Below, piece by piece: positions 1 to 64,000 of a stretch of DNA of 64,000 nt (position 1 is its first letter; each line of letters starts with the position of its first letter). The stretch is from a virus. The stretch is taken from the IMG/VR virus record IMGVR_UViG_3300042545_001134, positions 244,600 to 308,599 of that record; one strand, given 5' to 3'. The position numbers and the translations under genes were made by a program. The notes under the pieces are model-generated. The model was not told the origin of the DNA and ran no database searches. It saw only the letters and a program-made list of their open reading frames with translations.

Positions 1-815
1 GGGTTTATTGTAATTTCATTTGGGGTATACTTAATATTCATTTCTGTTATTACTAAGTAATCAACACCCATTTGGTTGTAGAACTTCGTATTGATTGGAC
101 TGTAGATTGTATTACCGTCATAAATTTTAGCGGACTTTACTTGGTATTTTTTTACAATACTCTCATCTGATTTTTCGGTGGTGTATAAATCGACCCCATT
201 GAAATCGTCTTTATTACCTTTAATGGTGGAACTTCGGTATACGTTGTATTTTATTAGTTTAGACCTAAACAAATACTCAACACACAACTCCGCTAATGTC
301 CCTACACCCATTGTACTTATTGATTTGTCAATTAATATCGATAAGAAATCATTGTCAGTTAAAGTACTTTGGTCTTTGAATATTTTATCTCCGTAATGAT
401 TTAACCAAAAGAAATACTTTTCCAATTCACTGAATGCGTATTCAATCGTTGTGTTTGTTTTGTCGAATTGTATTAACTCAACCTTTCTCCCTTCAAACTC
501 ATCAATACCTCTAGCAATGAAGTCATTTGATAACTGTTGGTTCAGATATTGTGAAATATATTCATTACAAGTAGGGTGAGTGTTGAATTGATTAATTCTC
601 GACCAACCTCCGAAAGGTGTCAAAACACCGGTCATTTCATTGTGAACACAAGTACCGTATTGATTATATTTTGTATAATATTTTACATAAATGGCGTCCC
701 AACTAACCTTCAAATACCTCTTAACTTCCTTATATTGACCATTTCCGGAACATATTTTCTTTAAAAGGTAAACAAACTTACCGTCTTTATATTTAATATT
801 ACTTCTTAGTTTCAA
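1..815 (-). CDS. Partial hypothetical protein, possible PD-(D/E)XK nuclease
   Basis: The minus-strand frame is open from a TTG at 815 to the left edge, so the C-terminus is missing; at least 271 residues are visible. The TTG start is tentative because the first in-frame ATG (635) lies 60 residues further in, after well-formed coding sequence. The last part reads FNGVDLY, then YQVKSAKIYD, then a hydrophobic strand DYLVI. That spacing resembles the Asp...(Gln/Glu)-X-Lys core of restriction-type nucleases, but this is inference from a short stretch. It is divergent from the gene at 868. Several small plus-strand frames here are shadows of this gene. Function is unproven. Confidence 0.6.
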   Translation of the reverse strand, partial: MKLRSNIKYKDGKFVYLLKKICSGNGQYKEVKRYLKVSWDAIYVKYYTKYNQYGTCVHNEMTGVLTPFGGWSRINQFNTHPTCNEYISQYLNQQLSNDFIARGIDEFEGRKVELIQFDKTNTTIEYAFSELEKYFFWLNHYGDKIFKDQSTLTDNDFLSILIDKSISTMGVGTLAELCVEYLFRSKLIKYNVYRSSTIKGNKDDFNGVDLYTTEKSDESIVKKYQVKSAKIYDGNTIYSPINTKFYNQMGVDYLVITEMNIKYTPNEITIN

Positions 816-846
816 AACATTTCAATTAATAACTCAAATATACGAA

Positions 847-854
847 TATTTATA
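847..854 (+). promoter_or_regulatory. Candidate late promoter TATTTATA
   Basis: TATTTATA lies 13 bases before the ATG at 868, in the short divergent gap between two genes. The same octamer precedes many structural genes in this window on their coding strand. Confidence 0.45.
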
Positions 855-867
855 GATAAAACAAAAT

Positions 868-1986
868 ATGTCTGCTACGATTATTACAAATCCTGAAAAA
901 CAGAAGTTATACACTCAAGTATTCCACTTATTAGGATTACCTGTTAGAGGTATTGAACTTACTGAGGAACAAATGGATACGTTTTTAGAATTGTCACTTT
1001 CTGAATACGAACAATACGTGAACGATTGGTTAATCGAGTCACAATGGTCATCATTAATCGGTATAGATGTTGATACCCAATCTTTAACTCGTGCATTCAC
1101 AACCAGAAGTTTGGATTATGAAACACAATTTTCACATGCATATTCTAAAATCGTAGGTTTACAAACAGGTGGAAACTCTGAACTTAAAAAAGACTATTTT
1201 GAATTATCAGCAAACACACAAACCTATATTGTTCCCGCAGGAAGAGAAATAAATGAATTATTATGGTTCTCAAGAGCGGAATTAACCGATTCTATCGTTG
1301 ACCCGTTTTTAGGGGGATTTGGTGGTCTTGGTGGTGTTGGTTTTGGTGGTGTGGGTGGTTTTGCACAACAAGGTACATCGGGTTCTTACTTTATGTTACC
1401 CGCATTTGACCTTTTATTAAGAATGGGTGATAGAAATCTTAAAAACCGATTAATCGGTGGTGATTTAACCTATAGAATAACGGCGGGACCTAATAGTACC
1501 AAAGTAGTTCACTTATATAATGTACCGGGTGGTAGATTCGATTTTGGTTCTATTCAAAACAACCGTAGTAAGGTTTGGTATTGGTATTATGACACCATGG
1601 ATAGAGATACGTGTTTAGATAAAAACAAAGATATCATCAAATTACCTTCAGATGTTGACGTTGAACAATTGACGTGGGATATGTTAAATAAACCAGCACA
1701 AAACTGGGTTAGAAAATATCTTATTGCATATTCTAAAGAAGGGTTAGGAAGAATTTGGGGTAAGTACTCGGGTGATATACAAGTACCTGATAGTCAAATT
1801 AAATTGGATTACACTTCATTGTTAACTGAAGGTAAAGATGAAAAGTTAAAACTAATCGAAGAGTTAATGCAGAGATTGGAAAGACTTCGTCCTGACAAAA
1901 TTCTTGAGAGAAAAGGGAATGAAGCAGAAAACCTTAATAAGGCATTAAAGTATAGACCCTTCCAATCTCCGTATAACGTAATCTAA
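868..1986 (+). CDS. Virion structural protein, possible neck/connector component
   Basis: This is a 372-residue soluble protein with no signal peptide or membrane segment. Residues 1-100 look helical. A Gly-rich, almost repetitive stretch (FGGLGGVGFGGVGG) covers about residues 147-165, followed by a conserved-looking block with motifs YFMLPAFD and GDRNLKNRLIGG and a helical C-terminus. I recognise the style of a T4-like phage virion protein but cannot assign it to a T4 gene. It is preceded by a late-type motif at 847-854 and abuts the stop of the convergent DNA polymerase gene with no spacing, which supports a late structural gene. Function is inferred from context. Confidence 0.6.
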   Translation: MSATIITNPEKQKLYTQVFHLLGLPVRGIELTEEQMDTFLELSLSEYEQYVNDWLIESQWSSLIGIDVDTQSLTRAFTTRSLDYETQFSHAYSKIVGLQTGGNSELKKDYFELSANTQTYIVPAGREINELLWFSRAELTDSIVDPFLGGFGGLGGVGFGGVGGFAQQGTSGSYFMLPAFDLLLRMGDRNLKNRLIGGDLTYRITAGPNSTKVVHLYNVPGGRFDFGSIQNNRSKVWYWYYDTMDRDTCLDKNKDIIKLPSDVDVEQLTWDMLNKPAQNWVRKYLIAYSKEGLGRIWGKYSGDIQVPDSQIKLDYTSLLTEGKDEKLKLIEELMQRLERLRPDKILERKGNEAENLNKALKYRPFQSPYNVI

Positions 1987-4884
1987 TTAACTTTCAATTA
2001 CATGAAATGCATAATCGATTCCATTGGTTTCGATTATTTCATCTTCATTACTCTTGATACTCGCCTCTTGTAGTTTTACAACTTTTCTGTTGTGGTCAAC
2101 CCAATATTGGTCGACCAATTCAAGACTGTTATCTACATACATAAAGAATGGGTCTCGTTGTACTCTATTCCAAAATATAACCTCACCATCAGATAAAGTC
2201 ATTACTTCATCAAACTTATCTTGACCCTCTTCTTTTAATGGGAAACCACTCACAAGTTCACATTGTGTTTTAGTAAAGTATTGTCTGTCCTTCGGGTCCT
2301 CAATTAAAATATCCTCACGAATAGATGGATTAAATGCAACCAATAGTGGTTCCACTCGTTTGTTAAAATTGGTAAGATATCGAGCAATATTATATTCACC
2401 CGTTAAATTGGGGTTATCCATAATCTCCTTTTCAGGAATCATATAACAATTGATTTGAATATAATTGTCGGGGATTGTTGTTCCGTGTTTCGCTAAAAAA
2501 TCCTCTTGTTGTTTTTTAGTTGCCTTAGTAACCTTTTGAACATCTCCATCTGATTTTTTAAAACCATTGTTTACATAGTATATGGTTTCACCAAGACCAG
2601 CGGGATAATCATTTTGAAGAATTAATTCCATGTGGGCCTGTCTTGACATTAACGAACCTGACTTAGTTGTTTTCTGAATATGTTTTCTATATTCATTTAC
2701 GGATTGTTTAACACGAGATTTATTGGCAATTTTTGCCAAAGGAATTTCTTGATTATAAATCATCCCCACATATTTGTAGTAAAGTTCTACAAAAGACAAA
2801 CCATCACCATCTAAAAGGTATTTTAATCCCTCATCTAAGAAGTCAACAACATATTGTGATAATTTTTTAGATTTAATGGTGTTACCTGTTAATTTAATAA
2901 CCTCTTTACCTTTTTTATTTAATTTAATTATGTAATTTTTTCTCGATACATTAAGACATGAAGGTGCCACATAATCAATATCTAAACCCATTTCATTTCT
3001 CATAAAGATATCGTTAAACTCCGCGGTGTCCGCCTCAATCCCACGATATTCCTTACCTTCGATAACTAATTCATTTAAACCCTTACCTATATAAACCGTA
3101 TCATTAATATTGTCGGGGGTCTCAAAGTTTACACCGTCCGTATCCATTACGAGTGGTTTATACCCTTTCTTCATGTAGAACATAATCATCATACGTAAAC
3201 ATTGACGACCTGTACATGTAATCGTTTCACCCATATTCATGTCACCCCATGGGAATACGTGTGGTGCAGATAACGAACCAAAGTATGCGTTGATAAAAAT
3301 CTTAATCGGTAACTGTTTACGGTCATACATCTCAGATGCAACGGGGTCACTTGATTTTAATTCACCAGCAAGATGTTTGTATTTGATACGAATGTTACGG
3401 AAGTATTTTAACATTGATTTCTGTACACCCATAACATCACAATCGGGGAACACATCGTATACTAATTGAATAGATGGATATAGTGACGAGTAGTCAAACT
3501 TAACAATGTTCTTTGCATAACCCACATTCAATAAACGAGATAAACCTCCTGTAATTGAACGTCTTTCGTCCTTTGCCGGTATTGCTAAATTGTTTTCGTA
3601 TGACCACGCCAACATAATAATCTTCCACAATGTTGCGGTACCCATCGTTGCGATTCTCTCATATGTGGTGGGTACGACTTTCGAAAGTAGAAACGTAGAT
3701 TGACTGAATGAATCATCAACAATCATAGTTTCATACAAGTCATCGTCAAGATATTGTTCGACGATTTTACGACCTGTCCATATTTCAAACTTACCGGGAT
3801 ATTTCTCTAATAAACCTTCAGTTCCAACATCACCGATTTTTTTATACTTTCCTGTTTTTGGATTTAAATAATAACTTTCGTTATCTAAATAAATCTTTGA
3901 AATCCACGCACCATCAACGTAAACACGATTCTCTTTTTCTTTTTCCAAATACTTCGTAATGTACTTCAATCCCCACGATTTAATTTCTGAGTTGATTGCC
4001 TGTGCTCTACGAACTGAGTGTGCAATGTCAATAATGTTAAATCCCCAAATTACGTGTTGAGTGTAATCTTCTTGCTCATTCGCAAGTTTTAACATTCCCT
4101 TTTTCTCTTTGATTCCTTGTGATGTAAGGATTTGAGTAAGAGAACTCACATCAACATCTAATATTTCGGCACGTTTTAATATAAACGGCCAGTCAAAGAA
4201 TGCTGAGTTATATCCACCAATAATAGTTGGTTTTAATTCTCTAATAACATTAAAGAATCTCTCAATACATTTCTTTTCTCCATCTTCACCAAAGGCAGAG
4301 ATGGTCTCAGTTACACCACGGTTGTCCTTAACTCCAATCAAAATGATATTACAAGTTTCGGGGTCTAAACCTGTGGTCTCGATATCGAATACGAATCGAT
4401 GAACACCACTATACTCCTCAATACCCTTAAACAATCTTTTTTTCTTTTGAATCAAATATTGTTCTGCGGGGTTCAAAATGGTAAACAACTGTTTTGTTTT
4501 TTCACCCCATGGGTCGATACCACCTTGTTTAAAAAAGTTAATTAACTCGGTGTACCCTTTCATGCACTTAACTAAGTAGGTCATACCAAGTTCAAGACGT
4601 TCATTACCATGGGTTTCCAATTTTTCAATCAGAATACCGTATTCCCCCATTTTTTTCTTTTGGAGTGCCTTGTTGTTTTGATAGAAATTAAATCCCGTTA
4701 GGTCTCCAACCCAAAGAAAGGGGACAATTGTGTCCTGTTTAACGATTTTACCCTTTTCGGGGTCTTGGATAATTTTGTAGATTTTGTTGGTTCTGTAGTC
4801 ATACTCAACCCCTACTATGAATTCTTCGGGGTCCCAACCATTTAAGAAACCCTCGATGGTTTCTTGAGAAATTACTTCTGCCAT
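1987..4884 (-). CDS. 43: DNA polymerase, family B (T4 gp43-like)
   Basis: This is the replicative DNA polymerase with 3'-5' proofreading exonuclease, 965 residues, close to the T4 gp43 length. Exonuclease motif I is FDIETTG (166-172), motif II is GGYNSAFFDWP (about 223-233), and EQYLDDDLYE (376-385) fits motif III. Polymerase motif A is DYSSLYPSIQ (464-473), motif B is KIFINAYFG (528-536) and motif C is MDTDG (580-584). All catalytic Asp residues that I can place are present. The ATG at 4884 is chosen because no upstream in-frame start extends the homologous region. It is convergent with the gene ending at 1986 and followed upstream by a 90-base gap. Confidence 0.97.
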   Translation of the reverse strand: MAEVISQETIEGFLNGWDPEEFIVGVEYDYRTNKIYKIIQDPEKGKIVKQDTIVPFLWVGDLTGFNFYQNNKALQKKKMGEYGILIEKLETHGNERLELGMTYLVKCMKGYTELINFFKQGGIDPWGEKTKQLFTILNPAEQYLIQKKKRLFKGIEEYSGVHRFVFDIETTGLDPETCNIILIGVKDNRGVTETISAFGEDGEKKCIERFFNVIRELKPTIIGGYNSAFFDWPFILKRAEILDVDVSSLTQILTSQGIKEKKGMLKLANEQEDYTQHVIWGFNIIDIAHSVRRAQAINSEIKSWGLKYITKYLEKEKENRVYVDGAWISKIYLDNESYYLNPKTGKYKKIGDVGTEGLLEKYPGKFEIWTGRKIVEQYLDDDLYETMIVDDSFSQSTFLLSKVVPTTYERIATMGTATLWKIIMLAWSYENNLAIPAKDERRSITGGLSRLLNVGYAKNIVKFDYSSLYPSIQLVYDVFPDCDVMGVQKSMLKYFRNIRIKYKHLAGELKSSDPVASEMYDRKQLPIKIFINAYFGSLSAPHVFPWGDMNMGETITCTGRQCLRMMIMFYMKKGYKPLVMDTDGVNFETPDNINDTVYIGKGLNELVIEGKEYRGIEADTAEFNDIFMRNEMGLDIDYVAPSCLNVSRKNYIIKLNKKGKEVIKLTGNTIKSKKLSQYVVDFLDEGLKYLLDGDGLSFVELYYKYVGMIYNQEIPLAKIANKSRVKQSVNEYRKHIQKTTKSGSLMSRQAHMELILQNDYPAGLGETIYYVNNGFKKSDGDVQKVTKATKKQQEDFLAKHGTTIPDNYIQINCYMIPEKEIMDNPNLTGEYNIARYLTNFNKRVEPLLVAFNPSIREDILIEDPKDRQYFTKTQCELVSGFPLKEEGQDKFDEVMTLSDGEVIFWNRVQRDPFFMYVDNSLELVDQYWVDHNRKVVKLQEASIKSNEDEIIETNGIDYAFHVIES

Positions 4885-4973
4885 ATTTGTATATTTTTTA
4901 GTTGACCCATTATCTTATGACGGAATTGTCATAGTTTGTCTTAGGGCCAAATATACAAAAATATATTGATAAA

Positions 4974-5342
4974 TTAAAAAATGGTAATAAATAATTTTTC
5001 CTTTACGGGTAAAATTAACTTTGTCGTTGGACTTAGACTGGTGTTTAAGAATTGAATTGTAACTTTACCTTCGTACTTACCGGGTTTAATTGTTTGAGAT
5101 TCAGTAAATCTATGAACAATATAGTACTCGTCAGTTGTTTGGTTGTATTTTTTGTCTCTCGTTGTGATTTGACAATCGGAATTTAAAATCTCAGGTTCAC
5201 CAGTAACCACATCATACATATCAAATGTGATGTCACATAATTCCAATGAGTCATTGAATGATGATTTATCATTTTTACCATCATCAATTAGTTTCATTTT
5301 CAATATGGGTTCAGATGCCCCTTGTCTGATAAAAAATTCCAT
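4974..5342 (-). CDS. Hypothetical beta-rich protein, possible baseplate/fibre accessory
   Basis: This is a 122-residue protein of alternating short hydrophobic and polar stretches, consistent with an Ig-like beta sandwich. It starts MEFFIRQGASEP and contains PGKYEGKVTIQFLN, a phrase typical of the N-terminal modules of phage baseplate-attached fibre proteins. There is no signal peptide or membrane segment. Its start codon overlaps the stop of the next upstream gene (5342) by one base, so the two are probably translationally coupled. It is the last gene of the minus-strand tail block, before the DNA polymerase. Function is not assigned. Confidence 0.6.
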   Translation of the reverse strand: MEFFIRQGASEPILKMKLIDDGKNDKSSFNDSLELCDITFDMYDVVTGEPEILNSDCQITTRDKKYNQTTDEYYIVHRFTESQTIKPGKYEGKVTIQFLNTSLSPTTKLILPVKEKLFITIF

Positions 5343-5584
5343 TACTTAATTGTTAAAATAAATTCGTTACCTGATTTAAATGGTGCGTTATCTTCATTTT
5401 TTAATTCATTTGACTTACAGTAAAATTCTTCTTTTACTATTTCAAATGGAAATCCCATTTCATTTTTAATAACACCTTTAATGTGTTCAACCGTTAATGG
5501 TTCATTAGTGTTAAAGGTTTTTTGAAACCTTTTAATTTTTTGTTTGTCTTTGATGACTTTAACATCAATATCTAATATTTTCAT
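5342..5584 (-). CDS. Hypothetical small protein
   Basis: This 80-residue, Lys-rich protein (MKILDIDVKVIKDKQK at the start) has no recognisable domain, signal peptide or membrane segment. It sits 20 bases after the 702-residue tail protein gene and overlaps the following gene by one base, so it is almost certainly in the same transcript. The pattern of short beta-like segments (FPFEIVKEEFYC, NEFILTIK) suggests a small folded domain. Context suggests a tail or baseplate accessory role, but nothing in the sequence proves it. Confidence 0.55.
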   Translation of the reverse strand: MKILDIDVKVIKDKQKIKRFQKTFNTNEPLTVEHIKGVIKNEMGFPFEIVKEEFYCKSNELKNEDNAPFKSGNEFILTIK

Positions 5585-5603
5585 AATCTATTTTTTTTAA
5601 TTT

Positions 5604-7712
5604 TTAGTCATTTTGATAAATCCAATCATTCGTAGATTCTTCACTACTATAATCTTGAGTTGTTACTGATGTTATAGTATTTTCACTAACTAAATAAACT
5701 TCAACCGTATCATCCCCATTATAGTTCATAACAACAAATCTATCTTCAACACCATATGTATTATCCCAACCATTAGTCCAAGTTGTTGTTTCACTGTTTA
5801 ATAATGTTCCAGAAAAATTATACAATCTTATTTTAGTTACACCACCGTTAGTTTCATTATATACAAACATAAACTTGCTCTCACCAACTGAAATATCAAA
5901 ACTATTATACTCAGGGAAACTAAACTCATTAGTTATTCCGGTTGATGTTAATACTCTAAAATCTAATTGGTCGGTGTTATATAAAACCATTGCACCATTG
6001 TACTTGTCTGTGCCTGAGAAATGGGAATCTGTGTAATTAAAATTATTATAATAATCTGTTGAGGTAAATCCTGTACTACCACTATATACATAATAACCAA
6101 GAATGCCCGCAGAAACCCCAATAATTGTAAGATAGGCGGTTTCACCAAAAGAATACATACTTGAACTATAAGGTGAGGTTAATTCATAGTTATCTAATGA
6201 ATCAATTACAACACCTAATTCGTTAATTAATTTGTAAGTTACATTGTTATTACTATTAGTAAAAATCTGTACAGCCGTTCTATTACCCAATGAATTCCAG
6301 TTCAAATTAGTAACACCAGAAAAACTAACATTCATACTTTCTATACGAGTACTACCCGACATAATGGTTAACATAGATACAATACCATCACCATTTACAC
6401 ACGGTGTTCTGTAAATGTCACTTAATTGACCGTAAGAATTGATTGTTTTTGATACGTTGTCTGCGAATGTATATGTGCTAAACGATGTTTGATTATCAAA
6501 CATATACATAATATCACAGTATGTAACTTCTGCACCAATATTATTCGAAGTTACAGAATCATATAAAGTTATTACAACACCACCATCATTTCCCTCACTA
6601 TCTGGATATAAACCAGAATCTCCATCTATAATGCTTTGAGTATATCCTGTACCTCTAGCGTGTGATGTTTCAATTAAGTTTGATGTGTTACCATTATAAC
6701 TTATTATTTTATATGGTGTTTCTACGTTATTAACATCCCATAGTAATATGGTATATTTGTTTGTTCCGTGAAATTGGTCATTATAACTGCTATATGTGGC
6801 ACCAGTTAATGAAACCGTCTCTAAAATGGTTCCACTTGTGTTATATATTTCAAAATTTGTGAATGTACCTGAGGTACCTTGAGCTTCAGTTAAAACAGCA
6901 ATAAAATCAGATGAATTTGTCATTTTATGTCTAATGTATGTTCCATCTGTCCAAGTTTTAAATAAAGTTGTTGTACCGTCAGTTGGATTAACTATGTGTG
7001 ATGTACCTGGTCCATTGTATGTCCATCCACTTAAAGGTGGAACTTCCCATTTTTCGATAATCATTGTACCATCAGACGTGACTGCATTAAAATTCCACTC
7101 AATATCAATACTATATAATGCTGGGTTCCAAGTGTATGTGTATACTGACACACCATCTGAGTAAGTAAACACACCATTATCCACATCTTCAAATGTAACC
7201 CACTTACCATCTAAATCGTTACCACTATAACCATTAGTTGTACCACTATATCTTCCAATTTCTTCGTGAATGGCATTTGTGAATATCACTAATCTATCAT
7301 CACCATCGTCAACACCTGTGAAATAGTGCATATAACCTGAATTATCTAACACATATATATTCTGATTATTCCATACATTAGTATCAACACCTAAGTCAAT
7401 AATTTCTGCGGTTAAAACATCAAAATTTAAAAACGCAGCACCGTAGTTGTCAGAACCAACCATTCTATTTTGATAAACAAACGATTGAACACTTGCATCT
7501 GGTTGTGGTATGGTTAACGTGTATGTGTAATCATATTCAGCAAAGTATAGATTATAAACACCATACGGGTGTGTGGTGATGTTATTGAAAGGGATTACCT
7601 TAGTTCCGAGGTTTTGAGTTGTACCCGATGTTGCCCCTGTATATGGTACAAACGTTACTGTTGCCGTTTTACCACTCAGGTGTGTACTTGTTATTCTTGC
7701 TCCTACTGCCAT
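5604..7712 (-). CDS. Large beta-rich tail/adhesin protein
   Basis: This 702-residue protein is dominated by Tyr, Thr, Ser, Asn and Gly in repeated blade-like units, for example phrases of the type YNTSGTILETVSL, YNFSGTLLNSETTT and FGETAYLTIIGVS. This looks like a beta-propeller or stacked beta-sheet fibre domain. There is no signal peptide, so it is more likely assembled into the virion than exported. A late-type motif lies 22 bases upstream (7735-7742). It shares strand and position with the 1434-residue adhesin upstream. A role in host surface recognition is inferred from composition and context. Confidence 0.65.
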   Translation of the reverse strand: MAVGARITSTHLSGKTATVTFVPYTGATSGTTQNLGTKVIPFNNITTHPYGVYNLYFAEYDYTYTLTIPQPDASVQSFVYQNRMVGSDNYGAAFLNFDVLTAEIIDLGVDTNVWNNQNIYVLDNSGYMHYFTGVDDGDDRLVIFTNAIHEEIGRYSGTTNGYSGNDLDGKWVTFEDVDNGVFTYSDGVSVYTYTWNPALYSIDIEWNFNAVTSDGTMIIEKWEVPPLSGWTYNGPGTSHIVNPTDGTTTLFKTWTDGTYIRHKMTNSSDFIAVLTEAQGTSGTFTNFEIYNTSGTILETVSLTGATYSSYNDQFHGTNKYTILLWDVNNVETPYKIISYNGNTSNLIETSHARGTGYTQSIIDGDSGLYPDSEGNDGGVVITLYDSVTSNNIGAEVTYCDIMYMFDNQTSFSTYTFADNVSKTINSYGQLSDIYRTPCVNGDGIVSMLTIMSGSTRIESMNVSFSGVTNLNWNSLGNRTAVQIFTNSNNNVTYKLINELGVVIDSLDNYELTSPYSSSMYSFGETAYLTIIGVSAGILGYYVYSGSTGFTSTDYYNNFNYTDSHFSGTDKYNGAMVLYNTDQLDFRVLTSTGITNEFSFPEYNSFDISVGESKFMFVYNETNGGVTKIRLYNFSGTLLNSETTTWTNGWDNTYGVEDRFVVMNYNGDDTVEVYLVSENTITSVTTQDYSSEESTNDWIYQND

Positions 7713-7734
7713 AGTTTGTTATTTTTGTGTTTAT

Positions 7735-7742
7735 TATAAATA
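7735..7742 (-). promoter_or_regulatory. Candidate late promoter TATTTATA
   Basis: On the minus strand this reads GTATTTATAATAAAC, 22 bases before the ATG at 7712. Same octamer as upstream of other structural genes. Confidence 0.45.
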
Positions 7743-7784
7743 CTTTATCTTGTTGTATCTTTTCTTTTTTATTGTTTTTTATTT

Positions 7785-10700
7785 TTAGGAACCAATCTGT
7801 AATGTTATGGAATCACTTCCCCAATCATACAAATAAGTACCGGGTGTTAATCCCATACTTGATATTGTTTTGTTCGCAAATGTTGCCGTACCACTTAAAG
7901 GACTACCTGAAGTATAACCTATCGGTAAAATTATATCTTTACCTAGTGACCCATCCTGAATACCAAATGTTTGTCCTGAGTATGATGTTGGTGCTGTATA
8001 TCCTGAACCGAAACTATTTGGGTAAACATTTAGATTATTTCCAAAAAATTTCCTAGCAAAAAATAGATTAGATTGACCAATTACCCAATAACCCAACGTA
8101 CCGTTAATACCTCCGGCTGTTTGTACTGAACCCTCAATTAATCCTGTTAGGTTAAGAGAACCAGAACCTGACATTATAACGTCAGAACCAACCTCTAAAA
8201 TTGTTACCACAAGACCTGATGTAGGTGTTGGAGTAGGTGTACTCGTAGGAGTTGGGGTACTTGTTGATGTTGGAGTAGGTGTATTTGTTTCCGTCGGAGT
8301 TGGTGTTGGTGTCTCTGTCGCCGTAGGTGTTGGTGTAGGTGTTGGTGTTGGTGCACAATCAACTAATATTGATTTTACAACAATATTTGATAGGTTGTTT
8401 CTATCTCTCGCAGCGACCCAATATGTTTTCGTGATGTTAGGTATTGGAAGACCGTAACCAACATAACCATTAGGATTCAAAACTGTTGACCATTGCGTTT
8501 CATTCAATGCCTCCAATTCGGTATCATATAATCCATTACCTCTATCATAAAAACCTGAACCACCAGTGTAGTGATGTGTACTAACCGCACCGTCATCAAC
8601 ACAAGTACCTGAAATTTCAAAATCTAAAGGACTTTCTGTTGGAGTTGGTGTACTTGTTGCGGTCGGTGTCGGTGTAGGAGTTGGGGTTTCCGTAGGGGTT
8701 GGAGTTGGTGTAGGACAAATCCAAGTGGTTACTGAATCATTATAATTCTGTAAAACATCTGAAGATGAAATTGCACCATCCCATATTTCTAATCTACCAA
8801 ATTTAAGTGCGGAATATGTTCCATCATTTAAGTTTGTACTATCCGTTGCACCTATTGCATAATATAAACCATTACCACTTTGGTATGGTGCCTCTCTAAC
8901 AACTGTTGATGAACCAGCACTTTGACCATTTACATATGCGGTTAAAGTTGTGTTGTTGTATACAAATCCAATATAATACCAATTATTAAGGGGTGTTGAT
9001 ATTGATGATGTTATTTCACTACCATATGGCCACACACTAAACTTCAATGTTCCATCAACTAACTCAATTTGTGAATCGTGCCAACCAATGTTTAAAACAG
9101 CACTACCTTGTTCACTCAATATTACACCATTATCTGTTAAATAAACCCAAAGAAATATAGATGTATCTGTAGAATCATAAAGTGTATTAATTGAGGTGTT
9201 GGTTAAAATATATTGACTGGTACCGTTCAACACTATTGACGAAGTACATCCATCATTTTGATATGATGGTGAACCAATTATACTTGCATTTGTGTTACCC
9301 AAAATGTCCGTAACCGTTGTTCCACTTCCAGAATATGATATTGAATCATTTATGTTTAAGTCAACAATTTTGTTATATGGTACCATTGTTGGTGTAGGAG
9401 TAGGTGTTGGTGTATTAGTTGGAGTTGGTGTACTTGTCTCCGTAGGTGTTGGTGTTGGGGTTTCCGTAGGGGTCGGAGTTGGGGTTATTGGACAGACCCC
9501 ACAATCAGTTCTATATGTTGCGATATTACTCCCATCCATATTAATGGTTTTATAATAACCATTATGGACAATTGTTCCCCAACCACTAAAACCAAATCCA
9601 TCTCCATTTGTTACAAAAACATTTGAATCACAGAACGTTGGCCCGTCACCCGTCACATAAAATCTTGGACATTCTCCCACAGGACAATTACAAGTTCCCT
9701 CAACAGAATCTTCTCCCAATGTTATTTCACCATAAAATACTGCTGGTGGTCTTAATACTGTATATTGAATATCGTTATTCGGTATTAATGTATAAGATAA
9801 ATCGGTATTCGGTATTATTGTATATGTTACATCGTTATTGGGTAAGGTTATATAAAGAACATCGTTGTCTGGAATAAAAGTTGTTGAAAAATCACCTGAA
9901 GGAATTAATGTATACGTTAAATCGTTATTCGGTATTAATGTGTAAATGAAATCTCCATTTGGAATAATATTATAAATAAAATCATTTTCAGGTATATAAG
10001 GAGTTACTGTTGATGTTGGTGTTGGAGTTGGAGTTGAAGTTAAACACACAACATCAGTACAATCAGAAACCGTTGTTAATGTATCTAAATCATAATCGAA
10101 TGTTGGACCTAAATCAAGACCAACAATTTCGTAACACACACTATTCCCAATACTATAAGTTATTCCAGCTAACCCACTTGTTAAACTTCTACCTATCTTA
10201 TTGTGTGTTCGATTACAATCCCTTAGATAGTAATAATAGTAAACTACCGGAGTTTGTGTTGGTGTACTTGTAGGAGTTGGTGTTAATGTTGGAGTAATAG
10301 TTCCTGTTGGTGTACTTGTAGGAGTTGGTGTTATCTCCGAAAAAATTAATGCCAATGAAACATTATCGTTAAATTGTTCGGTACTATTAGTATTAATCAC
10401 CAATGGAGTGTACTCAAAGAATGTTTTATTCAAATCATCAAAATTTTCGGGTAATGTTTGAGTGTATTGACCTATAAGGTCACCGGCATATATTGTAATA
10501 GAAATTGGTATTTCTAAAATACTTTCGTCATTTAATTTTAAAGTGTTAGTGGTTGTTAAGGTAATATCATCCGCAATTACCCTATCTATGGTTGCATCGT
10601 AATGACAAACAATTGAACCACTACCGATTACGCCACTAAATGTTAACACAACGGGTCCGACCGTTGTGGTCGATGTTGGCGTGGGAGTTGGAGTCGATGT

Positions 10701-12089
10701 TGGTGTTGGTGTTGGGAATAAAACCCCTATCACCTCATCGGGACAATCCGCAACACATTCAACGATATTGTAATATGGTTTAACATCCACTAAATAATGG
10801 TGCCTAACGTGAACAAAATCAAGAGGTTCTTCATAGTATCGTACTCTCTTAAAGTTAAAACATGAAATACCCATATTGTGAATTCCACCTGAATATTCCG
10901 TTCCTGACCCCCAAGATTGTATAAAAGGTTGAACACCTCTTGTTGATGGGATAATTTCCTCCCAATCTTTTATTTTATAAACAGGTCTACCATTTAGGTA
11001 TATTTTTAAAACACCTAATCGTCTATTTCTCTCGTCGGCCCATTTTTTATTTAATAATTCAACGGTATTATGTACTGCAATTTGTGTTGATGTAACCGCA
11101 GTAACTCCGGTATTTGGAACATATTCATTTACGATATGTTCAGGAATTAAGTCATTCCACCCACCGTCATTCTCAATATTACAATCCGTCAAATGACGAT
11201 ATCTGTCAAAAGTTATTGTGATTTCAAAATCTTCAGATGTTCCATCAATACAAAGTTGAGGGGTTTGTCCCGATGCGATGTAATAACTTTGACCATAAAC
11301 ACCATCATCCGAACACGCTCCCGAATAGTGAACTGCTCTCCATTGAATTCTTCTATCATCGGTAAATGAAAATGAAAGATTATTATCGGCATAGTCAGAA
11401 ATACTACTATCTCCTCTTGTACCTAAATAATAAAATACTTTACCCACAGACCACGGTAATTCTTCCCTATTGAATACAAAATCCAAAGTCCAACCCTTTT
11501 CAGTTCTTCTTTGAATAATTGGATTACAGTCATTTCCCGAGGCGGCACCGTGATTGGTTTGATACGCCCATGGTTTTGCGTTTGATGGTGAATCTACTGG
11601 ACAACAATGGTCTTCCTCCCATAATCTTGGAATACACGCAATTGGTGCACCGACAGTTAATCCTGTGACATTTAAAGAAAATGGATTGGAAAGTGGAGAA
11701 TTGTAACTATATGTTCTAAAATAATGGGTAATACCACTAACATCCACGAATTCATATACGTCATTTTGTAAAATTGTGTCAGAATTACCTAAACGATTAG
11801 TGAAGTCAGAATATGAAAGGGTCCATGTATATGCAGAATATGGGTATGTGGGGTCATTAATTCTATTATCGTACTCGACAATAGTAATCCTATCTCGGGA
11901 ACATAATGTACCCATAAGACCCGTAGTATTTATCTTCAAAGAGGAATAAACGATTGGTGTGGTAAGGTCAAGAACCTCGGTATTGTAATCTACCTCAGTT
12001 TTACCCACCTCATAATCGTGAAATTCCGATGTATCGAGTTTCAAATCAAATTTGCTACCCCAAAATTTTAGTATATTCTGACTATTCAT
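7785..12089 (-). CDS. Giant tail fibre/adhesin with PT linkers and LamG-like domain
   Basis: This 1434-residue protein has a modular build. The N-terminal 470 residues form a Cys- and Trp-containing globular region (RLWEEDHCCPVDSP, ERNRRLGVLKIYLNGRPVYKI), which looks like the virion-anchoring or conserved domain. It is followed by domains separated by low-complexity Pro-Thr-Ser linkers (repeats of PTPTPTST). One inter-linker domain contains eight 10-residue repeats of the form IPNxDxxYTL. Another resembles a LamG/concanavalin-type jelly roll (KIVDLNINDSISY, FLWVYLTDNG, NNWYYIGFVYNNTTLTAYVN). There is no signal peptide. It is preceded by a late-type motif at 12096-12103. A host-binding role is inferred; the domain calls are from pattern recognition only. 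Confidence 0.75.
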   Translation of the reverse strand: MNSQNILKFWGSKFDLKLDTSEFHDYEVGKTEVDYNTEVLDLTTPIVYSSLKINTTGLMGTLCSRDRITIVEYDNRINDPTYPYSAYTWTLSYSDFTNRLGNSDTILQNDVYEFVDVSGITHYFRTYSYNSPLSNPFSLNVTGLTVGAPIACIPRLWEEDHCCPVDSPSNAKPWAYQTNHGAASGNDCNPIIQRRTEKGWTLDFVFNREELPWSVGKVFYYLGTRGDSSISDYADNNLSFSFTDDRRIQWRAVHYSGACSDDGVYGQSYYIASGQTPQLCIDGTSEDFEITITFDRYRHLTDCNIENDGGWNDLIPEHIVNEYVPNTGVTAVTSTQIAVHNTVELLNKKWADERNRRLGVLKIYLNGRPVYKIKDWEEIIPSTRGVQPFIQSWGSGTEYSGGIHNMGISCFNFKRVRYYEEPLDFVHVRHHYLVDVKPYYNIVECVADCPDEVIGVLFPTPTPTSTPTPTPTSTTTVGPVVLTFSGVIGSGSIVCHYDATIDRVIADDITLTTTNTLKLNDESILEIPISITIYAGDLIGQYTQTLPENFDDLNKTFFEYTPLVINTNSTEQFNDNVSLALIFSEITPTPTSTPTGTITPTLTPTPTSTPTQTPVVYYYYYLRDCNRTHNKIGRSLTSGLAGITYSIGNSVCYEIVGLDLGPTFDYDLDTLTTVSDCTDVVCLTSTPTPTPTSTVTPYIPENDFIYNIIPNGDFIYTLIPNNDLTYTLIPSGDFSTTFIPDNDVLYITLPNNDVTYTIIPNTDLSYTLIPNNDIQYTVLRPPAVFYGEITLGEDSVEGTCNCPVGECPRFYVTGDGPTFCDSNVFVTNGDGFGFSGWGTIVHNGYYKTINMDGSNIATYRTDCGVCPITPTPTPTETPTPTPTETSTPTPTNTPTPTPTPTMVPYNKIVDLNINDSISYSGSGTTVTDILGNTNASIIGSPSYQNDGCTSSIVLNGTSQYILTNTSINTLYDSTDTSIFLWVYLTDNGVILSEQGSAVLNIGWHDSQIELVDGTLKFSVWPYGSEITSSISTPLNNWYYIGFVYNNTTLTAYVNGQSAGSSTVVREAPYQSGNGLYYAIGATDSTNLNDGTYSALKFGRLEIWDGAISSSDVLQNYNDSVTTWICPTPTPTPTETPTPTPTPTATSTPTPTESPLDFEISGTCVDDGAVSTHHYTGGSGFYDRGNGLYDTELEALNETQWSTVLNPNGYVGYGLPIPNITKTYWVAARDRNNLSNIVVKSILVDCAPTPTPTPTPTATETPTPTPTETNTPTPTSTSTPTPTSTPTPTPTSGLVVTILEVGSDVIMSGSGSLNLTGLIEGSVQTAGGINGTLGYWVIGQSNLFFARKFFGNNLNVYPNSFGSGYTAPTSYSGQTFGIQDGSLGKDIILPIGYTSGSPLSGTATFANKTISSMGLTPGTYLYDWGSDSITLQIGS
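8217..10714 (-). repeat. Pro-Thr linker-encoding tandem repeats in the giant adhesin
   Basis: At least six patches within this interval (near 8217-8350, 8638-8715, 9386-9485, 10010-10040, 10255-10330 and 10668-10714) are short imperfect tandem repeats, GGTGTTGGAGTAGGTGT-like on the plus strand. They encode alternating Pro-Thr/Ser linkers between globular domains. The near-identity of the patches makes slippage or recombination between them plausible. Confidence 0.85.
9756..9995 (-). repeat. Eight tandem 30-bp units encoding decapeptide repeats
   Basis: Exactly 240 bases encode eight consecutive ten-residue units with consensus IPNxDxxYTL (for example IPNNDLTYTL, IPDNDVLYIT, IPNTDLSYTL). The units align without gaps. 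The regular hydrophobic/Asn-Asp spacing suggests a beta-solenoid or a rigid stalk inside the giant adhesin. Confidence 0.9.
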
Positions 12090-12095
12090 GTTATT

Positions 12096-12103
12096 GATAA
12101 ATA
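12096..12103 (-). promoter_or_regulatory. Candidate late promoter (TATTTATC)
   Basis: Minus strand GATATTTATCAATAAC, 6 bases before the ATG at 12089. It is back to back with a plus-strand copy at 12121-12128, giving a divergent pair in a 55-base gap. Confidence 0.4.
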
Positions 12104-12120
12104 TCTTTCCCTTCTTTTGA

Positions 12121-12128
12121 TATTTATA
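12121..12128 (+). promoter_or_regulatory. Candidate late promoter TATTTATA
   Basis: TATTTATA lies 16 bases before the ATG at 12145 and opens the plus-strand gene block. Confidence 0.45.
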
Positions 12129-12144
12129 TAAGAAACAATATTAA

Positions 12145-12894
12145 ATGGATAAATACGTAAAAAATATTATTGAAGAGAAATTTACATCAAAATCACAGCA
12201 AAGATTCTTCTTCGCAAAGGCCGGAGATAAGGATTTATCGAAGAAAGAAAGGAAGAAGTGGGGTAAGTTGGCTAAGGAATTTTCTGATGATACCAATTAT
12301 GATAAACTTCCTGATAGTGTTGAAACTGACGTTGAAGAAATTGTTGATGTAAATGGTAACATTGCTAGAAGTAAAGTTCCCCTAACAAGAGCATCAAAAG
12401 GTTCAACACATAAAACTAGTGATGAGGTTGTTAAGGCATCGTCAGGACAGATGGGTAATCATGGTCTTGGTAGAAGTGCACTTACATCTTTAAGATATTG
12501 GGCGGAATCTGATATGAGCGACGCTTTGGGATATGATAAGACTCTTGGTGATGATGCAACATATGATGAAGCATTTGAACATTTTACAAAAAAATTAGGG
12601 TTAGGTGACGAAGAGTCCAAAGAAAGACTAGAAGCACTTGGATACATTCCGGGAGAAAAAGATTTAGTTAGACTTGTTGAGAACCCAAAAAAATATATTT
12701 CCGATTACGTTGAAAGTGTTTTATCAAAAAAATCTTCTTCCGAAGATTTAATCACTAAAGACCAAACCGAAGATGTGGATAAAGAAATCGGTCCAATTAT
12801 TAAAAAACAAATAAAATCTTTAAAAAATACATTAGTTAAGAACAATCTTTCAATTAAAGATGTACTTAAATTATTAAACAAGGACGATGAATAA
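12145..12894 (+). CDS. Hypothetical phage protein, Lys/Asp-rich
   Basis: This 249-residue, highly charged, predicted-helical protein begins with a segment SKSQQRFFFAKAGDKDLS followed by KKERKKWGKLAKEF. Short N-terminal motifs of this Ser-Lys-X-Gln-Gln-(X)-Phe-Phe type recur in many phage proteins of unknown function. There is no membrane segment or signal peptide. The central part (SLRYWAESDMSDALGYD and EAFEHFTKKLGLG) looks globular, and the C-terminus is Lys-rich with short helices. It overlaps the next gene by 8 bases, so the two are coupled. It is the first gene after a late-type motif. A virion-associated role is possible but unproven. Confidence 0.65.
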   Translation: MDKYVKNIIEEKFTSKSQQRFFFAKAGDKDLSKKERKKWGKLAKEFSDDTNYDKLPDSVETDVEEIVDVNGNIARSKVPLTRASKGSTHKTSDEVVKASSGQMGNHGLGRSALTSLRYWAESDMSDALGYDKTLGDDATYDEAFEHFTKKLGLGDEESKERLEALGYIPGEKDLVRLVENPKKYISDYVESVLSKKSSSEDLITKDQTEDVDKEIGPIIKKQIKSLKNTLVKNNLSIKDVLKLLNKDDE

Positions 12895-13384
12895 AGATTT
12901 AAAGGGTAGACAGTTTGATATCCCACAGGATATCTTGGATAAGATAAACCACACAATCACAGGTTTAAATGGTGGGAATGTGCGTGGAATCCAAAGAGCA
13001 AAAAAACTTTTACAAGACAAATCCGTAAAATACGGTCAGCTCAAAAGAATTATCTACGATATAAAAAACATGGATAAGGTGAATGAAAAAACAAAATATG
13101 AGTTGTGTGGTGGGGAACTAATGGAAAAATGGGCAATGACACACTTACAAGGTGAAAGAGACTTAATAAGTAATGTTAAACAAGCAAGAAAAAGAGCAGA
13201 TGAGATAGGTGGTTTAACAGGACAAAGAAAAAACAGTCACTTAAAGTCACACAGTAAAAATTTTAGTTTTAAAATTCCAACCAATTTGATAAAAAGTAAT
13301 TCACATAAAACAAGTATATCGCCAATCACATCTTTGGGTTTGTTTGAAGAACTTGAAAAAATAAAAAAATTAATTACATACTAA
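12887..13384 (+). CDS. Hypothetical protein
   Basis: This is a 165-residue basic protein. The first 115 residues look helical and well folded (DILDKINHTITGLNGGNVRG, IQRAKKLLQDKSVKYGQLKR, GGELMEKWAMTHLQGERD). The rest is a Ser/Lys/His-rich, probably disordered tail. I do not recognise the family. It overlaps the upstream gene by 8 bases and is followed by the repeat protein at 13386 after one base, giving a compact operon with the same orientation as other probable virion genes. Confidence 0.6.
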   Translation: MNKDLKGRQFDIPQDILDKINHTITGLNGGNVRGIQRAKKLLQDKSVKYGQLKRIIYDIKNMDKVNEKTKYELCGGELMEKWAMTHLQGERDLISNVKQARKRADEIGGLTGQRKNSHLKSHSKNFSFKIPTNLIKSNSHKTSISPITSLGLFEELEKIKKLITY

Positions 13385-13385
13385 T

Positions 13386-14048
13386 ATGCCTACTCAATTA
13401 GAAATTATTGCCAACAAAGAACGTGTTGAGCACTTAGCAAGAAATGAATACAATTACGGTGACTTGTATGGTTCAAGTAACACAGGAGCATTATCTGATG
13501 GTGATGAAAGAGGTAAGGGTGAACTAAACGGTCAAATCGGTTCTAAAACAGATATCTTAGAAAGACAATCGTTAGTTGCTAAAAATATTTACAATCCAGC
13601 ATTTTCATATGACTCTAATAACCCTAACGCATTGTCAGATGGTGACAATAAAGGTAAAGGTGAAAATGGAGGAAGTATTGGTGGTTTAATTGACATTAAT
13701 GAAAGAGCCACGTTATTAGCAAAAAACATTTATAATACAGGTTTTGAATATGACTCCAATAACCCTAACGCATTATCTAACGGTGATGAGAAGGGTAAAG
13801 GTGAAGATTCCGGTAATATTGGTGGTTTAACCGACATCAATACAAGAGTTTCATTGTTGGCTAAAAATATTTATAATGGTGGATTTGAATATTCATCAGT
13901 AAACCCTAATGCTATTTCTGATGGCGACGATAAAGGTCGTGGTGAAAACGCTGGTGGAAGTGTTGGTACAAATAAAGATATAAACGAAAGAATTGTCTTA
14001 AAGGCAAAAAACAAATACGGAGAAACTAAAACATATCCAGATTTTTAA
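13386..14048 (+). CDS. Tandem-repeat protein with four SDGDxKGKGE units
   Basis: The 220-residue protein consists almost entirely of four tandem repeats of about 47 residues. Each carries a helical piece (INERxxLLAKNIYN), a Tyr/Asn-rich turn (NPNALSDGD) and a Gly/Lys loop (KGKGE). The Asp-rich SDGDxKGKGE loop resembles a metal-binding turn, but I cannot match it to a known family. Repeats 2-4 are the most alike. Its stop overlaps the next start (14048). A repetitive structural or decoration role is a reasonable guess from context only. Confidence 0.7.
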   Translation: MPTQLEIIANKERVEHLARNEYNYGDLYGSSNTGALSDGDERGKGELNGQIGSKTDILERQSLVAKNIYNPAFSYDSNNPNALSDGDNKGKGENGGSIGGLIDINERATLLAKNIYNTGFEYDSNNPNALSNGDEKGKGEDSGNIGGLTDINTRVSLLAKNIYNGGFEYSSVNPNAISDGDDKGRGENAGGSVGTNKDINERIVLKAKNKYGETKTYPDF

Positions 14049-14911
14049 TGAGAAATTTTGAAGACATAGTAATTGATATTTTAATGGAGGCAGCGCCTAA
14101 AGGTTCTATTAGAGCCAGGTTAAAGTCTGCCATTGAAAATCGTTACCCTGTTTCATTTTATTATAACGGACCAAAGGGTGAGGTTTTACCGGGAAGAAGA
14201 ATTAAGGCGGAGATGGTCGCTATGGGGTTAACAAAAAAAGGTAATCTTGTTGTTAGAGCATGGGTACAACCACCATCAACCTCCAAAAAGGGGTTTGAAG
14301 AACACGGATGGAGACTTTTTAATTTAAAAAGAATGTCAGGTATTCAAATCTATGAAGATGAGACGTTTGACACTAAAAGACCCGATTATAATCCTGACGG
14401 TGACCGTAGTTTAACCACAATTGACGCTAAGAGTAATTGGGGAACAACCACACCTACTAAGGTTGAACCTAAACCTACTGAAGTTCCAACAATAGAAAAA
14501 CCAATACCAACAGTTGAACCTAAACCACAACCCGAACCAACAACACCCGAATTACCACAACCAAAGAGTGATGAGAGACCTTCACCGGTCCCAACACCTG
14601 AAGTTAAAAGAGATGTTGAGGTTTTTAACGATTTAAAAACAAAAGTAACCGATGTTGAGGGTCAGAAACTAATATCTCCTGATGATTTTAAAAATTCGAT
14701 AGATATTCTTTATAAAAAGAAATTAGAGGATTGGAAAGAATTACAAAACCAAGCGGGTGGTAATACAACTGCAGGTGAGGGTACAAGAAGAAGACTCGAG
14801 AAAGACTCGGAATCTGATTTGTATCAATTGATGAAAAATGACAAAATTGTTGTTGGTCAAACACAATTACAAGAATCTATAAAAAGAATGAAGACTTTAA
14901 TCTTCTTCTAA
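14048..14911 (+). CDS. WYL-like domain protein with Pro-rich linker; capsid-targeting-like N-terminus
   Basis: In this 287-residue protein, residues 1-16 (MRNFEDIVIDILMEAA) resemble the N-terminal capsid-targeting peptide of T4-type phages, with a cleavage-like Leu-Met-Glu. Residues 20-100 (IENRYPVSFYYNGPKG ... GWRLFNLKRMSGIQIY) follow the pattern of a WYL/Sm-like beta barrel. A Pro/Glu/Thr-rich linker of about 70 residues follows, then a helical C-terminal domain. The start overlaps the preceding stop by one base. WYL folds bind ligands or nucleic acid in other settings; the role here is unknown. The domain call is by eye. Confidence 0.6.
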   Translation: MRNFEDIVIDILMEAAPKGSIRARLKSAIENRYPVSFYYNGPKGEVLPGRRIKAEMVAMGLTKKGNLVVRAWVQPPSTSKKGFEEHGWRLFNLKRMSGIQIYEDETFDTKRPDYNPDGDRSLTTIDAKSNWGTTTPTKVEPKPTEVPTIEKPIPTVEPKPQPEPTTPELPQPKSDERPSPVPTPEVKRDVEVFNDLKTKVTDVEGQKLISPDDFKNSIDILYKKKLEDWKELQNQAGGNTTAGEGTRRRLEKDSESDLYQLMKNDKIVVGQTQLQESIKRMKTLIFF

Positions 14912-14941
14912 AAATACTTATACTTAAAAAAAAGAAATATC

Positions 14942-15496
14942 ATGTCAGGAAAAGGAGTAATATCAGAAAATGGATTGATGCAAAAATTGGTACAAGCCAA
15001 AAAAGTGATGAACAAAGTTGATGGTGGAAACTTTGAAAGAGGTAACGTTAACGAAGAAATGTTAAGGTCAATGCCAGAAGAATTGGATGTTAACGAAATA
15101 CAACAACCAAGAACAAGCCAAGTAAACCAAGCCAAAATTATGGAATCTAAATTACCTGAAGCGATTAAAAGAGCAATGATTGAAAATCACATCCCACAAA
15201 TTAGTTTAAATGATTCATTAGATTTTGATTTTGTAAAAAATACTAAAAAATTAATGGAAGCCGAAGGAGTTTCAACAAAATCCAAAAGTTCACCATCAAA
15301 CAACAAATCAACTTCGAACATTGACATGAACGAAATTGCCATTCTAATTGAAAATACTGTCCGTAAGGTTATGGACGAGAAATTAAATCAACTTCTAACC
15401 GCACAACAAACACTATCAATCAATGAAAATTTAGTTTTGAAGGTTGGGGATTCTATATTCAAAGGTAAAATTACAGGTGTAAATAAATCCAAATAA
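14942..15496 (+). CDS. Hypothetical phage protein, probable virion-associated
   Basis: This 184-residue protein begins MSGKGVISENGLMQKLVQA and has a Gln/Lys-rich, mostly helical and disordered middle. Its C-terminal segment has a helix (NEIAILIENTVRKVMDEKLNQ) followed by a small beta unit (LVLKVGDSIFKGKITGV). I do not recognise the family, although this C-terminal helix-plus-beta ending looks like an oligomerisation unit. A degenerate late-type motif (TACTTATA, 14915-14922) lies 19 bases upstream. It is the last gene before the glycosyltransferase at 15551. Confidence 0.55.
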   Translation: MSGKGVISENGLMQKLVQAKKVMNKVDGGNFERGNVNEEMLRSMPEELDVNEIQQPRTSQVNQAKIMESKLPEAIKRAMIENHIPQISLNDSLDFDFVKNTKKLMEAEGVSTKSKSSPSNNKSTSNIDMNEIAILIENTVRKVMDEKLNQLLTAQQTLSINENLVLKVGDSIFKGKITGVNKSK

Positions 15497-15550
15497 GGTT
15501 TGTTTTTCTCGATTTTTTTCTGTATCATTTAGACATACAAGTTTTATTTG

Positions 15551-16768
15551 ATGTCAAAAATTAGAATATTAGCAATACCACCAGACGCTCATGGTGTCGG
15601 TAAGTACCGAATCTTAGACCCGTTTAAATATATTGGGGATAATCATGCTGAGGATTTCCACGTGGATATTGCGATGAATCCCACCGATGACGATAATTTC
15701 TTCAAAAATTACGACATTGTTGTGTTTCACAGTTTTATCCATCAAACCACTCACGAAAACAATCTTGAAAGAATTAAGAAATTAAAATCCATGGGGATTA
15801 AAGTCATTATGGATATTGATGACTTTTGGTCTGTTGACCATAGACACCCTATGTATCACCAAATTAAGGCAAACGAAATCCCAAGAAAAAAGGTTGAATT
15901 AATGAGGTCTTCTGATTGGGTTACATGTACAACGGAGGTGTTTGCTAACACAATCAAAACAAGATTGGGGATAAAGAACGTTATCGTTTTCCCAAATGCG
16001 GTTAATCCCGAAGAACCACAATTTAAATCAAATCCAACGGAATCTGAAATGATTCGTTTTGGTTGGTTAGGGGGTTCAAGTCACTTTCACGACATTGAAT
16101 TAATGTCAAGCGGAATCTCAAGTACGTTGAACAACTATAAAAACACACAATTTGTATTGTGTGGATTTGACCTAAGAGGAAACGTAACCGAAATGAACCC
16201 AAAGACGGGTGAAAAACGAGTTAGACCAATCCAACCAACAGAGACCGTTTGGTACAGATATGAAAAAATATTCACTGACCATTATAAATCGGTTGATGAA
16301 GACTATAAAAACCACCTAATGACGTTTAATGAAGTTGAATATGATGACTCCACAAAACGTTATAAAAGGGTTTGGACTCAACCTGTTGGAAAATATGCAA
16401 TGAATTACAATTCATTTGACGTATCTTTAGCACCGTTAGTTCCAAGTGAATTTAACGCAAACAAATCACAACTTAAAGCAATTGAAGCGGGTTTTCATAA
16501 GAAGGCCCTGATTGCGAGTGAAACACTTCCCTATACAATTGATTTGGTACACGCACTTAACGAAGGTAAATTCACCGACAAGGGTAACGCATTACTAGTT
16601 TCCCCAAGTAAGAACCACAAACAATGGGCTCAAAATATGAAGAAATTAATCGAGAACCCAAACATGATTGAGGATTTGGGTAATAGACTTTACGAAACAG
16701 TTAAAGACAAATATTCACTCGTGAATGTATCAATAAACAGAACACAATTTTTCAAATCAATAATCTAA
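15551..16768 (+). CDS. Glycosyltransferase, GT-B type (family 4-like)
   Basis: This 405-residue protein has the two-Rossmann GT-B layout. The N-terminal half has DAHGVGKYRILDP and the strand YDIVVFHSFIH, then VIMDIDDFW. The C-terminal half has VIVFPNAV, IRFGWLGGSSHFHD and a late helix YNSFDVSLAPLVPSEFN ... KAIEAG, where family 4 enzymes hold the donor-binding Glu. It probably transfers a sugar from an activated donor to an unknown acceptor. ATG at 15551 is preferred to a TTG one codon earlier. Two further glycosyltransferase-like genes lie at 19801 and 20871, so a phage glycosylation pathway is likely. The target (virion protein, DNA or host surface) is not evident. Confidence 0.8.
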   Translation: MSKIRILAIPPDAHGVGKYRILDPFKYIGDNHAEDFHVDIAMNPTDDDNFFKNYDIVVFHSFIHQTTHENNLERIKKLKSMGIKVIMDIDDFWSVDHRHPMYHQIKANEIPRKKVELMRSSDWVTCTTEVFANTIKTRLGIKNVIVFPNAVNPEEPQFKSNPTESEMIRFGWLGGSSHFHDIELMSSGISSTLNNYKNTQFVLCGFDLRGNVTEMNPKTGEKRVRPIQPTETVWYRYEKIFTDHYKSVDEDYKNHLMTFNEVEYDDSTKRYKRVWTQPVGKYAMNYNSFDVSLAPLVPSEFNANKSQLKAIEAGFHKKALIASETLPYTIDLVHALNEGKFTDKGNALLVSPSKNHKQWAQNMKKLIENPNMIEDLGNRLYETVKDKYSLVNVSINRTQFFKSII

Positions 16769-16781
16769 AAACAAAAAAAAC

Positions 16782-17012
16782 ATGCATTATTTAGTAACAG
16801 TAGGTTACGAGTTGGAGCAACTCGACCGCAACGGAAACCCAAGACTTCAAAAAGTGAAATACATTGTTGAAGCAGAATCAGTAGAAGAGGCAACAATTGT
16901 TGTTTCAAAATACAAAGCAGGAGATATGCGTTCAAGTGAAAGTTTATCAATCGCTAAAATGACAATTGAGTGTATCATCGACAAAAACAACACACCCGAA
17001 TACTACAAGTAA
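16782..17012 (+). CDS. Small protein, DUF4494-like
   Basis: This 76-residue protein includes the stretch VKYIVEAESVEEATIVVSKY, a pattern typical of a small Bacteroidota family annotated DUF4494 (a lysine strand, then V-A-E-S-V-E-E-A). The resemblance is from memory and tentative. It starts 14 bases after the glycosyltransferase stop and ends 21 bases before the HD-like gene. It is a single soluble alpha/beta unit with no membrane segment. Function unknown. Confidence 0.55.
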   Translation: MHYLVTVGYELEQLDRNGNPRLQKVKYIVEAESVEEATIVVSKYKAGDMRSSESLSIAKMTIECIIDKNNTPEYYK

Positions 17013-17033
17013 TCACCTTTTAATAAAAACAAC

Positions 17034-17606
17034 ATGTTGACTATTGAGCAATTAGAATCCAATAAGAAAAAATTTCAGGAAACAAACCTCAAATATGGTA
17101 TTTTTACCGAAGAACTTCAAAACTTTTTAGGTGATGATTTTTATACCGCACCAGCAACAACCACATTAGATATGTACGGTTGTTATCCGGGTGGTCTGTT
17201 AAGTCATTGTATTAAGGCATGTAAGTACGCAGTTAAAACAAATGAGATGTTACCTGAAAACATGAGAGTAGATGTAAATTCAATTCTTAAAACTGTTTTC
17301 ATTTCTCAAATAGGTAAAGTGTTCTTGTTTTGTTTAAACCAAAATGAATGGCAAAAAAAGACACTTGGTAAAATGTACGATTTTACTGAGGATATGGTTT
17401 CCCTTCGTGTTGGTGAGAGGTCAGTACATTATGCAACAAAACATGGTGTTGTACTAACTGAGGAAGAGTTTCAAGCAATTTTAAATTCAGATAAAGAACC
17501 CGATGATAAAATGGCAAAATATCGTTCAACCACTCTTTCTCATGTAATAAAAATAGGGTTTGAACTATCAATTTTGGAAGAAAAAAATGGAAAAAAATCA
17601 AATTAA
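17034..17606 (+). CDS. HD-domain-like protein with degenerate metal site
   Basis: In this 190-residue protein, the phrase GCYPGGLLSHCIKACKYA matches the first conserved part of HD-superfamily phosphohydrolases (GGLLxHS). The place where these enzymes have HDIGK reads ISQIGKVFLF, so His-Asp is replaced by Ser-Gln while Ile-Gly-Lys is kept. This suggests an inactive or altered HD protein. The C-terminus HYATKHGVVLTEEEFQAILN also follows the HD-family layout. It overlaps the dUTPase start by 20 bases, which places it among nucleotide-metabolism genes. Function is inferred. Confidence 0.6.
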   Translation: MLTIEQLESNKKKFQETNLKYGIFTEELQNFLGDDFYTAPATTTLDMYGCYPGGLLSHCIKACKYAVKTNEMLPENMRVDVNSILKTVFISQIGKVFLFCLNQNEWQKKTLGKMYDFTEDMVSLRVGERSVHYATKHGVVLTEEEFQAILNSDKEPDDKMAKYRSTTLSHVIKIGFELSILEEKNGKKSN

Positions 17607-18174
17607 CGATTACATCGCCAAATTAAAAGAGATGGAAAAAGAGTTGTCTTCGGATGAACCCGGAGACCTCTCTATCTTTGGTGAATTAGATGGTTTATTA
17701 TCATCATTAAATAAAGATGTTCAAAACGCGGTTATGGCTGATGTAAATCAACTAAAAGTGAACATCAAAAAATTACACCCAAATACAGTAATTCCATCAT
17801 ATTCAAAAGATGGAGATGCTGGAATGGATTTAGTTAGTACTGAAATTATTTCTGAAACACTAAACCAAATAACCTATGGTACAGGAATTGCATTAGAAAT
17901 TCCAAAAGGATATGTTGGTTTAGTTTTCCCTCGTTCATCAATTAGAAAATACGAATTAGAATTAACTAATTCTGTTGGTGTAATTGATAGTGGTTACCGA
18001 GGTGAAATACAGGTAACCTTTAATAAAGTACATAACCGTTTAGAGGTTTACAAAGTTGGTGATAGAATTGCTCAGATAATGGTTATACCATACCCTAAGG
18101 TAGTTTTCAGTGAAGTTAATGACTTATCTTCAACTGATAGAGGTGAAGGTGGATTCGGTTCAACTGGAGCATAA
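17587..18174 (+). CDS. dut: dUTP diphosphatase (dUTPase)
   Basis: It hydrolyses dUTP to dUMP and pyrophosphate, keeping uracil out of DNA and feeding dTMP synthesis together with the dCMP deaminase at 31043. All five trimeric dUTPase motifs are visible: DAGMDL (77-82), PRSS (115-118), GVIDSGYRGE (131-140), GDRIAQ (158-163) and RGEGGFGSTG (185-194). An extra helical region of about 60 residues precedes the domain, giving 195 residues against about 150 in typical enzymes. The ATG at 17587 is preferred to an upstream TTG (17560) because it follows an A/G-rich stretch. Confidence 0.95.
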   Translation: MEKNQINDYIAKLKEMEKELSSDEPGDLSIFGELDGLLSSLNKDVQNAVMADVNQLKVNIKKLHPNTVIPSYSKDGDAGMDLVSTEIISETLNQITYGTGIALEIPKGYVGLVFPRSSIRKYELELTNSVGVIDSGYRGEIQVTFNKVHNRLEVYKVGDRIAQIMVIPYPKVVFSEVNDLSSTDRGEGGFGSTGA

Positions 18175-18198
18175 AAATATAATTTAAAATATAGATAA

Positions 18199-18915
18199 TT
18201 GAGAAAATCAACTGTAAAATCCGGAATAGTAGACGAAAAAAAGAATCTACCTAAAAAAGAAAGAATTAGACAACTTATCAAACAACCAAAAGAGAAGTTT
18301 CTAACTAAACACCAAGAACAATATTGGAACATTTTAAGTGAAAATGAAATCACTTTATGTTTTGGTCCTGCAGGTGTGGGTAAATCTTATATCGCAATGA
18401 AACGTGCGGTTGACTTGTTATGGGATGACACCAATAAGTACGAAAAAATTATCATTGTAAGACCAGCAGTAGAGGCGGAAGAAAAACTCGGTTCTCTACC
18501 GGGTGGTTTAGAGGAAAAACTTGACCCATACATTTATCCGTCATATTATCTATTAAATAAAATTATAGGTAAAGAGGCAAGAGAAAAACTTAAAGAAGAA
18601 GGGTTCATTGAAGTTGCAGCCCTTGCATACATGAGGGGATGGAACGTTGATAACACTATCCTTGTATTTGAAGAGGCACAAAACACAACTCCAGCACAAA
18701 TGAAACTTCTTTTAACGAGAATCGGGTTTAACTCCAAATTCTTCATTTCAGGGGATTTAGACCAATCGGATAAATTTAAAGATAAAACTAAAACAGGATT
18801 ATACGATGCCAAGGTTAGACTTGGGGATATCAGAAATGTCGGCATTTTTGAATTCGATATGGATGATATTGTTCGTAACCCTATAATCTCTCAAATATTA
18901 AAAAGGTACGAATAA
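18199..18915 (+). CDS. phoH: PhoH-like P-loop ATPase
   Basis: This 238-residue PhoH-family ATPase, common in large phages, has Walker A GPAGVGKS (56-63), Walker B TILVFEEAQN (153-162) and the family phrases MKLLLTRIG and ISGDLDQ. PhoH proteins are linked to RNA metabolism or phosphate stress, but their phage role is unsettled. The frame begins at TTG (18199), because the first in-frame ATG lies after the Walker A motif; a TTG start is therefore needed for an intact enzyme. It follows dUTPase after 24 bases and is probably in the same early or middle transcript. Confidence 0.9.
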   Translation: MRKSTVKSGIVDEKKNLPKKERIRQLIKQPKEKFLTKHQEQYWNILSENEITLCFGPAGVGKSYIAMKRAVDLLWDDTNKYEKIIIVRPAVEAEEKLGSLPGGLEEKLDPYIYPSYYLLNKIIGKEAREKLKEEGFIEVAALAYMRGWNVDNTILVFEEAQNTTPAQMKLLLTRIGFNSKFFISGDLDQSDKFKDKTKTGLYDAKVRLGDIRNVGIFEFDMDDIVRNPIISQILKRYE

Positions 18916-18954
18916 ACCTTTACTTATAATATTTTTTAAATTATATTTTCCTTT

Positions 18955-19632
18955 ATGGAAGTATATGTTAGTATTGATGGTGTGTTGAGGAACATGCTAC
19001 AAAAATTCGATTATCATTATAAAGATTACTTTGTTGATACGGAGTCAGAAACTGAAGAAACATTTGAATATTCAGTTTCTGAACCCGTTTTAAATGATGA
19101 TGTATTGAATTCATACAAATTTCAATCAAATGAAGAATTCTTAAAATTCTTATATCTTGATTTCCCGATTGAAATTTTTGGTCACGCGGGTTTGAGTTAT
19201 AATCAGGCGGTGACAGAATTAAACACGTTGATTTTCGAAAATCCTGACGTTAAATTCACATTAATTGGTTTAAGTGAAAAAGCCAAAGCCAAACCATCAA
19301 CATTATTTTTCTTATCACGTAACGGAGTAATCTGTGACAACATATCATTTTCTAAAATAGAAAACGTGAATGAACTTTGGAGAAAGTGTGACTTATGGAT
19401 TACTGACGACAGAAGAATTATAGAGTCGTGTCCACCAAAAAAGAAAGTGGTAAAATTTAATACCGCATTCAATAATCACTTTACAAATACCTTAAAAATA
19501 AATAAATTATCAGAAATAAAAAAAGAATGGTTGAAATTTTCGGAAAAAACTATTACATCGACATTGATGGAATTACTAACAAATGTCAAACAGGCAGTAC
19601 AATCAAAAATGAAGACGGTACAGAAACCTTAG
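18955..19632 (+). CDS. HAD-like protein lacking the nucleophilic Asp
   Basis: In this 225-residue protein the N-terminus reads VYVSIDGVL where HAD phosphatases have DxDGVL, so the nucleophile Asp is Ser. Later segments fit the HAD/nucleotidase fold: VKFTLIGLSEKAKAKPSTLF (motif II-like), then DLWITDDRRIIE (motif IV-like acidic pair). I infer a catalytically altered or regulatory HAD-fold protein. Its last 106 bases overlap the start of the next gene in another frame, an unusually long overlap, but both frames look coding. Function unknown. Confidence 0.65.
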   Translation: MEVYVSIDGVLRNMLQKFDYHYKDYFVDTESETEETFEYSVSEPVLNDDVLNSYKFQSNEEFLKFLYLDFPIEIFGHAGLSYNQAVTELNTLIFENPDVKFTLIGLSEKAKAKPSTLFFLSRNGVICDNISFSKIENVNELWRKCDLWITDDRRIIESCPPKKKVVKFNTAFNNHFTNTLKINKLSEIKKEWLKFSEKTITSTLMELLTNVKQAVQSKMKTVQKP

Positions 19633-19811
19633 AAATAAATTTGTTCAAGTATGAAACAATTAAAATGTGTCTTGACAGGGTTCTAAATGAATACGAGGAA
19701 CCCGGAGAAGGAAGTATTGGATTGTTTGGACAAAATGAACTATCCATATCATTTAAAATTGCATTTAACACCCTAATCAAATATCAAATCTTACAAGAAG
19801 ATGATGAATAA
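19527..19811 (+). CDS. Hypothetical small protein overlapping the HAD-like gene
   Basis: This 94-residue acidic protein starts MVEIFGKNYYIDIDGITNKC, with a compact beta unit and then a helical part (YETIKMCLDRVLNEYEEP ... SISFKIAFNTLIKYQIL). The ATG at 19527 lies 106 bases inside the preceding gene, and its stop overlaps the ATG pair of the next gene. No later in-frame ATG would leave the N-terminal fold intact. The helical C-terminal half looks like a small conserved phage protein, but I cannot name it. Confidence is moderate because of the long overlap. Confidence 0.55.
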   Translation: MVEIFGKNYYIDIDGITNKCQTGSTIKNEDGTETLEINLFKYETIKMCLDRVLNEYEEPGEGSIGLFGQNELSISFKIAFNTLIKYQILQEDDE

Positions 19812-20868
19812 AAATAAAGAAAACATAGAAAAACTAGAAAGTTCATTAAGTAAATTAAACTCTAATGAACACACAATCTATTTCTTGACATATGACACAA
19901 GAAATAACGCAAGAGCATCAGTTAAACATATCTACGATATGGCATTGACATTAAAAGAATCGGGATATAACTCGAAAATCTTGGTTGAAGATAAAACATA
20001 CACAGGTATCAATGCTTGGTTAGGTGACAAATATGACTCATTAGAGGTTGTCACCATTAAAGACGATAGAGTTGAAATCAAAATTGAGGATACCATTGTG
20101 GTTCCTGAATATTATTCAAACGTGTTGGAAAGTTTGGCTAATATTAAATGTGTTAAAGTAATGCTGGTTCAACAAAAAGAATACCTGTTCGAAACATTAC
20201 CAATTGGTAGTCGTTGGTCCGATTATGGTTTTGATAGGGCAATTACAACAACCGACCTATCTAAAAAATACATTATGGAGAACTTCAATGAAGCATTGGT
20301 TCATATTATTCCACCTATGATAAGTGATAATTTTACTCCATCGGAAAAAATGGCAAAACCAATTATTGCCATTTTATGTAGAGACCGTTCAATCAATAAG
20401 AAATTGATTTCTGAATTCTACATTAGATACCCACATTTAAGGTGGATTACATTCAGAGACATGAACCAAATGACTTATGAAGAGTTTTCAGACAACCTTA
20501 AAGAGTGTTTGGTTTCTGTTTGGGTTGATGATGACTCAACATTCGGAACTTTTCCATTAGAATCGATGAAATGTGAGGTACCAGTAATTGGTAAAATCCC
20601 AAAGAACGAACCCGATTGGATTGGTGAAAATGGTATGTGGACATACGATGAATCTAAATTAACTGAAATCCTTGGTAAGTTCGTTTTAGCGTGGTTAGAA
20701 GGTGTTGAGATTAATGACGAGGTAAAACAAAAAATGAAAGAGTCATTATTACCTTACGATTCTGAGATTACAAAAACCAACATAATCTCAATTTTCAATT
20801 CATTTAAAAATAACAGAGTTCAAGCCATCGAAAAGGCATTAGAAAAATTAAACAGCGAGGAAGTATAA
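19801..20868 (+). CDS. Glycosyltransferase-like protein, GT-B fold
   Basis: This 355-residue protein has an N-terminal Rossmann-like half (TIYFLTYDTRNNARASVKHI, IVVPEYYSNVLESL) and a C-terminal half with PIIAILCRDRS and then VSVWVDDDSTFGTFPLESMK, which matches the GT-B donor-site helix seen in family 4 enzymes (E at the TFPLES step). The ATG at 19801 (or the next codon, 19804) overlaps the upstream stop. It lies directly before a family-2-like glycosyltransferase, indicating a shared sugar pathway. Acceptor and sugar are unknown. Confidence 0.7.
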   Translation: MMNKNKENIEKLESSLSKLNSNEHTIYFLTYDTRNNARASVKHIYDMALTLKESGYNSKILVEDKTYTGINAWLGDKYDSLEVVTIKDDRVEIKIEDTIVVPEYYSNVLESLANIKCVKVMLVQQKEYLFETLPIGSRWSDYGFDRAITTTDLSKKYIMENFNEALVHIIPPMISDNFTPSEKMAKPIIAILCRDRSINKKLISEFYIRYPHLRWITFRDMNQMTYEEFSDNLKECLVSVWVDDDSTFGTFPLESMKCEVPVIGKIPKNEPDWIGENGMWTYDESKLTEILGKFVLAWLEGVEINDEVKQKMKESLLPYDSEITKTNIISIFNSFKNNRVQAIEKALEKLNSEEV

Positions 20869-20870
20869 CC

Positions 20871-21650
20871 ATGAAAAATATAACAGTAATATTACCAATT
20901 CATAAATGGGACGAAGAATACTCAACGATGTATGAGAATTCAGTTAAGTCCGTAGAACAATTTTACAATGACGTTAAATTAATCGTTGTGGGACCATCTA
21001 CAGTAACATCAAAAATTACATTTACATCGGATAAATTAGAAACTAAAATTGTGGTAAACGAAGGTTTAACAGATTTTTGTAGTCAAGTTAACTTGGGAAT
21101 CGATAATTGTGAAACCGAATGGTTTTCACTTTTAGAAGTTGATGATGAGTATAAATCATCGTGGTTGAAGTCTATGGACTCCTACATGAAAGAAAACCCA
21201 ACGGCTGAGGTCTTCTTACCAATCGTAAGAGATATCAACGTAGAGGGTAAATTCTTGAGTTATACAAATGAGTCTACTTGGGCGTATGGTTTTACTGAGA
21301 AACAAGGCACTCTTGATAATGAGGCACTTTTAGACTATCAAAATTTTCAAATCAGTGGTGGATTGTATAAAACATCTGTGATTAAAGAACAAGGTAAGTT
21401 AAAAGACAACATCAAATTAACTTTTGGGTATGAGTTCTTATTAAGATTAACACACAATAACATTGTGGTTATGACAGTACCTAAAATCGGATATCAACAC
21501 GTTAACTTCAGAGAGGATTCTTTGTTTTGGTCATATAAAAACGATGAAACAATAAAGATGACAGAGAATGAGGTTAAATTTTGGTTAGAGACCGCAAAGA
21601 AAGAGTTTTTCTTTAAAAATAAACGAGACATAAATTATGTAAATAACTAA
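20871..21650 (+). CDS. Glycosyltransferase family 2-like protein
   Basis: This 259-residue GT-A-type protein has the N-terminal strand ITVILPIHKW, where family 2 enzymes start. It also has NLGIDNCETEWFSLLEVDDE with an acidic DD pair in the position of the DxD metal motif, then GYEFLLRLTHNN with the C-terminal acidic residue in a plausible site for the catalytic base. It starts two bases after the GT-B gene stop and ends two bases before the sigma factor gene. Role probably in glycosylating a phage or host molecule; substrate not visible. Confidence 0.75.
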   Translation: MKNITVILPIHKWDEEYSTMYENSVKSVEQFYNDVKLIVVGPSTVTSKITFTSDKLETKIVVNEGLTDFCSQVNLGIDNCETEWFSLLEVDDEYKSSWLKSMDSYMKENPTAEVFLPIVRDINVEGKFLSYTNESTWAYGFTEKQGTLDNEALLDYQNFQISGGLYKTSVIKEQGKLKDNIKLTFGYEFLLRLTHNNIVVMTVPKIGYQHVNFREDSLFWSYKNDETIKMTENEVKFWLETAKKEFFFKNKRDINYVNN

Positions 21651-21652
21651 AA

Positions 21653-22351
21653 ATGCCACGCAAACGTACCCAAAAAATATATTTTGGGGAGGACCAAGAA
21701 CAAGCGGTGGTACGATATCTAGAATCAGAATCCGAATCAGAAAAGAATAAGATATTCAATGAATATTTAAGAGAACCTCTCATTATAATGGTTGAAAGTA
21801 TCATTCGACGTTATAAATTATATAGAAAAAATTTAGAATTTGTGGACATCCACACTGATACAATGTCCTTTTTGATTACTAAAATCAATAAGTTCGACCA
21901 TACAAAGAACCATAAGGCGTATTCGTACTTTGGTACCATTTGTAAGAACTATTTGATGGGGGCAATCCAAAAAGACACTAAGGAACAAAATAGAAGTGTT
22001 TCCTATGACGATATTTCATCATCATTAGAAGAGAGTCCTGAACACTCCTATGTCATCGATGAAACTCATGTTGATTATAGGGACGTTATCATAAAGTTCA
22101 ACATCCAAATGGAGGAATTTATGGAATCGGAAGAATTAACTGATAATGAACAAAAGTTAGGATATGCCCTTTTAGAAATCTTTGGCAATTTTGATAAAAT
22201 CTTCCAAATAGGAGATGGAAACAAATTCAATAAGAACCTGATACTCTTATCTTTAAGGGAGATGACCTCCTTATCAACTAAGGAAATAAGGATATCTCTT
22301 AGAAAATACAGAAAATTATACGAAGGTGTAATGTTAGGGTTCATAAATTAA
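21653..22351 (+). CDS. 55: Late-transcription sigma factor (T4 gp55-like)
   Basis: This 232-residue protein fits the phage late sigma family. It has a helical region-2-like core (KNHKAYSYFGTICKNYLMGA preceded by LITKINKFDHT) that would contact core RNA polymerase and the melted -10 DNA. The C-terminal helices (TSLSTKEIRISLRKYRKLY) are shorter than in host sigma-70. It would direct host RNA polymerase to late promoters; the window's recurrent TATTTATA motif is the obvious candidate site. No gp33-like co-activator or clamp gene is seen here. Assignment by motif and by its place before structural genes. Confidence 0.8.
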   Translation: MPRKRTQKIYFGEDQEQAVVRYLESESESEKNKIFNEYLREPLIIMVESIIRRYKLYRKNLEFVDIHTDTMSFLITKINKFDHTKNHKAYSYFGTICKNYLMGAIQKDTKEQNRSVSYDDISSSLEESPEHSYVIDETHVDYRDVIIKFNIQMEEFMESEELTDNEQKLGYALLEIFGNFDKIFQIGDGNKFNKNLILLSLREMTSLSTKEIRISLRKYRKLYEGVMLGFIN

Positions 22352-22360
22352 AAATAACCC

Positions 22361-22368
22361 TATTTATA
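22361..22368 (+). promoter_or_regulatory. Candidate late promoter TATTTATA
   Basis: TATTTATA sits 4 bases before the ATG at 22373, directly after the sigma gene. Confidence 0.4.
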
Positions 22369-22372
22369 GTGT

Positions 22373-22747
22373 ATGAGAGAGAGAAAAAATATCATAGCAC
22401 TCGATACAGACTCAGCGTTAGCGTTGATGCAGGAAATCTACAATGATATTGTGGAGCAAAAAAACACCGCATCAATGATAACGAAGAAAATGTTAACCTT
22501 CATGAAAGATGCGGAGGATATGAGTGTAATTGGTCCTGTTATTAAGGAACAACAAAAAATACTAAACGACTGTACCGAGAAGAAGATTTCGTTGGTTAAG
22601 TTACAAAGTGCATTATTAAAACAAACTCAAGGAACGGGCGCAAATTCTGGTGGTAAATTAAGTTTAACAGACGAAGATAGAACTCTTCTTGAGAAATTAA
22701 TGAATGAACCCGACGACGAACCAAAACAAGGAACTTATAGAACGTAA
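22373..22747 (+). CDS. Hypothetical helical protein
   Basis: This 124-residue protein is mostly helical (ALALMQEIYNDIVEQKN, MITKKMLTFMKDAEDMSVIG, KKISLVKLQSALLKQ) and ends in a Gly/acidic tail. There is no membrane segment. The start follows a late-type motif by only 4 bases and its stop overlaps the start of the next large gene (22747). A chaperone or assembly factor for the 649-residue neighbour is possible from context. No family recognised. Confidence 0.55.
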   Translation: MRERKNIIALDTDSALALMQEIYNDIVEQKNTASMITKKMLTFMKDAEDMSVIGPVIKEQQKILNDCTEKKISLVKLQSALLKQTQGTGANSGGKLSLTDEDRTLLEKLMNEPDDEPKQGTYRT

Positions 22748-24696
22748 TGAGCAAGTTAAAAAATACCAAAAAGAAGTTAGTTTCGAGGATTGAGGGAATC
22801 AAAAAAATAAGTGATGACCCAAAAACATTAGCAGATAATACTTCGGATACCTATTTAGGAAATATTCCGTCAGCGGAAGACTTTGTTGGTAAAAAACTTG
22901 ATGCGTTAAAAAAGAAAAGAGCACAGAAAAAAGAAAACAAAAAAGACATTTTTAGTGAGTTACTTGAAGTTGTTGAACAATTTTTAGGTACCGAAAAGAA
23001 GTCTTCAGGTAATCAAACCGATACCGTACAAAGTGGTACAACCACCAACCCCGTTAAGAACAAAGATAAAAAAAGATTAACCCAACACGCATTATCAGCA
23101 TCTGACACAACATTAAGTCAGGCAAAAGAAATTGTGGTTAAAAGATTATCGGAGGCACTTTTTTTAGGGGATGGAATTTGTGGTACCGAATCAGTATTCA
23201 ATGTGGATGCAATTAGTATCAAACCAGAAGAATTCGATGTTTTGGATATTCTTACAATTGACCCCGAAACTTCTTGTGGTCAAATCATCTATGAACCAAA
23301 AAGTCCCGATAAGAATAAAGAAAAGGTAAATAGGGAACTATATAATTCCTTCAGTGGAGGTACCTATACGTTTACTTCAAATAACGGTAACGATTTGTTT
23401 ACCTCAACATGGAATCAAACAAATCAAGAATTCCAAATCACAGGATTAACACAGGGAGCGACCGGTGTAACCAAAGTACAAGATTTTATTAACGATTATT
23501 ATTCATCTCTCGAACTACCCGATGGGGAGGCAATTGCCAAAACGGCAATGTTACTAACCATCCAAGGAGGAGGTAAATGTGGTAAATCTAAAAAATTTGA
23601 TGCATCATTAAATAATTTAGATAGACTAATAAAAAAATTACTTTCGATTTGTGGTTCAGAAACCAAAACAGATGAGTTAAAAAATCAAAATGCCGTTAAT
23701 ATGTTTGATGAATCGGAAGAAGACATTGAGTTTTATTTTGATTTTGATGACGTTGAAGGGATTGATTTAGATGACGAGGATTTAAGATATAGAAGAGTAC
23801 TAAGATTCAAAGATTGTTACAATTTTGAAATTGACGTAGATGATACTCACATTGAGGACTTTGTTTACTTAGTAAAGAATAAAGACCCTAAACAGGCGAT
23901 TAACGAGGCACTTAATAAAGTTGCCACGGATGCGAGTGAACAATCTGATGGGTCTCTTTCAATATCTGATTTGTTAAATAACTTATTAAATAATTTTATC
24001 CTTAGTTTACCAAAGGCATTAATTATGACGGTTTTATCTGCAAAGGTTTTTTTACCACTAATAATGATTTATAAAATTTTCAAACAAATGGCCCTAAATG
24101 TTGTGATAAACATAAAGGAATTAATGAAAAAGTTTTATAAGGCGATTAGTTTAATTATAAAAGATTTGTTTTGGATTTTTATCCGCGCATTTTGGAACTT
24201 AGTTAAGATTGATTTAATTGCATTTGTGACTAAATTAGTTCAAAAAATTATTAAAAGAAAATACAAGAGATATCTGTTGATTATCACATCCCTTCTGGCG
24301 TTACTTAAAAAAATATCAGAAACGGAAATGGATAGTTGTTATGAGATATTTCAGACAATCTTGGATACTATAACAGGGGCCATTAATATGAAAACACCCC
24401 TTACTGTTCCAAGTTTTCTTTTATTTGTTGCAGACTCGGCACCGGGTTATAGTCAAGATAGGGCGTTTTTGAATATTGTAGAAAGGTTAGAATCCGCAGG
24501 GGTACCAACAGGTCCAATCTACGGTGAAAGTAATGACGTGTTAACATTAGTTAAATCCGTTATTGATGGACACACAGAAGAAGAAGATACGAATTCATTT
24601 ATAAAAATTGTTCTAAAAGGTGGAATATTACCAGGACCTACAGGTGGTGCGGTAATTCCTCCGGCATTAATATCTGGAGTTGGTAAAAAGTTTTAA
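22747..24696 (+). CDS. Large virion-associated protein with hydrophobic helical segment
   Basis: This 649-residue protein has a Lys-rich N-terminus, then a middle domain with IKPEEFDVLDILTIDPETSC and a conserved-looking DEEDLRYRRVLRFKDCYNFE-type acidic/aromatic patch. A long amphipathic to hydrophobic helical stretch spans roughly residues 415-525 (ALIMTVLSAKVFLPLIMIYK, LLIITSLLALLKK) and may contact or insert in membranes. The C-terminus is Gly/Pro-rich. It lies before the OB-fold baseplate gene. A tail or baseplate component, or an ejected protein that acts at the host membrane, would fit; neither is shown. Confidence 0.6.
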   Translation: MSKLKNTKKKLVSRIEGIKKISDDPKTLADNTSDTYLGNIPSAEDFVGKKLDALKKKRAQKKENKKDIFSELLEVVEQFLGTEKKSSGNQTDTVQSGTTTNPVKNKDKKRLTQHALSASDTTLSQAKEIVVKRLSEALFLGDGICGTESVFNVDAISIKPEEFDVLDILTIDPETSCGQIIYEPKSPDKNKEKVNRELYNSFSGGTYTFTSNNGNDLFTSTWNQTNQEFQITGLTQGATGVTKVQDFINDYYSSLELPDGEAIAKTAMLLTIQGGGKCGKSKKFDASLNNLDRLIKKLLSICGSETKTDELKNQNAVNMFDESEEDIEFYFDFDDVEGIDLDDEDLRYRRVLRFKDCYNFEIDVDDTHIEDFVYLVKNKDPKQAINEALNKVATDASEQSDGSLSISDLLNNLLNNFILSLPKALIMTVLSAKVFLPLIMIYKIFKQMALNVVINIKELMKKFYKAISLIIKDLFWIFIRAFWNLVKIDLIAFVTKLVQKIIKRKYKRYLLIITSLLALLKKISETEMDSCYEIFQTILDTITGAINMKTPLTVPSFLLFVADSAPGYSQDRAFLNIVERLESAGVPTGPIYGESNDVLTLVKSVIDGHTEEEDTNSFIKIVLKGGILPGPTGGAVIPPALISGVGKKF

Positions 24697-24697
24697 T

Positions 24698-24898
24698 ATG
24701 GAAAAAGAAAAATTATTAGACGTAATTGAAAATGTAAAAGATAAATCAAACAAAGATTTATTAGACGCAGAAGGTTTCTTATTTGAGGAACATGAAAAAA
24801 CAAAAGAGTTAATCATAGAATTAACTCGACATTTAGATGGAATCGCAGATTTACATTCTAAAGTCGTTAAAGAAATTGAAAATAGAAAAGTAATATGA
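24698..24898 (+). CDS. Hypothetical small helical protein
   Basis: This 66-residue, strongly helical protein (MEKEKLLDVIENVKDKSNKD, HLDGIADLHSKVVKEIENRK) has coiled-coil potential. I choose the ATG at 24698 rather than an upstream TTG inside the previous gene, because it follows that gene's stop by one base. It overlaps the start of the baseplate hub gene by four bases. It may be a chaperone or small baseplate part; no family is recognised. Confidence 0.55.
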   Translation: MEKEKLLDVIENVKDKSNKDLLDAEGFLFEEHEKTKELIIELTRHLDGIADLHSKVVKEIENRKVI

Positions 24899-26454
24899 AA
24901 ATAATAGATTTAGGTGTCTGTATCGATAACAACGACCCAAAAGTTTTGGGTAGAATACGTTGTATTGGTTATGATGATTATGTTTCAGGTAAAGAGAATT
25001 ACAAAAAGTACACTCCATATGACGAGAATGACCCTTTTGTTGCCTTACCGTTTTTACCTAACAATATTAATTTTATACCTGAAGTTAACCAAACAGTAAA
25101 AGTATTAAGATATAACACGGAAAAAACAACCGTGAACCAAGAATACATTGCCGGTCCATTTACTACAAGATACGATTATTCATCACAAACGTTTTCACAA
25201 CAAATTGCACCAACAACCTTTGGTGTTGGGGTAAAGAAAAAGAAGGATATATTTAAAAACGGGTCATTACCACCTGATTGTGCAAATACCTTAGCAAAAA
25301 ATACGGATTACGCAATTTCAGGTAAGTACGGTTCGGATGTTTTAATGACAGAAGGTGGTTTAGTTTTAAGGGGTGGTAAATTATTGTCAAAACAAAGTGC
25401 GTCAGCACCAGAAAGAGAACGATTAGCGGATTTTCCATTATCATCTAAAAAGGTTGCCAAATTACAACTTAAAAAATTCCCCGAAAAAAGAATTAGTAAG
25501 ATTGATATTGTTAAAAAAACAACATATGAAAATGCGAACTTAAAATACATTATTGAATATGATTTAGATAGCCTAACCTCACCTCAAATTGTTAGTTTCT
25601 TTGTATATAAAATACAAGAAGGTACATATGGGGATTTATTTAAAACAAATACATTTACCGAATTCACCGATACATCAACATTACCTGTTGTCTTATTAAA
25701 TTCAGATAACACCACGACCACACCGACGTTGACTGTAGATATGTCAACAATGGTAGGTTTTAACGATTTTGGTGTTGATGGTAAAATCACATTAATTTGT
25801 TCTGAGATTAGGACTAAGTTATTAAAAATTAAAGAGGATGGTTTTATTGGTTTATTTAATGCGGATGTAAATAAAAAATTTAGTAATCCCGAAGAATTAA
25901 CTAACATTTATCCGTTCTTTTTTAGACCTACCACTTCATTTAGAACAACTCAAACCAGTGACACAACCGTGTTAGAAAGAAAAGATGCGGTACTTTCAAA
26001 TATTAGATTAGCGAAAGGTGTGGTACAAAGCGGTTTAGTTTGGTCAGCAATTCAATTTAAGGCTCCGTCATTCACCAAAGAGGAGGAAGTTGAAAAACTA
26101 ATTAAAGATAGTTCATCAAGAGAACAGACATTTGGTAGTGTGGTTGCAGATAAGTTATACCTACTATCTACAGACACAAACTTTACAGGTAAAAGTATTG
26201 ATTTTGAGAAATTGGATGGATACGAGTATACCCAAGAAAATTATTTAAACCTTATTGACCCAAATACGTATGGTGTCGTTAGGGGTGAGATTTTATTGGA
26301 ATTTTTAAGGTCAATGTTCAACGTAATGTTGACACATACCCATAACATTAATAAACCATATGCGAGGACCGATTACGAGGCACATAACACTATGGCAGAA
26401 CTTTACAACAAACTTGAATCTGAGTTATTAAATAAATCGGTTAGAATCAACTAA
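24895..26454 (+). CDS. Baseplate hub protein with N-terminal OB-fold (gp5-like)
   Basis: In this 519-residue protein, residues 1-120 follow the OB-fold pattern of T4 gp5/VgrG-type proteins: GVCIDNNDPKVLGRIRCIGY, then PFLPNNINFIPEVNQTVKVL and the strand EYIAGPFTTRYDY. It lacks an evident lysozyme domain. The rest is beta-rich and ends in a helical segment with LTHTHNINKPYARTDY. It would sit at the centre of the baseplate as the hub that carries the tail needle. It is followed by a late-type motif and the 458-residue structural gene. The OB-fold assignment is good; gp5 identity is inference. Confidence 0.7.
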   Translation: MKIIDLGVCIDNNDPKVLGRIRCIGYDDYVSGKENYKKYTPYDENDPFVALPFLPNNINFIPEVNQTVKVLRYNTEKTTVNQEYIAGPFTTRYDYSSQTFSQQIAPTTFGVGVKKKKDIFKNGSLPPDCANTLAKNTDYAISGKYGSDVLMTEGGLVLRGGKLLSKQSASAPERERLADFPLSSKKVAKLQLKKFPEKRISKIDIVKKTTYENANLKYIIEYDLDSLTSPQIVSFFVYKIQEGTYGDLFKTNTFTEFTDTSTLPVVLLNSDNTTTTPTLTVDMSTMVGFNDFGVDGKITLICSEIRTKLLKIKEDGFIGLFNADVNKKFSNPEELTNIYPFFFRPTTSFRTTQTSDTTVLERKDAVLSNIRLAKGVVQSGLVWSAIQFKAPSFTKEEEVEKLIKDSSSREQTFGSVVADKLYLLSTDTNFTGKSIDFEKLDGYEYTQENYLNLIDPNTYGVVRGEILLEFLRSMFNVMLTHTHNINKPYARTDYEAHNTMAELYNKLESELLNKSVRIN

Positions 26455-26459
26455 TTTGA

Positions 26460-26467
26460 TATTTATT
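26460..26467 (+). promoter_or_regulatory. Candidate late promoter (TATTTATT)
   Basis: GATATTTATT lies 10 bases before the ATG at 26478, in the gap after the baseplate hub gene. Confidence 0.4.
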
Positions 26468-26477
26468 AAATAAAAAG

Positions 26478-27854
26478 ATGTCATACTTCCGTTCATATTT
26501 TGAGAAGAACAATACCATACTTAAAAATAAGTCAGTAAATACGGCCAAAAACCCTACTACTGAGATATTTTATGGTTCAGGTTTTTCTAAGTTCCTTTTT
26601 AAAGTGGACTTCACAGATTTAATCAATAAAGTCACAAATGGTGATTTAGTAATTGATTCAAATACCAAACATTATTTAAAAATGACTAACACCGTATCGG
26701 GTGATGCAACATTAGTTGGTCAGAAAAGAAATACAGGTAGAGAAAGAACAACTTCTTTCGATTTAATTGTATTCAAAATCCCCGAAAATTGGGATGAGGG
26801 TGTTGGTTTTGATTATGAAGATGGTGGGTACGACTACACCACGGGTAACGAAACTTTTGATGAAAGACCATCTAACTGGTATTATAGAACCACATTAAAT
26901 CAATGGACAGCGGACGGTGTTTATGGTATTAACCCAACAGTTGTTGAGACTATCCACTTTGATAATGGAGATGAGAACATTGATGTCGATATCACTAATT
27001 ATGTGAACGGTATCGTTGTCTCAGGTAACACTAACCATGGTATAGGTTTGGCATTTGCGGTCTTATATCAAGACCTAACCGCAGAATTCGACCAATCTGT
27101 TGCATTTTTCACAAAATACACACAAACATTCTACGAACCATTTGTTGAGACTGTTTTTGAAGATAGAATTCAAGACCATAGACAGAGTTTCATTGGTGAG
27201 AGACAAAACAACCTTTATTTGTATGTAACAAAGGGAACCAACTTCTATGATTTGGATAATTTACCAACCGTAGATATATTGGACAGTTCAAGTAGCCCAA
27301 TTTCGGGTTTAACGGGTCTCACAACGACTAAAATCAGAAAGGGTATATACAAGGTTACTTTTGGTATTTCAGGTCATCTATGTGACGGAAAACGATTCTT
27401 TTATGATAAATGGAAGAATCTAACAATCGACGGTGTATCAATTGCCGATGTTGTACAAAAATTTGTACCAAAACCATTCACCGCACAATACTCATTTGGG
27501 GCAAATCCCACGGAAATACAAAAATACGTTACTCAATTCTCGGGAATTAAACAAAACGAAAGAATCATCAGAGGAGAACTTAAAAAGATTGTTTTAGGAT
27601 TCAAATCAATTGATGTACCAAACGCTCAACTATTTGATGAGGTACATTATAGAATCTTCGTTAAAGAGGGTAGAACCAATGTAATAGTTAATGATTGGAC
27701 CCAAGTTGACATGACGACTACTGAAAATTCATTCTACTTAGATACATCTTATATGATTCCGAGAGAGTACTTTATGGAATTTAAAGCAAAAACACATACT
27801 GAGGAGATTTTCTACGATGAGTATGTAAAATTTGAAATATTATCAGAAAAATAA
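26478..27854 (+). CDS. Virion structural protein, beta-rich (carbohydrate-binding-like)
   Basis: This 458-residue protein begins MSYFRSYFEKNNTILKN. The middle resembles a jelly-roll of the DNRLRE type: RTTSFDLIVFKIPENWDEG, WYYRTTLNQWTADGVYG, ENIDVDITNYVNGIVVSGN. It ends with further beta domains (KKIVLGFKSIDVPNAQ, FDEVHYRIFVKEG). There is no signal peptide. It follows a late-type motif and the hub gene. A baseplate or tail-fibre role, maybe with sugar binding, is inferred; no precise family is claimed. Confidence 0.65.
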   Translation: MSYFRSYFEKNNTILKNKSVNTAKNPTTEIFYGSGFSKFLFKVDFTDLINKVTNGDLVIDSNTKHYLKMTNTVSGDATLVGQKRNTGRERTTSFDLIVFKIPENWDEGVGFDYEDGGYDYTTGNETFDERPSNWYYRTTLNQWTADGVYGINPTVVETIHFDNGDENIDVDITNYVNGIVVSGNTNHGIGLAFAVLYQDLTAEFDQSVAFFTKYTQTFYEPFVETVFEDRIQDHRQSFIGERQNNLYLYVTKGTNFYDLDNLPTVDILDSSSSPISGLTGLTTTKIRKGIYKVTFGISGHLCDGKRFFYDKWKNLTIDGVSIADVVQKFVPKPFTAQYSFGANPTEIQKYVTQFSGIKQNERIIRGELKKIVLGFKSIDVPNAQLFDEVHYRIFVKEGRTNVIVNDWTQVDMTTTENSFYLDTSYMIPREYFMEFKAKTHTEEIFYDEYVKFEILSEK

Positions 27855-27869
27855 AAACAAGTTTAATAT

Positions 27870-28139
27870 ATGTCCGAAAATCAAAGTAGTATTACTGACA
27901 CTTTCTTTACTAAATTAAAAGAACAATCGTTTACAATTATATTGTTGGTTGCGATGTTGTGGTATCAAAACAACACGTATAAAAACAATTTAGAGGGTTA
28001 TAAATTAATGATTAGAGAGAAGGATGATATAATATTAAAAATGATGACCACTGAGAGACAAATAATGCTTGAACGTAATGAACGTTTGATGGAACAAAGA
28101 GACGACTATGTTGAAGAACTAATTAACTCAAAAAAATAA
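27870..28139 (+). CDS. Small membrane protein with coiled coil (holin/spanin-like)
   Basis: This 89-residue protein has a single hydrophobic helix near the N-terminus (FTIILLVAMLWY, about residues 21-32) followed by a charged coiled coil (LMIREKDDIILKMMTTERQI, LERNERLMEQRDDYVEEL). That N-in, one-helix, coiled-coil layout fits a small inner-membrane anchored phage protein such as an i-spanin or antiholin. No lysis enzyme is seen beside it. It starts 15 bases after the previous stop and is followed by a late-type motif. Function is inferred from topology. Confidence 0.6.
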   Translation: MSENQSSITDTFFTKLKEQSFTIILLVAMLWYQNNTYKNNLEGYKLMIREKDDIILKMMTTERQIMLERNERLMEQRDDYVEELINSKK

Positions 28140-28141
28140 GG

Positions 28142-28149
28142 TATTTATA
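28142..28149 (+). promoter_or_regulatory. Candidate late promoter TATTTATA
   Basis: TATTTATA with only 3 bases before the ATG at 28153, the same odd spacing as at 38911, 40738 and 54163. Confidence 0.4.
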
Positions 28150-28152
28150 GTT

Positions 28153-28878
28153 ATGAAAAATTTAGAATCAATTATAAGAAAGAATCTTAAACAGATGATT
28201 TCAGAACAACCTTCGGAAACTAACTACATGTTCTTTTCTAATTTAGAACAAATTAAAAGACAATGTGAAATGTTACTTGAGATGGACCACGCTGTTCTTG
28301 ATAATATTATCATTAATGGGCACGATTGGGCTGATGACCATGTGTCTGAGGCAAAAAACAATATGGACCAAGTATTTGACTTTTTCATGAATGAAACCAA
28401 AAAAAGTGACAATCCCGATAACCTAAATGAAGAAGAATCAATTGATGAGGGTAAAAACAAACCAACAAATTCTAAATTGTGGTCTCGTGCAAAATCTTTA
28501 GCAAAATCCAAATTTGATGTTTACCCCTCAGCATTGGCAAATGGTTGGGCGTCAAAATGGTATAAAGAACACGGTGGGGGATGGAGAAAAAAAACAAATG
28601 AAAGTATTGATGGGTCAAAAAAAAATGATGACGTGTATCACAAGACATACACATCAGCAATTAATACTGCACTCGAATATGCCGAGAAAAAAGGTTACAC
28701 ATATGACAAGGAAGAAGTTGCACGTGAAATTGGGATGGGTCCAAGAAAACCAAAAGATGGGGATACAAATCGTTTCACAATAAGTTTGAAAAAAGACGAT
28801 AAGGAACAAAAAAAATCACTTCATATACAAGTTTATGGTATGAAAGAGACATATGAACTAAATTGTTATATTAATTAA
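28153..28878 (+). CDS. Virion-associated protein with capsid-targeting-like N-terminus
   Basis: This 241-residue protein starts MKNLESIIRKNLKQMISEQP, similar in spirit to T4 capsid-targeting peptides, with Ile-Ser-Glu as a potential prohead protease cut. The central segment LWSRAKSLAKSKFDVYPSAL, then ANGWASKWYKEHGGGWR, is a sequence that recurs in many phage proteins. It is next to another small protein with the KHPPCGR motif (28882). A late-type motif is just 3 bases upstream. A packaged virion protein is plausible, unproven. Confidence 0.6.
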   Translation: MKNLESIIRKNLKQMISEQPSETNYMFFSNLEQIKRQCEMLLEMDHAVLDNIIINGHDWADDHVSEAKNNMDQVFDFFMNETKKSDNPDNLNEEESIDEGKNKPTNSKLWSRAKSLAKSKFDVYPSALANGWASKWYKEHGGGWRKKTNESIDGSKKNDDVYHKTYTSAINTALEYAEKKGYTYDKEEVAREIGMGPRKPKDGDTNRFTISLKKDDKEQKKSLHIQVYGMKETYELNCYIN

Positions 28879-28881
28879 TTT

Positions 28882-29295
28882 ATGAATATCATCGTATCTA
28901 AAGAAGATAAAGAGTACATCAATGAATGTCTTAAATCAGGTGAGGTTTTAAAAGAAGACCTTAGGCGTTGGTTTAAAGAAAAATGGGTTGATGTCAGTAA
29001 AAAGGTTGATGGTAAACATCCACCATGTGGTAGAAAGGATGCCGATGGTAAATCGTATCCAAAATGTAGACCTTCAAAGAAAGTCTCAAAGGAAACCCCA
29101 AAAGTTGTATCATCTTATAGTAAAAAAGAAAAGAAATCCATGACCACACAAAAAAGACGTGCGGAAAAGGAAGACCCAAAAATTGGTAAAGGAAATAAAC
29201 CTACCATGACAAGATTCGATGAGGAAATAAAAAAAAGACAACTAATCAAAATAACCGAGGAACAATTTAAAAAATTGTTTGAATCAAAAAAATAA
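28882..29295 (+). CDS. DUF5872-like small basic protein
   Basis: This 137-residue basic protein has the motif KEKWVDVSKKVDGKHPPCGR, then KSYPKCRPSKKVS, the signature of a small phage/bacterial family I know as DUF5872 (Cys and Pro-rich). Its last 22 residues (KKRQLIKITEEQFKKLFES) are nearly identical to the N-terminus of the gene at 30205, because of a 59-bp direct repeat that flanks the outer-membrane barrel gene. The Lys-rich middle looks disordered. Possible nucleoid or capsid internal protein; unproven. Confidence 0.65.
   Translation: MNIIVSKEDKEYINECLKSGEVLKEDLRRWFKEKWVDVSKKVDGKHPPCGRKDADGKSYPKCRPSKKVSKETPKVVSSYSKKEKKSMTTQKRRAEKEDPKIGKGNKPTMTRFDEEIKKRQLIKITEEQFKKLFESKK
29230..29288 (+). 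repeat. 59-bp direct repeat, left copy
   Basis: Identical to 30208-30266 at 58 of 59 positions by eye. The two copies bracket the outer-membrane barrel gene 29321-30205. Here the copy codes for the C-terminus of the DUF5872-like protein. Confidence 0.9.
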
Positions 29296-29320
29296 GCCCA
29301 CAAACCCTAAATTTAAATTA

Positions 29321-30205
29321 ATGAAAAGGTTAATACTCACATTATCATTACTTTGTATGGGGTTCATATCAAACGCACAAACACCGGATACGTTAAAACT
29401 ATCACCAAAAGAACTATTTGGGGAAAGTGGTAATTTAAATAAAGTAGGGGTATTACAATCCTACGTGAATTTCTCAAAAGACGTTCTTTCAACATCAAAT
29501 CTTTCAATTGGTGTAATTGGTAAACAAATATCTACCACCTTAAATTTAGGATATAGTAGGACATCTAATAATAATAAATGGGGTCACTCATTCGCATCAT
29601 CAATAAATCCTATTTGGAAATATTATGGTGTGGGTTACGGTCTTAGTAGAAATGTAGAAAAAAGAACCACCACATTACAGACATTCTTTTCAACGGATTT
29701 TGATTTTCAAAACGATATCACACTATCATTTATAGATGTGATTAGAACTAAAAAATATGGAACCTTCGGTTACAGTTTAGTTGTATCTAAAACCTTTTGG
29801 GGTGGTTATCAAGGTCAATGGCAAGGTGAATATATTGTTGATTCAAACGGTAATTGGTTGTCTAATGTATACCCACAAATGTCTCCATCTAATGAAATGA
29901 ATTATAGAGGAATGGTGATGTATACGTATACGTACAAAACAAAGATTGTTAACATATCTCCTCAGTTATTCTTTATGGGTGACATATATAAAACATTCCA
30001 AGACGATTCTTTAAACATATCATATCTAAATAAATTTAATTTAGACTTGTATTATGGGACATCTATGGATTGGAAAATAACTAAAAGGTATGTATTAAAT
30101 ACTAATTTCAGATATAACACAACTTGGGATAAATTAAGTGAATCAGTCGGGTATAAAAAGAGTAATCCTTTTGTATTTATGATAGGAACAAACTTTCAAT
30201 TTTAA
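29321..30205 (+). CDS. Phage-encoded outer-membrane beta-barrel protein with signal peptide
   Basis: This 294-residue protein starts at ATG 29321 with a clear signal peptide (Lys-Arg, then LILTLSLLCMGFISNA, cleavage after Ala). An earlier ATG would add 14 polar residues and hide it. The mature part alternates aromatic beta strands (GYGLSRNVEKRTTTLQTFFS, GTFGYSLVVSKTFWGGYQ, RGMVMYTYTYKTKIVN) and ends in Phe (GTNFQF), the C-terminal signature read by the BAM complex. It lies between 59-bp direct repeats and shares a stop/start base with the next gene. A host-surface change such as superinfection exclusion is inferred. Confidence 0.8.
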   Translation: MKRLILTLSLLCMGFISNAQTPDTLKLSPKELFGESGNLNKVGVLQSYVNFSKDVLSTSNLSIGVIGKQISTTLNLGYSRTSNNNKWGHSFASSINPIWKYYGVGYGLSRNVEKRTTTLQTFFSTDFDFQNDITLSFIDVIRTKKYGTFGYSLVVSKTFWGGYQGQWQGEYIVDSNGNWLSNVYPQMSPSNEMNYRGMVMYTYTYKTKIVNISPQLFFMGDIYKTFQDDSLNISYLNKFNLDLYYGTSMDWKITKRYVLNTNFRYNTTWDKLSESVGYKKSNPFVFMIGTNFQF

Positions 30206-30609
30206 TGAAAAAAAGACAAGTAATCAAAATAACCGAGGAACAATTTAAAAAATTGTTTGAATCAAACGAAAATGTACACGTATTAAGTTACGATGATGAA
30301 TTTGGTTCAGTGGAAAATACCTCATTTGAGGCATATGGTTTATTAAACGAGGCCGAATACCAAGGACGTAAGGTACAACTTGGTAAGATTATGCAAGGTG
30401 ACATTAAGAAATTTAAAGTTTACGTTAAGAATGACAAAGGAAAAGTCGTAAAGGTAAACTTTGGTTTTGGTGGTAAATCCGCAAAGGGTAAGAGAATGGT
30501 TATTAAAAAGAATAATCCCGCAAGAAGAAAATCATTTAGAGCGAGGCACCATTGTGAGAATCCGGGTCCACGTTGGAAACCAAGATATTGGGCCTGTAAA
30601 ACTTGGTAA
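30205..30609 (+). CDS. Virion-associated protein with capsid-targeting-like N-terminus and RARHHC tail
   Basis: This 134-residue protein starts MKKRQVIKITEEQFKKLFES, a capsid-targeting-like peptide, followed by an acidic linker and a basic C-terminal domain with RARHHCENPGPRWKPRYWAC. That C-terminal Arg/His/Cys/Trp pattern is a recurring phage motif, probably metal or nucleic-acid binding. The first 59 bases of coding sequence belong to the direct repeat shared with 28882-29295. The ATG overlaps the preceding stop. I infer an internal head protein processed by the prohead protease. Confidence 0.65.
   Translation: MKKRQVIKITEEQFKKLFESNENVHVLSYDDEFGSVENTSFEAYGLLNEAEYQGRKVQLGKIMQGDIKKFKVYVKNDKGKVVKVNFGFGGKSAKGKRMVIKKNNPARRKSFRARHHCENPGPRWKPRYWACKTW
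30208..30266 (+). repeat. 59-bp direct repeat, right copy
   Basis: Matches 29230-29288 except one base. Here it codes for the capsid-targeting-like N-terminus of the gene at 30205. Confidence 0.9.
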
Positions 30610-30614
30610 TTAAT

Positions 30615-31022
30615 ATGAACTTACAAGAGAACATACAAAGAATTAAAGAGGTGATGGGAATAATCAATGAAGGATTACATGACACATCTTGGGAGAACGA
30701 AGAAGGAAATAAAATAACCCTTATGGATTTATTAAATGCCACGGAAAATATTCCTGTGGAAAACATATCTGTAGAAGAATTAAAACCACACCTATTAACT
30801 TGGGACGATGATGAAGGTGAGGTTAAGAAAATAGATGGTGCCGACTTACAATACCCCATACTAATCTTTGTTAATGATGACGGTGAGTTTATATCAATTA
30901 TAGACGGACACCACAGAGCACAAAAGGCGGTAAGAAAAGAGTTAAAAACAATCAGGGCAAAAGTAATACCAATTAACTCTTTACCCAAAGATATTAGAAA
31001 AGTGTTTAGTCACATGAATTAA
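30615..31022 (+). CDS. ParB/Srx-like domain protein with capsid-targeting-like N-terminus
   Basis: This 135-residue protein begins at ATG 30615 (MNLQENIQRIKEVMGIINEG), a capsid-targeting-like peptide with an Ile-Asn-Glu cleavage-like site. The C-terminal half has YPILIFVNDDGEFISIIDGH followed by HRAQKAVRKELKTI: the strand-GHHR-helix pattern of ParB N-terminal/sulfiredoxin-like domains, in which GxHR binds a nucleotide phosphate. It may be a CTPase/ATPase or DNA-binding factor carried in the virion. The TTG at 30603 in the same frame is rejected as start. Convergent with the dCMP deaminase gene. Confidence 0.65.
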   Translation: MNLQENIQRIKEVMGIINEGLHDTSWENEEGNKITLMDLLNATENIPVENISVEELKPHLLTWDDDEGEVKKIDGADLQYPILIFVNDDGEFISIIDGHHRAQKAVRKELKTIRAKVIPINSLPKDIRKVFSHMN

Positions 31023-31042
31023 TATGAACCTACAATAAATAA

Positions 31043-31483
31043 TTAATAAAACATTACCTGTACACCACACTCATTAAGTAATTGAATACTTTTAAGTTGG
31101 GATTCCTCCCACTTTTCTTTATTCTTAGTTGTACATGTTCTTTTACACCATATAACTTTAATTCCCGAATTTACAATCCCTCTGGAACAATCCATACAAG
31201 GAACTCCCGATGTTAAGTAAATCTTGGAGTTTTTTAATGCCGTTCCGACACGTGCAGCGTTATAGATTGCGTTACGTTCAGCATGTTCGAACCAGAAGTA
31301 CTTTTCAGGTCTTTCCTGACGTTCTTGTTTAGAATCATCCATTCCCCTCGGAAATGAATTATAACCCGTAGAAAGTACCTCATTATCCTCCCCAACGATA
31401 ACTGCACCTATCTGTGTAGATTCATCTTTTGATTTTAATTTTACTTGTTCGGCAATGTTCAGGAAATACTCGGTCCAATTCAT
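31043..31483 (-). CDS. dCMP deaminase (deoxycytidylate deaminase)
   Basis: It converts dCMP to dUMP for dTMP synthesis, complementing the dUTPase at 17587. The zinc site is complete: HAERNAIYNAA (His and catalytic Glu) and PCMDCSRGIVNSG (two Cys). At 146 residues it is shorter than the T4 enzyme but normal for bacterial deaminases. It overlaps its upstream neighbour by four bases. No thymidylate synthase gene lies in this window. Its place at the end of the minus-strand block, after the capsid gene terminator, suggests separate transcription from the head operon. Confidence 0.92.
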   Translation of the reverse strand: MNWTEYFLNIAEQVKLKSKDESTQIGAVIVGEDNEVLSTGYNSFPRGMDDSKQERQERPEKYFWFEHAERNAIYNAARVGTALKNSKIYLTSGVPCMDCSRGIVNSGIKVIWCKRTCTTKNKEKWEESQLKSIQLLNECGVQVMFY

Positions 31484-31821
31484 GTAAGTTTTTGTTTAGA
31501 ATTATAATGTATACGGTCATTCGTGTACATACCTATGTTTTTAGCAATACCTTTAGAAACTAATTGACCCATTTCATTTAGATTTTTGGTATCATTTAAT
31601 GCAATGCCAACAATAAACGAACCATCGGGTTGTTTATCATACGTAATAGGTCTAACGTATTTTTCCTCATCGTCTAACTTTAAATGTTTGATGATTTCTT
31701 CTTTGGTTTGTTTACAATCGATATTTCTACCATCTATTAACATCTTTAAGACATCCACCCTTAATTTTTCGTAGTCTACTTGGTCAATACTTTCTTCAGG
31801 TATTTTTTTTATTTTCGACAT
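31480..31821 (-). CDS. Hypothetical protein coupled to dCMP deaminase
   Basis: This 113-residue soluble protein has Lys/Glu/Asp-rich helices at the N-terminus and a beta-like middle (KYVRPITYDKQPDGSFIVGI). No domain recognised. It overlaps the start of the deaminase gene by four bases, so translation is probably coupled. A host-type promoter is not obvious in the 30-base AT-rich region upstream. Function unknown. Confidence 0.6.
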   Translation of the reverse strand: MSKIKKIPEESIDQVDYEKLRVDVLKMLIDGRNIDCKQTKEEIIKHLKLDDEEKYVRPITYDKQPDGSFIVGIALNDTKNLNEMGQLVSKGIAKNIGMYTNDRIHYNSKQKLT

Positions 31822-31855
31822 ATTTTACAAATATACTGAATTTCTATAAAATAAA

Positions 31856-31880
31856 AAAGGGTCCCTTTTGAGGACCCTTT
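31856..31880 (-). terminator. Intrinsic terminator after the major capsid gene
   Basis: Perfect 9-bp stem AAAGGGTCC/GGACCCTTT with a 7-base loop. On the minus strand it is followed by a T-rich run (TTTTTTATTTT), which suits transcription leaving the capsid gene. Confidence 0.85.
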
Positions 31881-31900
31881 CTTTATGACTGATAATTAGA

Positions 31901-33631
31901 TTATCTTAATGTGTCAAGACTGAATGTAGCCAATCCATGTACGTCAATTAAGCCATAGTAACGGTTATTAACCATTTTCTTAGCGTATCTTGTCATAATA
32001 CCCTTAATTGGGGTAAAGTTGAACGGGTTATACATTGTAGGAGTCAATTGTAAAGGAACGTAAGGTGCGTAAATGTAACCTGCGTCTAACAATGATTTTC
32101 CTTTGTGACCGATGATTACTTTACCTGCTGGTAAGTAAGGGTCACGGTAAACTTGGTAACGACCAGCTAATGAACCGATTTTCTCGATACCCATGTTGTA
32201 AGTGTCAGCCTCTGGACCAGCACTTGATACGTGGAAATATTCTAAGTCATCGAATACTGCTGATACTTCAGAAGAAACAACAACCCAGTTAGCTCCACCA
32301 CGAAGAGTTGTCTTGTGGATTTGAGCAGAGATTTGGTTGATTTTGGTAACCAAAGTTTGGTTCCAATCTTTCTGAGTGTAACCCATGAAAGGAGTGTTAC
32401 CGGTTGCTCCGTATTTCCATTCGTTATAGTCCCACTTAGTTCTCCAAGCGGCACCTTTACGGATGTCACGTAAAATTTCACGGTCAATTTCTGCCGCAAC
32501 TTGCTCAGACAATAAAGCTGTTAATTCAGCCTCAGCGTCGATGTTGTGGAATGCAGAAACGTCTTGTGCTAATTCTGGAGACCAGCTAGCTCTTAGTTTT
32601 CTTTCAGTTACAGAAACTGTTACTGACTCAAGGTCGAAAGAAACCTCACCGATTTCTTCTTCGAATTCAAGAGAAGCATAAGTGTTGTAAGAAACAACTA
32701 AGTTAGCAAGTGCTAAGTCGTTAGAACTAAAGTCAGATGCAGAGAAACCATTTGTTGTACTGTAAGATTCGAAATCTACATTTAAGTAAATTTTACCTTC
32801 TTCGTCACAAATGTCATTGTATTTAGCAACACCACTACCTGATTTTTGTCCGTACTCAACGATACCTTTACCATATTTCTGAGTTACAACGTTAAAGTTT
32901 TTAACACCGTTTTGTGCTGTTGTGTTACCAGTAACTGTGATTGCTAATGAAGCTAAAAATTCTTCAGTGTCCATAATGTTACCATTAGCACCTACCATTT
33001 TACCTTCACCTGCTGTAGTGAAACCACTAAGAACAACGATTGCACTTGATACTGAATCTCCACTCAAAGCGGCTGTACTTTCAGATGCAGCACCATTACT
33101 GAATGTTACGAATGCGAAAGGTGCTGCTGCGATTGCAGTAACTGCTCCTTTAGAATAATCGAACAAACCTGAAGTTGCTGTGTCATCTTCTTCGTAGAAA
33201 CGGTCGTACAAGTTAGTACCTGTGTAACCTGAAGTTGGGTTAGTTTGAGACGAAGGGAAACCATAAGGTTGGTTATGGTAACCACCTGAAGTTCTTTCCT
33301 GAATTTTAGGGATAAAGAAGAACAATTTACCAATAGGTAAGTTCATTGCTTGTACCGAAACGATGTCGTTTGCTAATAATTTAGAGAATACACGACGGAT
33401 AATTGGGAAAACTACAGTCTCGAAAGAACCACTAGCATCAGAAACTGCTGCTTCGTTGATTAAGTAAGACGCTTGGTTTTCATACAATTGCGCGATGTTA
33501 TCTTTTTTATGGCCTTCAAGGCCTTCTAGGAAACCTAAGTCATCCCATTTTTTGATGGTATCTTCTTTGATAACTCTAAGGTGTTTTAACCCGATGTTAC
33601 CTACCATACCTGATTCTAATAATGCTCCCAT
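31901..33631 (-). CDS. 23: Major capsid protein (T4 gp23-like)
   Basis: This is the 576-residue precursor of the head shell hexamer subunit. The sequence has the T4-type layout: an N-terminal helical prosegment, then QASYLINE|AAVSDASG, where residue Glu60 matches the [LI]-x-Glu rule for the prohead protease (T4 gp23 is cut after Glu65). This is followed by VVFPIIRRVFSKLLANDIVS and QAMNLPIGKLFFFIPK, phrases typical of gp23. The C-terminus has YAKKMVNNRYYGLIDVHGLA. It is the last gene of the head operon, after scaffold and protease, and ends at a strong terminator. No clear late motif precedes it directly. Confidence 0.95.
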   Translation of the reverse strand: MGALLESGMVGNIGLKHLRVIKEDTIKKWDDLGFLEGLEGHKKDNIAQLYENQASYLINEAAVSDASGSFETVVFPIIRRVFSKLLANDIVSVQAMNLPIGKLFFFIPKIQERTSGGYHNQPYGFPSSQTNPTSGYTGTNLYDRFYEEDDTATSGLFDYSKGAVTAIAAAPFAFVTFSNGAASESTAALSGDSVSSAIVVLSGFTTAGEGKMVGANGNIMDTEEFLASLAITVTGNTTAQNGVKNFNVVTQKYGKGIVEYGQKSGSGVAKYNDICDEEGKIYLNVDFESYSTTNGFSASDFSSNDLALANLVVSYNTYASLEFEEEIGEVSFDLESVTVSVTERKLRASWSPELAQDVSAFHNIDAEAELTALLSEQVAAEIDREILRDIRKGAAWRTKWDYNEWKYGATGNTPFMGYTQKDWNQTLVTKINQISAQIHKTTLRGGANWVVVSSEVSAVFDDLEYFHVSSAGPEADTYNMGIEKIGSLAGRYQVYRDPYLPAGKVIIGHKGKSLLDAGYIYAPYVPLQLTPTMYNPFNFTPIKGIMTRYAKKMVNNRYYGLIDVHGLATFSLDTLR

Positions 33632-33664
33632 TTTAGTATTTTTTTTGGTTTTTTATTTTTATGT

Positions 33665-34852
33665 TTATTTTATTTTTGTCATCAAATCTTTCATTCTCTT
33701 AAATTGAGGATTCTCATAAGCCTTTGACTCAGATAAAACTTCAGTAGAAGATGAACTACTCGGTGCTGACGTGATTTTTTCAACCACTGATTCTGAAATT
33801 GGTTTTTTAACTTCAAATTCAGATTTTAATGTACTATACAAGTTCTTAGATTCTTTCAAGGTTGAAATTGAATCGAATCTCTTTAAGATGTTTAACTTTT
33901 CTTGTTTTGTTGTTGAATGTTCAGTGAACAAACGTGTAGCGTACGCTAAGTTTGCATTGAACACAGCAACTTCATTAAGTTTCTCTTTGAACAATATAAG
34001 GGCCTTTTTGTATTCAGAGTTTTGTTTTTTCAAGGTCTCAACTTCTTCGTTGATTGCTCCTGCTGCAAATACTTTTTTACCTTTGATACCTGTTCTGTTC
34101 GCTCCGGCTTTATCACCGTGTGCGTTCCACTTAGTTCTAGCGGCTTCTTCTACATCACCCTCCATTGGTTCTGCAAATTCCTCTTCAGAAACTTCTTCTT
34201 CACCAATTGGTTCGTCAAGTTCGATTTCATAAACTACTTCTTCATTTTCTTCTCCTTCAGCATCTGCACCATCAAGGCCAGCACCTGAAAGGTCGAAAGA
34301 ATCGTCTTCGTTCATGTCAAATGATTCTTCTTCCGTAGATTCATCTTCTAACTTGATGATGTATTCGTCATCGCCATCTGATAATTCAATGTGATTGTTA
34401 TCTTTCTTAACGATGATACCATCTTCAGGACCCATTGCTTTGAAAACTTTTAATATTTCGTCTTCGTCAGCATCAGTCATGTCAACAACATCTTCTTCAT
34501 CTTCAGAATCCATACCCATACCCATATTAGGCATTTCGTCTTCATCTTCAAAATCCATTGAATCGATATCTTTTGATATTTCTTCATCGTCAGATGATTC
34601 TTCACCTGATTCATCATTATTAAGACCGTCTTCTTCATCTCCAGCTTCAGCTGGTACATCGTCTTGTGTCTCTTCTTCAGAATCGGGTTGTTCTGCAACA
34701 ACCTCTTCCTCTTCTTCCATAGATTCTTTTAGCAAATCATTTAGTTCTTGTTTCATGGTAGAAGCAAGTATACCTTTTGCATTTGCCCTTACTGCCTCTT
34801 CAAGTGTCTGCACCTGAAGTAACGCTTGTTCTAAGATTGATTTTTCGCTCAT
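33665..34852 (-). CDS. 22: Prohead core scaffold protein (gp22-like)
   Basis: This 395-residue, extremely acidic protein has a central Glu/Asp/Ser-rich stretch of about 200 residues (EEEEEVVAEQPDSEEETQDD and similar). It is flanked by an N-terminal helical segment (QALLQVQTLEEAVRANAKGI) and a helical, Lys-containing C-terminus. It lies between protease and capsid genes, where T4 has gene 22. It probably forms the internal core on which the capsid assembles and is degraded by gp21. The repeated Glu-rich stretches make many protease-like sites. A late-type motif is 18 bases upstream. Confidence 0.8.
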   Translation of the reverse strand: MSEKSILEQALLQVQTLEEAVRANAKGILASTMKQELNDLLKESMEEEEEVVAEQPDSEEETQDDVPAEAGDEEDGLNNDESGEESSDDEEISKDIDSMDFEDEDEMPNMGMGMDSEDEEDVVDMTDADEDEILKVFKAMGPEDGIIVKKDNNHIELSDGDDEYIIKLEDESTEEESFDMNEDDSFDLSGAGLDGADAEGEENEEVVYEIELDEPIGEEEVSEEEFAEPMEGDVEEAARTKWNAHGDKAGANRTGIKGKKVFAAGAINEEVETLKKQNSEYKKALILFKEKLNEVAVFNANLAYATRLFTEHSTTKQEKLNILKRFDSISTLKESKNLYSTLKSEFEVKKPISESVVEKITSAPSSSSSTEVLSESKAYENPQFKRMKDLMTKIK

Positions 34853-34870
34853 TTTAAAAAATTAGTTTAT

Positions 34871-34878
34871 TATAAATA
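34871..34878 (-). promoter_or_regulatory. Candidate late promoter TATTTATA
   Basis: Minus strand AATATTTATAATAAAC, 18 bases before the ATG at 34852 of the scaffold gene; strongly resembles the motif at 7735. Confidence 0.5.
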
Positions 34879-34932
34879 TTGTGATTATGTAAAAAAGTAC
34901 TTTTTACGGTATTATAATCTTAAATAAATTAG

Positions 34933-35616
34933 TTATTTAGATAAAAAACTATCCAACTTATTCATTAGATTTATCATTTTGTTAGACTGTTCAGGTCTTT
35001 CTTGGGTTGATTCCTGATATTGTTCTCTCTCACTTGGGTCCTTAAATACATAGGCACCGGGGGTAGATGGAGATGATACTAAATCGTAACATACGAGTTC
35101 AAAGTCCTCTTGTACTATATTCTGACCTCTAACATTCTTTAAGGAACCGACACCTCTTGATGATATACCCAACGTTGCCCCGTTCATAAGTAACATTGCG
35201 GCTTGGTCACCCTTAGTACTAACGATACCCATCTTCTTCCAACCTGGTGAAGTGAATAGTTTAATTTTACCCATTAGGATTTTACCATCCCACCAAGTTT
35301 CAAGGATTGAATGGGAAACCCTATCTAAATCGATAAGTGATGATGATGGGTGATTTAACTCATTTAGAGCACCACCTTTTTTAATAAGGGTTTGATATTT
35401 CTCGTTTTCTCTCTTTAATAATACTTCAGGGTAGATTCTACCGTTCTTATTTGGAGTATCATATTTTTGTAAAACAGCATACAAAATAATATCCTGAGAG
35501 AAGTCTGTATCTTTCATCTCGGATATTATTTTTTTATTGTCTTGGGGAGAAACGTGACCGGCGTCGTATTCTATTAATATACCTCTTCCGATTTCATTGG
35601 GTCCGAGTATTTTCAT
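34933..35616 (-). CDS. 21: Prohead core protease (gp21-like)
   Basis: This is the T4-type prohead protease that matures the head by cutting after [LI]-x-Glu. The 227-residue protein shows the assemblin/gp21 motifs: NKNGRIYP, ELNHPSS with His89, GISSRGVG with Ser152-Ser153, and the block DLVSSPSTPGAY near 178-189. Ser and His fit the Ser-His-type catalytic set. A Glu/Gln-rich C-terminal tail may be self-cleaved. It lies beside scaffold and capsid genes. A late-type motif at 35630-35637 is 13 bases upstream. Confidence 0.92.
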   Translation of the reverse strand: MKILGPNEIGRGILIEYDAGHVSPQDNKKIISEMKDTDFSQDIILYAVLQKYDTPNKNGRIYPEVLLKRENEKYQTLIKKGGALNELNHPSSSLIDLDRVSHSILETWWDGKILMGKIKLFTSPGWKKMGIVSTKGDQAAMLLMNGATLGISSRGVGSLKNVRGQNIVQEDFELVCYDLVSSPSTPGAYVFKDPSEREQYQESTQERPEQSNKMINLMNKLDSFLSK

Positions 35617-35629
35617 TTATCTTTTTCAT

Positions 35630-35637
35630 AATAAATA
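35630..35637 (-). promoter_or_regulatory. Candidate late promoter (TATTTATT)
   Basis: Minus strand GGTATTTATTATG, 13 bases before the ATG at 35616 of the protease gene. Confidence 0.4.
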
Positions 35638-35650
35638 CCCCGTTCCTACA

Positions 35651-36076
35651 TTAATTCTTCGTTTCGTTGAAATTAAAGAGAGTTTCGTCAGTTAAAACGT
35701 TATCAATTAGTGTCTCAGATAAATCTGCAACGATTTGTTTTATCTCTTTTGACCTTACATCAAAATATTTTTCAACGTATAATGTAATTTCTAGGTCCAT
35801 AAATGACCGTTTATTAATTTTAACTCCGCTGGTCTTTATGTCCAAATCCACAATTGATTGTGGTTTAAAATATTCGCAGTTTAAATTGTGAATATTTTCT
35901 TTTATTTGTCTTCTTGTTTTGTTAATCAATCTATCGAAGTCACAATCCTCTGTATCGGGTTGTGTCCATGAGTTTAATTGGATATAGATTGTCTTTAGGT
36001 CTTTGTAGTCAACTGTACCGTATCCTATTTTAACATTGTTGTGGACACCAATTGGAATAAATTTTCCTCTTTTCAT
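35651..36076 (-). CDS. Hypothetical protein in head operon
   Basis: This 141-residue protein has alternating beta and charged segments (KTIYIQLNSWTQP, VDLDIKTSGVKINKRSFMD, LEITLYVEKYFDVRSKEIKQ). No membrane segment or recognised family. The position between portal-side genes and protease matches the small T4 head-vertex-type genes (67/68 region), but I see no sequence match. Its start at 36076 lies 98 bases from the divergent bS21 gene at 36174, a shared regulatory gap. Confidence 0.55.
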   Translation of the reverse strand: MKRGKFIPIGVHNNVKIGYGTVDYKDLKTIYIQLNSWTQPDTEDCDFDRLINKTRRQIKENIHNLNCEYFKPQSIVDLDIKTSGVKINKRSFMDLEITLYVEKYFDVRSKEIKQIVADLSETLIDNVLTDETLFNFNETKN

Positions 36077-36173
36077 TTAATATTTTCATACTTAGTTATT
36101 TTATGGTGTATTTAAAATATACAAAAAAAAGTCAAGAAATCAAAATAATTTCATTATAATTGTAAAAAAGAAT

Positions 36174-36365
36174 ATGATAATCATCAATGTACTAAAAGAA
36201 AAAAACCTTGAAGTAGCACTTAAAAAGTACAAATTCAAGGTTCTTAAAACTAAACAAACTGAACAACTAAGAGAGAGACAACAATTTGTGAAACCTTCGG
36301 TTGTTAAAAGAAGTGAAAAGTTAAAGGCGATTTACAAACAGCACAAGAACAATCCCGAGGATTAA
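36174..36365 (+). CDS. rpsU: Phage-encoded ribosomal protein bS21
   Basis: This 63-residue basic protein has the bS21 layout: a short N-terminal strand (MIIINVLKEKN), then helix LEVALKKYKFKVLKTKQTEQ, then LRERQQFVKPSVVKRSEKLK. The Arg-rich RERQQFVKPSVVKR stretch matches Bacteroidota bS21, as recalled. bS21 is a small-subunit protein at the mRNA exit, and in Bacteroidota it helps to hide the anti-Shine-Dalgarno sequence. This copy could replace the host protein in ribosomes. The gene is on the opposite strand to the head operon on both sides and overlaps the convergent gene at 36362 by four bases. No strong Shine-Dalgarno precedes it. Confidence 0.85.
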   Translation: MIIINVLKEKNLEVALKKYKFKVLKTKQTEQLRERQQFVKPSVVKRSEKLKAIYKQHKNNPED

Positions 36366-37093
36366 TCCAAGTTATTCTTCAACTCTGTTAATCTAAAATA
36401 GTTGTATTTCGATACTACCGATTCATTAACGTCGTTTTTAACGTTAGTTAATTTATCACGTAGTTCATTGTCTGATTCGGTTAAAAGAGAATCAATCTTA
36501 GTATTAAGACTTTCCTTTAATGTTTCCATTTCAGATTTTAATTCAGTTTCATCCATAGAAACAATTTTCTTAAACATTTCTTTTTGACCCTCATTCATAA
36601 AATCAACAAACTTGGTGTTGAAGTTATTCACCAAAACCGCATTCAATAAAGATTGATTATCGGTATGAGTTGATTCTGAAACTTGAGATGATTTCTTTTT
36701 AGTAAGGTGTGAGATTAATGTTTGTTTAGACTCAACCTTCTTCTCAATGTTTAAAAGGGTATTCTTTTCAGAAATAATATCTAAACATTCATAGATTACA
36801 TTCTTTTCAATTGATACATCACCCAATATCTTATTCAAAGATTTACAAGATTCTTTAATCGAGTTTGATTTTTCAATCAACAATGATTCAATTTGTTCAA
36901 CGAACAATTTGGCGGTATCGGTACTTGAGATGTGTTTATTTTCGATATCTTCATAGAACAAGTACATTTCTGACAAGTTCTTATCTGATTTAATTTGTTT
37001 TAATAATTCTTTTACGTCTGATTTTTTATCAGAAGTGTAAGATTCTGTTAATTTGTTTAACAGTTTTGATTTTACATTACCAAAGTTTGACAT
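36362..37093 (-). CDS. Hypothetical coiled-coil protein, possible prohead core component
   Basis: This 243-residue protein is almost entirely helical and Lys/Glu/Ser-rich (KSKLLNKLTESYTSDKKSD, ESKQTLISHLTKKKSSQ, ELKSEMETLKESLNTKIDSL). There is no signal or membrane segment. It lies two bases from the portal stop and overlaps the convergent bS21 gene by four bases. T4-type head operons often carry an internal core protein here; I suggest that role only by position and composition. Confidence 0.6.
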   Translation of the reverse strand: MSNFGNVKSKLLNKLTESYTSDKKSDVKELLKQIKSDKNLSEMYLFYEDIENKHISSTDTAKLFVEQIESLLIEKSNSIKESCKSLNKILGDVSIEKNVIYECLDIISEKNTLLNIEKKVESKQTLISHLTKKKSSQVSESTHTDNQSLLNAVLVNNFNTKFVDFMNEGQKEMFKKIVSMDETELKSEMETLKESLNTKIDSLLTESDNELRDKLTNVKNDVNESVVSKYNYFRLTELKNNLD

Positions 37094-37095
37094 TC

Positions 37096-38907
37096 TTATT
37101 GTTCGTTTAGTATATCTTTTAATTTATTTTCTATTTCATAAATATTCTGTTGTGCCCTATTCATATCGAATAAATCGGTAAACTCTTCGCTCTCACCCAA
37201 CATTCCTAATATTTTACGTTTTTTTGATGATTCCGCTAACGGTTCGGCTCCACCCGATGGAGGTGCCTCCGCCGCTGGCGCTCCACCACCCATATCCATT
37301 CCACCTGGTTCTCCACCACCTTCCGGTGCATCACCACCCTGTTCTCTTTCTTCCTCAGGAACACCGTACTTAGTATCTACTTCATCAAATACACCTGAAC
37401 GTTTAATAACATTCTGAGTGTTTGTTAATTCAAATCCCATTGCTCTTTCAAGACGTTGTTGTTGTAAATCAAGTATAACCTCACTATCACTCATACCAAG
37501 AATATTTTTCTTAGCCCATGTGTGGGATACTGGTAATATACCAACTTGTGATGTGTCAGACGTTGCATCTTTATATAGAACAATTTTTTCTTTCCACTGC
37601 TCAATACGTAATAAGTCTGATTGTGCTGAAGGGTTAGTTAATGATAATGTGAAATTATCCAACTCATCCTCCAATCCAAGAAGATACAAATGCATAAGTG
37701 CAATTTTGTTTAATTCTTGAATCATAGACTTTTGAATTCTATTGATGGTTCTAGCGAAACGGATATCCATTAACGCTAAAGTTTTACCGTCACCAACCAC
37801 CTCTTCAAAACCTAAGAATGCCTTAGGTATACGAAGTGCCGCCAACATTTTCTTTTGGATGTATTCAATATCCGCAATCTCACCTAAGTTTTGTGCTCCC
37901 GGTAGAGTTTCAATTGGATTAGTTTGTGCCGCATCACGTACAGGAATGAAATAATCTTGGTCAACAGCCATTTGGTTATATCTCATATCCACTTGACCAT
38001 TTCTACTGTCAACTATTTGGTCCCTTTTAAATTTGTTCGCCACACGTTGCACATACGCCTCGATATCTTTATCATCCATGTTACCAACGAATACTTTGAA
38101 TACACGTCTTTCGGGTGCTCTTGTTGTTCTATAAATTAACATCGCATCTTCGGCAAGAAGTAATTGTTTCCAAATTCTTCTAATCTTATCCAACATTGAT
38201 GTACCATATGGTAACTTTCTATCGTCACCCAGTAATCTAAAGTGGGCAATTTCCCATGCTTGGAATTCTAAATCTTTATTTTTCCATTGGAACCTTAATT
38301 CTCTCGATGGCATCTTAGAATCATTTTGGTTAGGTGCTTTAGTTGAGCCACCCTCCATTCTTTCAATCTCAATATTCGGTAATTGTTGACAACCAACAAT
38401 ACCTTTTTCGGGGTCAATTTTTAAATAAACAAAATCATCACCGTACTTACACACACCACGAGCCCACATTTGTAGGTTAGTGTTCAAATCTAAACGATTA
38501 ATGAATAAGTCCTCAAGTATGGTTTTAATTCTTGAAGATTCTGAAAATATAGTAAGAATTTCACCTTTTTCTGATAATGTAGTAGATTCTTCTGCATAGA
38601 TGTCTAATGCCGCCGAAATCTCAGGAGTAAACTCCATTGATTCATAATCATAATACGCCGACATTCTATTTGGTTCATAATAAACCGATTGGTTATATAA
38701 TGATTGTTCAAGTTTTGTCCACTTGTCAGCAACGTATTGACTCTGTTGAGCCTGTAACATCGCCTTTTCGTATTCTTCCCTACTATTGGTTTTTAGTATT
38801 TCTTCTCTCGAGAAATTAAATGACGGTGAATCCTCGGGTTTTACTTGTCCCGGGAAACCAAACATCTTGGTTAACCTCTGAAATACAGTTATGTTATTAT
38901 CTGCCAT
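37096..38907 (-). CDS. 20: Portal protein (T4 gp20-like)
   Basis: This is the dodecameric portal at the packaging vertex, 603 residues, near the T4 gp20 length. Recognisable pieces include the N-terminal MFGFPGQVKPEDS, MSAYYDYESMEFTPEISAAL, ARGVCKYGDDFVYLKIDPEK and the core helices IPKAFLGFEEVVGDGKTLAL with NRIQKSMIQELNKI. The C-terminal tail has a Pro/Gly-rich unordered stretch (GGDAPEGGGEPGGMDMGGGA) before a final helix. It follows the terminase gene by 57 bases in transcription order. Two late-type motifs lie directly upstream. Confidence 0.93.
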   Translation of the reverse strand: MADNNITVFQRLTKMFGFPGQVKPEDSPSFNFSREEILKTNSREEYEKAMLQAQQSQYVADKWTKLEQSLYNQSVYYEPNRMSAYYDYESMEFTPEISAALDIYAEESTTLSEKGEILTIFSESSRIKTILEDLFINRLDLNTNLQMWARGVCKYGDDFVYLKIDPEKGIVGCQQLPNIEIERMEGGSTKAPNQNDSKMPSRELRFQWKNKDLEFQAWEIAHFRLLGDDRKLPYGTSMLDKIRRIWKQLLLAEDAMLIYRTTRAPERRVFKVFVGNMDDKDIEAYVQRVANKFKRDQIVDSRNGQVDMRYNQMAVDQDYFIPVRDAAQTNPIETLPGAQNLGEIADIEYIQKKMLAALRIPKAFLGFEEVVGDGKTLALMDIRFARTINRIQKSMIQELNKIALMHLYLLGLEDELDNFTLSLTNPSAQSDLLRIEQWKEKIVLYKDATSDTSQVGILPVSHTWAKKNILGMSDSEVILDLQQQRLERAMGFELTNTQNVIKRSGVFDEVDTKYGVPEEEREQGGDAPEGGGEPGGMDMGGGAPAAEAPPSGGAEPLAESSKKRKILGMLGESEEFTDLFDMNRAQQNIYEIENKLKDILNEQ

Positions 38908-38910
38908 GTA

Positions 38911-38918
38911 TATAAATA
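38911..38918 (-). promoter_or_regulatory. Candidate late promoter TATTTATA (proximal)
   Basis: TATTTATA with 3 bases before the portal ATG at 38907. A second copy lies 13 bases further upstream (38932-38939). Confidence 0.45.
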
Positions 38919-38931
38919 GTTTTCTTTATAA

Positions 38932-38939
38932 TATAAATA
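38932..38939 (-). promoter_or_regulatory. Candidate late promoter TATTTATA (distal)
   Basis: Second TATTTATA, 24 bases before the portal ATG, better spaced to give a normal 5' leader. Confidence 0.45.
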
Positions 38940-38964
38940 ATTTTAAGGGGATATTAAAGTCGTG

Positions 38965-40734
38965 TTACCTCTTTTTGGAAAATAACCACGAATATTCTTT
39001 ATAGTGGTCCTTAGTCGCATTACCGTGTATCTGTTGAACCACATTAGCGTCCGTACCCATTGAACCTATTTGGTCAAATGCGGTACCATATGAATAAAAC
39101 GATTTGTTCGGTTCGTAGGTTCTTTCAGTTACCGTCCACGACTCCAACATTGCCTTATTTGCGTTCTCGTTTTTTTCTAATTGACTAAAACACATATCGG
39201 CCGCGTAAAGTGCCATCGACATACTCATAATTGCATCATCATGATGTCCTTTCATGTGGTCAGGTCTACCGTTGATATAAACAAATGTGTTTAATTCATT
39301 TACTAATCTACTTGACCTAACTTGGAATCCTTTTCTTAATTGTTCTTCAAATGCGGCAACAATCTGAGTTCTTTTATTGTTAAAATTTAATCCGGGGATT
39401 TTTTCCATCGCCTTCGAATTATATTCCCAAATATTCTTTGTATTAACACCATCAATATACAGGTTCCTATAATTCATCTCCTGTAATTTTCTGGATGTTG
39501 CCACACCCATACCACCGGTGATATCAATTACAATAAACGCCTCATATAAAATTCCCCATTTATATGCAACTGACGCTAAATCGTCGGGTGGAATCTTACC
39601 TATATATTCCGCAACTTGTTCCCTCTCATCAAAGTCAATTATATTAATAGATGAGAAGTCTTCACTGTCCCCTCTACTCACATCGACACCCATAATGTAT
39701 TTATGTCCTTGTACCGGTTCTTTCCATTGCCAAAAGGTACCTTGCATGTACTTTTCTTTTGGTGTGCGTAACATGTTCTTAGTTATATTATCTTGAATAT
39801 CACCCGGAATAACACCATCACCCGAACCCAAGAAGTCACACTCTAACTCTTGCGCAATCTTACGTCTATCATATTTGAACTTTTTTGACATTGATTCAAA
39901 CCATGAAGAAAACGGTTTATATCCCAATTCTTCAAGTTCGGCATACTTTTCTATGTCAAAGTCATATATTATCACTTCAGTATCGTCATATTGTTCTCTA
40001 TTCAACATGTAATGACATATATCCTGACATTTAACCCAACGTAAGTCCTTTGTGTAACGAGGGTCTTTAAACCACCTTAAATCGGTTATATGGAAGTCAT
40101 TGATACCTCTCATCGCTTGGTCATAAACACCATAGTAAATTGGGTCATATCCATTCGGAGTAGAAACAAGAATAATCTTACCACCTGTAGATAGGGATGC
40201 CATAGATGCCGCCCAAAAATCTTCACCGGCTTCGATATATGCCGCCTCGTCAAATACAAGGATTGTTGGGGTATAACCACGTAACGCATCCGCAGATGTC
40301 GCAACCGCCTTAACCTCACACCCGTTGTTTAACCTAAATCTACTTTCTGAATTTTTATCGGGTGAAAACCCAACATTCAACCAATCTGGCCATTGGTCTA
40401 AGAAATGACGAACCTTATTGGCCATTTCCACCGCGGTATCCTTTTTGTTGGCAATTAATAATACCCTTTCAGGGTTTTCTGGTTTTGCCAATTGTAGTCT
40501 TCTGGAAATCCATGCGGCAGTTACTGTGGTAACACCGGCCTGTCTATATTTCCTCGTAATATTTTCGTTGTATACTTCGTAATCCTTGATTAACTGAACT
40601 TGGTCAGGGAATAACTCTAAAGGAACATATTTCTTTTGCGTATTGTCATATGTCGTTAAGTATGTTTTTAACGCATATGGAGCATCCTTCATTATACGAG
40701 CATACTCTTTTAATTGTTCTATCTTATTACTCAT
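38965..40734 (-). CDS. 17: Terminase large subunit (T4 gp17-like)
   Basis: This 589-residue packaging motor has an ATPase and a nuclease half. The Walker A site is deviant, RKYRQAGVTT (about 61-70), with no GK-T, the Arg/Gln form seen in several terminase families. Walker B is ILVFDEAA (158-165) and the coupling motif ISTP-like is LVSTPNG (189-195). The nuclease site is GVDVSRGD (Asp351), IVIDITGG (Asp404) and HHDDAIMS (Asp499/500). A late-type motif precedes the ATG by 3 bases. It follows the 477-residue gene after a terminator hairpin. Confidence 0.95.
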   Translation of the reverse strand: MSNKIEQLKEYARIMKDAPYALKTYLTTYDNTQKKYVPLELFPDQVQLIKDYEVYNENITRKYRQAGVTTVTAAWISRRLQLAKPENPERVLLIANKKDTAVEMANKVRHFLDQWPDWLNVGFSPDKNSESRFRLNNGCEVKAVATSADALRGYTPTILVFDEAAYIEAGEDFWAASMASLSTGGKIILVSTPNGYDPIYYGVYDQAMRGINDFHITDLRWFKDPRYTKDLRWVKCQDICHYMLNREQYDDTEVIIYDFDIEKYAELEELGYKPFSSWFESMSKKFKYDRRKIAQELECDFLGSGDGVIPGDIQDNITKNMLRTPKEKYMQGTFWQWKEPVQGHKYIMGVDVSRGDSEDFSSINIIDFDEREQVAEYIGKIPPDDLASVAYKWGILYEAFIVIDITGGMGVATSRKLQEMNYRNLYIDGVNTKNIWEYNSKAMEKIPGLNFNNKRTQIVAAFEEQLRKGFQVRSSRLVNELNTFVYINGRPDHMKGHHDDAIMSMSMALYAADMCFSQLEKNENANKAMLESWTVTERTYEPNKSFYSYGTAFDQIGSMGTDANVVQQIHGNATKDHYKEYSWLFSKKR

Positions 40735-40737
40735 ATA

Positions 40738-40745
40738 TATAAATA
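40738..40745 (-). promoter_or_regulatory. Candidate late promoter TATTTATA
   Basis: TATTTATA with 3 bases before the terminase ATG (40734) and directly after a terminator-like hairpin. Confidence 0.5.
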
Positions 40746-40749
40746 CAAA

Positions 40750-40774
40750 AAAAGGAGGTTAAAAACCCCCTTTT
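40750..40774 (-). terminator. Intrinsic terminator between 477-residue gene and terminase
   Basis: AAAGGAGGTT paired to AACCCCCTTT with one A/C mismatch and a 3-base loop. On the minus strand it is followed by TTTTTTT. It abuts the late-type motif at 40738. Confidence 0.7.
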
Positions 40775-40779
40775 AAATA

Positions 40780-42213
40780 TTATCGATTATCGTCATCATC
40801 GTCATCCGATAAACTAATACCTAAATCACCTAAAAGATTTCTCATATCATCATCAGTAAAATCATCCGCAACATCATCTAAATCATTATTAAATGATTCC
40901 ATTGCATCTTGGTAATCTTGGTCTCTAAGTAATTGTTCAATCCCTAACATTAATTCATTCATTAATCTTTTACCATTTGCAGAACCTGAAACAACCTCCT
41001 TTGCGAATACCAATAAATTTTTTGCTGGTAATTTGAAAATTGTCATTAGTAATCTATTCTGTAGATGCATCTTATTTACATCGGTTAAGATGTCTTCAGG
41101 AAATTGTCTTCTCATCCTTTCCCATATTGCTGGTCCTAATCTCAAATCCCATACTTCTTTTTCTAAAGTATCTTCTGATTGTTGTACCGCATTAAAAGTT
41201 TCTAAATCATCTGGGTCACCGGCGTATGAAATTAAATCCATCACCGCTTTAACTAATTCATGGACAAGTACGGGAAAATTAACAGCTTCTATTGTTATTT
41301 TAGGGGGGTTGGAATTTCTATCTGTTTTTTGTTTACCAGCCATACTTGACCCACCTTCTCCGCCTCCACCCATCATCATTTTCATTTGTTCGTCACTTAA
41401 TTGCCAATAAAGTGTATCGTTAATTGACATTAAAATACCGTATTGATTTATCAAGTTTTCAGAACCAGTAATTTCTTCAATTTTATCAGGAACATAATGA
41501 TACATATAGTGAGCCTTTTCTGATGCACCTTGTATCATACTATTAATAAATCTTCTTTTTGCTTTTTCTAAATCAAGTTTTTCCAAATCACCCATTAAAT
41601 CCTCCTCAACCTCAATATTTACTTCTGGAGCATTTTGTTGTTGACCTTGTTCTCTATTGAAATCACTCGAATCAATTTCACCTGTATTAACAATTTTAAC
41701 ATCAAATTGTAAAATATTTACTTTTTTTCTAGTTGTTCCGGTTATTTGATACTTATATGCCATATATACACCATCAATAAATTCAACACCAGCACCTTCT
41801 TCAATCTCCTTTGGTTTAAAAACATTCAGTTCTTTTACAACTAAATCAACTGATAATTTTTCTAATTCTCCTCTATGTGCTCTTTCGGTTTGTACAATTT
41901 GATTATGAGCAGTCATCATCATTTGAGCTAATGGCATTATATCATTAATAGTCCTAAGAGGTGTATTAATACCCGTATATTGTCTTAGGTTACTAATTAC
42001 TTGTCTATATCTTTCAGATGCTAAAAGTTCTTGGAAATTTTTATTGGGTTCATCACCTGTTTTAGGAAATGGAATTTTTTTCAATGGAGTATCTCCTTGA
42101 GCTAGTTTATTTTGTATACCTTGGTCAGGTCTATCTTCCGTATCGAAATCCATTGCCATCTCTTCTAAATTTTCTTTAATTAAAGATAACAAATTTTTTT
42201 TACTAAATTCCAT
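40780..42213 (-). CDS. Hypothetical virion-associated protein, capsid-targeting-like N-terminus
   Basis: This 477-residue protein starts MEFSKKNLLSLIKENLEEMA, a capsid-targeting-like peptide. Middle: GEPNKNFQELLASERYRQVI and YKYQITGTTRKKVNILQFDV; it ends in an extremely acidic tail (SLSDDDDDDNR). A Gly-rich loop (MMMGGGGEGG) splits the helical C-terminal region (IWERMRRQFPEDILTDVN). It lies upstream of the terminase gene, ends before a terminator and overlaps its upstream neighbour by 11 bases. No T4 homologue recognised. Confidence 0.55.
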   Translation of the reverse strand: MEFSKKNLLSLIKENLEEMAMDFDTEDRPDQGIQNKLAQGDTPLKKIPFPKTGDEPNKNFQELLASERYRQVISNLRQYTGINTPLRTINDIMPLAQMMMTAHNQIVQTERAHRGELEKLSVDLVVKELNVFKPKEIEEGAGVEFIDGVYMAYKYQITGTTRKKVNILQFDVKIVNTGEIDSSDFNREQGQQQNAPEVNIEVEEDLMGDLEKLDLEKAKRRFINSMIQGASEKAHYMYHYVPDKIEEITGSENLINQYGILMSINDTLYWQLSDEQMKMMMGGGGEGGSSMAGKQKTDRNSNPPKITIEAVNFPVLVHELVKAVMDLISYAGDPDDLETFNAVQQSEDTLEKEVWDLRLGPAIWERMRRQFPEDILTDVNKMHLQNRLLMTIFKLPAKNLLVFAKEVVSGSANGKRLMNELMLGIEQLLRDQDYQDAMESFNNDLDDVADDFTDDDMRNLLGDLGISLSDDDDDDNR

Positions 42214-42799
42214 TTTTAATTCTTTTTTTTTCAGCTAATGCTTTTGGAGCATGATTAGGTCCCGGTTTAGGACTAAATGGGTCATCAGTTTTAGGTTTTT
42301 CTGTTGGTTTCTCTCTAACAGGTCTTTCTCTAACCGGTGTTTCGGTTTCTTTTTCTTTGGTTGATGATGACATGATTGAATCATAAGTCATAAATTCAGG
42401 AACACCGTTGTGTCCTTTGTTTGCCTTAGTTGCCGGCATTGGTGTTGAAGTTTCTTTAACTTTAGAACTAATAATTTCCATAATTTCACTTTTTTTCGTA
42501 AAATTACTAAATTTTTCCTCAGCCAAATTTAAAACCCAAGATTCAACCTCATTTTCTTTTTGAACATGAGACCATTCTTCATTTTCATCCCCTTCTTCAC
42601 TCTTTTCTTCGTAAGTTTCAATTGTCTTACCTAATTTTTTTGCATTTTCAATGTCCTTAACGTTATCTGACTTAATTATTACCGCTTCTTTTAAAACAGT
42701 TTTGGCTAAAACGGTAAGTTCCTTGTCTCCCATACGAGAAAGGGTCTTTTCAGAAAACCCCTCAGATAATAGTTTTTCGATTATATCTTTTCTTTTCAT
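42203..42799 (-). CDS. Hypothetical Lys/Glu-rich protein
   Basis: In this 198-residue protein, residues 1-40 (MKRKDIIEKLLSEGFSEKTL ... LTVLAKTVLKE) look like a short helical SAP-like or capsid-targeting-like module. The middle is highly charged and the C-terminal third is Pro/Lys-rich and disordered (PVRERPVREKPTEKPKTDDP). It overlaps its neighbours by 11 bases and 4 bases. No family recognised; possibly an assembly or internal head protein by position. Confidence 0.55.
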   Translation of the reverse strand: MKRKDIIEKLLSEGFSEKTLSRMGDKELTVLAKTVLKEAVIIKSDNVKDIENAKKLGKTIETYEEKSEEGDENEEWSHVQKENEVESWVLNLAEEKFSNFTKKSEIMEIISSKVKETSTPMPATKANKGHNGVPEFMTYDSIMSSSTKEKETETPVRERPVREKPTEKPKTDDPFSPKPGPNHAPKALAEKKRIKNGI

Positions 42800-43197
42800 A
42801 ACGATTTAAATTTTAATTCTTGGGTTTCTAAAATATAACCTCTTGATTTTAGTTTTTTCTCTACTGATTCCATGGATTCACCAAAACGGAAAAACATTCT
42901 ATCTTCATCCATGTCGAAATTAGATTTTTCCCATGCCATGGCAATTATACCATCCACAGCATCAATAACACCGAAATAGTCAGAATTTTGTATTAATTCA
43001 AAAACCACATCGGTGTCACGTAAAAGACCTACAAGGTCAATATATTCAATACTTGGAGACTTTGAGGTCATTGTTGAAGATGCTGGAACGTCAAACCATT
43101 CCTCCATGTCAATTTCTACGCTTTCACTAAAAATGAATTCGTACTGTCTTTGACCTTTAAAATCGGAACCGATTTCATTGACGTATATTAAACGCAT
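42796..43197 (-). CDS. Hypothetical protein in packaging operon
   Basis: This 133-residue protein starts MRLIYVNEIGSDFKGQRQYE, a beta-hairpin pattern, then an acidic/aromatic stretch (VEIDMEEWFDVPASS). The second half contains DVVFELIQNSDYFGVIDAVD and FFRFGESMESVEKKLKSRGY. No signal peptide or membrane segment. It is followed by a one-base gap from the 325-residue gene. Conserved small proteins of this shape occur in T4-like packaging operons; function not known to me. Confidence 0.55.
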   Translation of the reverse strand: MRLIYVNEIGSDFKGQRQYEFIFSESVEIDMEEWFDVPASSTMTSKSPSIEYIDLVGLLRDTDVVFELIQNSDYFGVIDAVDGIIAMAWEKSNFDMDEDRMFFRFGESMESVEKKLKSRGYILETQELKFKSL

Positions 43198-43198
43198 C

Positions 43199-44176
43199 TT
43201 ACTTGAAATATTTACCTAAAGTTTCCCCGATATTTCTGTTAATTTCTTTCTTTATTTCCTCCAAGTCGATTTCCATTACGTCATCTTCTTGTACCGAACC
43301 TAAATCAGCATAATTGCTCAAATCAATTTCTTCGTCTTGAACTGCTGGCATATTAACAAAACTCTCCAATTTATCCATTATTGACATTTCACCCAAATCT
43401 TCGTCTGCTTCAGGTTCTTCTGCCGGCATTTCAGGTTCTTCTGCAGGAATCCCTTCCTCATCACCAAAATCCTCTTCATCTCTGTCGAATTTTTTAGCGA
43501 TGTCTTCGATGTCCTCAATCTCAAGTTTGTTAAGGTCAACCGCCGAGATAATCATGTTAAGTACGTATTTGATATCGTCACTTTCCATTTTTTCTTTTTG
43601 GTCTCTTAATTCTTGACCTAATTTACCTGCGAATTTTTGAACTTCAGCCATGTAATCAGATGGTTTGGGTGTGTTTTCATCACCCATTTCAGGTTCCATT
43701 GATGTATCATCAGAAGGAACATCTGAACCCATATCATCCATAGATGTTACCGGTGTCTCGTCTGCAGATGGTTCTGATGGAACATCAGTTGGCATCGGTG
43801 CTGGCGCATCAACAGGCATTGCAGGTTCTGTGGTTTTGTTTTGTTTTAATACATATTTTGTGGCTTCCTGTAATTGTTCTTGACCATTTAAAAGGTCAAG
43901 TCTTTTCAATGCCTCAGCGTATGAACTAAATTTGTTTTTATTTTTCATGAAAAGACCACCAATGTAATCCAATGAACTTTCATTTAAACCTTTCTTTACG
44001 AAATATCCATCTTTTTCTTTGACGATACCGTATACACCGTTTACTGATTCTGAGATATACTCAGCCTTAGACGATGTGTTGTTTGTTTTATTACCGTAAT
44101 AAGTCAACTCAAGAATTCTCTTTAATTTGTCGTCTCCTTGAAGTTTCTCACTTCCTAATGGTTTTAAGTCTGCCAT
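43199..44176 (-). CDS. Hypothetical acidic protein, Pro/Asp-rich linker
   Basis: This 325-residue protein is acidic, with a Pro/Ser/Asp-rich low-complexity middle (PAMPVDAPAPMPTDVPSEPS) and Glu-rich segments (DEEGIPAEEPEMPAEEPEAD). The C-terminal helix (LEEIKKEINRNIGETLGKYF) is conserved-looking. Composition recalls phage scaffold or core proteins, but it is a separate gene from the gp22-like scaffold. A late-type motif at 44215-44222 lies 38 bases upstream. Proposed assembly role is inferred only. Confidence 0.55.
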   Translation of the reverse strand: MADLKPLGSEKLQGDDKLKRILELTYYGNKTNNTSSKAEYISESVNGVYGIVKEKDGYFVKKGLNESSLDYIGGLFMKNKNKFSSYAEALKRLDLLNGQEQLQEATKYVLKQNKTTEPAMPVDAPAPMPTDVPSEPSADETPVTSMDDMGSDVPSDDTSMEPEMGDENTPKPSDYMAEVQKFAGKLGQELRDQKEKMESDDIKYVLNMIISAVDLNKLEIEDIEDIAKKFDRDEEDFGDEEGIPAEEPEMPAEEPEADEDLGEMSIMDKLESFVNMPAVQDEEIDLSNYADLGSVQEDDVMEIDLEEIKKEINRNIGETLGKYFK

Positions 44177-44214
44177 GTTTTTTAAATATTGATAATGTGT
44201 TATTCTTAGTATCC

Positions 44215-44222
44215 TATAAATA
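44215..44222 (-). promoter_or_regulatory. Candidate late promoter TATTTATA
   Basis: Minus strand GTATTTATAGGATAC, 38 bases before the ATG at 44176. Confidence 0.4.
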
Positions 44223-44251
44223 CATGCATATAGGTAAAAAAATTATGATTA

Positions 44252-45037
44252 CTACTGTGGAAGGGACAATTTCTTATTCCTCACACTCGTTTTTATGTTC
44301 ATCAATTTTTCAATGTACCCATTTCTTCTGAGTAATTTGAAGGTTAGATTCTCATAAGAATACTCCCCACCACTCTCAAGACCACATTGTCTGAACTTTT
44401 TTATCTTTGATTTTAATTCATCAACCTCTTTTGTTGTATCCTCACCCATCTCTTCTCTATTAACCATAAGGTCAATTTGTTTGGCGTATTCTTCCGACTT
44501 TTCTAAAATTTTTTTCTCATCTAAGTCAAAAGGTGAGTCTAACTTCTTTGGTTCAACAACCCATTCATTATTTAAAATAGAGTAAACCCCCGTTGATAGA
44601 TGTTCTTCATCTACGTCTTGTACATATAACTCAACCTCAAAATCCTTTACTTTAATGTCGGTGGTTGTGTTCCAAATTACCTTTTTACTATCAAAAAACT
44701 CTTTAACGATTTGGTGGTATATGGTTGGGGTAACTTTATTCCCATCAAATTCATCCAAATCAATTAAGATGTGTAAATCAACATCAGAATATTTTGACCA
44801 ATTAAAGTTTGCTAAAGAACCTGTTAGAACGATGTCGTGAACAAAAAAATCAATACCAATGAATTCTAAGAACTCATTTGAAATTTCCAATAATTTTTCT
44901 CTAATTTCTTCGTTTAAAACATAAGAGTCACCCTTCAAAGAAAAGATTGTTTCGGGCAACGTATCTTTAGGGATGAATGATTTTACAATCTCATTATCCT
45001 TTTCAATATCCTCTATTAGTTCTTTAATTAAACTCAT
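44252..45037 (-). CDS. Nucleotidyltransferase-fold protein
   Basis: In this 261-residue protein the segment VLTGSLANFNWSKYSDVDLH fits the NTase/Pol-beta superfamily motif hG[GS]...DxD: Gly-Ser at 73-74, Asp85 and Asp87. A third acidic strand, VKDFEVELYVQD, follows in the right place. It may transfer a nucleotide to a protein, RNA or small molecule. It overlaps the KTSC gene by four bases. The rest of the protein is helical and charged. Substrate unknown; it could instead be structural in the head operon. Confidence 0.7.
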   Translation of the reverse strand: MSLIKELIEDIEKDNEIVKSFIPKDTLPETIFSLKGDSYVLNEEIREKLLEISNEFLEFIGIDFFVHDIVLTGSLANFNWSKYSDVDLHILIDLDEFDGNKVTPTIYHQIVKEFFDSKKVIWNTTTDIKVKDFEVELYVQDVDEEHLSTGVYSILNNEWVVEPKKLDSPFDLDEKKILEKSEEYAKQIDLMVNREEMGEDTTKEVDELKSKIKKFRQCGLESGGEYSYENLTFKLLRRNGYIEKLMNIKTSVRNKKLSLPQ

Positions 45038-45279
45038 TTTACTTTTTGATACTTGTATGTTTTAGAAATACTTGTATTGAAAAACTTACCCTGAGATTCC
45101 GCCATTCGGAATTTAGTGAAGATTTCCCATGGTACTTCATTATACTCATAAATAGCACCATTATTAAATTCCACCATCAGAGTCTTTTCTTCGGTGTTAT
45201 ATGTTGCACTTTTAAGATTAGACGATGTTATTAACACCTCAATCAGAAGACCATTAATTTTTTCAGATGTAATTCCCAT
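45034..45279 (-). CDS. KTSC-domain small protein
   Basis: This 81-residue protein shows the KTSC pattern: NLKSATYNTEEKTLMVEFNN, then AIYEYNEVPWEIFTKFRMA and SQGKFFNTSISKTYKY. KTSC domains are small and common in bacteria and phages, possibly binding RNA or a lysine tRNA synthetase-like partner. A late-type motif (45307-45314) is 27 bases upstream, and a terminator-like hairpin lies just beyond it. It is the first gene of the long minus-strand head/packaging block. Confidence 0.8.
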   Translation of the reverse strand: MGITSEKINGLLIEVLITSSNLKSATYNTEEKTLMVEFNNGAIYEYNEVPWEIFTKFRMAESQGKFFNTSISKTYKYQKVK

Positions 45280-45306
45280 AATGTTTTTTTATCTGATAAT
45301 ATACAC

Positions 45307-45314
45307 AATAAATA
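45307..45314 (-). promoter_or_regulatory. Candidate late promoter (TATTTATT)
   Basis: Minus strand GGTATTTATTGTG, 27 bases before the ATG at 45279; start of the head/packaging operon. Confidence 0.45.
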
Positions 45315-45323
45315 CCAAATAAA

Positions 45324-45345
45324 AAACCCCGATTCCTCGGGGTTT
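45324..45345 (-). terminator. Terminator-like hairpin upstream of the head operon
   Basis: Perfect AAACCCCGA/TCGGGGTTT stem with TTCC loop. Minus-strand T run (TTTTTT ATTT) follows. It would stop transcripts entering from the right and sits against the late motif at 45307. Confidence 0.75.
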
Positions 45346-45435
45346 AACTTAATTCAACAAAATAATATGTTAAAGTAATTTTTTTTCATATATTCGTATC
45401 AAAATATATTCCGAATGAATAAATAAGACAATATG

Positions 45436-45458
45436 TCAGTTATATCTTTATACTAACT
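45436..45458. promoter_or_regulatory. Palindrome CAGTTA/TAACTG upstream of the clp promoter
   Basis: Six-base inverted repeat with an 11-base spacer about 20 bases before the -33 element at 45475. Could be an operator or a simple hairpin; low confidence. Confidence 0.3.
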
Positions 45459-45474
45459 GAAAAAATGTCATCAT

Positions 45475-45505
45475 TTTGTTTTTAGAATTATTTTTGTTAT
45501 CTTTA
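45475..45505 (+). promoter_or_regulatory. Host-type promoter upstream of the ClpC-like gene
   Basis: TTG (45475-45477), 20 bases, then TATCTTTA (45498-45505), close to the Bacteroidota TTG/TAnnTTTG consensus with one mismatch at the last base. It is 18 bases before the ATG at 45524. Confidence 0.6.
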
Positions 45506-45523
45506 TTAAAAACACATTATATA

Positions 45524-47542
45524 ATGGCAGTAGATTTTTTCGAAGAGGGTCAGACCTCCACTCCAAAGAGGGGTAAAAAGGGTTCTACAACCCCAATCCT
45601 TGATAACTTTTCAAGGGATTTAAACAAACTTGCCGAAGAGGGTAAAATCGACCCTGTGATTGGTAGAGACAAAGAGGTAAAGAGAATCGCTCAGATTCTT
45701 TCAAGAAAGAAGAAAAACAATGTGGTTGTTGTTGGTGATGCCGGTGTTGGTAAATCTGCTCTTGTTGAGAAATTAGCATTGTTAATTGTTAAAGGTGAAT
45801 GTCCAACCAATCTTTTGGAAAAAAGAATAATGTCGTTGGATTTAACTTCATTAGTTGCAGGTACAAAATACCGTGGACAGTTTGAGGAGAGAATCAAGGC
45901 AATTTTAAATGAGTTACAACACGAACCAAATGTGATTGTCTTTATTGACGAATTACATACAATGATTGGTGCGGGTAATGCAAGTGGTTCAATGGATGCC
46001 GCAAATATTCTTAAACCCGCATTGGCAAGAGGAGAAATTCAATGTATTGGTGCCACAACTTTTGATGAGTTTAAAAAACATATTGAGAAGGATTCCGCAT
46101 TAGTTAGACGTTTCCAAAAGATTATTTTAAAGGAACCGACTCACGAGGAAACCATTCAAATTTTGGATAACCTAAAAGATTCTTATGAAAGTTACCATAA
46201 AGTACACTACGAAGATGGTGTTGTTAATATAATTGTTAAACTTTGCGGTCGTTTCATCACGGATAGACAATTCCCCGATAAGGCAATTGATGTATTAGAT
46301 GAATTGGGTTCAGATAAAAAAATCAACACTAAGGTTCCCGAAATAATTGAAAAACTAAAAAAAGAATCTGACGAACTTAAAGAAAAAAAGATTCAAGTTG
46401 TAAAAAACCAAAACTACGAGCAGGCGGCGAAACTCAGAGATGAGGAACGTAAAATTCTAACCAAGTTAGAAGAAGAGAAAACATTATGGTTAGACAAACA
46501 AAAGGATAACAAAGTCCCTGTTTGTGTTGACGATGTTTATGAAATAATCTCACAAATGACAGGTGTCCCAATTACCAAATTGGATGATAGAGAAACTCAA
46601 AACCTATTAAAATTAGAAGAGAGGTTATCGGCGAAAGTTATTGGTCAGGAAGATGCGATTTCAATTATATCCAAATCAATCAGACGAAATAGGGTTGGTA
46701 TTAAAGACACAAACAAACCAATTGGTTCGTTTATCTTTTTAGGTTCGACAGGTGTCGGTAAAACTTACCTCGCCAAGTCTATTGCGGAGTTGTTATTTGG
46801 TGACCCCGAAAAAGTGATTAGAGTAGACATGAGTGAGTTTATGGAAAAACATAATGTATCTCGTTTAATCGGTTCTCCTCCGGGTTATGTTGGTTATGAT
46901 GAAGGTGGTCAATTAACTGAGAAGATTAAAAACAATCCATTCTCAGTAGTATTGTTCGATGAGATTGAAAAGGCACACAAAGACGTGTTTAACATCCTAC
47001 TTCAAATTTTAGATGAAGGACATTTAACGGATTCATTTGGTAGGAAGGTTAACTTTACCAATACCATCATTATTATGACCTCTAACGTAGGTGCAAAAAA
47101 AGTATCAGATTTCGGAGGTGGTGTTGGATTCACAACTAACTCAAGTGAGGAACAAAAACACGAGGTTAGGAAATCAATCATTCAAAAATCTTTGAAACAA
47201 CATTTCAATCCCGAGTTTCTTAATCGTATTGATGATATTATTTTGTTTAATAAATTGAATGGTGATACTATTAATAAAATTATCGAAATTGAGTTAGGTA
47301 AATTACTCATTCGTTTAAAAGAAAAGAATTTCAATGTAGTATTTGATAAAAGTGTAATATCTCGAATTTCCGAGTTAAATATTCAAGAAGAATATGGTGC
47401 ACGACCAATTAAGAGAATCATTCAAAATCTTTGTGAGGATTTCCTCAGTGAAGAGATTTTAAGGGGTTCGATTAAGGAAAACGAACTTACAACATTGAAA
47501 TTTAAAGACGGTCAACTAAAAATATTTAAGAAATTGGTATAA
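45524..47542 (+). CDS. ClpC-like AAA+ unfoldase lacking the N-domain
   Basis: This 672-residue Hsp100 protein has two AAA+ modules. D1 has GDAGVGKS (71-78) and VIVFIDELHTM. A UVR-like middle (EQAAKLRDEERKI) follows, then D2 with GSTGVGKT, VVLFDEIEKAH and NPEFLNRIDD. The N-terminal Clp_N repeat is absent, replaced by about 25 polar residues. A VGF tripeptide (GGGVGFTTN) occurs where ClpC/ClpX carry the loop that binds ClpP. ATG 45524 is chosen over a hydrophobic upstream extension; it follows a host-type promoter. A strong terminator comes after it. It may redirect host ClpP or act as a chaperone. Confidence 0.9.
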   Translation: MAVDFFEEGQTSTPKRGKKGSTTPILDNFSRDLNKLAEEGKIDPVIGRDKEVKRIAQILSRKKKNNVVVVGDAGVGKSALVEKLALLIVKGECPTNLLEKRIMSLDLTSLVAGTKYRGQFEERIKAILNELQHEPNVIVFIDELHTMIGAGNASGSMDAANILKPALARGEIQCIGATTFDEFKKHIEKDSALVRRFQKIILKEPTHEETIQILDNLKDSYESYHKVHYEDGVVNIIVKLCGRFITDRQFPDKAIDVLDELGSDKKINTKVPEIIEKLKKESDELKEKKIQVVKNQNYEQAAKLRDEERKILTKLEEEKTLWLDKQKDNKVPVCVDDVYEIISQMTGVPITKLDDRETQNLLKLEERLSAKVIGQEDAISIISKSIRRNRVGIKDTNKPIGSFIFLGSTGVGKTYLAKSIAELLFGDPEKVIRVDMSEFMEKHNVSRLIGSPPGYVGYDEGGQLTEKIKNNPFSVVLFDEIEKAHKDVFNILLQILDEGHLTDSFGRKVNFTNTIIIMTSNVGAKKVSDFGGGVGFTTNSSEEQKHEVRKSIIQKSLKQHFNPEFLNRIDDIILFNKLNGDTINKIIEIELGKLLIRLKEKNFNVVFDKSVISRISELNIQEEYGARPIKRIIQNLCEDFLSEEILRGSIKENELTTLKFKDGQLKIFKKLV

Positions 47543-47570
47543 ATATTTGGGTTTTTTTAAAAATCATATA

Positions 47571-47578
47571 TATTTATA
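47571..47578 (+). promoter_or_regulatory. TATTTATA motif after the clp gene
   Basis: TATTTATA within an AT-rich gap. A gene follows only at 47708, and a terminator intervenes, so it may be chance. Confidence 0.2.
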
Positions 47579-47650
47579 TCAACAAGGAAATCTTTGCCGA
47601 AATCCTTTCGTTTTTTAGTCCGTGGGGTTGAACCCACAAAAATGACCTTA

Positions 47651-47679
47651 AGCCCCGATTCCCGTCGGGGCTTTTTTTA
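47651..47679 (+). terminator. Intrinsic terminator of the ClpC-like gene
   Basis: Perfect 8-bp stem AGCCCCGA/TCGGGGCT with a 6-base loop followed by seven T residues. Confidence 0.9.
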
Positions 47680-47694
47680 TTCCGTAATTTTTCG

Positions 47695-47702
47695 TATATT
47701 TG
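47695..47702 (+). promoter_or_regulatory. Host-type -7 element TATATTTG
   Basis: TATATTTG ends 5 bases before the lipoprotein ATG at 47708, so a near-leaderless transcript is expected. No TTG is present at the -33 position. Confidence 0.45.
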
Positions 47703-47707
47703 TAACT

Positions 47708-47884
47708 ATGAGAAAATATACTTTGATTTTCGCAATTATCGCAACAGTTGCGATGACTGCATGTGGTAACGAGTCTACCACATCAACCGAAACAACCGAC
47801 TCAACTGCAACTGTTGCTGATACAACAGTTGTTGCTGATTCCGATGCAACACAGGAAACTGTGGATAGCACTGTGAAACAGTAA
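47708..47884 (+). CDS. Small lipoprotein
   Basis: This 58-residue protein has a signal peptide (MRKYTLIFAIIATVAMTACG) and a lipobox TAC|G, so it should be lipidated on Cys19. The mature part is Thr/Ser/Asp/Glu-rich and disordered. The upstream in-frame extension to 47594 is rejected because it would bury the signal peptide and run through the terminator. A -7 element is 5 bases upstream. A periplasmic or outer-membrane tether; no function known. Small phage lipoproteins often block superinfection, an inference only. Confidence 0.7.
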   Translation: MRKYTLIFAIIATVAMTACGNESTTSTETTDSTATVADTTVVADSDATQETVDSTVKQ

Positions 47885-47978
47885 TTAAATGAGTGCTCAC
47901 TACCGTTGGTGGAAATGTGGGTTAAATGTATTGATTGTGACACCACAGCTCGTTTTTTTAATTTAAAAATTTTAAAAT

Positions 47979-48362
47979 ATGGAATTAATATTAGTAAGGG
48001 GTTTACCGGGTTCAGGTAAATCAACATTCGCAAAATCTTTGGGTTGTCCTTGTTTCGAGGCAGATATGTATTTCATCAACGAAGATGGGGTGTACAACTT
48101 TGATGCGTCAAAAATTAAAATGGCCCATCAATGGTGTAAAGACAGGTTAGTACAACTCATGGAAGTGGACATCAAAAAAATTGCGATATCGAATACATTC
48201 ACCCAAGAATGGGAAATGGATGATTACTATAAATTGGCGGAACAATACGGGTACACCGTGTTTAGTGTTATCGTTGAGAATAGACATAACGGAAAAAATG
48301 TTCACGGGGTACCTCAGGACAAATTAGAAATCATGAAAGAAAGATTTCAAGTGAAACTTTAG
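47979..48362 (+). CDS. P-loop kinase, polynucleotide 5'-kinase-like
   Basis: This 127-residue protein has P-loop GLPGSGKST (8-16) and the layout of the small AAA_33/Pnk-type kinases, with a conserved Asp (FEADMYF) at the substrate site and a C-terminal helix. It lacks a phosphatase half, unlike T4 Pnkp. It starts the RNA-repair cassette: the next gene (6 bases later) is an Rnl1-like RNA ligase. I infer that it phosphorylates 5'-OH ends of cleaved RNA, probably tRNA. Confidence 0.75.
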   Translation: MELILVRGLPGSGKSTFAKSLGCPCFEADMYFINEDGVYNFDASKIKMAHQWCKDRLVQLMEVDIKKIAISNTFTQEWEMDDYYKLAEQYGYTVFSVIVENRHNGKNVHGVPQDKLEIMKERFQVKL

Positions 48363-48367
48363 ACATT

Positions 48368-49432
48368 ATGTTAGACATTTTAGAAAGATATCATAAGGAT
48401 GGTTTGTTACATAAACAAACCCACCCAACTCTTGATTTGACCATATGGAATTATTCGCCGAAAGTTCAATATGAAAGACTGTGGGATGAGATAACTGTGC
48501 AATGTCGTGGTCTTGTTACTAACAGTAAAGGTGAAATTGTTGCGAAACCATTCAAAAAGTTCTTCAACTATGAAGAACATAAACCAGAAGAAATACCAAA
48601 TGAGTATTTTGAGGTTTATGAAAAAATGGATGGTTCTTTAGGTATATTATTCAACTATAATGGTGAATGGGTAATGGCAACCCGTGGTTCGTTTATTTCT
48701 GAACAATCAGTTAAAGGTCGTAAGTTACTTGAGAAATATGATTATAATCGGTTACATACCGACTACACTTATTTATTTGAAATAATCTATCCCGAAAATA
48801 GAATTGTGTGTGTTTACGATTTTGAAGATTTAGTTTTATTGGGTGTAATCCACACAGAAAGTGGTAACGAGGTTAATATTCATAACCTCAATAATGAAGA
48901 TATCCGATTAAACAACATGATTGGTAATTTAGGTTTCAGAGTCGTTACCTTATATAAAACATGGGGTGAAGGATTTGACGTACTGAAAGAAGAAATATCA
49001 AAAGATAGAGAAGGATACGTTATTCGTTTTAGAAATGGTTTTCGTATGAAAATCAAAGGGGATGAATATGTCCGTTTGCACCGAATATTAACCAATATAT
49101 CTAATAGAGACATTTGGGAGTATTTGAAAGATGGTAAACCTATGGATGAAATCTTAGATAAAGTACCCGATGAATTTTACGATTGGGTTAAGAACACCAA
49201 AAATGATTTAATTACACAATTCAATATATTAGAAAAAGAATATCAATGGATATTCAAAGTAACAAACAGGGTTCACGGTATTGAGAATCGTGCAGTCTTT
49301 GCTGAGTACGCAAAAAAATACAAACACCCCAACTTATTATTTAATATGTTGGATGGTAAAGACTATTCGCAACAAATATGGAAACTTCTGTACCCAACAT
49401 ATTCAAAACCATTTAAAAAAGATGAAATATAG
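48368..49432 (+). CDS. RNA ligase, T4 Rnl1-like
   Basis: This 354-residue ATP-dependent RNA ligase has nucleotidyltransferase motif I EKMDGS with Lys86, the strand YLFEIIYPENRIV (motif III-like), DREGYVIRF (motif IV) and FRMKIKGDEY (motif V). An N-terminal QCRGLV/KPFKKFFNYEE segment fits the Rnl1 group. The C-terminal half is helical. It would rejoin tRNAs cut by host anticodon nucleases. It overlaps the start of the cyclic-phosphate receiver gene by 11 bases, so the three genes form one cassette. Confidence 0.9.
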   Translation: MLDILERYHKDGLLHKQTHPTLDLTIWNYSPKVQYERLWDEITVQCRGLVTNSKGEIVAKPFKKFFNYEEHKPEEIPNEYFEVYEKMDGSLGILFNYNGEWVMATRGSFISEQSVKGRKLLEKYDYNRLHTDYTYLFEIIYPENRIVCVYDFEDLVLLGVIHTESGNEVNIHNLNNEDIRLNNMIGNLGFRVVTLYKTWGEGFDVLKEEISKDREGYVIRFRNGFRMKIKGDEYVRLHRILTNISNRDIWEYLKDGKPMDEILDKVPDEFYDWVKNTKNDLITQFNILEKEYQWIFKVTNRVHGIENRAVFAEYAKKYKHPNLLFNMLDGKDYSQQIWKLLYPTYSKPFKKDEI

Positions 49433-49856
49433 AATTTATTTAGACGATGTTAGAACACCAATTAGTCCAAACAATGAATGGGTGGATGGTATTGAGGAAT
49501 GGACTGTTGTTAGGAATTACGTGGAATTCGTAGAGAAAATAACCGAGATTGGTTTGGAGAACATAGAATTAATTTCTTTGGACCACGATTTAGGTGATAC
49601 CGCAATGGCCGAATGGCATCGTAATGTTTATCACAACTATGAGTTGGATTATGATAATATCCTTGAAAAAACCGGAATGGATTGTGTTAAATGGTTGGTT
49701 GAAAAATGGATGGATGGTGAACCCGTGGTTACTGTTGTTGTACACTCGGCAAACGCAATCGGTAGTGGAAATATGATGGGTTATATAAACAATTACCGAC
49801 ACATCAATAAATTACCACAAAATTGTATTAGAGTTCAGTGGGAACACACGGTGTAA
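49422..49856 (+). CDS. Cyclic-phosphate processing receiver (cREC)-like protein
   Basis: This 144-residue protein has a receiver-like fold with LDDVRTP (7-13), ISLDHDLGD (51-59) and VVVHSANAIGSG (106-116). This combination (LDDxRxP, LDHDLG and H-S-x-N) is the mark of the proposed cyclic-phosphate processing receiver family, thought to act on 2',3'-cyclic phosphate RNA ends. Its place next to a kinase and an RNA ligase supports a role in RNA repair. ATG 49422 overlaps the ligase; the longer frame from 49281 lies inside the ligase gene and is rejected. Confidence 0.75.
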   Translation: MKYRIYLDDVRTPISPNNEWVDGIEEWTVVRNYVEFVEKITEIGLENIELISLDHDLGDTAMAEWHRNVYHNYELDYDNILEKTGMDCVKWLVEKWMDGEPVVTVVVHSANAIGSGNMMGYINNYRHINKLPQNCIRVQWEHTV

Positions 49857-49863
49857 AAATCGT

Positions 49864-49894
49864 TTGGATAATTTAATTTTTTTAATCACCTTTG
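49864..49894 (+). promoter_or_regulatory. Weak host-type promoter
   Basis: TTG (49864-49866), about 20 bases, then CACCTTTG (49887-49894); the TTTG half matches the Bacteroidota -7 box but TA does not. Confidence 0.3.
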
Positions 49895-49918
49895 TACTGA
49901 ACCAAACAATTTATTAAA

Positions 49919-50248
49919 ATGGATACAAATACTAACTCAATTGCGACCAAAAAATTATTAATAAAAGGAAAGTATGAAGGTTTTAAAGACTTTTATGATG
50001 TTAACAAAATTGTTATTTACAAAAACATTTTAAAACTTTTTACCAACTTCAAAAAACAAGATAAAGACCAATTAGTTCTTATCATTTCGGCAAAGATTAG
50101 TAATTTAGATTGGGAAACCGAATTGAAATTTCAAAGAAAAGAGTCCATCGTTTTAGTTCGTGATATCATGCCGTACTTCGAGCAAATCGAAGACTATGAA
50201 ACATGTGGTCAAATCTGTGACCTATACAAAAAAATACAATCAGTTTGA
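49919..50248 (+). CDS. Hypothetical protein
   Basis: This 109-residue soluble protein has an N-terminal polar stretch, then a helical and beta-mixed domain (KLLIKGKYEGFKDFYDVN, QLVLIISAKISNLDWETELK, DIMPYFEQIEDYETCGQICD). No domain recognised. It lies after the RNA-repair cassette with a possible weak promoter, and its end overlaps the convergent 763-residue gene by 9 bases. Function unknown. Confidence 0.55.
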   Translation: MDTNTNSIATKKLLIKGKYEGFKDFYDVNKIVIYKNILKLFTNFKKQDKDQLVLIISAKISNLDWETELKFQRKESIVLVRDIMPYFEQIEDYETCGQICDLYKKIQSV

Positions 50249-52531
50249 TGAGTGAGATAAGTTTGAATCACCTTTAACAATATACTTTATGTTAAGGGTG
50301 ACAGAACTTGTCACAAAATTTATAGTAAAACTCGTAACGGGTGTTACTGTTTTATAATTTGATGGAGTTATCGAATTAAAATCTGACGCAGTATACCACC
50401 ACACTTTATCAAACGTAATCATACCTGTAAGATTTGCACCAAGTAAGTACGCATCAGGTATGGTAACAACACCGTCATCATTAATGTCACCAGCCCTCAT
50501 TTTAGGTCCACTGTTCAAATGTATTCCTGAAAGTGTATTGTTGGGTGTATTTTCATTTTGAGACTCGTTAAACACCAAATCAAAGTCTGATGAAGTTAGT
50601 GTTGGCGTAAATGAAGGTACAACTTTGAAAGTTGCATTATGTTTTGTTGGATTCAATGTATATGTTCCGTTTGTTGCGACCGTTACGGTTTGTAATAATG
50701 TGTCCGTAGTACCCACAACCAAATATAATTTAACCTGCGGTCTTGTGGATAGTCCAGATGGAATTGTAATTGTACCACTAATTGTTTCAGTTATAATTGA
50801 AACCGTACCATTACTACTATATGCAAATCCACAAGTACCACTTTGTAATTGTGCTCTAAATAATGTTTTGGTTGTAATGTTTGTATAACTATTACTTGCA
50901 GTTGTGTTTGTTATGTCTGTCCAGTTGACACCGTCATTAGTAGACTTCTGCCATTTAACAATAGTTCCAGTATAACTACTTAATGTCAATGTACCTGAGT
51001 TTGTTGTACTCGTGTGAGTTGCTGATGACACACCACCACCAACAGGGGGTGTTCCCGATGTTACGCTGATAGTTTTAGCACCTGATAATACCGCACTACC
51101 ACAACTCGGTGTTTGGACTTCAACACGATAATAATATGTACCAGCGGAACTTATGGTTTCTGTTAAACTTGTTGTTGTGTTAGAGATATTAGTCCAATTC
51201 ACGTTGTCCGTTGAGCGTTGCCATTTATTTACATTACCCTGTTGACCTGATAATGTTAATTCAACTTGACCACCGGCACATATAGAATTATTTGCCGCGA
51301 ATACCGACCCCGATTTAGTTGGTTTTACGGTAACATAGACACTTGAGGTTGCCAATCCCGAACAACTAACAGGACTTGATGAATTCACAATTGCTCGGTA
51401 ATATGTTGTCTTCGTTAAATTGGTTACCGTTATACTTGTTGATGTACTTGTGATAGTTGTTCCTGCAGTAAAAAAGTTATCGAAAGATGATTCCCATCTA
51501 ACAACACTACCCGATAAATTATTTAATGTTAATGTCGTACTATTACTTCCTGAACATACGTTAACATCACCACCACTTATGTAACCACTTGAAGAGTTAC
51601 TGACCTCAATATTTCTTGTTAATATAGTTGTACTCGTTGTTATATCACCCGGCATGTCACCATACTCACAAATATAACCCGGTAGAGTACTATTTGCTAA
51701 GTCATTCCATTGACCACTATTTGATGAATAGAATTGTCCAAACGCTTCCGAGGTACCATTTGGTTCTCCACCCGCCCATTTATGATACATACCCGATACT
51801 AAGGTTGTACTTGGGGTATTTCCATTTGAAAAGTTTTGACCTTTTTCAGGACCTGTAACCCAGTGCCACTTTCCTTCTGATGCGGATTGACTCGCATAAA
51901 CAGTTGAACCCTTTGCAGTGTTGATATAGTTGTAATCATCCGATGCACCAAACCAAGCATCGTTTGCCATTAATTTCCAAATAAAGTTATTTTCCGCCTC
52001 GGATAAAACTGTTGCCAAATAACCAACCCTTCCGAAGTATGATTTATTACTTGCGTTTGTATATGAATTAGTCCAACTTGTATTACCCGACACATATTCA
52101 TAAAAGTGTTCGGTTAATGGATTATAAAAAACAGTACCTGCAACGAAAGTCACTCTTCTTTGAAGTGCGTAACATGTGGAGGTGGTTGATTTAAATTCAA
52201 CACCCCTTAATACTGATTCCCAATTTGTTGCAGTTGTTGAACCACTAAAAATTAAAACACCCGTTGTGGTATTAAATGATGAAGAAACTCCCGATGGAAG
52301 TGTTGCCGTTGACCTTAATTGGTCACCACTCGTATATGTTTGAGATATTTGAACTCTAAAACCTGTAATCGTTCCATTTGCGGTTAAAGTTAGATTTGGG
52401 TCAACTTTAGTCCACGTATTATATGTCGATGAAAGAGCACTCGTACTTGATGTTCCAAGACTAACAGATGTTGCCTGTGAAAAACCTAAGACTGGTAACA
52501 ATAAAAATAATATGTATAGTAGTTTTCTCAT
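50240..52531 (-). CDS. Secreted protein with C-type-lectin-like, Ig-like and dockerin-like domains
   Basis: This 763-residue protein has a signal peptide (LLYILFLLLPVLGFS, cleaved near A-T). A first domain has C-type lectin features: Cys, WFGASDDYNY, GGEPN (the EPN triad) and QWNDLANSTLPGYICEYG with Cys. Then come about three Ig-like repeats of the form KWQRSTDNVNWTNISNTTTS, and a dockerin-like loop AGDINDDGVVTIPDAYLLGA. The C-terminus resembles that of the T9SS-tagged protein at 55901 without the sorting domain. It overlaps its neighbours by a few bases. It may be an exported, host-surface adhesin. Confidence 0.7.
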   Translation of the reverse strand: MRKLLYILFLLLPVLGFSQATSVSLGTSSTSALSSTYNTWTKVDPNLTLTANGTITGFRVQISQTYTSGDQLRSTATLPSGVSSSFNTTTGVLIFSGSTTATNWESVLRGVEFKSTTSTCYALQRRVTFVAGTVFYNPLTEHFYEYVSGNTSWTNSYTNASNKSYFGRVGYLATVLSEAENNFIWKLMANDAWFGASDDYNYINTAKGSTVYASQSASEGKWHWVTGPEKGQNFSNGNTPSTTLVSGMYHKWAGGEPNGTSEAFGQFYSSNSGQWNDLANSTLPGYICEYGDMPGDITTSTTILTRNIEVSNSSSGYISGGDVNVCSGSNSTTLTLNNLSGSVVRWESSFDNFFTAGTTITSTSTSITVTNLTKTTYYRAIVNSSSPVSCSGLATSSVYVTVKPTKSGSVFAANNSICAGGQVELTLSGQQGNVNKWQRSTDNVNWTNISNTTTSLTETISSAGTYYYRVEVQTPSCGSAVLSGAKTISVTSGTPPVGGGVSSATHTSTTNSGTLTLSSYTGTIVKWQKSTNDGVNWTDITNTTASNSYTNITTKTLFRAQLQSGTCGFAYSSNGTVSIITETISGTITIPSGLSTRPQVKLYLVVGTTDTLLQTVTVATNGTYTLNPTKHNATFKVVPSFTPTLTSSDFDLVFNESQNENTPNNTLSGIHLNSGPKMRAGDINDDGVVTIPDAYLLGANLTGMITFDKVWWYTASDFNSITPSNYKTVTPVTSFTINFVTSSVTLNIKYIVKGDSNLSHSSN

Positions 52532-54159
52532 AGATTAACCTTACTACCTATTAAGAAGAAAGATAAAATAGGAATTTCGGGGTTCGAACTTATATTCGCC
52601 TTATAATTCATGTTTATTTTAAATCTTTTTGAGATTTGATAATCAAATCCACTACCCAAGAATCCACTAAAAAATCTATCGGTTATTGTTACTTGTTCTT
52701 TTGTTGAGTAAACCAACGGTGTTGACATTACATATAATTCGGGTGACACCATTAATTTTTTACCGACCTTAAACGGTCTGGTGTAAAACGCAGTTACAGA
52801 TGGTGAATAATAACCACTCTTATCTTCTGAAATGATTGATACCGCACCACTTACGTTAAAACCCGTAACACCCCATTTACCTGCGTTTAAAATACCACTA
52901 TATCCTAAGAAACCAAGTATATTTCCATAGGTGTATACACCAGTTAGACTAGCGTTATGTATGTACTTTATTGTGTTCTTTTTATTGTAATGTAACTTAG
53001 TATATTTTGTCGATATCGCAAATTGATTAAGATTTGCCCAAATCATAGCGGTCGCCCCGAAACTCGATAAACCTGTCATTGATGACCTGTTTGCACTCAA
53101 GTTAAGAATTGGAGTAAATGTTTTATTTAAATTTTGTGCGGTTGTTAAATCAGAAGAAACAATCAATGGATTTGAACTACCTGATTTACCACCACCTGAT
53201 TTACCACCACCTGATTTACCACCACCCGATTTACCACCACCTGAACTACCACCACCACTACCATTATCGTTGTGAGCGTCATTATTCATTGTTGTGGTTG
53301 CCCCAACCTCTTCATTACTTTGACTGTTTGAATTGTTACCCGACCCCGTTCCACCACCTGTTGTACTTCCGCCTGTGGTTCCACCCGAACTACCCGTAGA
53401 ACTACCATTACCACCGGTTCCACTTCCACCTGTTGTACTACCGCCAGTTGTTCCTGAACCACCCGTTCCACTTCCTCCTGTTGTACTACCGCCAGTTGTT
53501 CCTGAACCACCTACAGGTGGCTGAGACGAGCCACTTCCCCCTTGAGGTGGGTTACTTGAACCTGTGCTGTTTCCTCCCTGTGTTCCAGTTGAACCTCCCT
53601 GAGAAGAATTAGTTCCTCCAGTCGACCCAGTAGTTCCTCCTGAACCTTGGGATTGACCTCCATTCTCGCCTCCCTGAGAAGACGAACCACTTCCGTTATT
53701 GTTATTACCTGACCCATTTGAATTTCCATTAGATTGTTTATTCCCATCTTTTTTATTATTCCCACCGGCATTAAGATTACCCCCACTCGATGATGATTGA
53801 GCGGATGACATAATACTACCAACAACCGATTGTACGGTACTACTAATAATTTGGGATGTGATTTGATTTTGTGTTACTTGACCTTGTTGTTGTGAACATG
53901 GGTTTGTTTGACGATACTCGGAGTATGTTTGATTAACCCAACTTGAGAATACTCCACTGGCAACATCCGCAGCGGTAAAGTATTGACTTTTATTTAAAAA
54001 AAATATTGTAGTACCACCTTGTAATGGTACGGTAAAAAGAGTTACTTCTTTTGTACATGGGTCGATAAATGTTTGCACCGACACCTGAGCCTTTATATTC
54101 TGACTAAACAGAACAAAAAAACTTATAAAAAATAATGTCTTTATTGTTTTCCAATACAT
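52528..54159 (-). CDS. Exported Gly/Ser-rich protein with C-terminal beta-barrel
   Basis: This 543-residue protein has a signal peptide (LFFISFFVLFSQNIKA). A Cys-containing head domain (SVQTFIDPCTKEVTLF) comes first. A low-complexity Gly/Ser/Thr-rich stretch of about 200 residues (TGGSGTGGSGTTGGS type, with SGGGK repeats) follows. The C-terminal third has alternating aromatic strands (GFNVSGAVSIISEDKSGYYS, YTRPFKVGKKLMVSPELYVM) and resembles an outer-membrane barrel; it ends GSKVNL. It may be anchored in the host outer membrane with a flexible stalk. It overlaps the 763-residue gene by four bases. Confidence 0.65.
   Translation of the reverse strand: MYWKTIKTLFFISFFVLFSQNIKAQVSVQTFIDPCTKEVTLFTVPLQGGTTIFFLNKSQYFTAADVASGVFSSWVNQTYSEYRQTNPCSQQQGQVTQNQITSQIISSTVQSVVGSIMSSAQSSSSGGNLNAGGNNKKDGNKQSNGNSNGSGNNNNGSGSSSQGGENGGQSQGSGGTTGSTGGTNSSQGGSTGTQGGNSTGSSNPPQGGSGSSQPPVGGSGTTGGSTTGGSGTGGSGTTGGSTTGGSGTGGNGSSTGSSGGTTGGSTTGGGTGSGNNSNSQSNEEVGATTTMNNDAHNDNGSGGGSSGGGKSGGGKSGGGKSGGGKSGSSNPLIVSSDLTTAQNLNKTFTPILNLSANRSSMTGLSSFGATAMIWANLNQFAISTKYTKLHYNKKNTIKYIHNASLTGVYTYGNILGFLGYSGILNAGKWGVTGFNVSGAVSIISEDKSGYYSPSVTAFYTRPFKVGKKLMVSPELYVMSTPLVYSTKEQVTITDRFFSGFLGSGFDYQISKRFKINMNYKANISSNPEIPILSFFLIGSKVNL
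53181..53255 (-). repeat. 15-bp tandem repeats coding SGGGK units
   Basis: Five near-identical copies of a 15-bp unit (CCTGATTTACCACCA on the plus strand, one or two substitutions) encode SGGGK. Consecutive units, no spacers. Confidence 0.9.
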
Positions 54160-54162
54160 AAT

Positions 54163-54170
54163 AATAAATA
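54163..54170 (-). promoter_or_regulatory. Candidate late promoter (TATTTATT)
   Basis: Minus strand GTATTTATTATTATG, 3 bases before the ATG at 54159 and directly after a terminator hairpin (54178-54194). Confidence 0.45.
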
Positions 54171-54177
54171 CTAAAAA

Positions 54178-54194
54178 GGGGGTTATTAACCCCC
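54178..54194 (-). terminator. Intrinsic terminator after the CsgG-like gene
   Basis: GGGGGTT/AACCCCC stem with a 3-base loop, followed on the minus strand by TTTTTAG. It stands between the CsgG-like gene and the exported Gly-rich gene. Confidence 0.75.
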
Positions 54195-54227
54195 CAAATT
54201 TTTAATTATCAATAATAAAAAATAACA

Positions 54228-54995
54228 TTAATTAGGAAAAACACCCTTCTTAATCATCCTAAGTAGGATTCTACTACATGCGATGTCCAATGATTTTTTT
54301 GTTGCGATTCCAATTGTTGATTGGTTGAATTTTACTTCACTTAGATTATCATCGTTTAATAAACTTAATTCTCTTACCGTCGTCGCCTCACCCAAACCAC
54401 TAGCACCAATAATGGCACCCGTTTCTGCGTCTGTGAATCGAACTTGCATACCAATACGAGTTGTTACAGTATTTTTAACTCCATTTGCCATGTTTACTGT
54501 TTCATCTTCACTAACAGAATAATCATATAGTTCAATTGTAACAAAGTAATGTGCCAAACGTATTTTACCTCTACCGTTTAAAGTATCTTGGGAAATACCC
54601 GCTTGAGATGCTTGGAATTGTTTTACCATTCTATTCTTAATCTCTGTTTTATCCTCAGTGAAAATAAAACGATTAAGATTCTCAAGATATTCAAGTGTCA
54701 TATTCGCAACACCCAAACCAACTTTCTTTTCCTTTAGTTCAGGGTATAGTTCATATACCTCATCACTAATACCGATTTTTAATATCTGTATTGGAATTTG
54801 AGGTCCCTCATAATCCATTAAAGAATCGATATTAACACTGGTTTCAAAAGATGCCTTATATTGTTCTGTTTGTGTTTTACCGATAGTTTGTGCGGTTGCC
54901 TTATTGGCAAACGCAAACATTAAAAGAAACCATAAGATAACAACCATGATTGGCATCAAATATTGTTTTACTTTATCGTTATTTAATAGTTTCAT
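54228..54995 (-). CDS. CsgG-like exported lipid/outer-membrane protein
   Basis: This 255-residue protein has an N-terminal hydrophobic segment (MPIMVVILWFLLMFAFANKA), read as a signal peptide or anchor. The mature region has the CsgG-family pattern: LAHYFVTIELYDYSVSEDET, GMQVRFTDAETGAIIGASG and the final helix GIATKKSLDIACSRILLRMI. CsgG forms a nonameric outer-membrane channel for curli secretion. A lipobox Cys is not evident, so the membrane attachment may differ. It starts the distal part of an envelope-directed operon. CsgG assignment is by pattern, not by a search. Confidence 0.65.
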   Translation of the reverse strand: MKLLNNDKVKQYLMPIMVVILWFLLMFAFANKATAQTIGKTQTEQYKASFETSVNIDSLMDYEGPQIPIQILKIGISDEVYELYPELKEKKVGLGVANMTLEYLENLNRFIFTEDKTEIKNRMVKQFQASQAGISQDTLNGRGKIRLAHYFVTIELYDYSVSEDETVNMANGVKNTVTTRIGMQVRFTDAETGAIIGASGLGEATTVRELSLLNDDNLSEVKFNQSTIGIATKKSLDIACSRILLRMIKKGVFPN

Positions 54996-54996
54996 A

Positions 54997-55551
54997 TTAT
55001 AAACTGCCTTCTTCTTTTATTTTTCCGCACTTTAAACATTCTTCTTCACCATCTCCGTCAGCATCACCCCAAACGTGTTCACACTGTCTGTGGTCAAAAT
55101 ACTCATCGATGATTCCGTCGTTGTCAAAGTCTAATCCGTCCATAACACCATCTCCATCTTCATCGATTTCAACACCTTTTTTGGCAACTTGGACAGGTTG
55201 TTCAAGTTCCTCGATTATGGGTGACGATGTTGGTCCACTTGGTATATCAGACGTGTTTGATATCGAAATACCGTCCTCCTCATCCATTTTCTGAACTAAC
55301 ATTTTATCCTTATCGGTATCACTAAACCAATAGTCAATGATTTTCCCGTAAGAACCAATAAATGCACCTAATAAAAGGAGTAAAAGTTCTTTCCACTCTC
55401 CTTCAATTGGTGATTTGGAGAATATCGCAAAAAACATTCCGCCAACGATGAACATGAACCCACCTAATACTAAAGCGGTAATGTACCATCTTCTACGCAT
55501 CATTGCATATAATAATTGCTTAAATCCGTCTGGTTGTTGTGTATTTGACAT
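54997..55551 (-). CDS. Two-helix membrane protein with Asp-rich calcium-like loops and zinc-like tail
   Basis: This 184-residue protein has two transmembrane helices near residues 22-43 and 52-68 (YITALVLGGFMFIVGGMFF, ELLLLLLGAFIGSYGKII). The C-terminal part contains Asp-rich loops DEDGDGVMDGLDFDNDGIID and DADGDGEEE, like thrombospondin type 3 or EF-hand calcium loops. It ends with CEHVW...CLKCG, a possible zinc ribbon-like pair. It starts 24 bases after the neighbouring gene. The function is unknown, but membrane anchoring plus metal-binding loops fit an envelope role. Confidence 0.6.
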   Translation of the reverse strand: MSNTQQPDGFKQLLYAMMRRRWYITALVLGGFMFIVGGMFFAIFSKSPIEGEWKELLLLLLGAFIGSYGKIIDYWFSDTDKDKMLVQKMDEEDGISISNTSDIPSGPTSSPIIEELEQPVQVAKKGVEIDEDGDGVMDGLDFDNDGIIDEYFDHRQCEHVWGDADGDGEEECLKCGKIKEEGSL

Positions 55552-55575
55552 ATTTCTTTTTTTTACTTTAAATTA

Positions 55576-55896
55576 TTACCATTTTGGCTCTTCAGCCGCA
55601 AATTCGTCTTTTTTCTTTTCTTTAGGTTTTTCAGCTGGTGCTGATGCCGCTGGTTTTTCAACAACTCTTTCAATCACTTTGGTTGTACCACCTGATTGTT
55701 GTTGTTGGTTAGCGTTACTGTTAGTAATGTTAATAACGGGTGCTGCTTGTTGAACTGGTTGTGCTTCTTCAGCACCTCCACCTAACATTGTTGCGAACCA
55801 TGTACCGGCGCCTAATACTGCTGTTGACAATACACCGATTATGGTTTTTTTAAGTCCTGTCCAAGTTCCTTCTTGTTCTTGTGTTTCTTCGCTCAT
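55576..55896 (-). CDS. Small membrane protein with Gln/Ala/Pro-rich tail
   Basis: This 106-residue protein has one hydrophobic helix near residues 17-38 (TIIGVLSTAVLGAGTWFATM). The remainder is Gln/Asn/Ala/Pro/Lys-rich (INITNSNANQQQQSGG) and probably disordered. No signal cleavage site is clear. It lies 4 bases after the T9SS-cargo gene. It might bridge membrane and periplasm in the exported module, but no family is recognised. Confidence 0.6.
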   Translation of the reverse strand: MSEETQEQEGTWTGLKKTIIGVLSTAVLGAGTWFATMLGGGAEEAQPVQQAAPVINITNSNANQQQQSGGTTKVIERVVEKPAASAPAEKPKEKKKDEFAAEEPKW

Positions 55897-55900
55897 AAGT

Positions 55901-57808
55901 TTAGAGTTTTATAAATTGTTTTGTTAATTGGTTATTTTGATTGTTTAATACTAAATAGTAGTGACCCGTACTTGATGATGTCATGTCAATTTGTTTGTAT
56001 CCCACTGTGGAACCTTGACCTGAAATTTCACCAATGTGTTTCACCAATCTACCTTGCATATCATAAATACTACCATTTAACTTAATATTCGGGTCGGGGA
56101 AAAGAACCTCAATCTCAAACCATCCTGTTACTGGATTTGGTCTAATAAGTGCGCTAATTTCTTTAAATTCACCGGGTAAAGTGGTTGGTGACATTTTATA
56201 GAAAAGTGTGGTCACTTGACTTGCTAAGTTTATTTCCAAATGGTCACCGTTATTATCAGATGCATCCATTAATTTTCTCACATAAATGTTTGTACTAACA
56301 TCAACATTACCAATTGGACTAAATTTTATTTTAAATGGAGTGTGTGAACCAACCAATCCGTCTTTTTGTTGGTTGTTCATACCACCGAATCTGATGGTTC
56401 CCGCGGCCTCATCATGAGTTAAGTATTGTAACCAAGGACCACCATTAAAGTTGGAAACTATTTCATCAAATTTAACCTTTGTTTTATCGTACTTCATCTC
56501 AAACTGTAAACCGTAGTTTTGGTCACCATTTGTGTTGATGTTAAATGGAACATACATTGGTTGTCCAAGTGATGATGTATTAGGAATTTCAACATCTAAT
56601 TTACCTTTATAAACCGCCTTAGCAACTAATACACCTGAACTGTTATAAACAGGAGATGAATAAGTTCTATCAACGTCACCTAATACAAAGTACTTAATAT
56701 CGATGTTAGTTAAGTTAGTGGTACCAATACTATCCACAACATAATTGTATGCGGTTGAGTGGTTTGTCCATTCTGTCCATTGGTTAGCGCCTAACACTAA
56801 TGAATCAAATACATTTCTGTGGAATGCGTGAATCATTGTGGTTGTGTCAATCTTTTTAAGACCACTTATGTTTGCGTAAATCAAATAAGGGTCACCACCA
56901 TCGATTTTACCGTTTTTGTTAACATCACCAATCAAATACGCCAAACCATGTTTCAAGTAGTTTTGTGATGGTGTTTGACTAACATCGGTAACCGAATATT
57001 CATCATATGTTTTAACCGCATCAGATATAGTAACACCATAATCTCTAATAGTAGTCATACTATCTGCTGGGAATCTTACTGTTAATTTATATTTTGTATT
57101 TTTATCTACGTTGTTAAGAGAGTAAAGACCTGCAGTATCCACTTGTTGTGAAGATACAAATTCACCTGTGTTAAATTTAGTACAAATGATTGTAGGTCTC
57201 ATTCCAACACCTACCATAGTAGGTGGTAACCATACTTTACCACTAATAACCAAGTTACCCAAAAGTTCAAGATGCATATCCTGTACGTTCAAGGTCGCAA
57301 TGTTATCACCAATTGTGGTACCATCAAATTTGAACATACGAGCCCAGTTAATTTCAAGACTATCCGCGTTGAAGTTTGATGTAACATCATTTATGATAAA
57401 TTTGTTATGTATTAAGAAAGTATCCGCAGTAATCTGAGAACCACTTGATAATACTAAGTAATTTCTGGCAACAGTGTAGTTAGTATCGGTTGCATATGTG
57501 TACGAACTTGTACTTGAGTTGTAACCCGAATACTTGTAGTCATTAAAGAACTTAATAGACAACGAAGGGGTCATACTACTAACGGTAGCGTCAACAGTTG
57601 TTGATACGTGAGTAAAAAGTTGTTTTCTATATTGAAAATCAACTTGGAAGGTTCTTATGTCCACAGATGACGATGCGTCATATTTGAACACCACATCTAA
57701 TGTGTCTCCTCTTTTAATGGTTTTATAGGCAACTGGGTTACCTATACCTTGTGCAAATGCCGACGATGATGTAATTAATACAACAAGGGCTAAAATTAGT
57801 TTTTTCAT
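55901..57808 (-). CDS. Exported protein with T9SS C-terminal sorting domain and dockerin-like loop
   Basis: This 635-residue protein has a signal peptide (LILALVVLITSSSAFA). The last about 80 residues fit the type IX secretion sorting domain: IRPNPVTGWFEIEV, SIYDMQGRLVKHIGE and the final KQFIKL. Before it, a cohesin/dockerin-like region has GDVNKNGKIDGGDPYLIYAN with Asp/Asn calcium-like spacing. The first domains are beta-rich. It would be exported by the host T9SS and either released or anchored on the surface. It overlaps the CsgG-like small gene at 57805 by four bases. Strong host-type feature in a phage genome. Confidence 0.75.
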   Translation of the reverse strand: MKKLILALVVLITSSSAFAQGIGNPVAYKTIKRGDTLDVVFKYDASSSVDIRTFQVDFQYRKQLFTHVSTTVDATVSSMTPSLSIKFFNDYKYSGYNSSTSSYTYATDTNYTVARNYLVLSSGSQITADTFLIHNKFIINDVTSNFNADSLEINWARMFKFDGTTIGDNIATLNVQDMHLELLGNLVISGKVWLPPTMVGVGMRPTIICTKFNTGEFVSSQQVDTAGLYSLNNVDKNTKYKLTVRFPADSMTTIRDYGVTISDAVKTYDEYSVTDVSQTPSQNYLKHGLAYLIGDVNKNGKIDGGDPYLIYANISGLKKIDTTTMIHAFHRNVFDSLVLGANQWTEWTNHSTAYNYVVDSIGTTNLTNIDIKYFVLGDVDRTYSSPVYNSSGVLVAKAVYKGKLDVEIPNTSSLGQPMYVPFNINTNGDQNYGLQFEMKYDKTKVKFDEIVSNFNGGPWLQYLTHDEAAGTIRFGGMNNQQKDGLVGSHTPFKIKFSPIGNVDVSTNIYVRKLMDASDNNGDHLEINLASQVTTLFYKMSPTTLPGEFKEISALIRPNPVTGWFEIEVLFPDPNIKLNGSIYDMQGRLVKHIGEISGQGSTVGYKQIDMTSSSTGHYYLVLNNQNNQLTKQFIKL

Positions 57809-58305
57809 AGTAGTTTATCGAGTAAGTTTATTGTTGTTTTCTTTATTGCAGAACTTGCGGATTCTTGATTGAATTTACCTCCCTCATCAATAATGATTGT
57901 TGAAGTTGATATTTCAGTCGATTTACCTTCCGCAAATTCAGTTTTAATTTTTTTATCTCCTTTATAGAGAACACCCTTCATTCTAATGACGGTGGTACTT
58001 TTATCTTGGTGAAATACAGCAATTCCTGATTTAGTATTGACGATATCAAAGAATATTAATTCAACCTGTATTGAGTATTCGGCCTTTTCTTTTACCCCAA
58101 TCAAGACCAAACTATCTTGTTCATTTATTATTTCTTGAACAATGTTTTTTACTCCAAACGCCAAATTTTTGTTACCAACAAGAGTACCAACACGGATGTT
58201 GTTAATCACGGGTTCAACAAAAATAGTCGGTCCTGTCTGAGCAGTTACGCTCAAAAAGGGACATAGGAATAGCACAGAAAAAATTATACTTTTGATAAGT
58301 CTCAT
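57805..58305 (-). CDS. Exported small protein, CsgG/TolB-N-like
   Basis: This 166-residue protein has a signal peptide (IKSIIFSVLFLCPFLSVTA). Its mature part has the pattern of a small CsgG/TolB N-terminal-like domain: VEPVINNIRVGTLVG, NIVQEIINEQDSLVLIGV and EYSIQVELIFFDIV, ending in the helix SSAIKKTTINLLDKLL. It may be a partner of the CsgG-like protein at 54228. The assignment is by fold pattern and context. It lies downstream of the holin-like gene and overlaps the T9SS-cargo gene by four bases. Confidence 0.55.
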   Translation of the reverse strand: MRLIKSIIFSVLFLCPFLSVTAQTGPTIFVEPVINNIRVGTLVGNKNLAFGVKNIVQEIINEQDSLVLIGVKEKAEYSIQVELIFFDIVNTKSGIAVFHQDKSTTVIRMKGVLYKGDKKIKTEFAEGKSTEISTSTIIIDEGGKFNQESASSAIKKTTINLLDKLL

Positions 58306-58329
58306 GGTTAAACAGTGGAATAAATTAGA

Positions 58330-58590
58330 TTATTCAGAGATTTCGTCTTCCGATTTTTTATTCTTGTTGTTAATCCACTTATCGACAGATGCGATACCGA
58401 ATGAACCTAACGTGATTACTAAAAATCCGTCAAAGATAAATTCGTTAATTAGTAATTCTTTACCCATCCAACCTGTAATAAGGTCAACGAATAGAGAGAT
58501 TACCATCATGAGAAACGCGATGAATCCCACTACTGATTTCTCGTTAATTGTGTTGTTATCGTTAAATAACTGGCTGAAAAATTTTTTCAT
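58330..58590 (-). CDS. Holin-like small membrane protein
   Basis: This 86-residue protein has two hydrophobic helices: VVGFIAFLMMVISLFVDLIT and INEFIFDGFLVITLGSFGIA. It has a short charged N-terminus and a Lys/Asp-rich C-terminus (KWINNKNKKSEDEISE). This size and two-helix topology fit class II holins. It is the first gene of the exported-protein operon, with a late-type motif 36 bases upstream. No endolysin gene is seen next to it. Lysis timing or membrane tethering are both possible. Confidence 0.6.
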   Translation of the reverse strand: MKKFFSQLFNDNNTINEKSVVGFIAFLMMVISLFVDLITGWMGKELLINEFIFDGFLVITLGSFGIASVDKWINNKNKKSEDEISE

Positions 58591-58626
58591 AGTTGTAGTT
58601 TGTGTTTGTTTTTATGTTTGGTTATC

Positions 58627-58634
58627 AATAAATA
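58627..58634 (-). promoter_or_regulatory. Candidate late promoter (TATTTATT)
   Basis: Minus strand GATATTTATTGATAAC, 36 bases before the ATG at 58590, start of the exported-protein operon. Nearly identical to the motif at 12096. Confidence 0.5.
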
Positions 58635-58712
58635 TCCCGGCAAAGTGTTAAGGAAAAAAAATTCGAGAAAATCAAGTCTAAAAAAATTTTATATCTTTTT
58701 TGATACTTTTCT

Positions 58713-58742
58713 TTGTTTTTTGCATACTTATTGTTATCTTTG
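58713..58742 (+). promoter_or_regulatory. Strong host-type promoter ahead of the tRNA array
   Basis: TTG (58713-58715), exactly 19 bases, TATCTTTG (58735-58742): a perfect Bacteroidota consensus match. Drives the 29-residue frame and terminator at 58774-58922 and perhaps the tRNA array beyond. Confidence 0.75.
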
Positions 58743-58773
58743 TAAAAGATTTAAAAACTAAATAAAAAATTCA

Positions 58774-58863
58774 ATGACACGCAACACACATACAATGTCG
58801 TTTACTATCTGTTCGAAATGGGCGGAAGTGATTGATATTGCCATGTCTCGAGGTGTCTTGTAA
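58774..58863 (+). CDS. Possible 29-residue leader peptide
   Basis: ATG at 58774 to TAA at 58861-58863, 29 residues, Thr/His/Met-rich at the start (MTRNTHTMSFTIC). It lies between a perfect host promoter and a terminator 30 bases after its stop. It may be a leader peptide controlling read-through into the tRNA array, or a small RNA with an accidental frame. No similarity is recognised. Confidence 0.35.
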   Translation: MTRNTHTMSFTICSKWAEVIDIAMSRGVL

Positions 58864-58892
58864 GTTGTTTAGTTTTAAAACGATATTAAAGG

Positions 58893-58922
58893 AACCTCGA
58901 GAGAAATCTCGGGGTTTTTTTT
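58893..58922 (+). terminator. Intrinsic terminator before the tRNA array
   Basis: AACCTCGAG/CTCGGGGTT stem (9 bp, one G-T pair) with a 6-base loop and eight T residues. It ends 7 bases before the first tRNA. Confidence 0.85.
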
Positions 58923-58928
58923 GTTTTA

Positions 58929-59001
58929 GGGCTGTTGGTATAGTTGGCTAACACACGACATTTGCACTGTCGAATCCCCGGTTCGAAGCCGGGACGGTCC
59001 A
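58929..59001 (+). tRNA. tRNA-Ala(TGC)
   Basis: Acceptor GGGCTGT/ACGGTCC (two G-T pairs), anticodon stem CGACA/TGTCG, loop TTTGCAC with anticodon TGC, T-arm CCCGG-TTCGAAG-CCGGG. CCA not encoded. First tRNA of the array. Confidence 0.92.
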
Positions 59002-59006
59002 CAAAG

Positions 59007-59018
59007 TGTTCTTTGACA
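59007..59018 (+). promoter_or_regulatory. boxA-like element TGTTCTTTGACA
   Basis: Matches 10 of 12 positions of the E. coli boxA TGCTCTTTAACA. It continues TATTGG and lies between tRNA-Ala and tRNA-Phe. NusB/S10 binding site is inferred. Confidence 0.5.
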
Positions 59019-59032
59019 TATTGGTTTAATTT

Positions 59033-59105
59033 GGTACCGTAGCTCAGTTGGTAGAGCGTCGCCCTGAAGAGGCGAGCGTCACTGGTTCGAATCCGGTCGG
59101 TACCA
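59033..59105 (+). tRNA. tRNA-Phe(GAA)
   Basis: Acceptor GGTACCG/CGGTACC, anticodon stem TCGCC/GGCGA, loop CTGAAGA with anticodon GAA, T-arm ACTGG-TTCGAAT-CCGGT, discriminator A. Confidence 0.95.
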
Positions 59106-59110
59106 CATTT

Positions 59111-59184
59111 GTCTCCGTAGCTCAGTTGGTTAGAGCACCTCACTTTTAATGAGGGAGTCACGCGTTCGAGTCGCGTCGGGGACA
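59111..59184 (+). tRNA. tRNA-Lys(TTT)
   Basis: Acceptor GTCTCCG/CGGGGAC, anticodon stem CCTCA/TGAGG, loop CTTTTAA with anticodon TTT, discriminator A. Decodes AAA/AAG, frequent codons in this AT-rich genome. Confidence 0.95.
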
Positions 59185-59191
59185 CAAAGGT

Positions 59192-59282
59192 TGATTGGGG
59201 AATGATTATGTCGATAGTTCGAGAGTGAATACTGACTGACATAATCGGAGTTTGGAGGTGTTCACCTAAGTAATGCCAATCA
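59192..59282 (+). ncRNA. Candidate structured RNA, three-way junction
   Basis: Closing stem TGATTGG (59192-59198)/CCAATCA (59276-59282). Inside are a perfect 9-bp stem GATTATGTC/GACATAATC (59204-59212/59238-59246) and a small hairpin AGGT-GTTC-ACCT (59256-59267). No open frame is present. It lies between tRNA-Lys and tRNA-Val. I recognise no known RNA family. Confidence 0.55.
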
Positions 59283-59284
59283 TA

Positions 59285-59317
59285 AAAGTAGATGTCCACT
59301 GAACCATCTTCTACTTT
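59285..59317 (+). other. Hairpin after the 59192 RNA
   Basis: AAAGTAGA/TCTACTTT perfect 8-bp stem with a 17-base loop, followed by CCTTTATTT. It may end the structured RNA or act in processing before tRNA-Val. Confidence 0.5.
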
Positions 59318-59326
59318 CCTTTATTT

Positions 59327-59399
59327 AGTTCCGTAGCTCAGTTGGGAGAGCATCTGCCTTACATGCAGAGGGTCACTGGTTCGAACCCAGTCGGAACTA
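59327..59399 (+). tRNA. tRNA-Val(TAC)
   Basis: Acceptor AGTTCCG/CGGAACT, anticodon stem TCTGC/GCAGA, loop CTTACAT with anticodon TAC, discriminator A. Confidence 0.95.
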
Positions 59400-59408
59400 C
59401 AAATACAC

Positions 59409-59480
59409 ATGGGTGTGGTGCAATGGTTAGCATAAGAGTCTCCAAAACTTTTGATGGGAGTTCGAGTCTCTCCACCCGTG
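59409..59480 (+). tRNA. tRNA-Trp(CCA)
   Basis: Acceptor ATGGGTG/CACCCGT, anticodon stem AGAGT/ACTTT, loop CTCCAAA with anticodon CCA, T-arm GGGAG-TTCGAGT-CTCTC, discriminator G (the usual Trp base). Confidence 0.9.
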
Positions 59481-59501
59481 CAAACTTTAAAAACAAATAA
59501 C

Positions 59502-59930
59502 ATGGAAAGAGATGACAACATCGATGCCGTCAAAATGAGATTTGAGGCGGAGAAAATGAAATTAAGGGAAGAAAGGGAAAAAACAATTAAACAGTATTGG
59601 GAAAATTTACCAAAACTTAATAATCCTGAAGATGTACCAACACTCCCAAGAGTTGATGAAAAACAATGGAGGGAGTTTTATGTCCCAAAATTAATCGAAG
59701 CGGGAGCAATCCCAAAAAATGATTTAATTCATGGTCAAATTTATATTGGTGAACATAGAAACACAACCATCGCAAGATGGAATCAAGAAACAGATAAATT
59801 TGTACACATGAGATATAAGTTTGGTTGGAGAGAAGATGAATGTAATCACTTTGAGGATGATAATGGATTTGCGTTGTTTGTACCAATTAGATTGGGTACA
59901 CAAGAAGAATGGGATGAAAGAATTAAATAA
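59502..59930 (+). CDS. Conserved phage protein inside the tRNA array
   Basis: This 142-residue protein starts at ATG 59502, not the ATG at 59451 that lies in the tRNA-Trp sequence. The N-terminus is a charged helix (DAVKMRFEAEKMKLREEREK). The C-terminal domain has LIHGQIYIGEHRNTTIARWN, then a beta phrase FVHMRYKFGWREDECNHFED followed by GFALFVPIRLGT. This HRNTTIARWN pattern recurs in small phage/bacterial proteins of unknown function. It lies between tRNA-Trp and tRNA-Arg in the same orientation. No function assigned. Confidence 0.65.
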   Translation: MERDDNIDAVKMRFEAEKMKLREEREKTIKQYWENLPKLNNPEDVPTLPRVDEKQWREFYVPKLIEAGAIPKNDLIHGQIYIGEHRNTTIARWNQETDKFVHMRYKFGWREDECNHFEDDNGFALFVPIRLGTQEEWDERIK

Positions 59931-59937
59931 TTAAGTT

Positions 59938-60011
59938 ACTCTCGTAGTTCAATGGATTAGAACATTTCACTACGGATGAAAGGGTTGGGAGTTCGAGTCT
60001 CTCCGAGAGTA
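59938..60011 (+). tRNA. tRNA-Arg(ACG)
   Basis: Acceptor ACTCTCG/CGAGAGT, anticodon stem TTTCA/TGAAA, loop CTACGGA with anticodon ACG (inosine likely), T-arm GGGAG-TTCGAGT-CTCTC, discriminator A. Confidence 0.92.
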
Positions 60012-60017
60012 CGATAA

Positions 60018-60087
60018 GGTCAGTTTGGTCGTGGAGGCCGGTTAGTCTGCAAAATTAACGGAGTTGGTTCGATTCCAACATTGACCT
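60018..60087 (+). tRNA. tRNA-Cys(GCA)
   Basis: Acceptor GGTCAGT/ATTGACC, anticodon stem TTAGT/ATTAA, loop CTGCAAA with anticodon GCA, T-arm GTTGG-TTCGATT-CCAAC, discriminator T (the normal Cys base). D-arm is somewhat irregular. Confidence 0.88.
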
Positions 60088-60093
60088 CAATAT

Positions 60094-60168
60094 GGTGGAT
60101 ATAGTTCAGTTGGTTAGAACGTCTGATTGTGGTTCAGAAGGTCGCCGGTTCGAATCCGGTTATTCACC
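60094..60168 (+). tRNA. tRNA-His(GTG)
   Basis: The extra 5' G (-1) pairs with C73, the His identity pair. Anticodon stem TCTGA/TCAGA, loop TTGTGGT with anticodon GTG. The three bases after C73 are CCA (60169-60171), so CCA may be encoded. Confidence 0.93.
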
Positions 60169-60174
60169 CCATAT

Positions 60175-60248
60175 TGGAATATAACTCAGTTGGTTAGAGT
60201 GTCATCCTGATACGGTGAAAGTCGGTGGTTCGAGTCCACCTATTCCAA
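60175..60248 (+). tRNA. tRNA-Ile(GAT)
   Basis: Acceptor TGGAATA/TATTCCA, anticodon stem TCATC/GGTGA, loop CTGATAC with anticodon GAT, T-arm GGTGG-TTCGAGT-CCACC, discriminator A. Confidence 0.93.
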
Positions 60249-60255
60249 CAAACAT

Positions 60256-60329
60256 TGCGGGGTGGTCTGGAGAGGTTCCAGCTCGGTCTCATAAGCCGAA
60301 TCACGTGGGTTCGATTCCCACTCCCGCAA
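60256..60329 (+). tRNA. tRNA-Met(CAT)
   Basis: Acceptor TGCGGGG/TCCCGCA, anticodon stem TCGGT/GCCGA, loop CTCATAA with anticodon CAT. A normal 1-72 pair and no triple G-C anticodon stem argue against initiator; elongator Met or lysidine-modified Ile2 both remain possible. Confidence 0.9.
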
Positions 60330-60344
60330 CTTTTTAAAAACATT

Positions 60345-60374
60345 TTGAAGTGTGACTTTTATTATGTATATTTG
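60345..60374 (+). promoter_or_regulatory. Host-type promoter inside the tRNA array
   Basis: TTG (60345-60347), exactly 19 bases, TATATTTG (60367-60374). A boxA-like element starts 4 bases later. It would drive tRNA-Thr onward. Confidence 0.75.
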
Positions 60375-60377
60375 AAA

Positions 60378-60389
60378 TGTTCTTTGATT
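60378..60389 (+). promoter_or_regulatory. boxA-like element TGTTCTTTGATT
   Basis: TGTTCTTTGA core, right after the -7 box, so it would be at the 5' end of the transcript that begins with tRNA-Thr. Confidence 0.45.
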
Positions 60390-60393
60390 TAAT

Positions 60394-60467
60394 GCCTCCT
60401 TAGCTCAGTTGGCCGGAGCGCCTCACTTGTAATGAGGATGTCGGCGGTTCGAATCCGTCAGGAGGCT
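60394..60467 (+). tRNA. tRNA-Thr(TGT)
   Basis: Acceptor GCCTCCT/AGGAGGC, anticodon stem CCTCA/TGAGG, loop CTTGTAA with anticodon TGT, discriminator T. CCA is encoded at 60468-60470. Confidence 0.93.
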
Positions 60468-60472
60468 CCATT

Positions 60473-60545
60473 GGTCCCGTGGTTGAATGGTTACAATTCC
60501 ACCCTGTCACGGTGCGAGGTACGGGTTCGAATCCCGTCGGGACCG
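60473..60545 (+). tRNA. tRNA-Asp(GTC)
   Basis: Acceptor GGTCCCG/CGGGACC, loop CTGTCAC with anticodon GTC, T-arm ACGGG-TTCGAAT-CCCGT, discriminator G as usual for Asp. One mismatch at the outer anticodon stem pair. Confidence 0.92.
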
Positions 60546-60548
60546 CGT

Positions 60549-60734
60549 TGAGTAAGAGATACTCACTAAGTTTGGTAACGTTCTTTCAAGATGTTATAGT
60601 TGTCGCCTTCCACAACTTTAAAGAGGAGGTCGTCGGAGTATGGTCGTAACAAAACCACCGAGTATGTTTGACGTTTATGTGCGGGTAAGACCGTCTCGTG
60701 TTTTCAATACGAAAACAGAAGAAAAATCTACTCA
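60549..60734 (+). ncRNA. Candidate structured RNA between tRNA-Asp and tRNA-Ser
   Basis: Closing stem TGAGTA (60549-60554)/TACTCA (60729-60734), though a local hairpin GAGTA/TACTC competes. Inside: AGTTGT/ACAACT (60598-60603/60612-60617), CGTC/GACG (60631-60634/60670-60673) and TGTTTTC/GAAAACA (60699-60705/60711-60717). No supported protein frame. Unknown family; weaker case than 62108. Confidence 0.4.
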
Positions 60735-60757
60735 TTGGAATCTCAGGTGGGAAAATT

Positions 60758-60843
60758 GGAAGGATGGCAGAGTTGGTCTATCGCATCGGTCTTGAAAACC
60801 GAAGTACTGAAAGGTACCGTGGGTTCGAATCCTACTCCTTCCG
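60758..60843 (+). tRNA. tRNA-Ser(TGA)
   Basis: Class II tRNA with long variable arm. Acceptor GGAAGGA/TCCTTCC, anticodon stem TCGGT/ACCGA, loop CTTGAAA with anticodon TGA, discriminator G (the usual Ser base). Confidence 0.95.
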
Positions 60844-60844
60844 C

Positions 60845-60857
60845 AAACGATTGTTGT
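60845..60857 (+). repeat. 13-bp inverted repeat, left arm
   Basis: AAACGATTGTTGT, perfect reverse complement of 61198-61210. The arms bracket the gene at 60890-61180 between tRNA-Ser and tRNA-Glu. Confidence 0.9.
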
Positions 60858-60866
60858 TCTTTGACA
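60855..60866 (+). promoter_or_regulatory. boxA-like element TGTTCTTTGACA
   Basis: Exact copy of the 59007 element. It overlaps the end of the left inverted-repeat arm, right after tRNA-Ser. Confidence 0.45.
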
Positions 60867-60889
60867 AATTAAAAACAAAATTAAAAGAT

Positions 60890-61180
60890 ATGGATACATT
60901 ATCATTTATTTTAGGAATGTCCTCGGTGGTGGTTATCGCAATTGCGGTAGTTGCTGTTAAAGGATTTTTTAAGGTCAGAAATGTTGAGAAACACTTCAAT
61001 GAATACAAACAAAACTTTACAGTTGAGTTTGATAATAGAACAAAAGATATTCATGATAGTATGAATCGTGTGAATGATGAATTACATCGTAGAATTGATA
61101 ACACAGAAAGAGAAGTCTTTTCCCAATTAGACTCTCGATTAGATAAATTGGAAACTAAGTTAACGAGCCGTAAGGCATAA
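60890..61180 (+). CDS. Small membrane protein with coiled coil
   Basis: This 96-residue protein starts at ATG 60890. It has an N-terminal transmembrane helix (LSFILGMSSVVVIAIAVVAV) followed by a charged coiled coil (RTKDIHDSMNRVNDELHRRI, DNTEREVFSQLDSRLDKLET). A longer in-frame extension to 60698 overlaps tRNA-Ser and is rejected. The gene is bracketed by a 13-bp perfect inverted repeat. Function unknown; an inner-membrane tether or spanin-like factor is possible. Confidence 0.6.
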   Translation: MDTLSFILGMSSVVVIAIAVVAVKGFFKVRNVEKHFNEYKQNFTVEFDNRTKDIHDSMNRVNDELHRRIDNTEREVFSQLDSRLDKLETKLTSRKA

Positions 61181-61197
61181 TAAATAAATCGTTAAAG

Positions 61198-61210
61198 ACA
61201 ACAATCGTTT
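61198..61210 (+). repeat. 13-bp inverted repeat, right arm
   Basis: ACAACAATCGTTT, complementary to 60845-60857. It ends 4 bases before tRNA-Glu. Confidence 0.9.
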
Positions 61211-61214
61211 ATAT

Positions 61215-61286
61215 GGCCCTTTCGACTATCGGTTAGGTCGTCAGGTTTTCATCCTGAAAAGTCGGGTTCGATTCCCGGAGGGGCTA
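61215..61286 (+). tRNA. tRNA-Glu(TTC)
   Basis: Acceptor GGCCCTT/AGGGGCT with G-T pairs, anticodon stem TCAGG/CCTGA, loop TTTTCAT with anticodon TTC, T-arm TCGGG-TTCGATT-CCCGG, discriminator A. Confidence 0.88.
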
Positions 61287-61309
61287 CAATGGAATTAAAT
61301 TAAACCAAT

Positions 61310-61549
61310 ATGTTAGAAAGAATATTAGGAATTTACGAAGATGAAGGATTACTTATCGCTGATGGATTCGATGATGCAGTAATTGGAATTGATGAATCGT
61401 CAATGAGAGTAATCTATTCGGTTGCCAAATGTCTCCACATTTTAGAACGTGATATGGAGATGATTGATGCGATTGAATACTTTGAATTTAACGTAAAAGG
61501 CGCATACGTTGGAGACAAGACTCCGATATGGTGTGAAGATTTTTTTTAA
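61310..61549 (+). CDS. Conserved small phage protein of unknown function
   Basis: This 79-residue acidic protein carries YSVAKCLHILERDMEMIDAI and EYFEFNVKGAYVGDKTPIW, a phrase I recognise from small conserved proteins of T4-like phages. No domain or function is known to me. It lies 23 bases after tRNA-Glu and ends two bases before the next gene. The compact spacing suggests co-expression with the SemiSWEET-like membrane gene. Confidence 0.75.
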   Translation: MLERILGIYEDEGLLIADGFDDAVIGIDESSMRVIYSVAKCLHILERDMEMIDAIEYFEFNVKGAYVGDKTPIWCEDFF

Positions 61550-61551
61550 TT

Positions 61552-61761
61552 ATGATTAATTATTTAGGTTACTTCGCAACATTCTTAACTCTACTTTCTT
61601 TTTCTTTTAAAAATATTACAAAATTAAGAATTGTTAGTTCAACGTCATGTGTGTTTTGGATTGTTTATGGGTGTTTAAAAAATGATTATCCAATCATCAG
61701 CACAAATGTTTTAATAATCATAATACATGTGTACTACCTACTAAAAACAAAAAATAAATAA
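61552..61761 (+). CDS. Small membrane protein, SemiSWEET/YgjV-like (PQ-loop type)
   Basis: This 69-residue protein has three hydrophobic helices (YLGYFATFLTLLSFSF, TKLRIVSSTSCVFWIVYGCL, IISTNVLIIIIHVYYLL). The helix spacing and the WIVYGCLKNDYPIISTNV phrase resemble SemiSWEET/PQ-loop and YgjV-like families: half-transporters that move sugars or small polar molecules as dimers. No signal peptide. It starts two bases after the upstream gene. Function inferred from fold pattern only. Confidence 0.55.
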   Translation: MINYLGYFATFLTLLSFSFKNITKLRIVSSTSCVFWIVYGCLKNDYPIISTNVLIIIIHVYYLLKTKNK

Positions 61762-61768
61762 ACTTTTG

Positions 61769-61776
61769 TATATTTG
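61769..61776 (+). promoter_or_regulatory. Host-type -7 element TATATTTG
   Basis: TATATTTG, 18 bases before the ATG at 61795. There is no TTG at the expected -33 position, so the promoter would be weak. Confidence 0.35.
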
Positions 61777-61794
61777 TATATACTTATTAAAACA

Positions 61795-61893
61795 ATGATG
61801 AACTTGGATAACATACAACAACTGTCTAACAACCCGATAAGTGGTAATGGGAGAGGTACGTATTTATGTCACCCAAGTTCGGAATCCAAATGA
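61795..61893 (+). CDS. Possible 32-residue peptide
   Basis: ATG-ATG at 61795 to TGA at 61891-61893. Asn/Ser/Gln-rich, no signal peptide. A terminator starts 31 bases after the stop. This is the second promoter/short-frame/terminator unit of the array (the other is 58713-58922). It could be a leader or a short regulatory RNA. Confidence 0.35.
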   Translation: MMNLDNIQQLSNNPISGNGRGTYLCHPSSESK

Positions 61894-61924
61894 ATGTAAG
61901 AATTTTAAACTCTATACTCACGAG

Positions 61925-61960
61925 ACCCGAACATCCCAAAAAGATTTTCGGGTTTTTTGT
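61925..61960 (+). terminator. Intrinsic terminator before tRNA-Leu
   Basis: ACCCGAA/TTCGGGT stem (7 bp) with a 15-base loop and a T run (TTTTTTGTTTTT). It overlaps the -33 part of the next promoter. Confidence 0.7.
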
Positions 61961-61987
61961 TTTTAGAGATATTCTTTTGTATATTTG
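61957..61987 (+). promoter_or_regulatory. Host-type promoter before tRNA-Leu(TAA)
   Basis: TTG (61957-61959), 20 bases, TATATTTG (61980-61987). A boxA-like element follows at 61994. Confidence 0.65.
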
Positions 61988-61993
61988 TGATGT

Positions 61994-62005
61994 AGTTCTT
62001 TGACA
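61994..62005 (+). promoter_or_regulatory. boxA-like element AGTTCTTTGACA
   Basis: TTCTTTGACATGTTGG follows the -7 box by 6 bases, so the element would be near the 5' end of the tRNA-Leu transcript. Related to copies at 59007, 60378 and 60855. Confidence 0.5.
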
Positions 62006-62021
62006 TGTTGGTGAAAAAAAT

Positions 62022-62106
62022 GCTGAGGTGATGGAATGGTAGACATGACAGACTTAAAATCTGTTGAGTAGTAATGCTCGTGTGGGTTCGACTCCCATCC
62101 TCAGTA
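62022..62106 (+). tRNA. tRNA-Leu(TAA)
   Basis: Class II with long variable arm. Acceptor GCTGAGG/CCTCAGT, anticodon stem ACAGA/TCTGT, loop CTTAAAA with anticodon TAA, T-arm GTGGG-TTCGACT-CCCAT, discriminator A (canonical for Leu). Confidence 0.95.
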
Positions 62107-62107
62107 C

Positions 62108-62310
62108 AAAAAACAATACCTTACATAAGACGGATTAGCACCGTTGAAAGGAACCTTGGCTTCAATCGGAGTAATTACCGTAACCGAAGTAATAATGACC
62201 CAAGGTACTATGTGATGGACCCTGCTCTATGGTGCACTCATAACAGGTGAACAGTAAACTATGTTCAATCAAATTCAAAACCACGGTGAGCGTGGAAGGT
62301 ATTGTTTTTT
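62108..62310 (+). ncRNA. Candidate structured RNA with a perfect 15-bp terminal helix
   Basis: 62108-62122 and 62296-62310 are exact reverse complements (15 bp; core AACAATACCTT/AAGGTATTGTT). Inside: ACATA/TATGT (62123-62127/62209-62213) enclosing ACGG/CCGT and ACCTTGG/CCAAGGT (62153-62159/62200-62206), then GAACA/TGTTC (62249-62253/62262-62266) and CCACG-GTGAG-CGTGG (62281-62295). The 3' arm ends in a T run, like a terminator. No coding frame. It lies between tRNA-Leu and tRNA-Arg. I recognise no known family. Confidence 0.65.
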
Positions 62311-62317
62311 ATTTAAC

Positions 62318-62392
62318 GCACCCGTAGCTCAGCTGGATTAGAGCAACTGCCTTCTAAGCAGTAGGTCACAGGTTCGAATCCTGTCGGGTGTA
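62318..62392 (+). tRNA. tRNA-Arg(TCT)
   Basis: Acceptor GCACCCG/CGGGTGT, anticodon stem ACTGC/GCAGT, loop CTTCTAA with anticodon TCT, discriminator A. Decodes AGA/AGG. Confidence 0.93.
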
Positions 62393-62433
62393 CAAATGGA
62401 GTCCTTTACTTTATCCTTTTATATTCATATAAT

Positions 62434-63078
62434 ATGGAAAAAAGTATGAGATATAAAAAAAAATTAAACAGTGAGTGTAAATGGTGTGGGGAAACCTTTA
62501 ATGTAGAAGATAAACCAAAAGGTTTCATGGCAAATCATAGTAGATGGTGTGTAAAAAACCCAAATAAAAATGATTACATGAAAACTCTATCAAAAAATAG
62601 AAAATCAATTACCGAAGAATCCAGAAAATTGGCAGGAAAATCGATATCGAAAGCATGGGAAAACGGTTCGTATTCTCATGTTAAGTTTAATAGCTTCCAA
62701 GGAAGAACACACACCGAAGAAGCGAAAGAAAAAATAAGAAGAGCACAACTATTATTAAATTACCGAAGACTTAGAAAACATCAAGTAATGTATAAAGATG
62801 TGTTATTAGATAGTAGTTGGGAATTAGCGTTAGCAATCCGTTTAGATGAATTAAACATAAAATGGATACGACCTGAACGCATTATGTGGATTGATAAAAA
62901 TAATTTAAAACGTTCATATTATCCTGATTTTTATTTAAACGATTATGATATGTATTTGGACCCAAAAAATCCAGCGGCATATCAAAATCAAATTGAAAAA
63001 ATTGAAATTTTAAAAAACACAATTCCAAATTTAAAGTTCATTTTAAGTTTGAAAGAATGTAAGGAGTTTAACATATAG
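62434..63078 (+). CDS. Homing-endonuclease-like protein (zinc finger, NUMOD3, PD-(D/E)XK/Vsr-like)
   Basis: This 214-residue protein has an N-terminal CKWCGETFN...NHSRWC zinc finger. A NUMOD3-like repeat (GRTHTEEAKEKIRRAQ) follows. The C-terminal domain has LLDSSWELALAIRLDELNIK, then YYPDFYLNDYDMYLDPKNP, which fits a PD-(D/E)XK or Vsr-type nuclease core with Asp...Asp-x-Lys. Such free-standing endonucleases spread between phages. It lies between tRNA-Arg and tRNA-Pro. DNA recognition by the zinc finger and NUMOD unit is inferred. Confidence 0.75.
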   Translation: MEKSMRYKKKLNSECKWCGETFNVEDKPKGFMANHSRWCVKNPNKNDYMKTLSKNRKSITEESRKLAGKSISKAWENGSYSHVKFNSFQGRTHTEEAKEKIRRAQLLLNYRRLRKHQVMYKDVLLDSSWELALAIRLDELNIKWIRPERIMWIDKNNLKRSYYPDFYLNDYDMYLDPKNPAAYQNQIEKIEILKNTIPNLKFILSLKECKEFNI

Positions 63079-63150
63079 GGAATTAGCGTAGTTCGGTATC
63101 GCGCTTGGTTTGGGACCAAGAGGTCGTCAGTTCGAATCTGGCATTCCCTA
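63077..63150 (+). tRNA. tRNA-Pro(TGG)
   Basis: Acceptor AGGGAAT/ATTCCCT, anticodon stem CTTGG/CCAAG, loop TTTGGGA with anticodon TGG, discriminator A. Its first two bases overlap the upstream endonuclease stop codon. Confidence 0.93.
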
Positions 63151-63155
63151 CAAAT

Positions 63156-63229
63156 TCCTCGATAGCTCAGTCGGTTAGAGCATTTGACTGTTAATCAAAG
63201 GGTCCCAAGTTCGAGTCTTGGTCGGGGAG
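63156..63229 (+). tRNA. tRNA-Asn(GTT)
   Basis: Acceptor TCCTCGA/TCGGGGA, anticodon stem TTTGA/TCAAA, loop CTGTTAA with anticodon GTT, T-arm CCAAG-TTCGAGT-CTTGG, discriminator G (canonical for Asn). Confidence 0.93.
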
Positions 63230-63238
63230 CAAATAAAT

Positions 63239-63312
63239 ACCTTCGTAGGAGAACTGGTATATCCACTGCACTTAGGATGCAGATTTTGTGGGTTCGAATC
63301 CCACCGAAGGTA
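63239..63312 (+). tRNA. tRNA with Leu anticodon TAG but short variable loop
   Basis: Acceptor ACCTTCG/CGAAGGT, anticodon stem CTGCA/TGCAG, loop CTTAGGA with anticodon TAG, variable loop only ATTTT, T-arm GTGGG-TTCGAAT-CCCAC, discriminator A. A bacterial tRNA-Leu should have a long variable arm. Confidence 0.85.
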
Positions 63313-63317
63313 CAAAT

Positions 63318-63445
63318 AGTCAGGTGGCGGAAAGATTACGGCGCTGGGATAAAAACTGGGGCCTTGATAATCGTGGTAGACGCCCTGTTTCTAGACGATG
63401 GCCGAAAGCAAGATTTCGGTACAGGTTCAAATCCTGTCCTGACTA
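63318..63445 (+). tRNA. Aberrant tRNA-like element, anticodon unresolved
   Basis: Acceptor AGTCAGG/CCTGACT with A73, T-arm ACAGG-TTCAAAT-CCTGT and a class II-like variable stem CCGAAA/TTTCGG are clear. The D-arm region is split by about 42 extra bases forming GATTA/TAATC and GGC/GCC stems. No anticodon stem fits well. Length 128 bases against about 85. It could be an interrupted Leu-like tRNA, a pseudogene or a new RNA. Confidence 0.4.
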
Positions 63446-63455
63446 CAAACATTAT

Positions 63456-63537
63456 TGGAAGGTGGGTGAGTGGTTAAAACCGACAGACTGTAAATCTGTT
63501 CCCATTGGGTACGGGGGTTCAAATCCCTCCCTTCCAA
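63456..63537 (+). tRNA. tRNA-Tyr(GTA)
   Basis: Class II. Acceptor TGGAAGG/CCTTCCA, anticodon stem ACAGA/TCTGT, loop CTGTAAA with anticodon GTA, variable arm TCCCATTGGGTAC, T-arm GGGGG-TTCAAAT-CCCTC, discriminator A. Confidence 0.93.
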
Positions 63538-63553
63538 CTTAAAAATTATTATT

Positions 63554-64000
63554 ATGGCAAGAAGTAAAATTTTATCTGACTTATTAAAATCCATAACTCC
63601 TGAAATGGAAGAAAAGTGGAAACAGGAAAGAATGAATTATAAAAAAAGTTTAAGTATCGAATATCAATTGGGGTATTATGTTGGGTTGGAAATTGTACAT
63701 CGTTACTTACCAACACTATCAACTGATATGATTCAATCGAATTATGTAATTGAGGTATCTCAGATGGATTCTGAGGAGAACAAACGATTAGAAGTGGAAT
63801 GGTTCACAACCACCAAACACGGTGGAGAATGGGATGGTAAAAGTGATAACGGTAATAAAGAAAGATGGGATGATTTATTTGACCACAATAAAATGTTGGA
63901 GGTAAAATATCTACCACATACTTTAACATGTCACATGGATGTTTTGAACATCAACGACATGAAACAATTTAAAGAGGGAATAAGAACAAGTCTATGGGAT
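63554..64000 (+). CDS. Partial hypothetical protein at right edge
   Basis: ATG at 63554 follows tRNA-Tyr by 16 bases; the frame is open to the window end (149 residues visible). The N-terminus is helical and charged (MARSKILSDLLKSITPEMEE). Later: SIEYQLGYYVGLEIVHRYLP and HGGEWDGKSDNG. No recognised domain in the visible part. C-terminus is outside the window. Confidence 0.6.
   Translation, partial: MARSKILSDLLKSITPEMEEKWKQERMNYKKSLSIEYQLGYYVGLEIVHRYLPTLSTDMIQSNYVIEVSQMDSEENKRLEVEWFTTTKHGGEWDGKSDNGNKERWDDLFDHNKMLEVKYLPHTLTCHMDVLNINDMKQFKEGIRTSLWD

Follow-up and report, generated by a model that had tools for sequence, protein, structure and literature searches.

Sequence comparisons and structure models suggest that an eight-gene phage cassette probably serves to display phage-encoded adhesins on the outside of infected Bacteroidota cells. 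The cassette lies in a 64-kb stretch of DNA (the window) that is part of a 310,691-bp (310.7 kb) virus contig; the window genes include those for DNA polymerase, major head, portal and terminase. Eight same-strand genes had been claimed at positions 50240–58590 by the original prediction, and all eight ORFs (8/8) were recovered there on the minus strand, in the order P8-P7-P6-P5-P4-P3-P2-P1. The genes and the signals associated with them are:

50240–52531, minus strand: P1, 763 aa; signal peptide, N-terminal beta region, C-type lectin, Ig-like repeats and C-terminal Xdoc
52528–54159, minus strand: P2, 543 aa; signal peptide, N-terminal domain, disordered Gly/Ser linker of ~200 aa and barrel (AF2)
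54164–54170, minus strand: TATTTAT motif, 11 nt upstream of P2, in the 68-nt gap
54177–54195, minus strand: terminator-like hairpin between P3 and P2, inside the 68-nt gap
54228–54995, minus strand: P3, 255 aa; predicted secreted CsgG-fold protein, hallmark of the cassette (AF2 model of moderate confidence, pLDDT 75.6)
54997–55551, minus strand: P4, 184 aa; one strong and one likely second helix, Asp-rich tail, C-x2-C pair
55576–55896, minus strand: P5, 106 aa; short N-terminal hydrophobic helix, then a Gln/Asn-rich tail
55901–57808, minus strand: P6, 635 aa; predicted secreted scaffold with signal peptide, cohesin 1, Xdoc, cohesin 2 and T9SS type A CTD
57805–58305, minus strand: P7, 166 aa; signal-peptide protein, short paralogue of P3
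58330–58590, minus strand: P8, 86 aa; 'holin-like', two hydrophobic segments, accessory member
58628–58634, minus strand: TATTTAT motif, 44 nt upstream of P8

The genes were expected to share a strand and to overlap. The shared strand was confirmed, but overlaps are confined to two neighbour pairs of 4 nt each; read from P1 towards P8, the intergenic gaps are −4, 68, 1, 24, 4, −4 and 24 nt. Because the 68-nt gap between P3 and P2 holds both the hairpin and a TATTTAT motif, P2-P1 is probably transcribed separately from P8-P7-P6-P5-P4-P3, giving two units. TATTTAT occurs at most 60 nt upstream in 17 of the 52 genes (vs. 3 for its reverse complement) and precedes portal, terminase, P2 and P8. The idea of late-type motifs at both operon heads is thereby partly supported, and late expression of the cassette is consistent with, though not proven by, this pattern. 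In the window phage, the cassette is next to RNA-repair-like genes and tRNA genes, outside any virion module.

A signal peptide or membrane helix, anticipated for nearly every protein, was confirmed from sequence and hydropathy for nearly all of them. P1, P2, P3, P6 and P7 begin with an N-terminal hydrophobic segment or a signal-peptide-like start. Membrane helices are present in P4 and P8, whereas the single helix of P5 is short and weak. The Asp-rich tail of P4 probably binds calcium, and P8 gave no match to a holin family in Pfam or PHROGs. When the window proteins were scanned with Pfam, PHROGs, NCBIfam and PADLOC, the T9SS tail alone was confident and the lectin was weak.

Assembly through cohesins and dockerins is known from cellulose-degrading bacteria. 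P6 and P1 look like a matched scaffold and adhesin, because P6 has cohesins together with an Xdoc module and P1 ends in the same Xdoc. Their domains were placed as follows:

57248–57751, minus strand: P6 cohesin 1 (cohesin-like), residues 20–187; divergent, the corresponding domain of other scaffolds being scored by the cohesin-2 profile
56609–57247, minus strand: P6 Xdoc, residues 188–400; Ig/transthyretin-like part plus dockerin-like calcium-loop helix (family profile A3)
56174–56608, minus strand: P6 cohesin 2, residues 401–545; profile A4 matches PDB cohesins at 1.2e-7
55910–56140, minus strand: P6 T9SS C-terminal sorting domain; PF18962 at 8.3e-8 and TIGR04183 at 2e-6
51665–52027, minus strand: P1 C-type lectin domain with EPN and WND motifs; Lectin_C at 0.0017, below cut-off
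50243–50761, minus strand: P1 Xdoc (dockerin-containing), the only one in the record besides that of P6

A whole-protein iterative profile merged the lectin with the scaffold because both carry Xdoc, and domain-wise iterative searches split P6 and P1 into these domains. Searched against the whole PDB, the family Xdoc profile retrieved dockerins (ScaH at 1.1e-5), and most of the top matches were dockerins. In the alignment a D-x-N-x-[DN] ... D loop is near-invariant among the members; the second calcium-loop repeat is clear, while the first is degenerate in many of them. The Pfam dockerin family PF00404 scored the best family member at 8.2e-5 and window P6 alone at a weak 0.051, and no Pfam Cohesin match was reached with window P6 alone. 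For cohesin 1 of P6 our assignment is of moderate confidence. The start of P6 fits a Sec signal peptide in sequence and hydropathy, and its tag, which exceeds both curated cut-offs (PF18962, TIGR04183), identifies the T9SS-tagged cargo that had been foreseen; it is the one T9SS tag of the window phage. Exactly two Xdoc proteins, P6 and P1, are encoded in the window phage record, both in the cassette.

The predicted secreted lectin-like adhesin was recognized in P1, for which Lectin_C rose to 23.4 bits, over the cut-off, in a DNA search. Both EPN and WND are present in 88 of 89 unique lectin family proteins; in known C-type lectins these motifs form the calcium and mannose-type sugar site. At the same gene place other phages keep the Xdoc stalk and carry a PA14 (1.1e-6), GEVED (7e-13) or laminin-G plus lectin (7e-14) head, each over the Pfam cut-off. 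That the stalk stays constant while the adhesive heads are exchanged argues most strongly for Xdoc as a putative docking module. A diversity-generating retroelement was considered as the source of head variation and rejected, as the window phage record contains no reverse transcriptase. Cohesin-dockerin pairing, swappable heads and wide phage distribution do not figure in the original prediction.

Heads of the PA14 and lectin types would also suit nutrient scavenging, in which the infected cell would bind polysaccharide and take it up by means of scaffold, heads and outer-membrane channel. In keeping with such a role, the locus of one sub-group encodes a TonB-receptor-like barrel as well as a class 3 lipase. 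However, no glycoside hydrolase or polysaccharide lyase was seen on the Xdoc stalk in the loci examined, and we rate this explanation as the least probable of those considered. Hardly more probable is decoration of the virion, whereby the proteins ride on the particle and promote its attachment to cells or surfaces. C-type lectin and Ig-like domains, both present in P1, are indeed frequent on virions, yet Sec signal peptides and the T9SS tag would send the proteins from the cytoplasm before assembly, and in the cultured phage described below the cassette stands outside the capsid and tail genes.

The adhesin display on the cell surface favoured here involves an anchor, and in one sub-group the scaffold is without the T9SS tag. 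Thirteen of the 15 tag-less loci carry two small lipoproteins, one of them weakly similar to the T9SS tail (9.5e-4); in the other two (L021, L025) no scaffold is present in the stretch. Altogether the lipoproteins occur in 22 loci, with a tagged scaffold in none of these (0/22). Replacement of the tag by lipoproteins would fit a need for anchoring, and the mutual exclusion of CTD and lipoproteins may reflect a single evolutionary event in one clade.

The remaining large proteins of the cassette resemble outer-membrane export components. For P2, the model and its matches define the following feature:

52537–53166, minus strand: P2 12-strand outer-membrane barrel, residues 332–541 (AF2 model and PDB matches)

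This agrees with the Gly-rich outer-membrane barrel expected at this place. In the PDB its best match was FapF (3.2e-6), with other barrels close behind. FapF is the exporter of Pseudomonas functional amyloid and is laid out as N-terminal part, linker and barrel; since P2 shares this order, the lead towards FapF is strengthened, and we treat the likeness as a lead. In the alignment, two Cys of the P2 N-terminal domain are invariant.

The prediction of a CsgG-like protein held for P3, as the top 24 PDB matches of its model were all CsgG (best 3.8e-8) and the best viral match in BFVD was a viral CsgG. By hhalign no match was obtained with three CsgG sequences, and P3 matched at 2.4e-5 after 15 Bacteroidota CsgG had been added. 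Pfam CsgG (PF03783) had no match in P3 or in the rest of the window phage record and reached 1.9e-4 with the best P3-family member; the P3 profile retrieved chance HtrA matches only from the PDB sequences. A YPELK[ED]K[KR]VGLGV segment is near-invariant in the family. Both membrane-hairpin motifs of CsgG (GGVGARYFGIG and the aromatic second hairpin) are absent from P3, whose hairpin regions are slightly more charged (0.29/0.26 vs. 0.18/0.23), the second being also shorter, and CsgG-type membrane hairpins in P3 are doubtful. A phage-built outer-membrane channel, as originally proposed, is thus a better description of the P2 barrel than of P3. The small CsgG/TolB-like protein of that proposal is P7, a shorter paralogue of the CsgG-fold P3 (hhalign E 1.9e-12, prob 97.7). 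Failure of the fold predictions, named beforehand as an outcome that would speak against the module, did not occur: P2 was modelled as a barrel and P3 with the CsgG fold.

To place the cassette among viruses, IMG/VR was scanned with P3, giving 524 related places, and a second scan, centred on the P3 homologue from a cultured phage, yielded more distant ones. The cassette genes were counted in 75 non-redundant loci that differ in P3 sequence and have sufficient flanking DNA; the counts are given without correction for relatedness. P7 was present in 74 of them, P2 in 73, P5 in 67, P4 in 52 and P8 in 40, a C-type lectin in 63/75 and a cohesin scaffold with T9SS tag in 60/75. Gene order and strand are conserved among the relatives, with one strand common to 539 of the 541 cassette genes, and the co-occurrence is far beyond chance. 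P3 is in essence a protein of phages, with hardly any occurrence in cellular genomes: among 84,980 bacterial and archaeal species it had one match, a metagenome bin, and among 297 Bacteroidota genomes it was without match in 296, the single match being the same bin. Derivation of the cassette from a host was considered in this connection, and a recent cellular origin of P3 is unsupported by these counts.

In culture, the cassette is represented by Flavobacterium phage immuto (160 kb), which infects Flavobacterium sp. LMO8 and whose P3 is 52% identical to that of the window. Its genes stand in the row lectin-Xdoc, cohesin-like-Xdoc, cohesin-T9SS tag, P5, P3, P2 and P7, adjoining replication and nucleotide genes. 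A 243-aa protein of immuto combines Pfam Cohesin (5.9e-9) with the T9SS tag (Por_Secre_tail, 2.4e-8), and a neighbouring gene has Lectin_C at 3e-15, so that cohesin, tag and lectin are all over the Pfam cut-offs. As a plain query, the lectin protein retrieved the Xdoc of the adjoining gene (9.4e-8).

The surroundings of the cassette bear on two further explanations. In a lysis module, P2, P3, P7 and the small membrane proteins would open or weaken the outer membrane, timing or easing release, and the adhesins would be secondary. Such a role was proposed for CsgGF in the Methylophilales phage Melnitz (PMC9004378). It is in line with the holin-like P8, with P4 and P5, and with an endolysin of GH19 plus peptidoglycan-binding type that adjoins the cassette in many relatives (in the locus in 43/75; 28 of these at most 1 kb away on the same strand). 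The position of this gene points to action near lysis. Against a lysis module as such, 32 of the 75 loci have no endolysin of this family within the available stretch, and in the window phage ~270 kb of the linear record separate the GH19 endolysin from the cassette (~31 kb for a circular genome). Neither would lysis need a T9SS-tagged cohesin scaffold, dockerins and swappable sugar-binding heads, and we consider this explanation unlikely.

Superinfection exclusion is a known phage strategy in general, and receptor masking could be the sole purpose of the cassette: the lectin would cover a host surface glycan that is the receptor of the phage itself or of its competitors, and an exported nuclease would in some cassettes destroy incoming DNA. 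Variable heads on a fixed base speak for this, as does a secreted Endonuclease_NS, which 22 loci (that of immuto among them) have within the cassette or close to it. On the other hand, the timing appears late and not early, judged by the TATTTAT shared with portal and terminase, PADLOC gave no match, and no second lectin that would share the target, a virion lectin with the P1 head included, was found elsewhere in the window phage. As a sole purpose, exclusion is slightly more unlikely still than lysis.

For the display of adhesins on the host cell, we propose the following course. P6 would pass the inner membrane via Sec and the outer membrane via the host T9SS and then be anchored at the surface. 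P1 would dock through its dockerin onto a cohesin of P6, while the dockerin of P6 would join further P6 copies into chains, so that the cell would bear a scaffold tipped with lectin. P2 with P3/P7, the latter probably as rings like those of CsgG and PelC, may constitute an envelope apparatus that exports or secures the untagged lectin in the manner of FapF and CsgG, and P4, P5 and P8 could be its inner-membrane partners. The displayed heads would bind glycans late in infection. P1 itself is without a T9SS tag, and its route across the outer membrane may lead through the proposed P2 and P3/P7 apparatus. Given such a display, it may well keep siblings, particles or fresh host cells close to the cell as it bursts, a benefit that we place just short of an even chance. 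Masking or blocking of the surface against other phages is a possible but less probable benefit, and some other benefit is rather improbable.

If the proposal is true, cohesin-dockerin assembly is also a tool by which viruses rebuild the exterior of infected cells, with exchangeable heads. As the cassette is frequent (524 places in IMG/VR) and occurs in a cultured phage-host pair, the reason for CsgG-like exporters in phages becomes testable. Biotechnology may also find a use for its CsgG/FapF-like parts and for the cohesin-dockerin pair.

Among known systems, the curli cluster of pelagimyophages and phage Melnitz comprises csgF, csgG and curlin-like genes, and sibling capture and a lysis role were proposed for it (PMC7029224, PMC9004378). 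In it, csgF is preceded by small one-helix proteins, and csgG is followed by proteins with curlin repeats. Like the present cassette, it is a same-strand cluster near replication genes with a CsgG-fold protein and secreted surface and small one-helix proteins. It differs in having a bona fide CsgG (37–40% identical to that of E. coli), CsgF and curlin-repeat proteins, whereas no Pfam match to CsgF or curlin repeats was found in any of our eight proteins, and cohesin/dockerin, lectin, T9SS tag and FapF-like barrel distinguish the latter. P3 and P7 share the fold of the PelC/CsgG/FlgT group, but P3 belongs to a phage-specific family with its own YPELK-type segment. P2 has in common with FapF a 12-strand barrel after an N-terminal helical region and disordered linker; of the FapF sequence of N-terminal coiled coil, linker and barrel, the latter two were recognized in P2. 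Yet the two proteins are ~10% identical, the N-terminal domain of P2 has beta strands and the conserved Cys pair, and no Fap fibre genes were seen with P2.

Cryophage genes with T9SS type A sorting domains vary between phages, and a change of the host surface was proposed for them (PMC7468147). Phage-encoded cargo with a T9SS type A tag is thus common to both systems, but in Cryophage the tagged proteins are an endoglucanase, a GH39 and a PA14 protein, which form variable islands, whereas in the present cassette a conserved cohesin scaffold is tagged and its dockerin partner is not. As in the cellulosome, cohesins and X-dockerin-like modules of the cassette are distributed over separate secreted proteins, and the scaffold has an anchor domain; the cassette differs in being virus-encoded, in a T9SS anchor instead of an S-layer or sortase one, and in adhesive heads instead of enzymes. 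Among the papers covered, our literature search found no natural phage cohesin-dockerin system, although the original immuto description could mention one. We see an even chance that the cassette represents a new class of virus-made surface organelle, with a cohesin-dockerin scaffold, exchangeable glycan-binding heads, a host-T9SS anchor and a phage-specific CsgG/FapF-like outer-membrane apparatus, common to a large part of aquatic Bacteroidota phages. By its parts it may be a variant of phage-encoded host-surface remodelling, and the principle of its assembly may set it apart as a separate kind.

The TATTTAT motif is enriched 5′ of genes in the window, where 17 of the 52 genes, portal and terminase among them, carry it no more than 60 nt upstream, and it is probably a phage promoter element. 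Polynucleotide kinase-like and RNA ligase-like genes lie close to tRNA genes and are possibly a T4-like tRNA repair pair.

Window 847-58634: TATTTAT motif, upstream of genes
Window 58929-63538 and 47979-49432: 20 tRNA genes with nearby polynucleotide kinase-like and RNA ligase-like genes

The cassette was also compared with loci in other phages (L-numbers).

L054:8181-8893 and 21 other loci: two small lipoproteins, paired
L118:12565-13176, L096:9935-10513 and further loci: Endonuclease_NS, a non-specific nuclease with signal peptide
L028:13594-14433, L118:14659-15489 and others: endolysin, GH19 plus peptidoglycan-binding
L054:10718-16351: class 3 lipase and TonB-receptor-like outer-membrane barrel
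L180:5847-10910, L181:5954-10645: pelagiphage and Melnitz curli clusters

The lipoprotein pair is restricted to loci whose scaffold lacks the T9SS tag (n = 22), and one of its members shows weak T9SS-tail similarity. The nuclease lies inside or adjoins the cassette at 22 loci. Many relatives have the endolysin immediately next to the cassette; the phage's own record has it at ~23.7 kb, apart from the cassette. In one sub-group, the lipase and TonB-receptor-like barrel lie between P3 (CsgG-fold) and P2 (FapF-like barrel).

csgA and csgB were reported missing from the pelagiphage and Melnitz curli clusters (PMC7029224, PMC9004378). We found curlin-repeat proteins in both clusters, as well as two small one-helix proteins preceding csgF.
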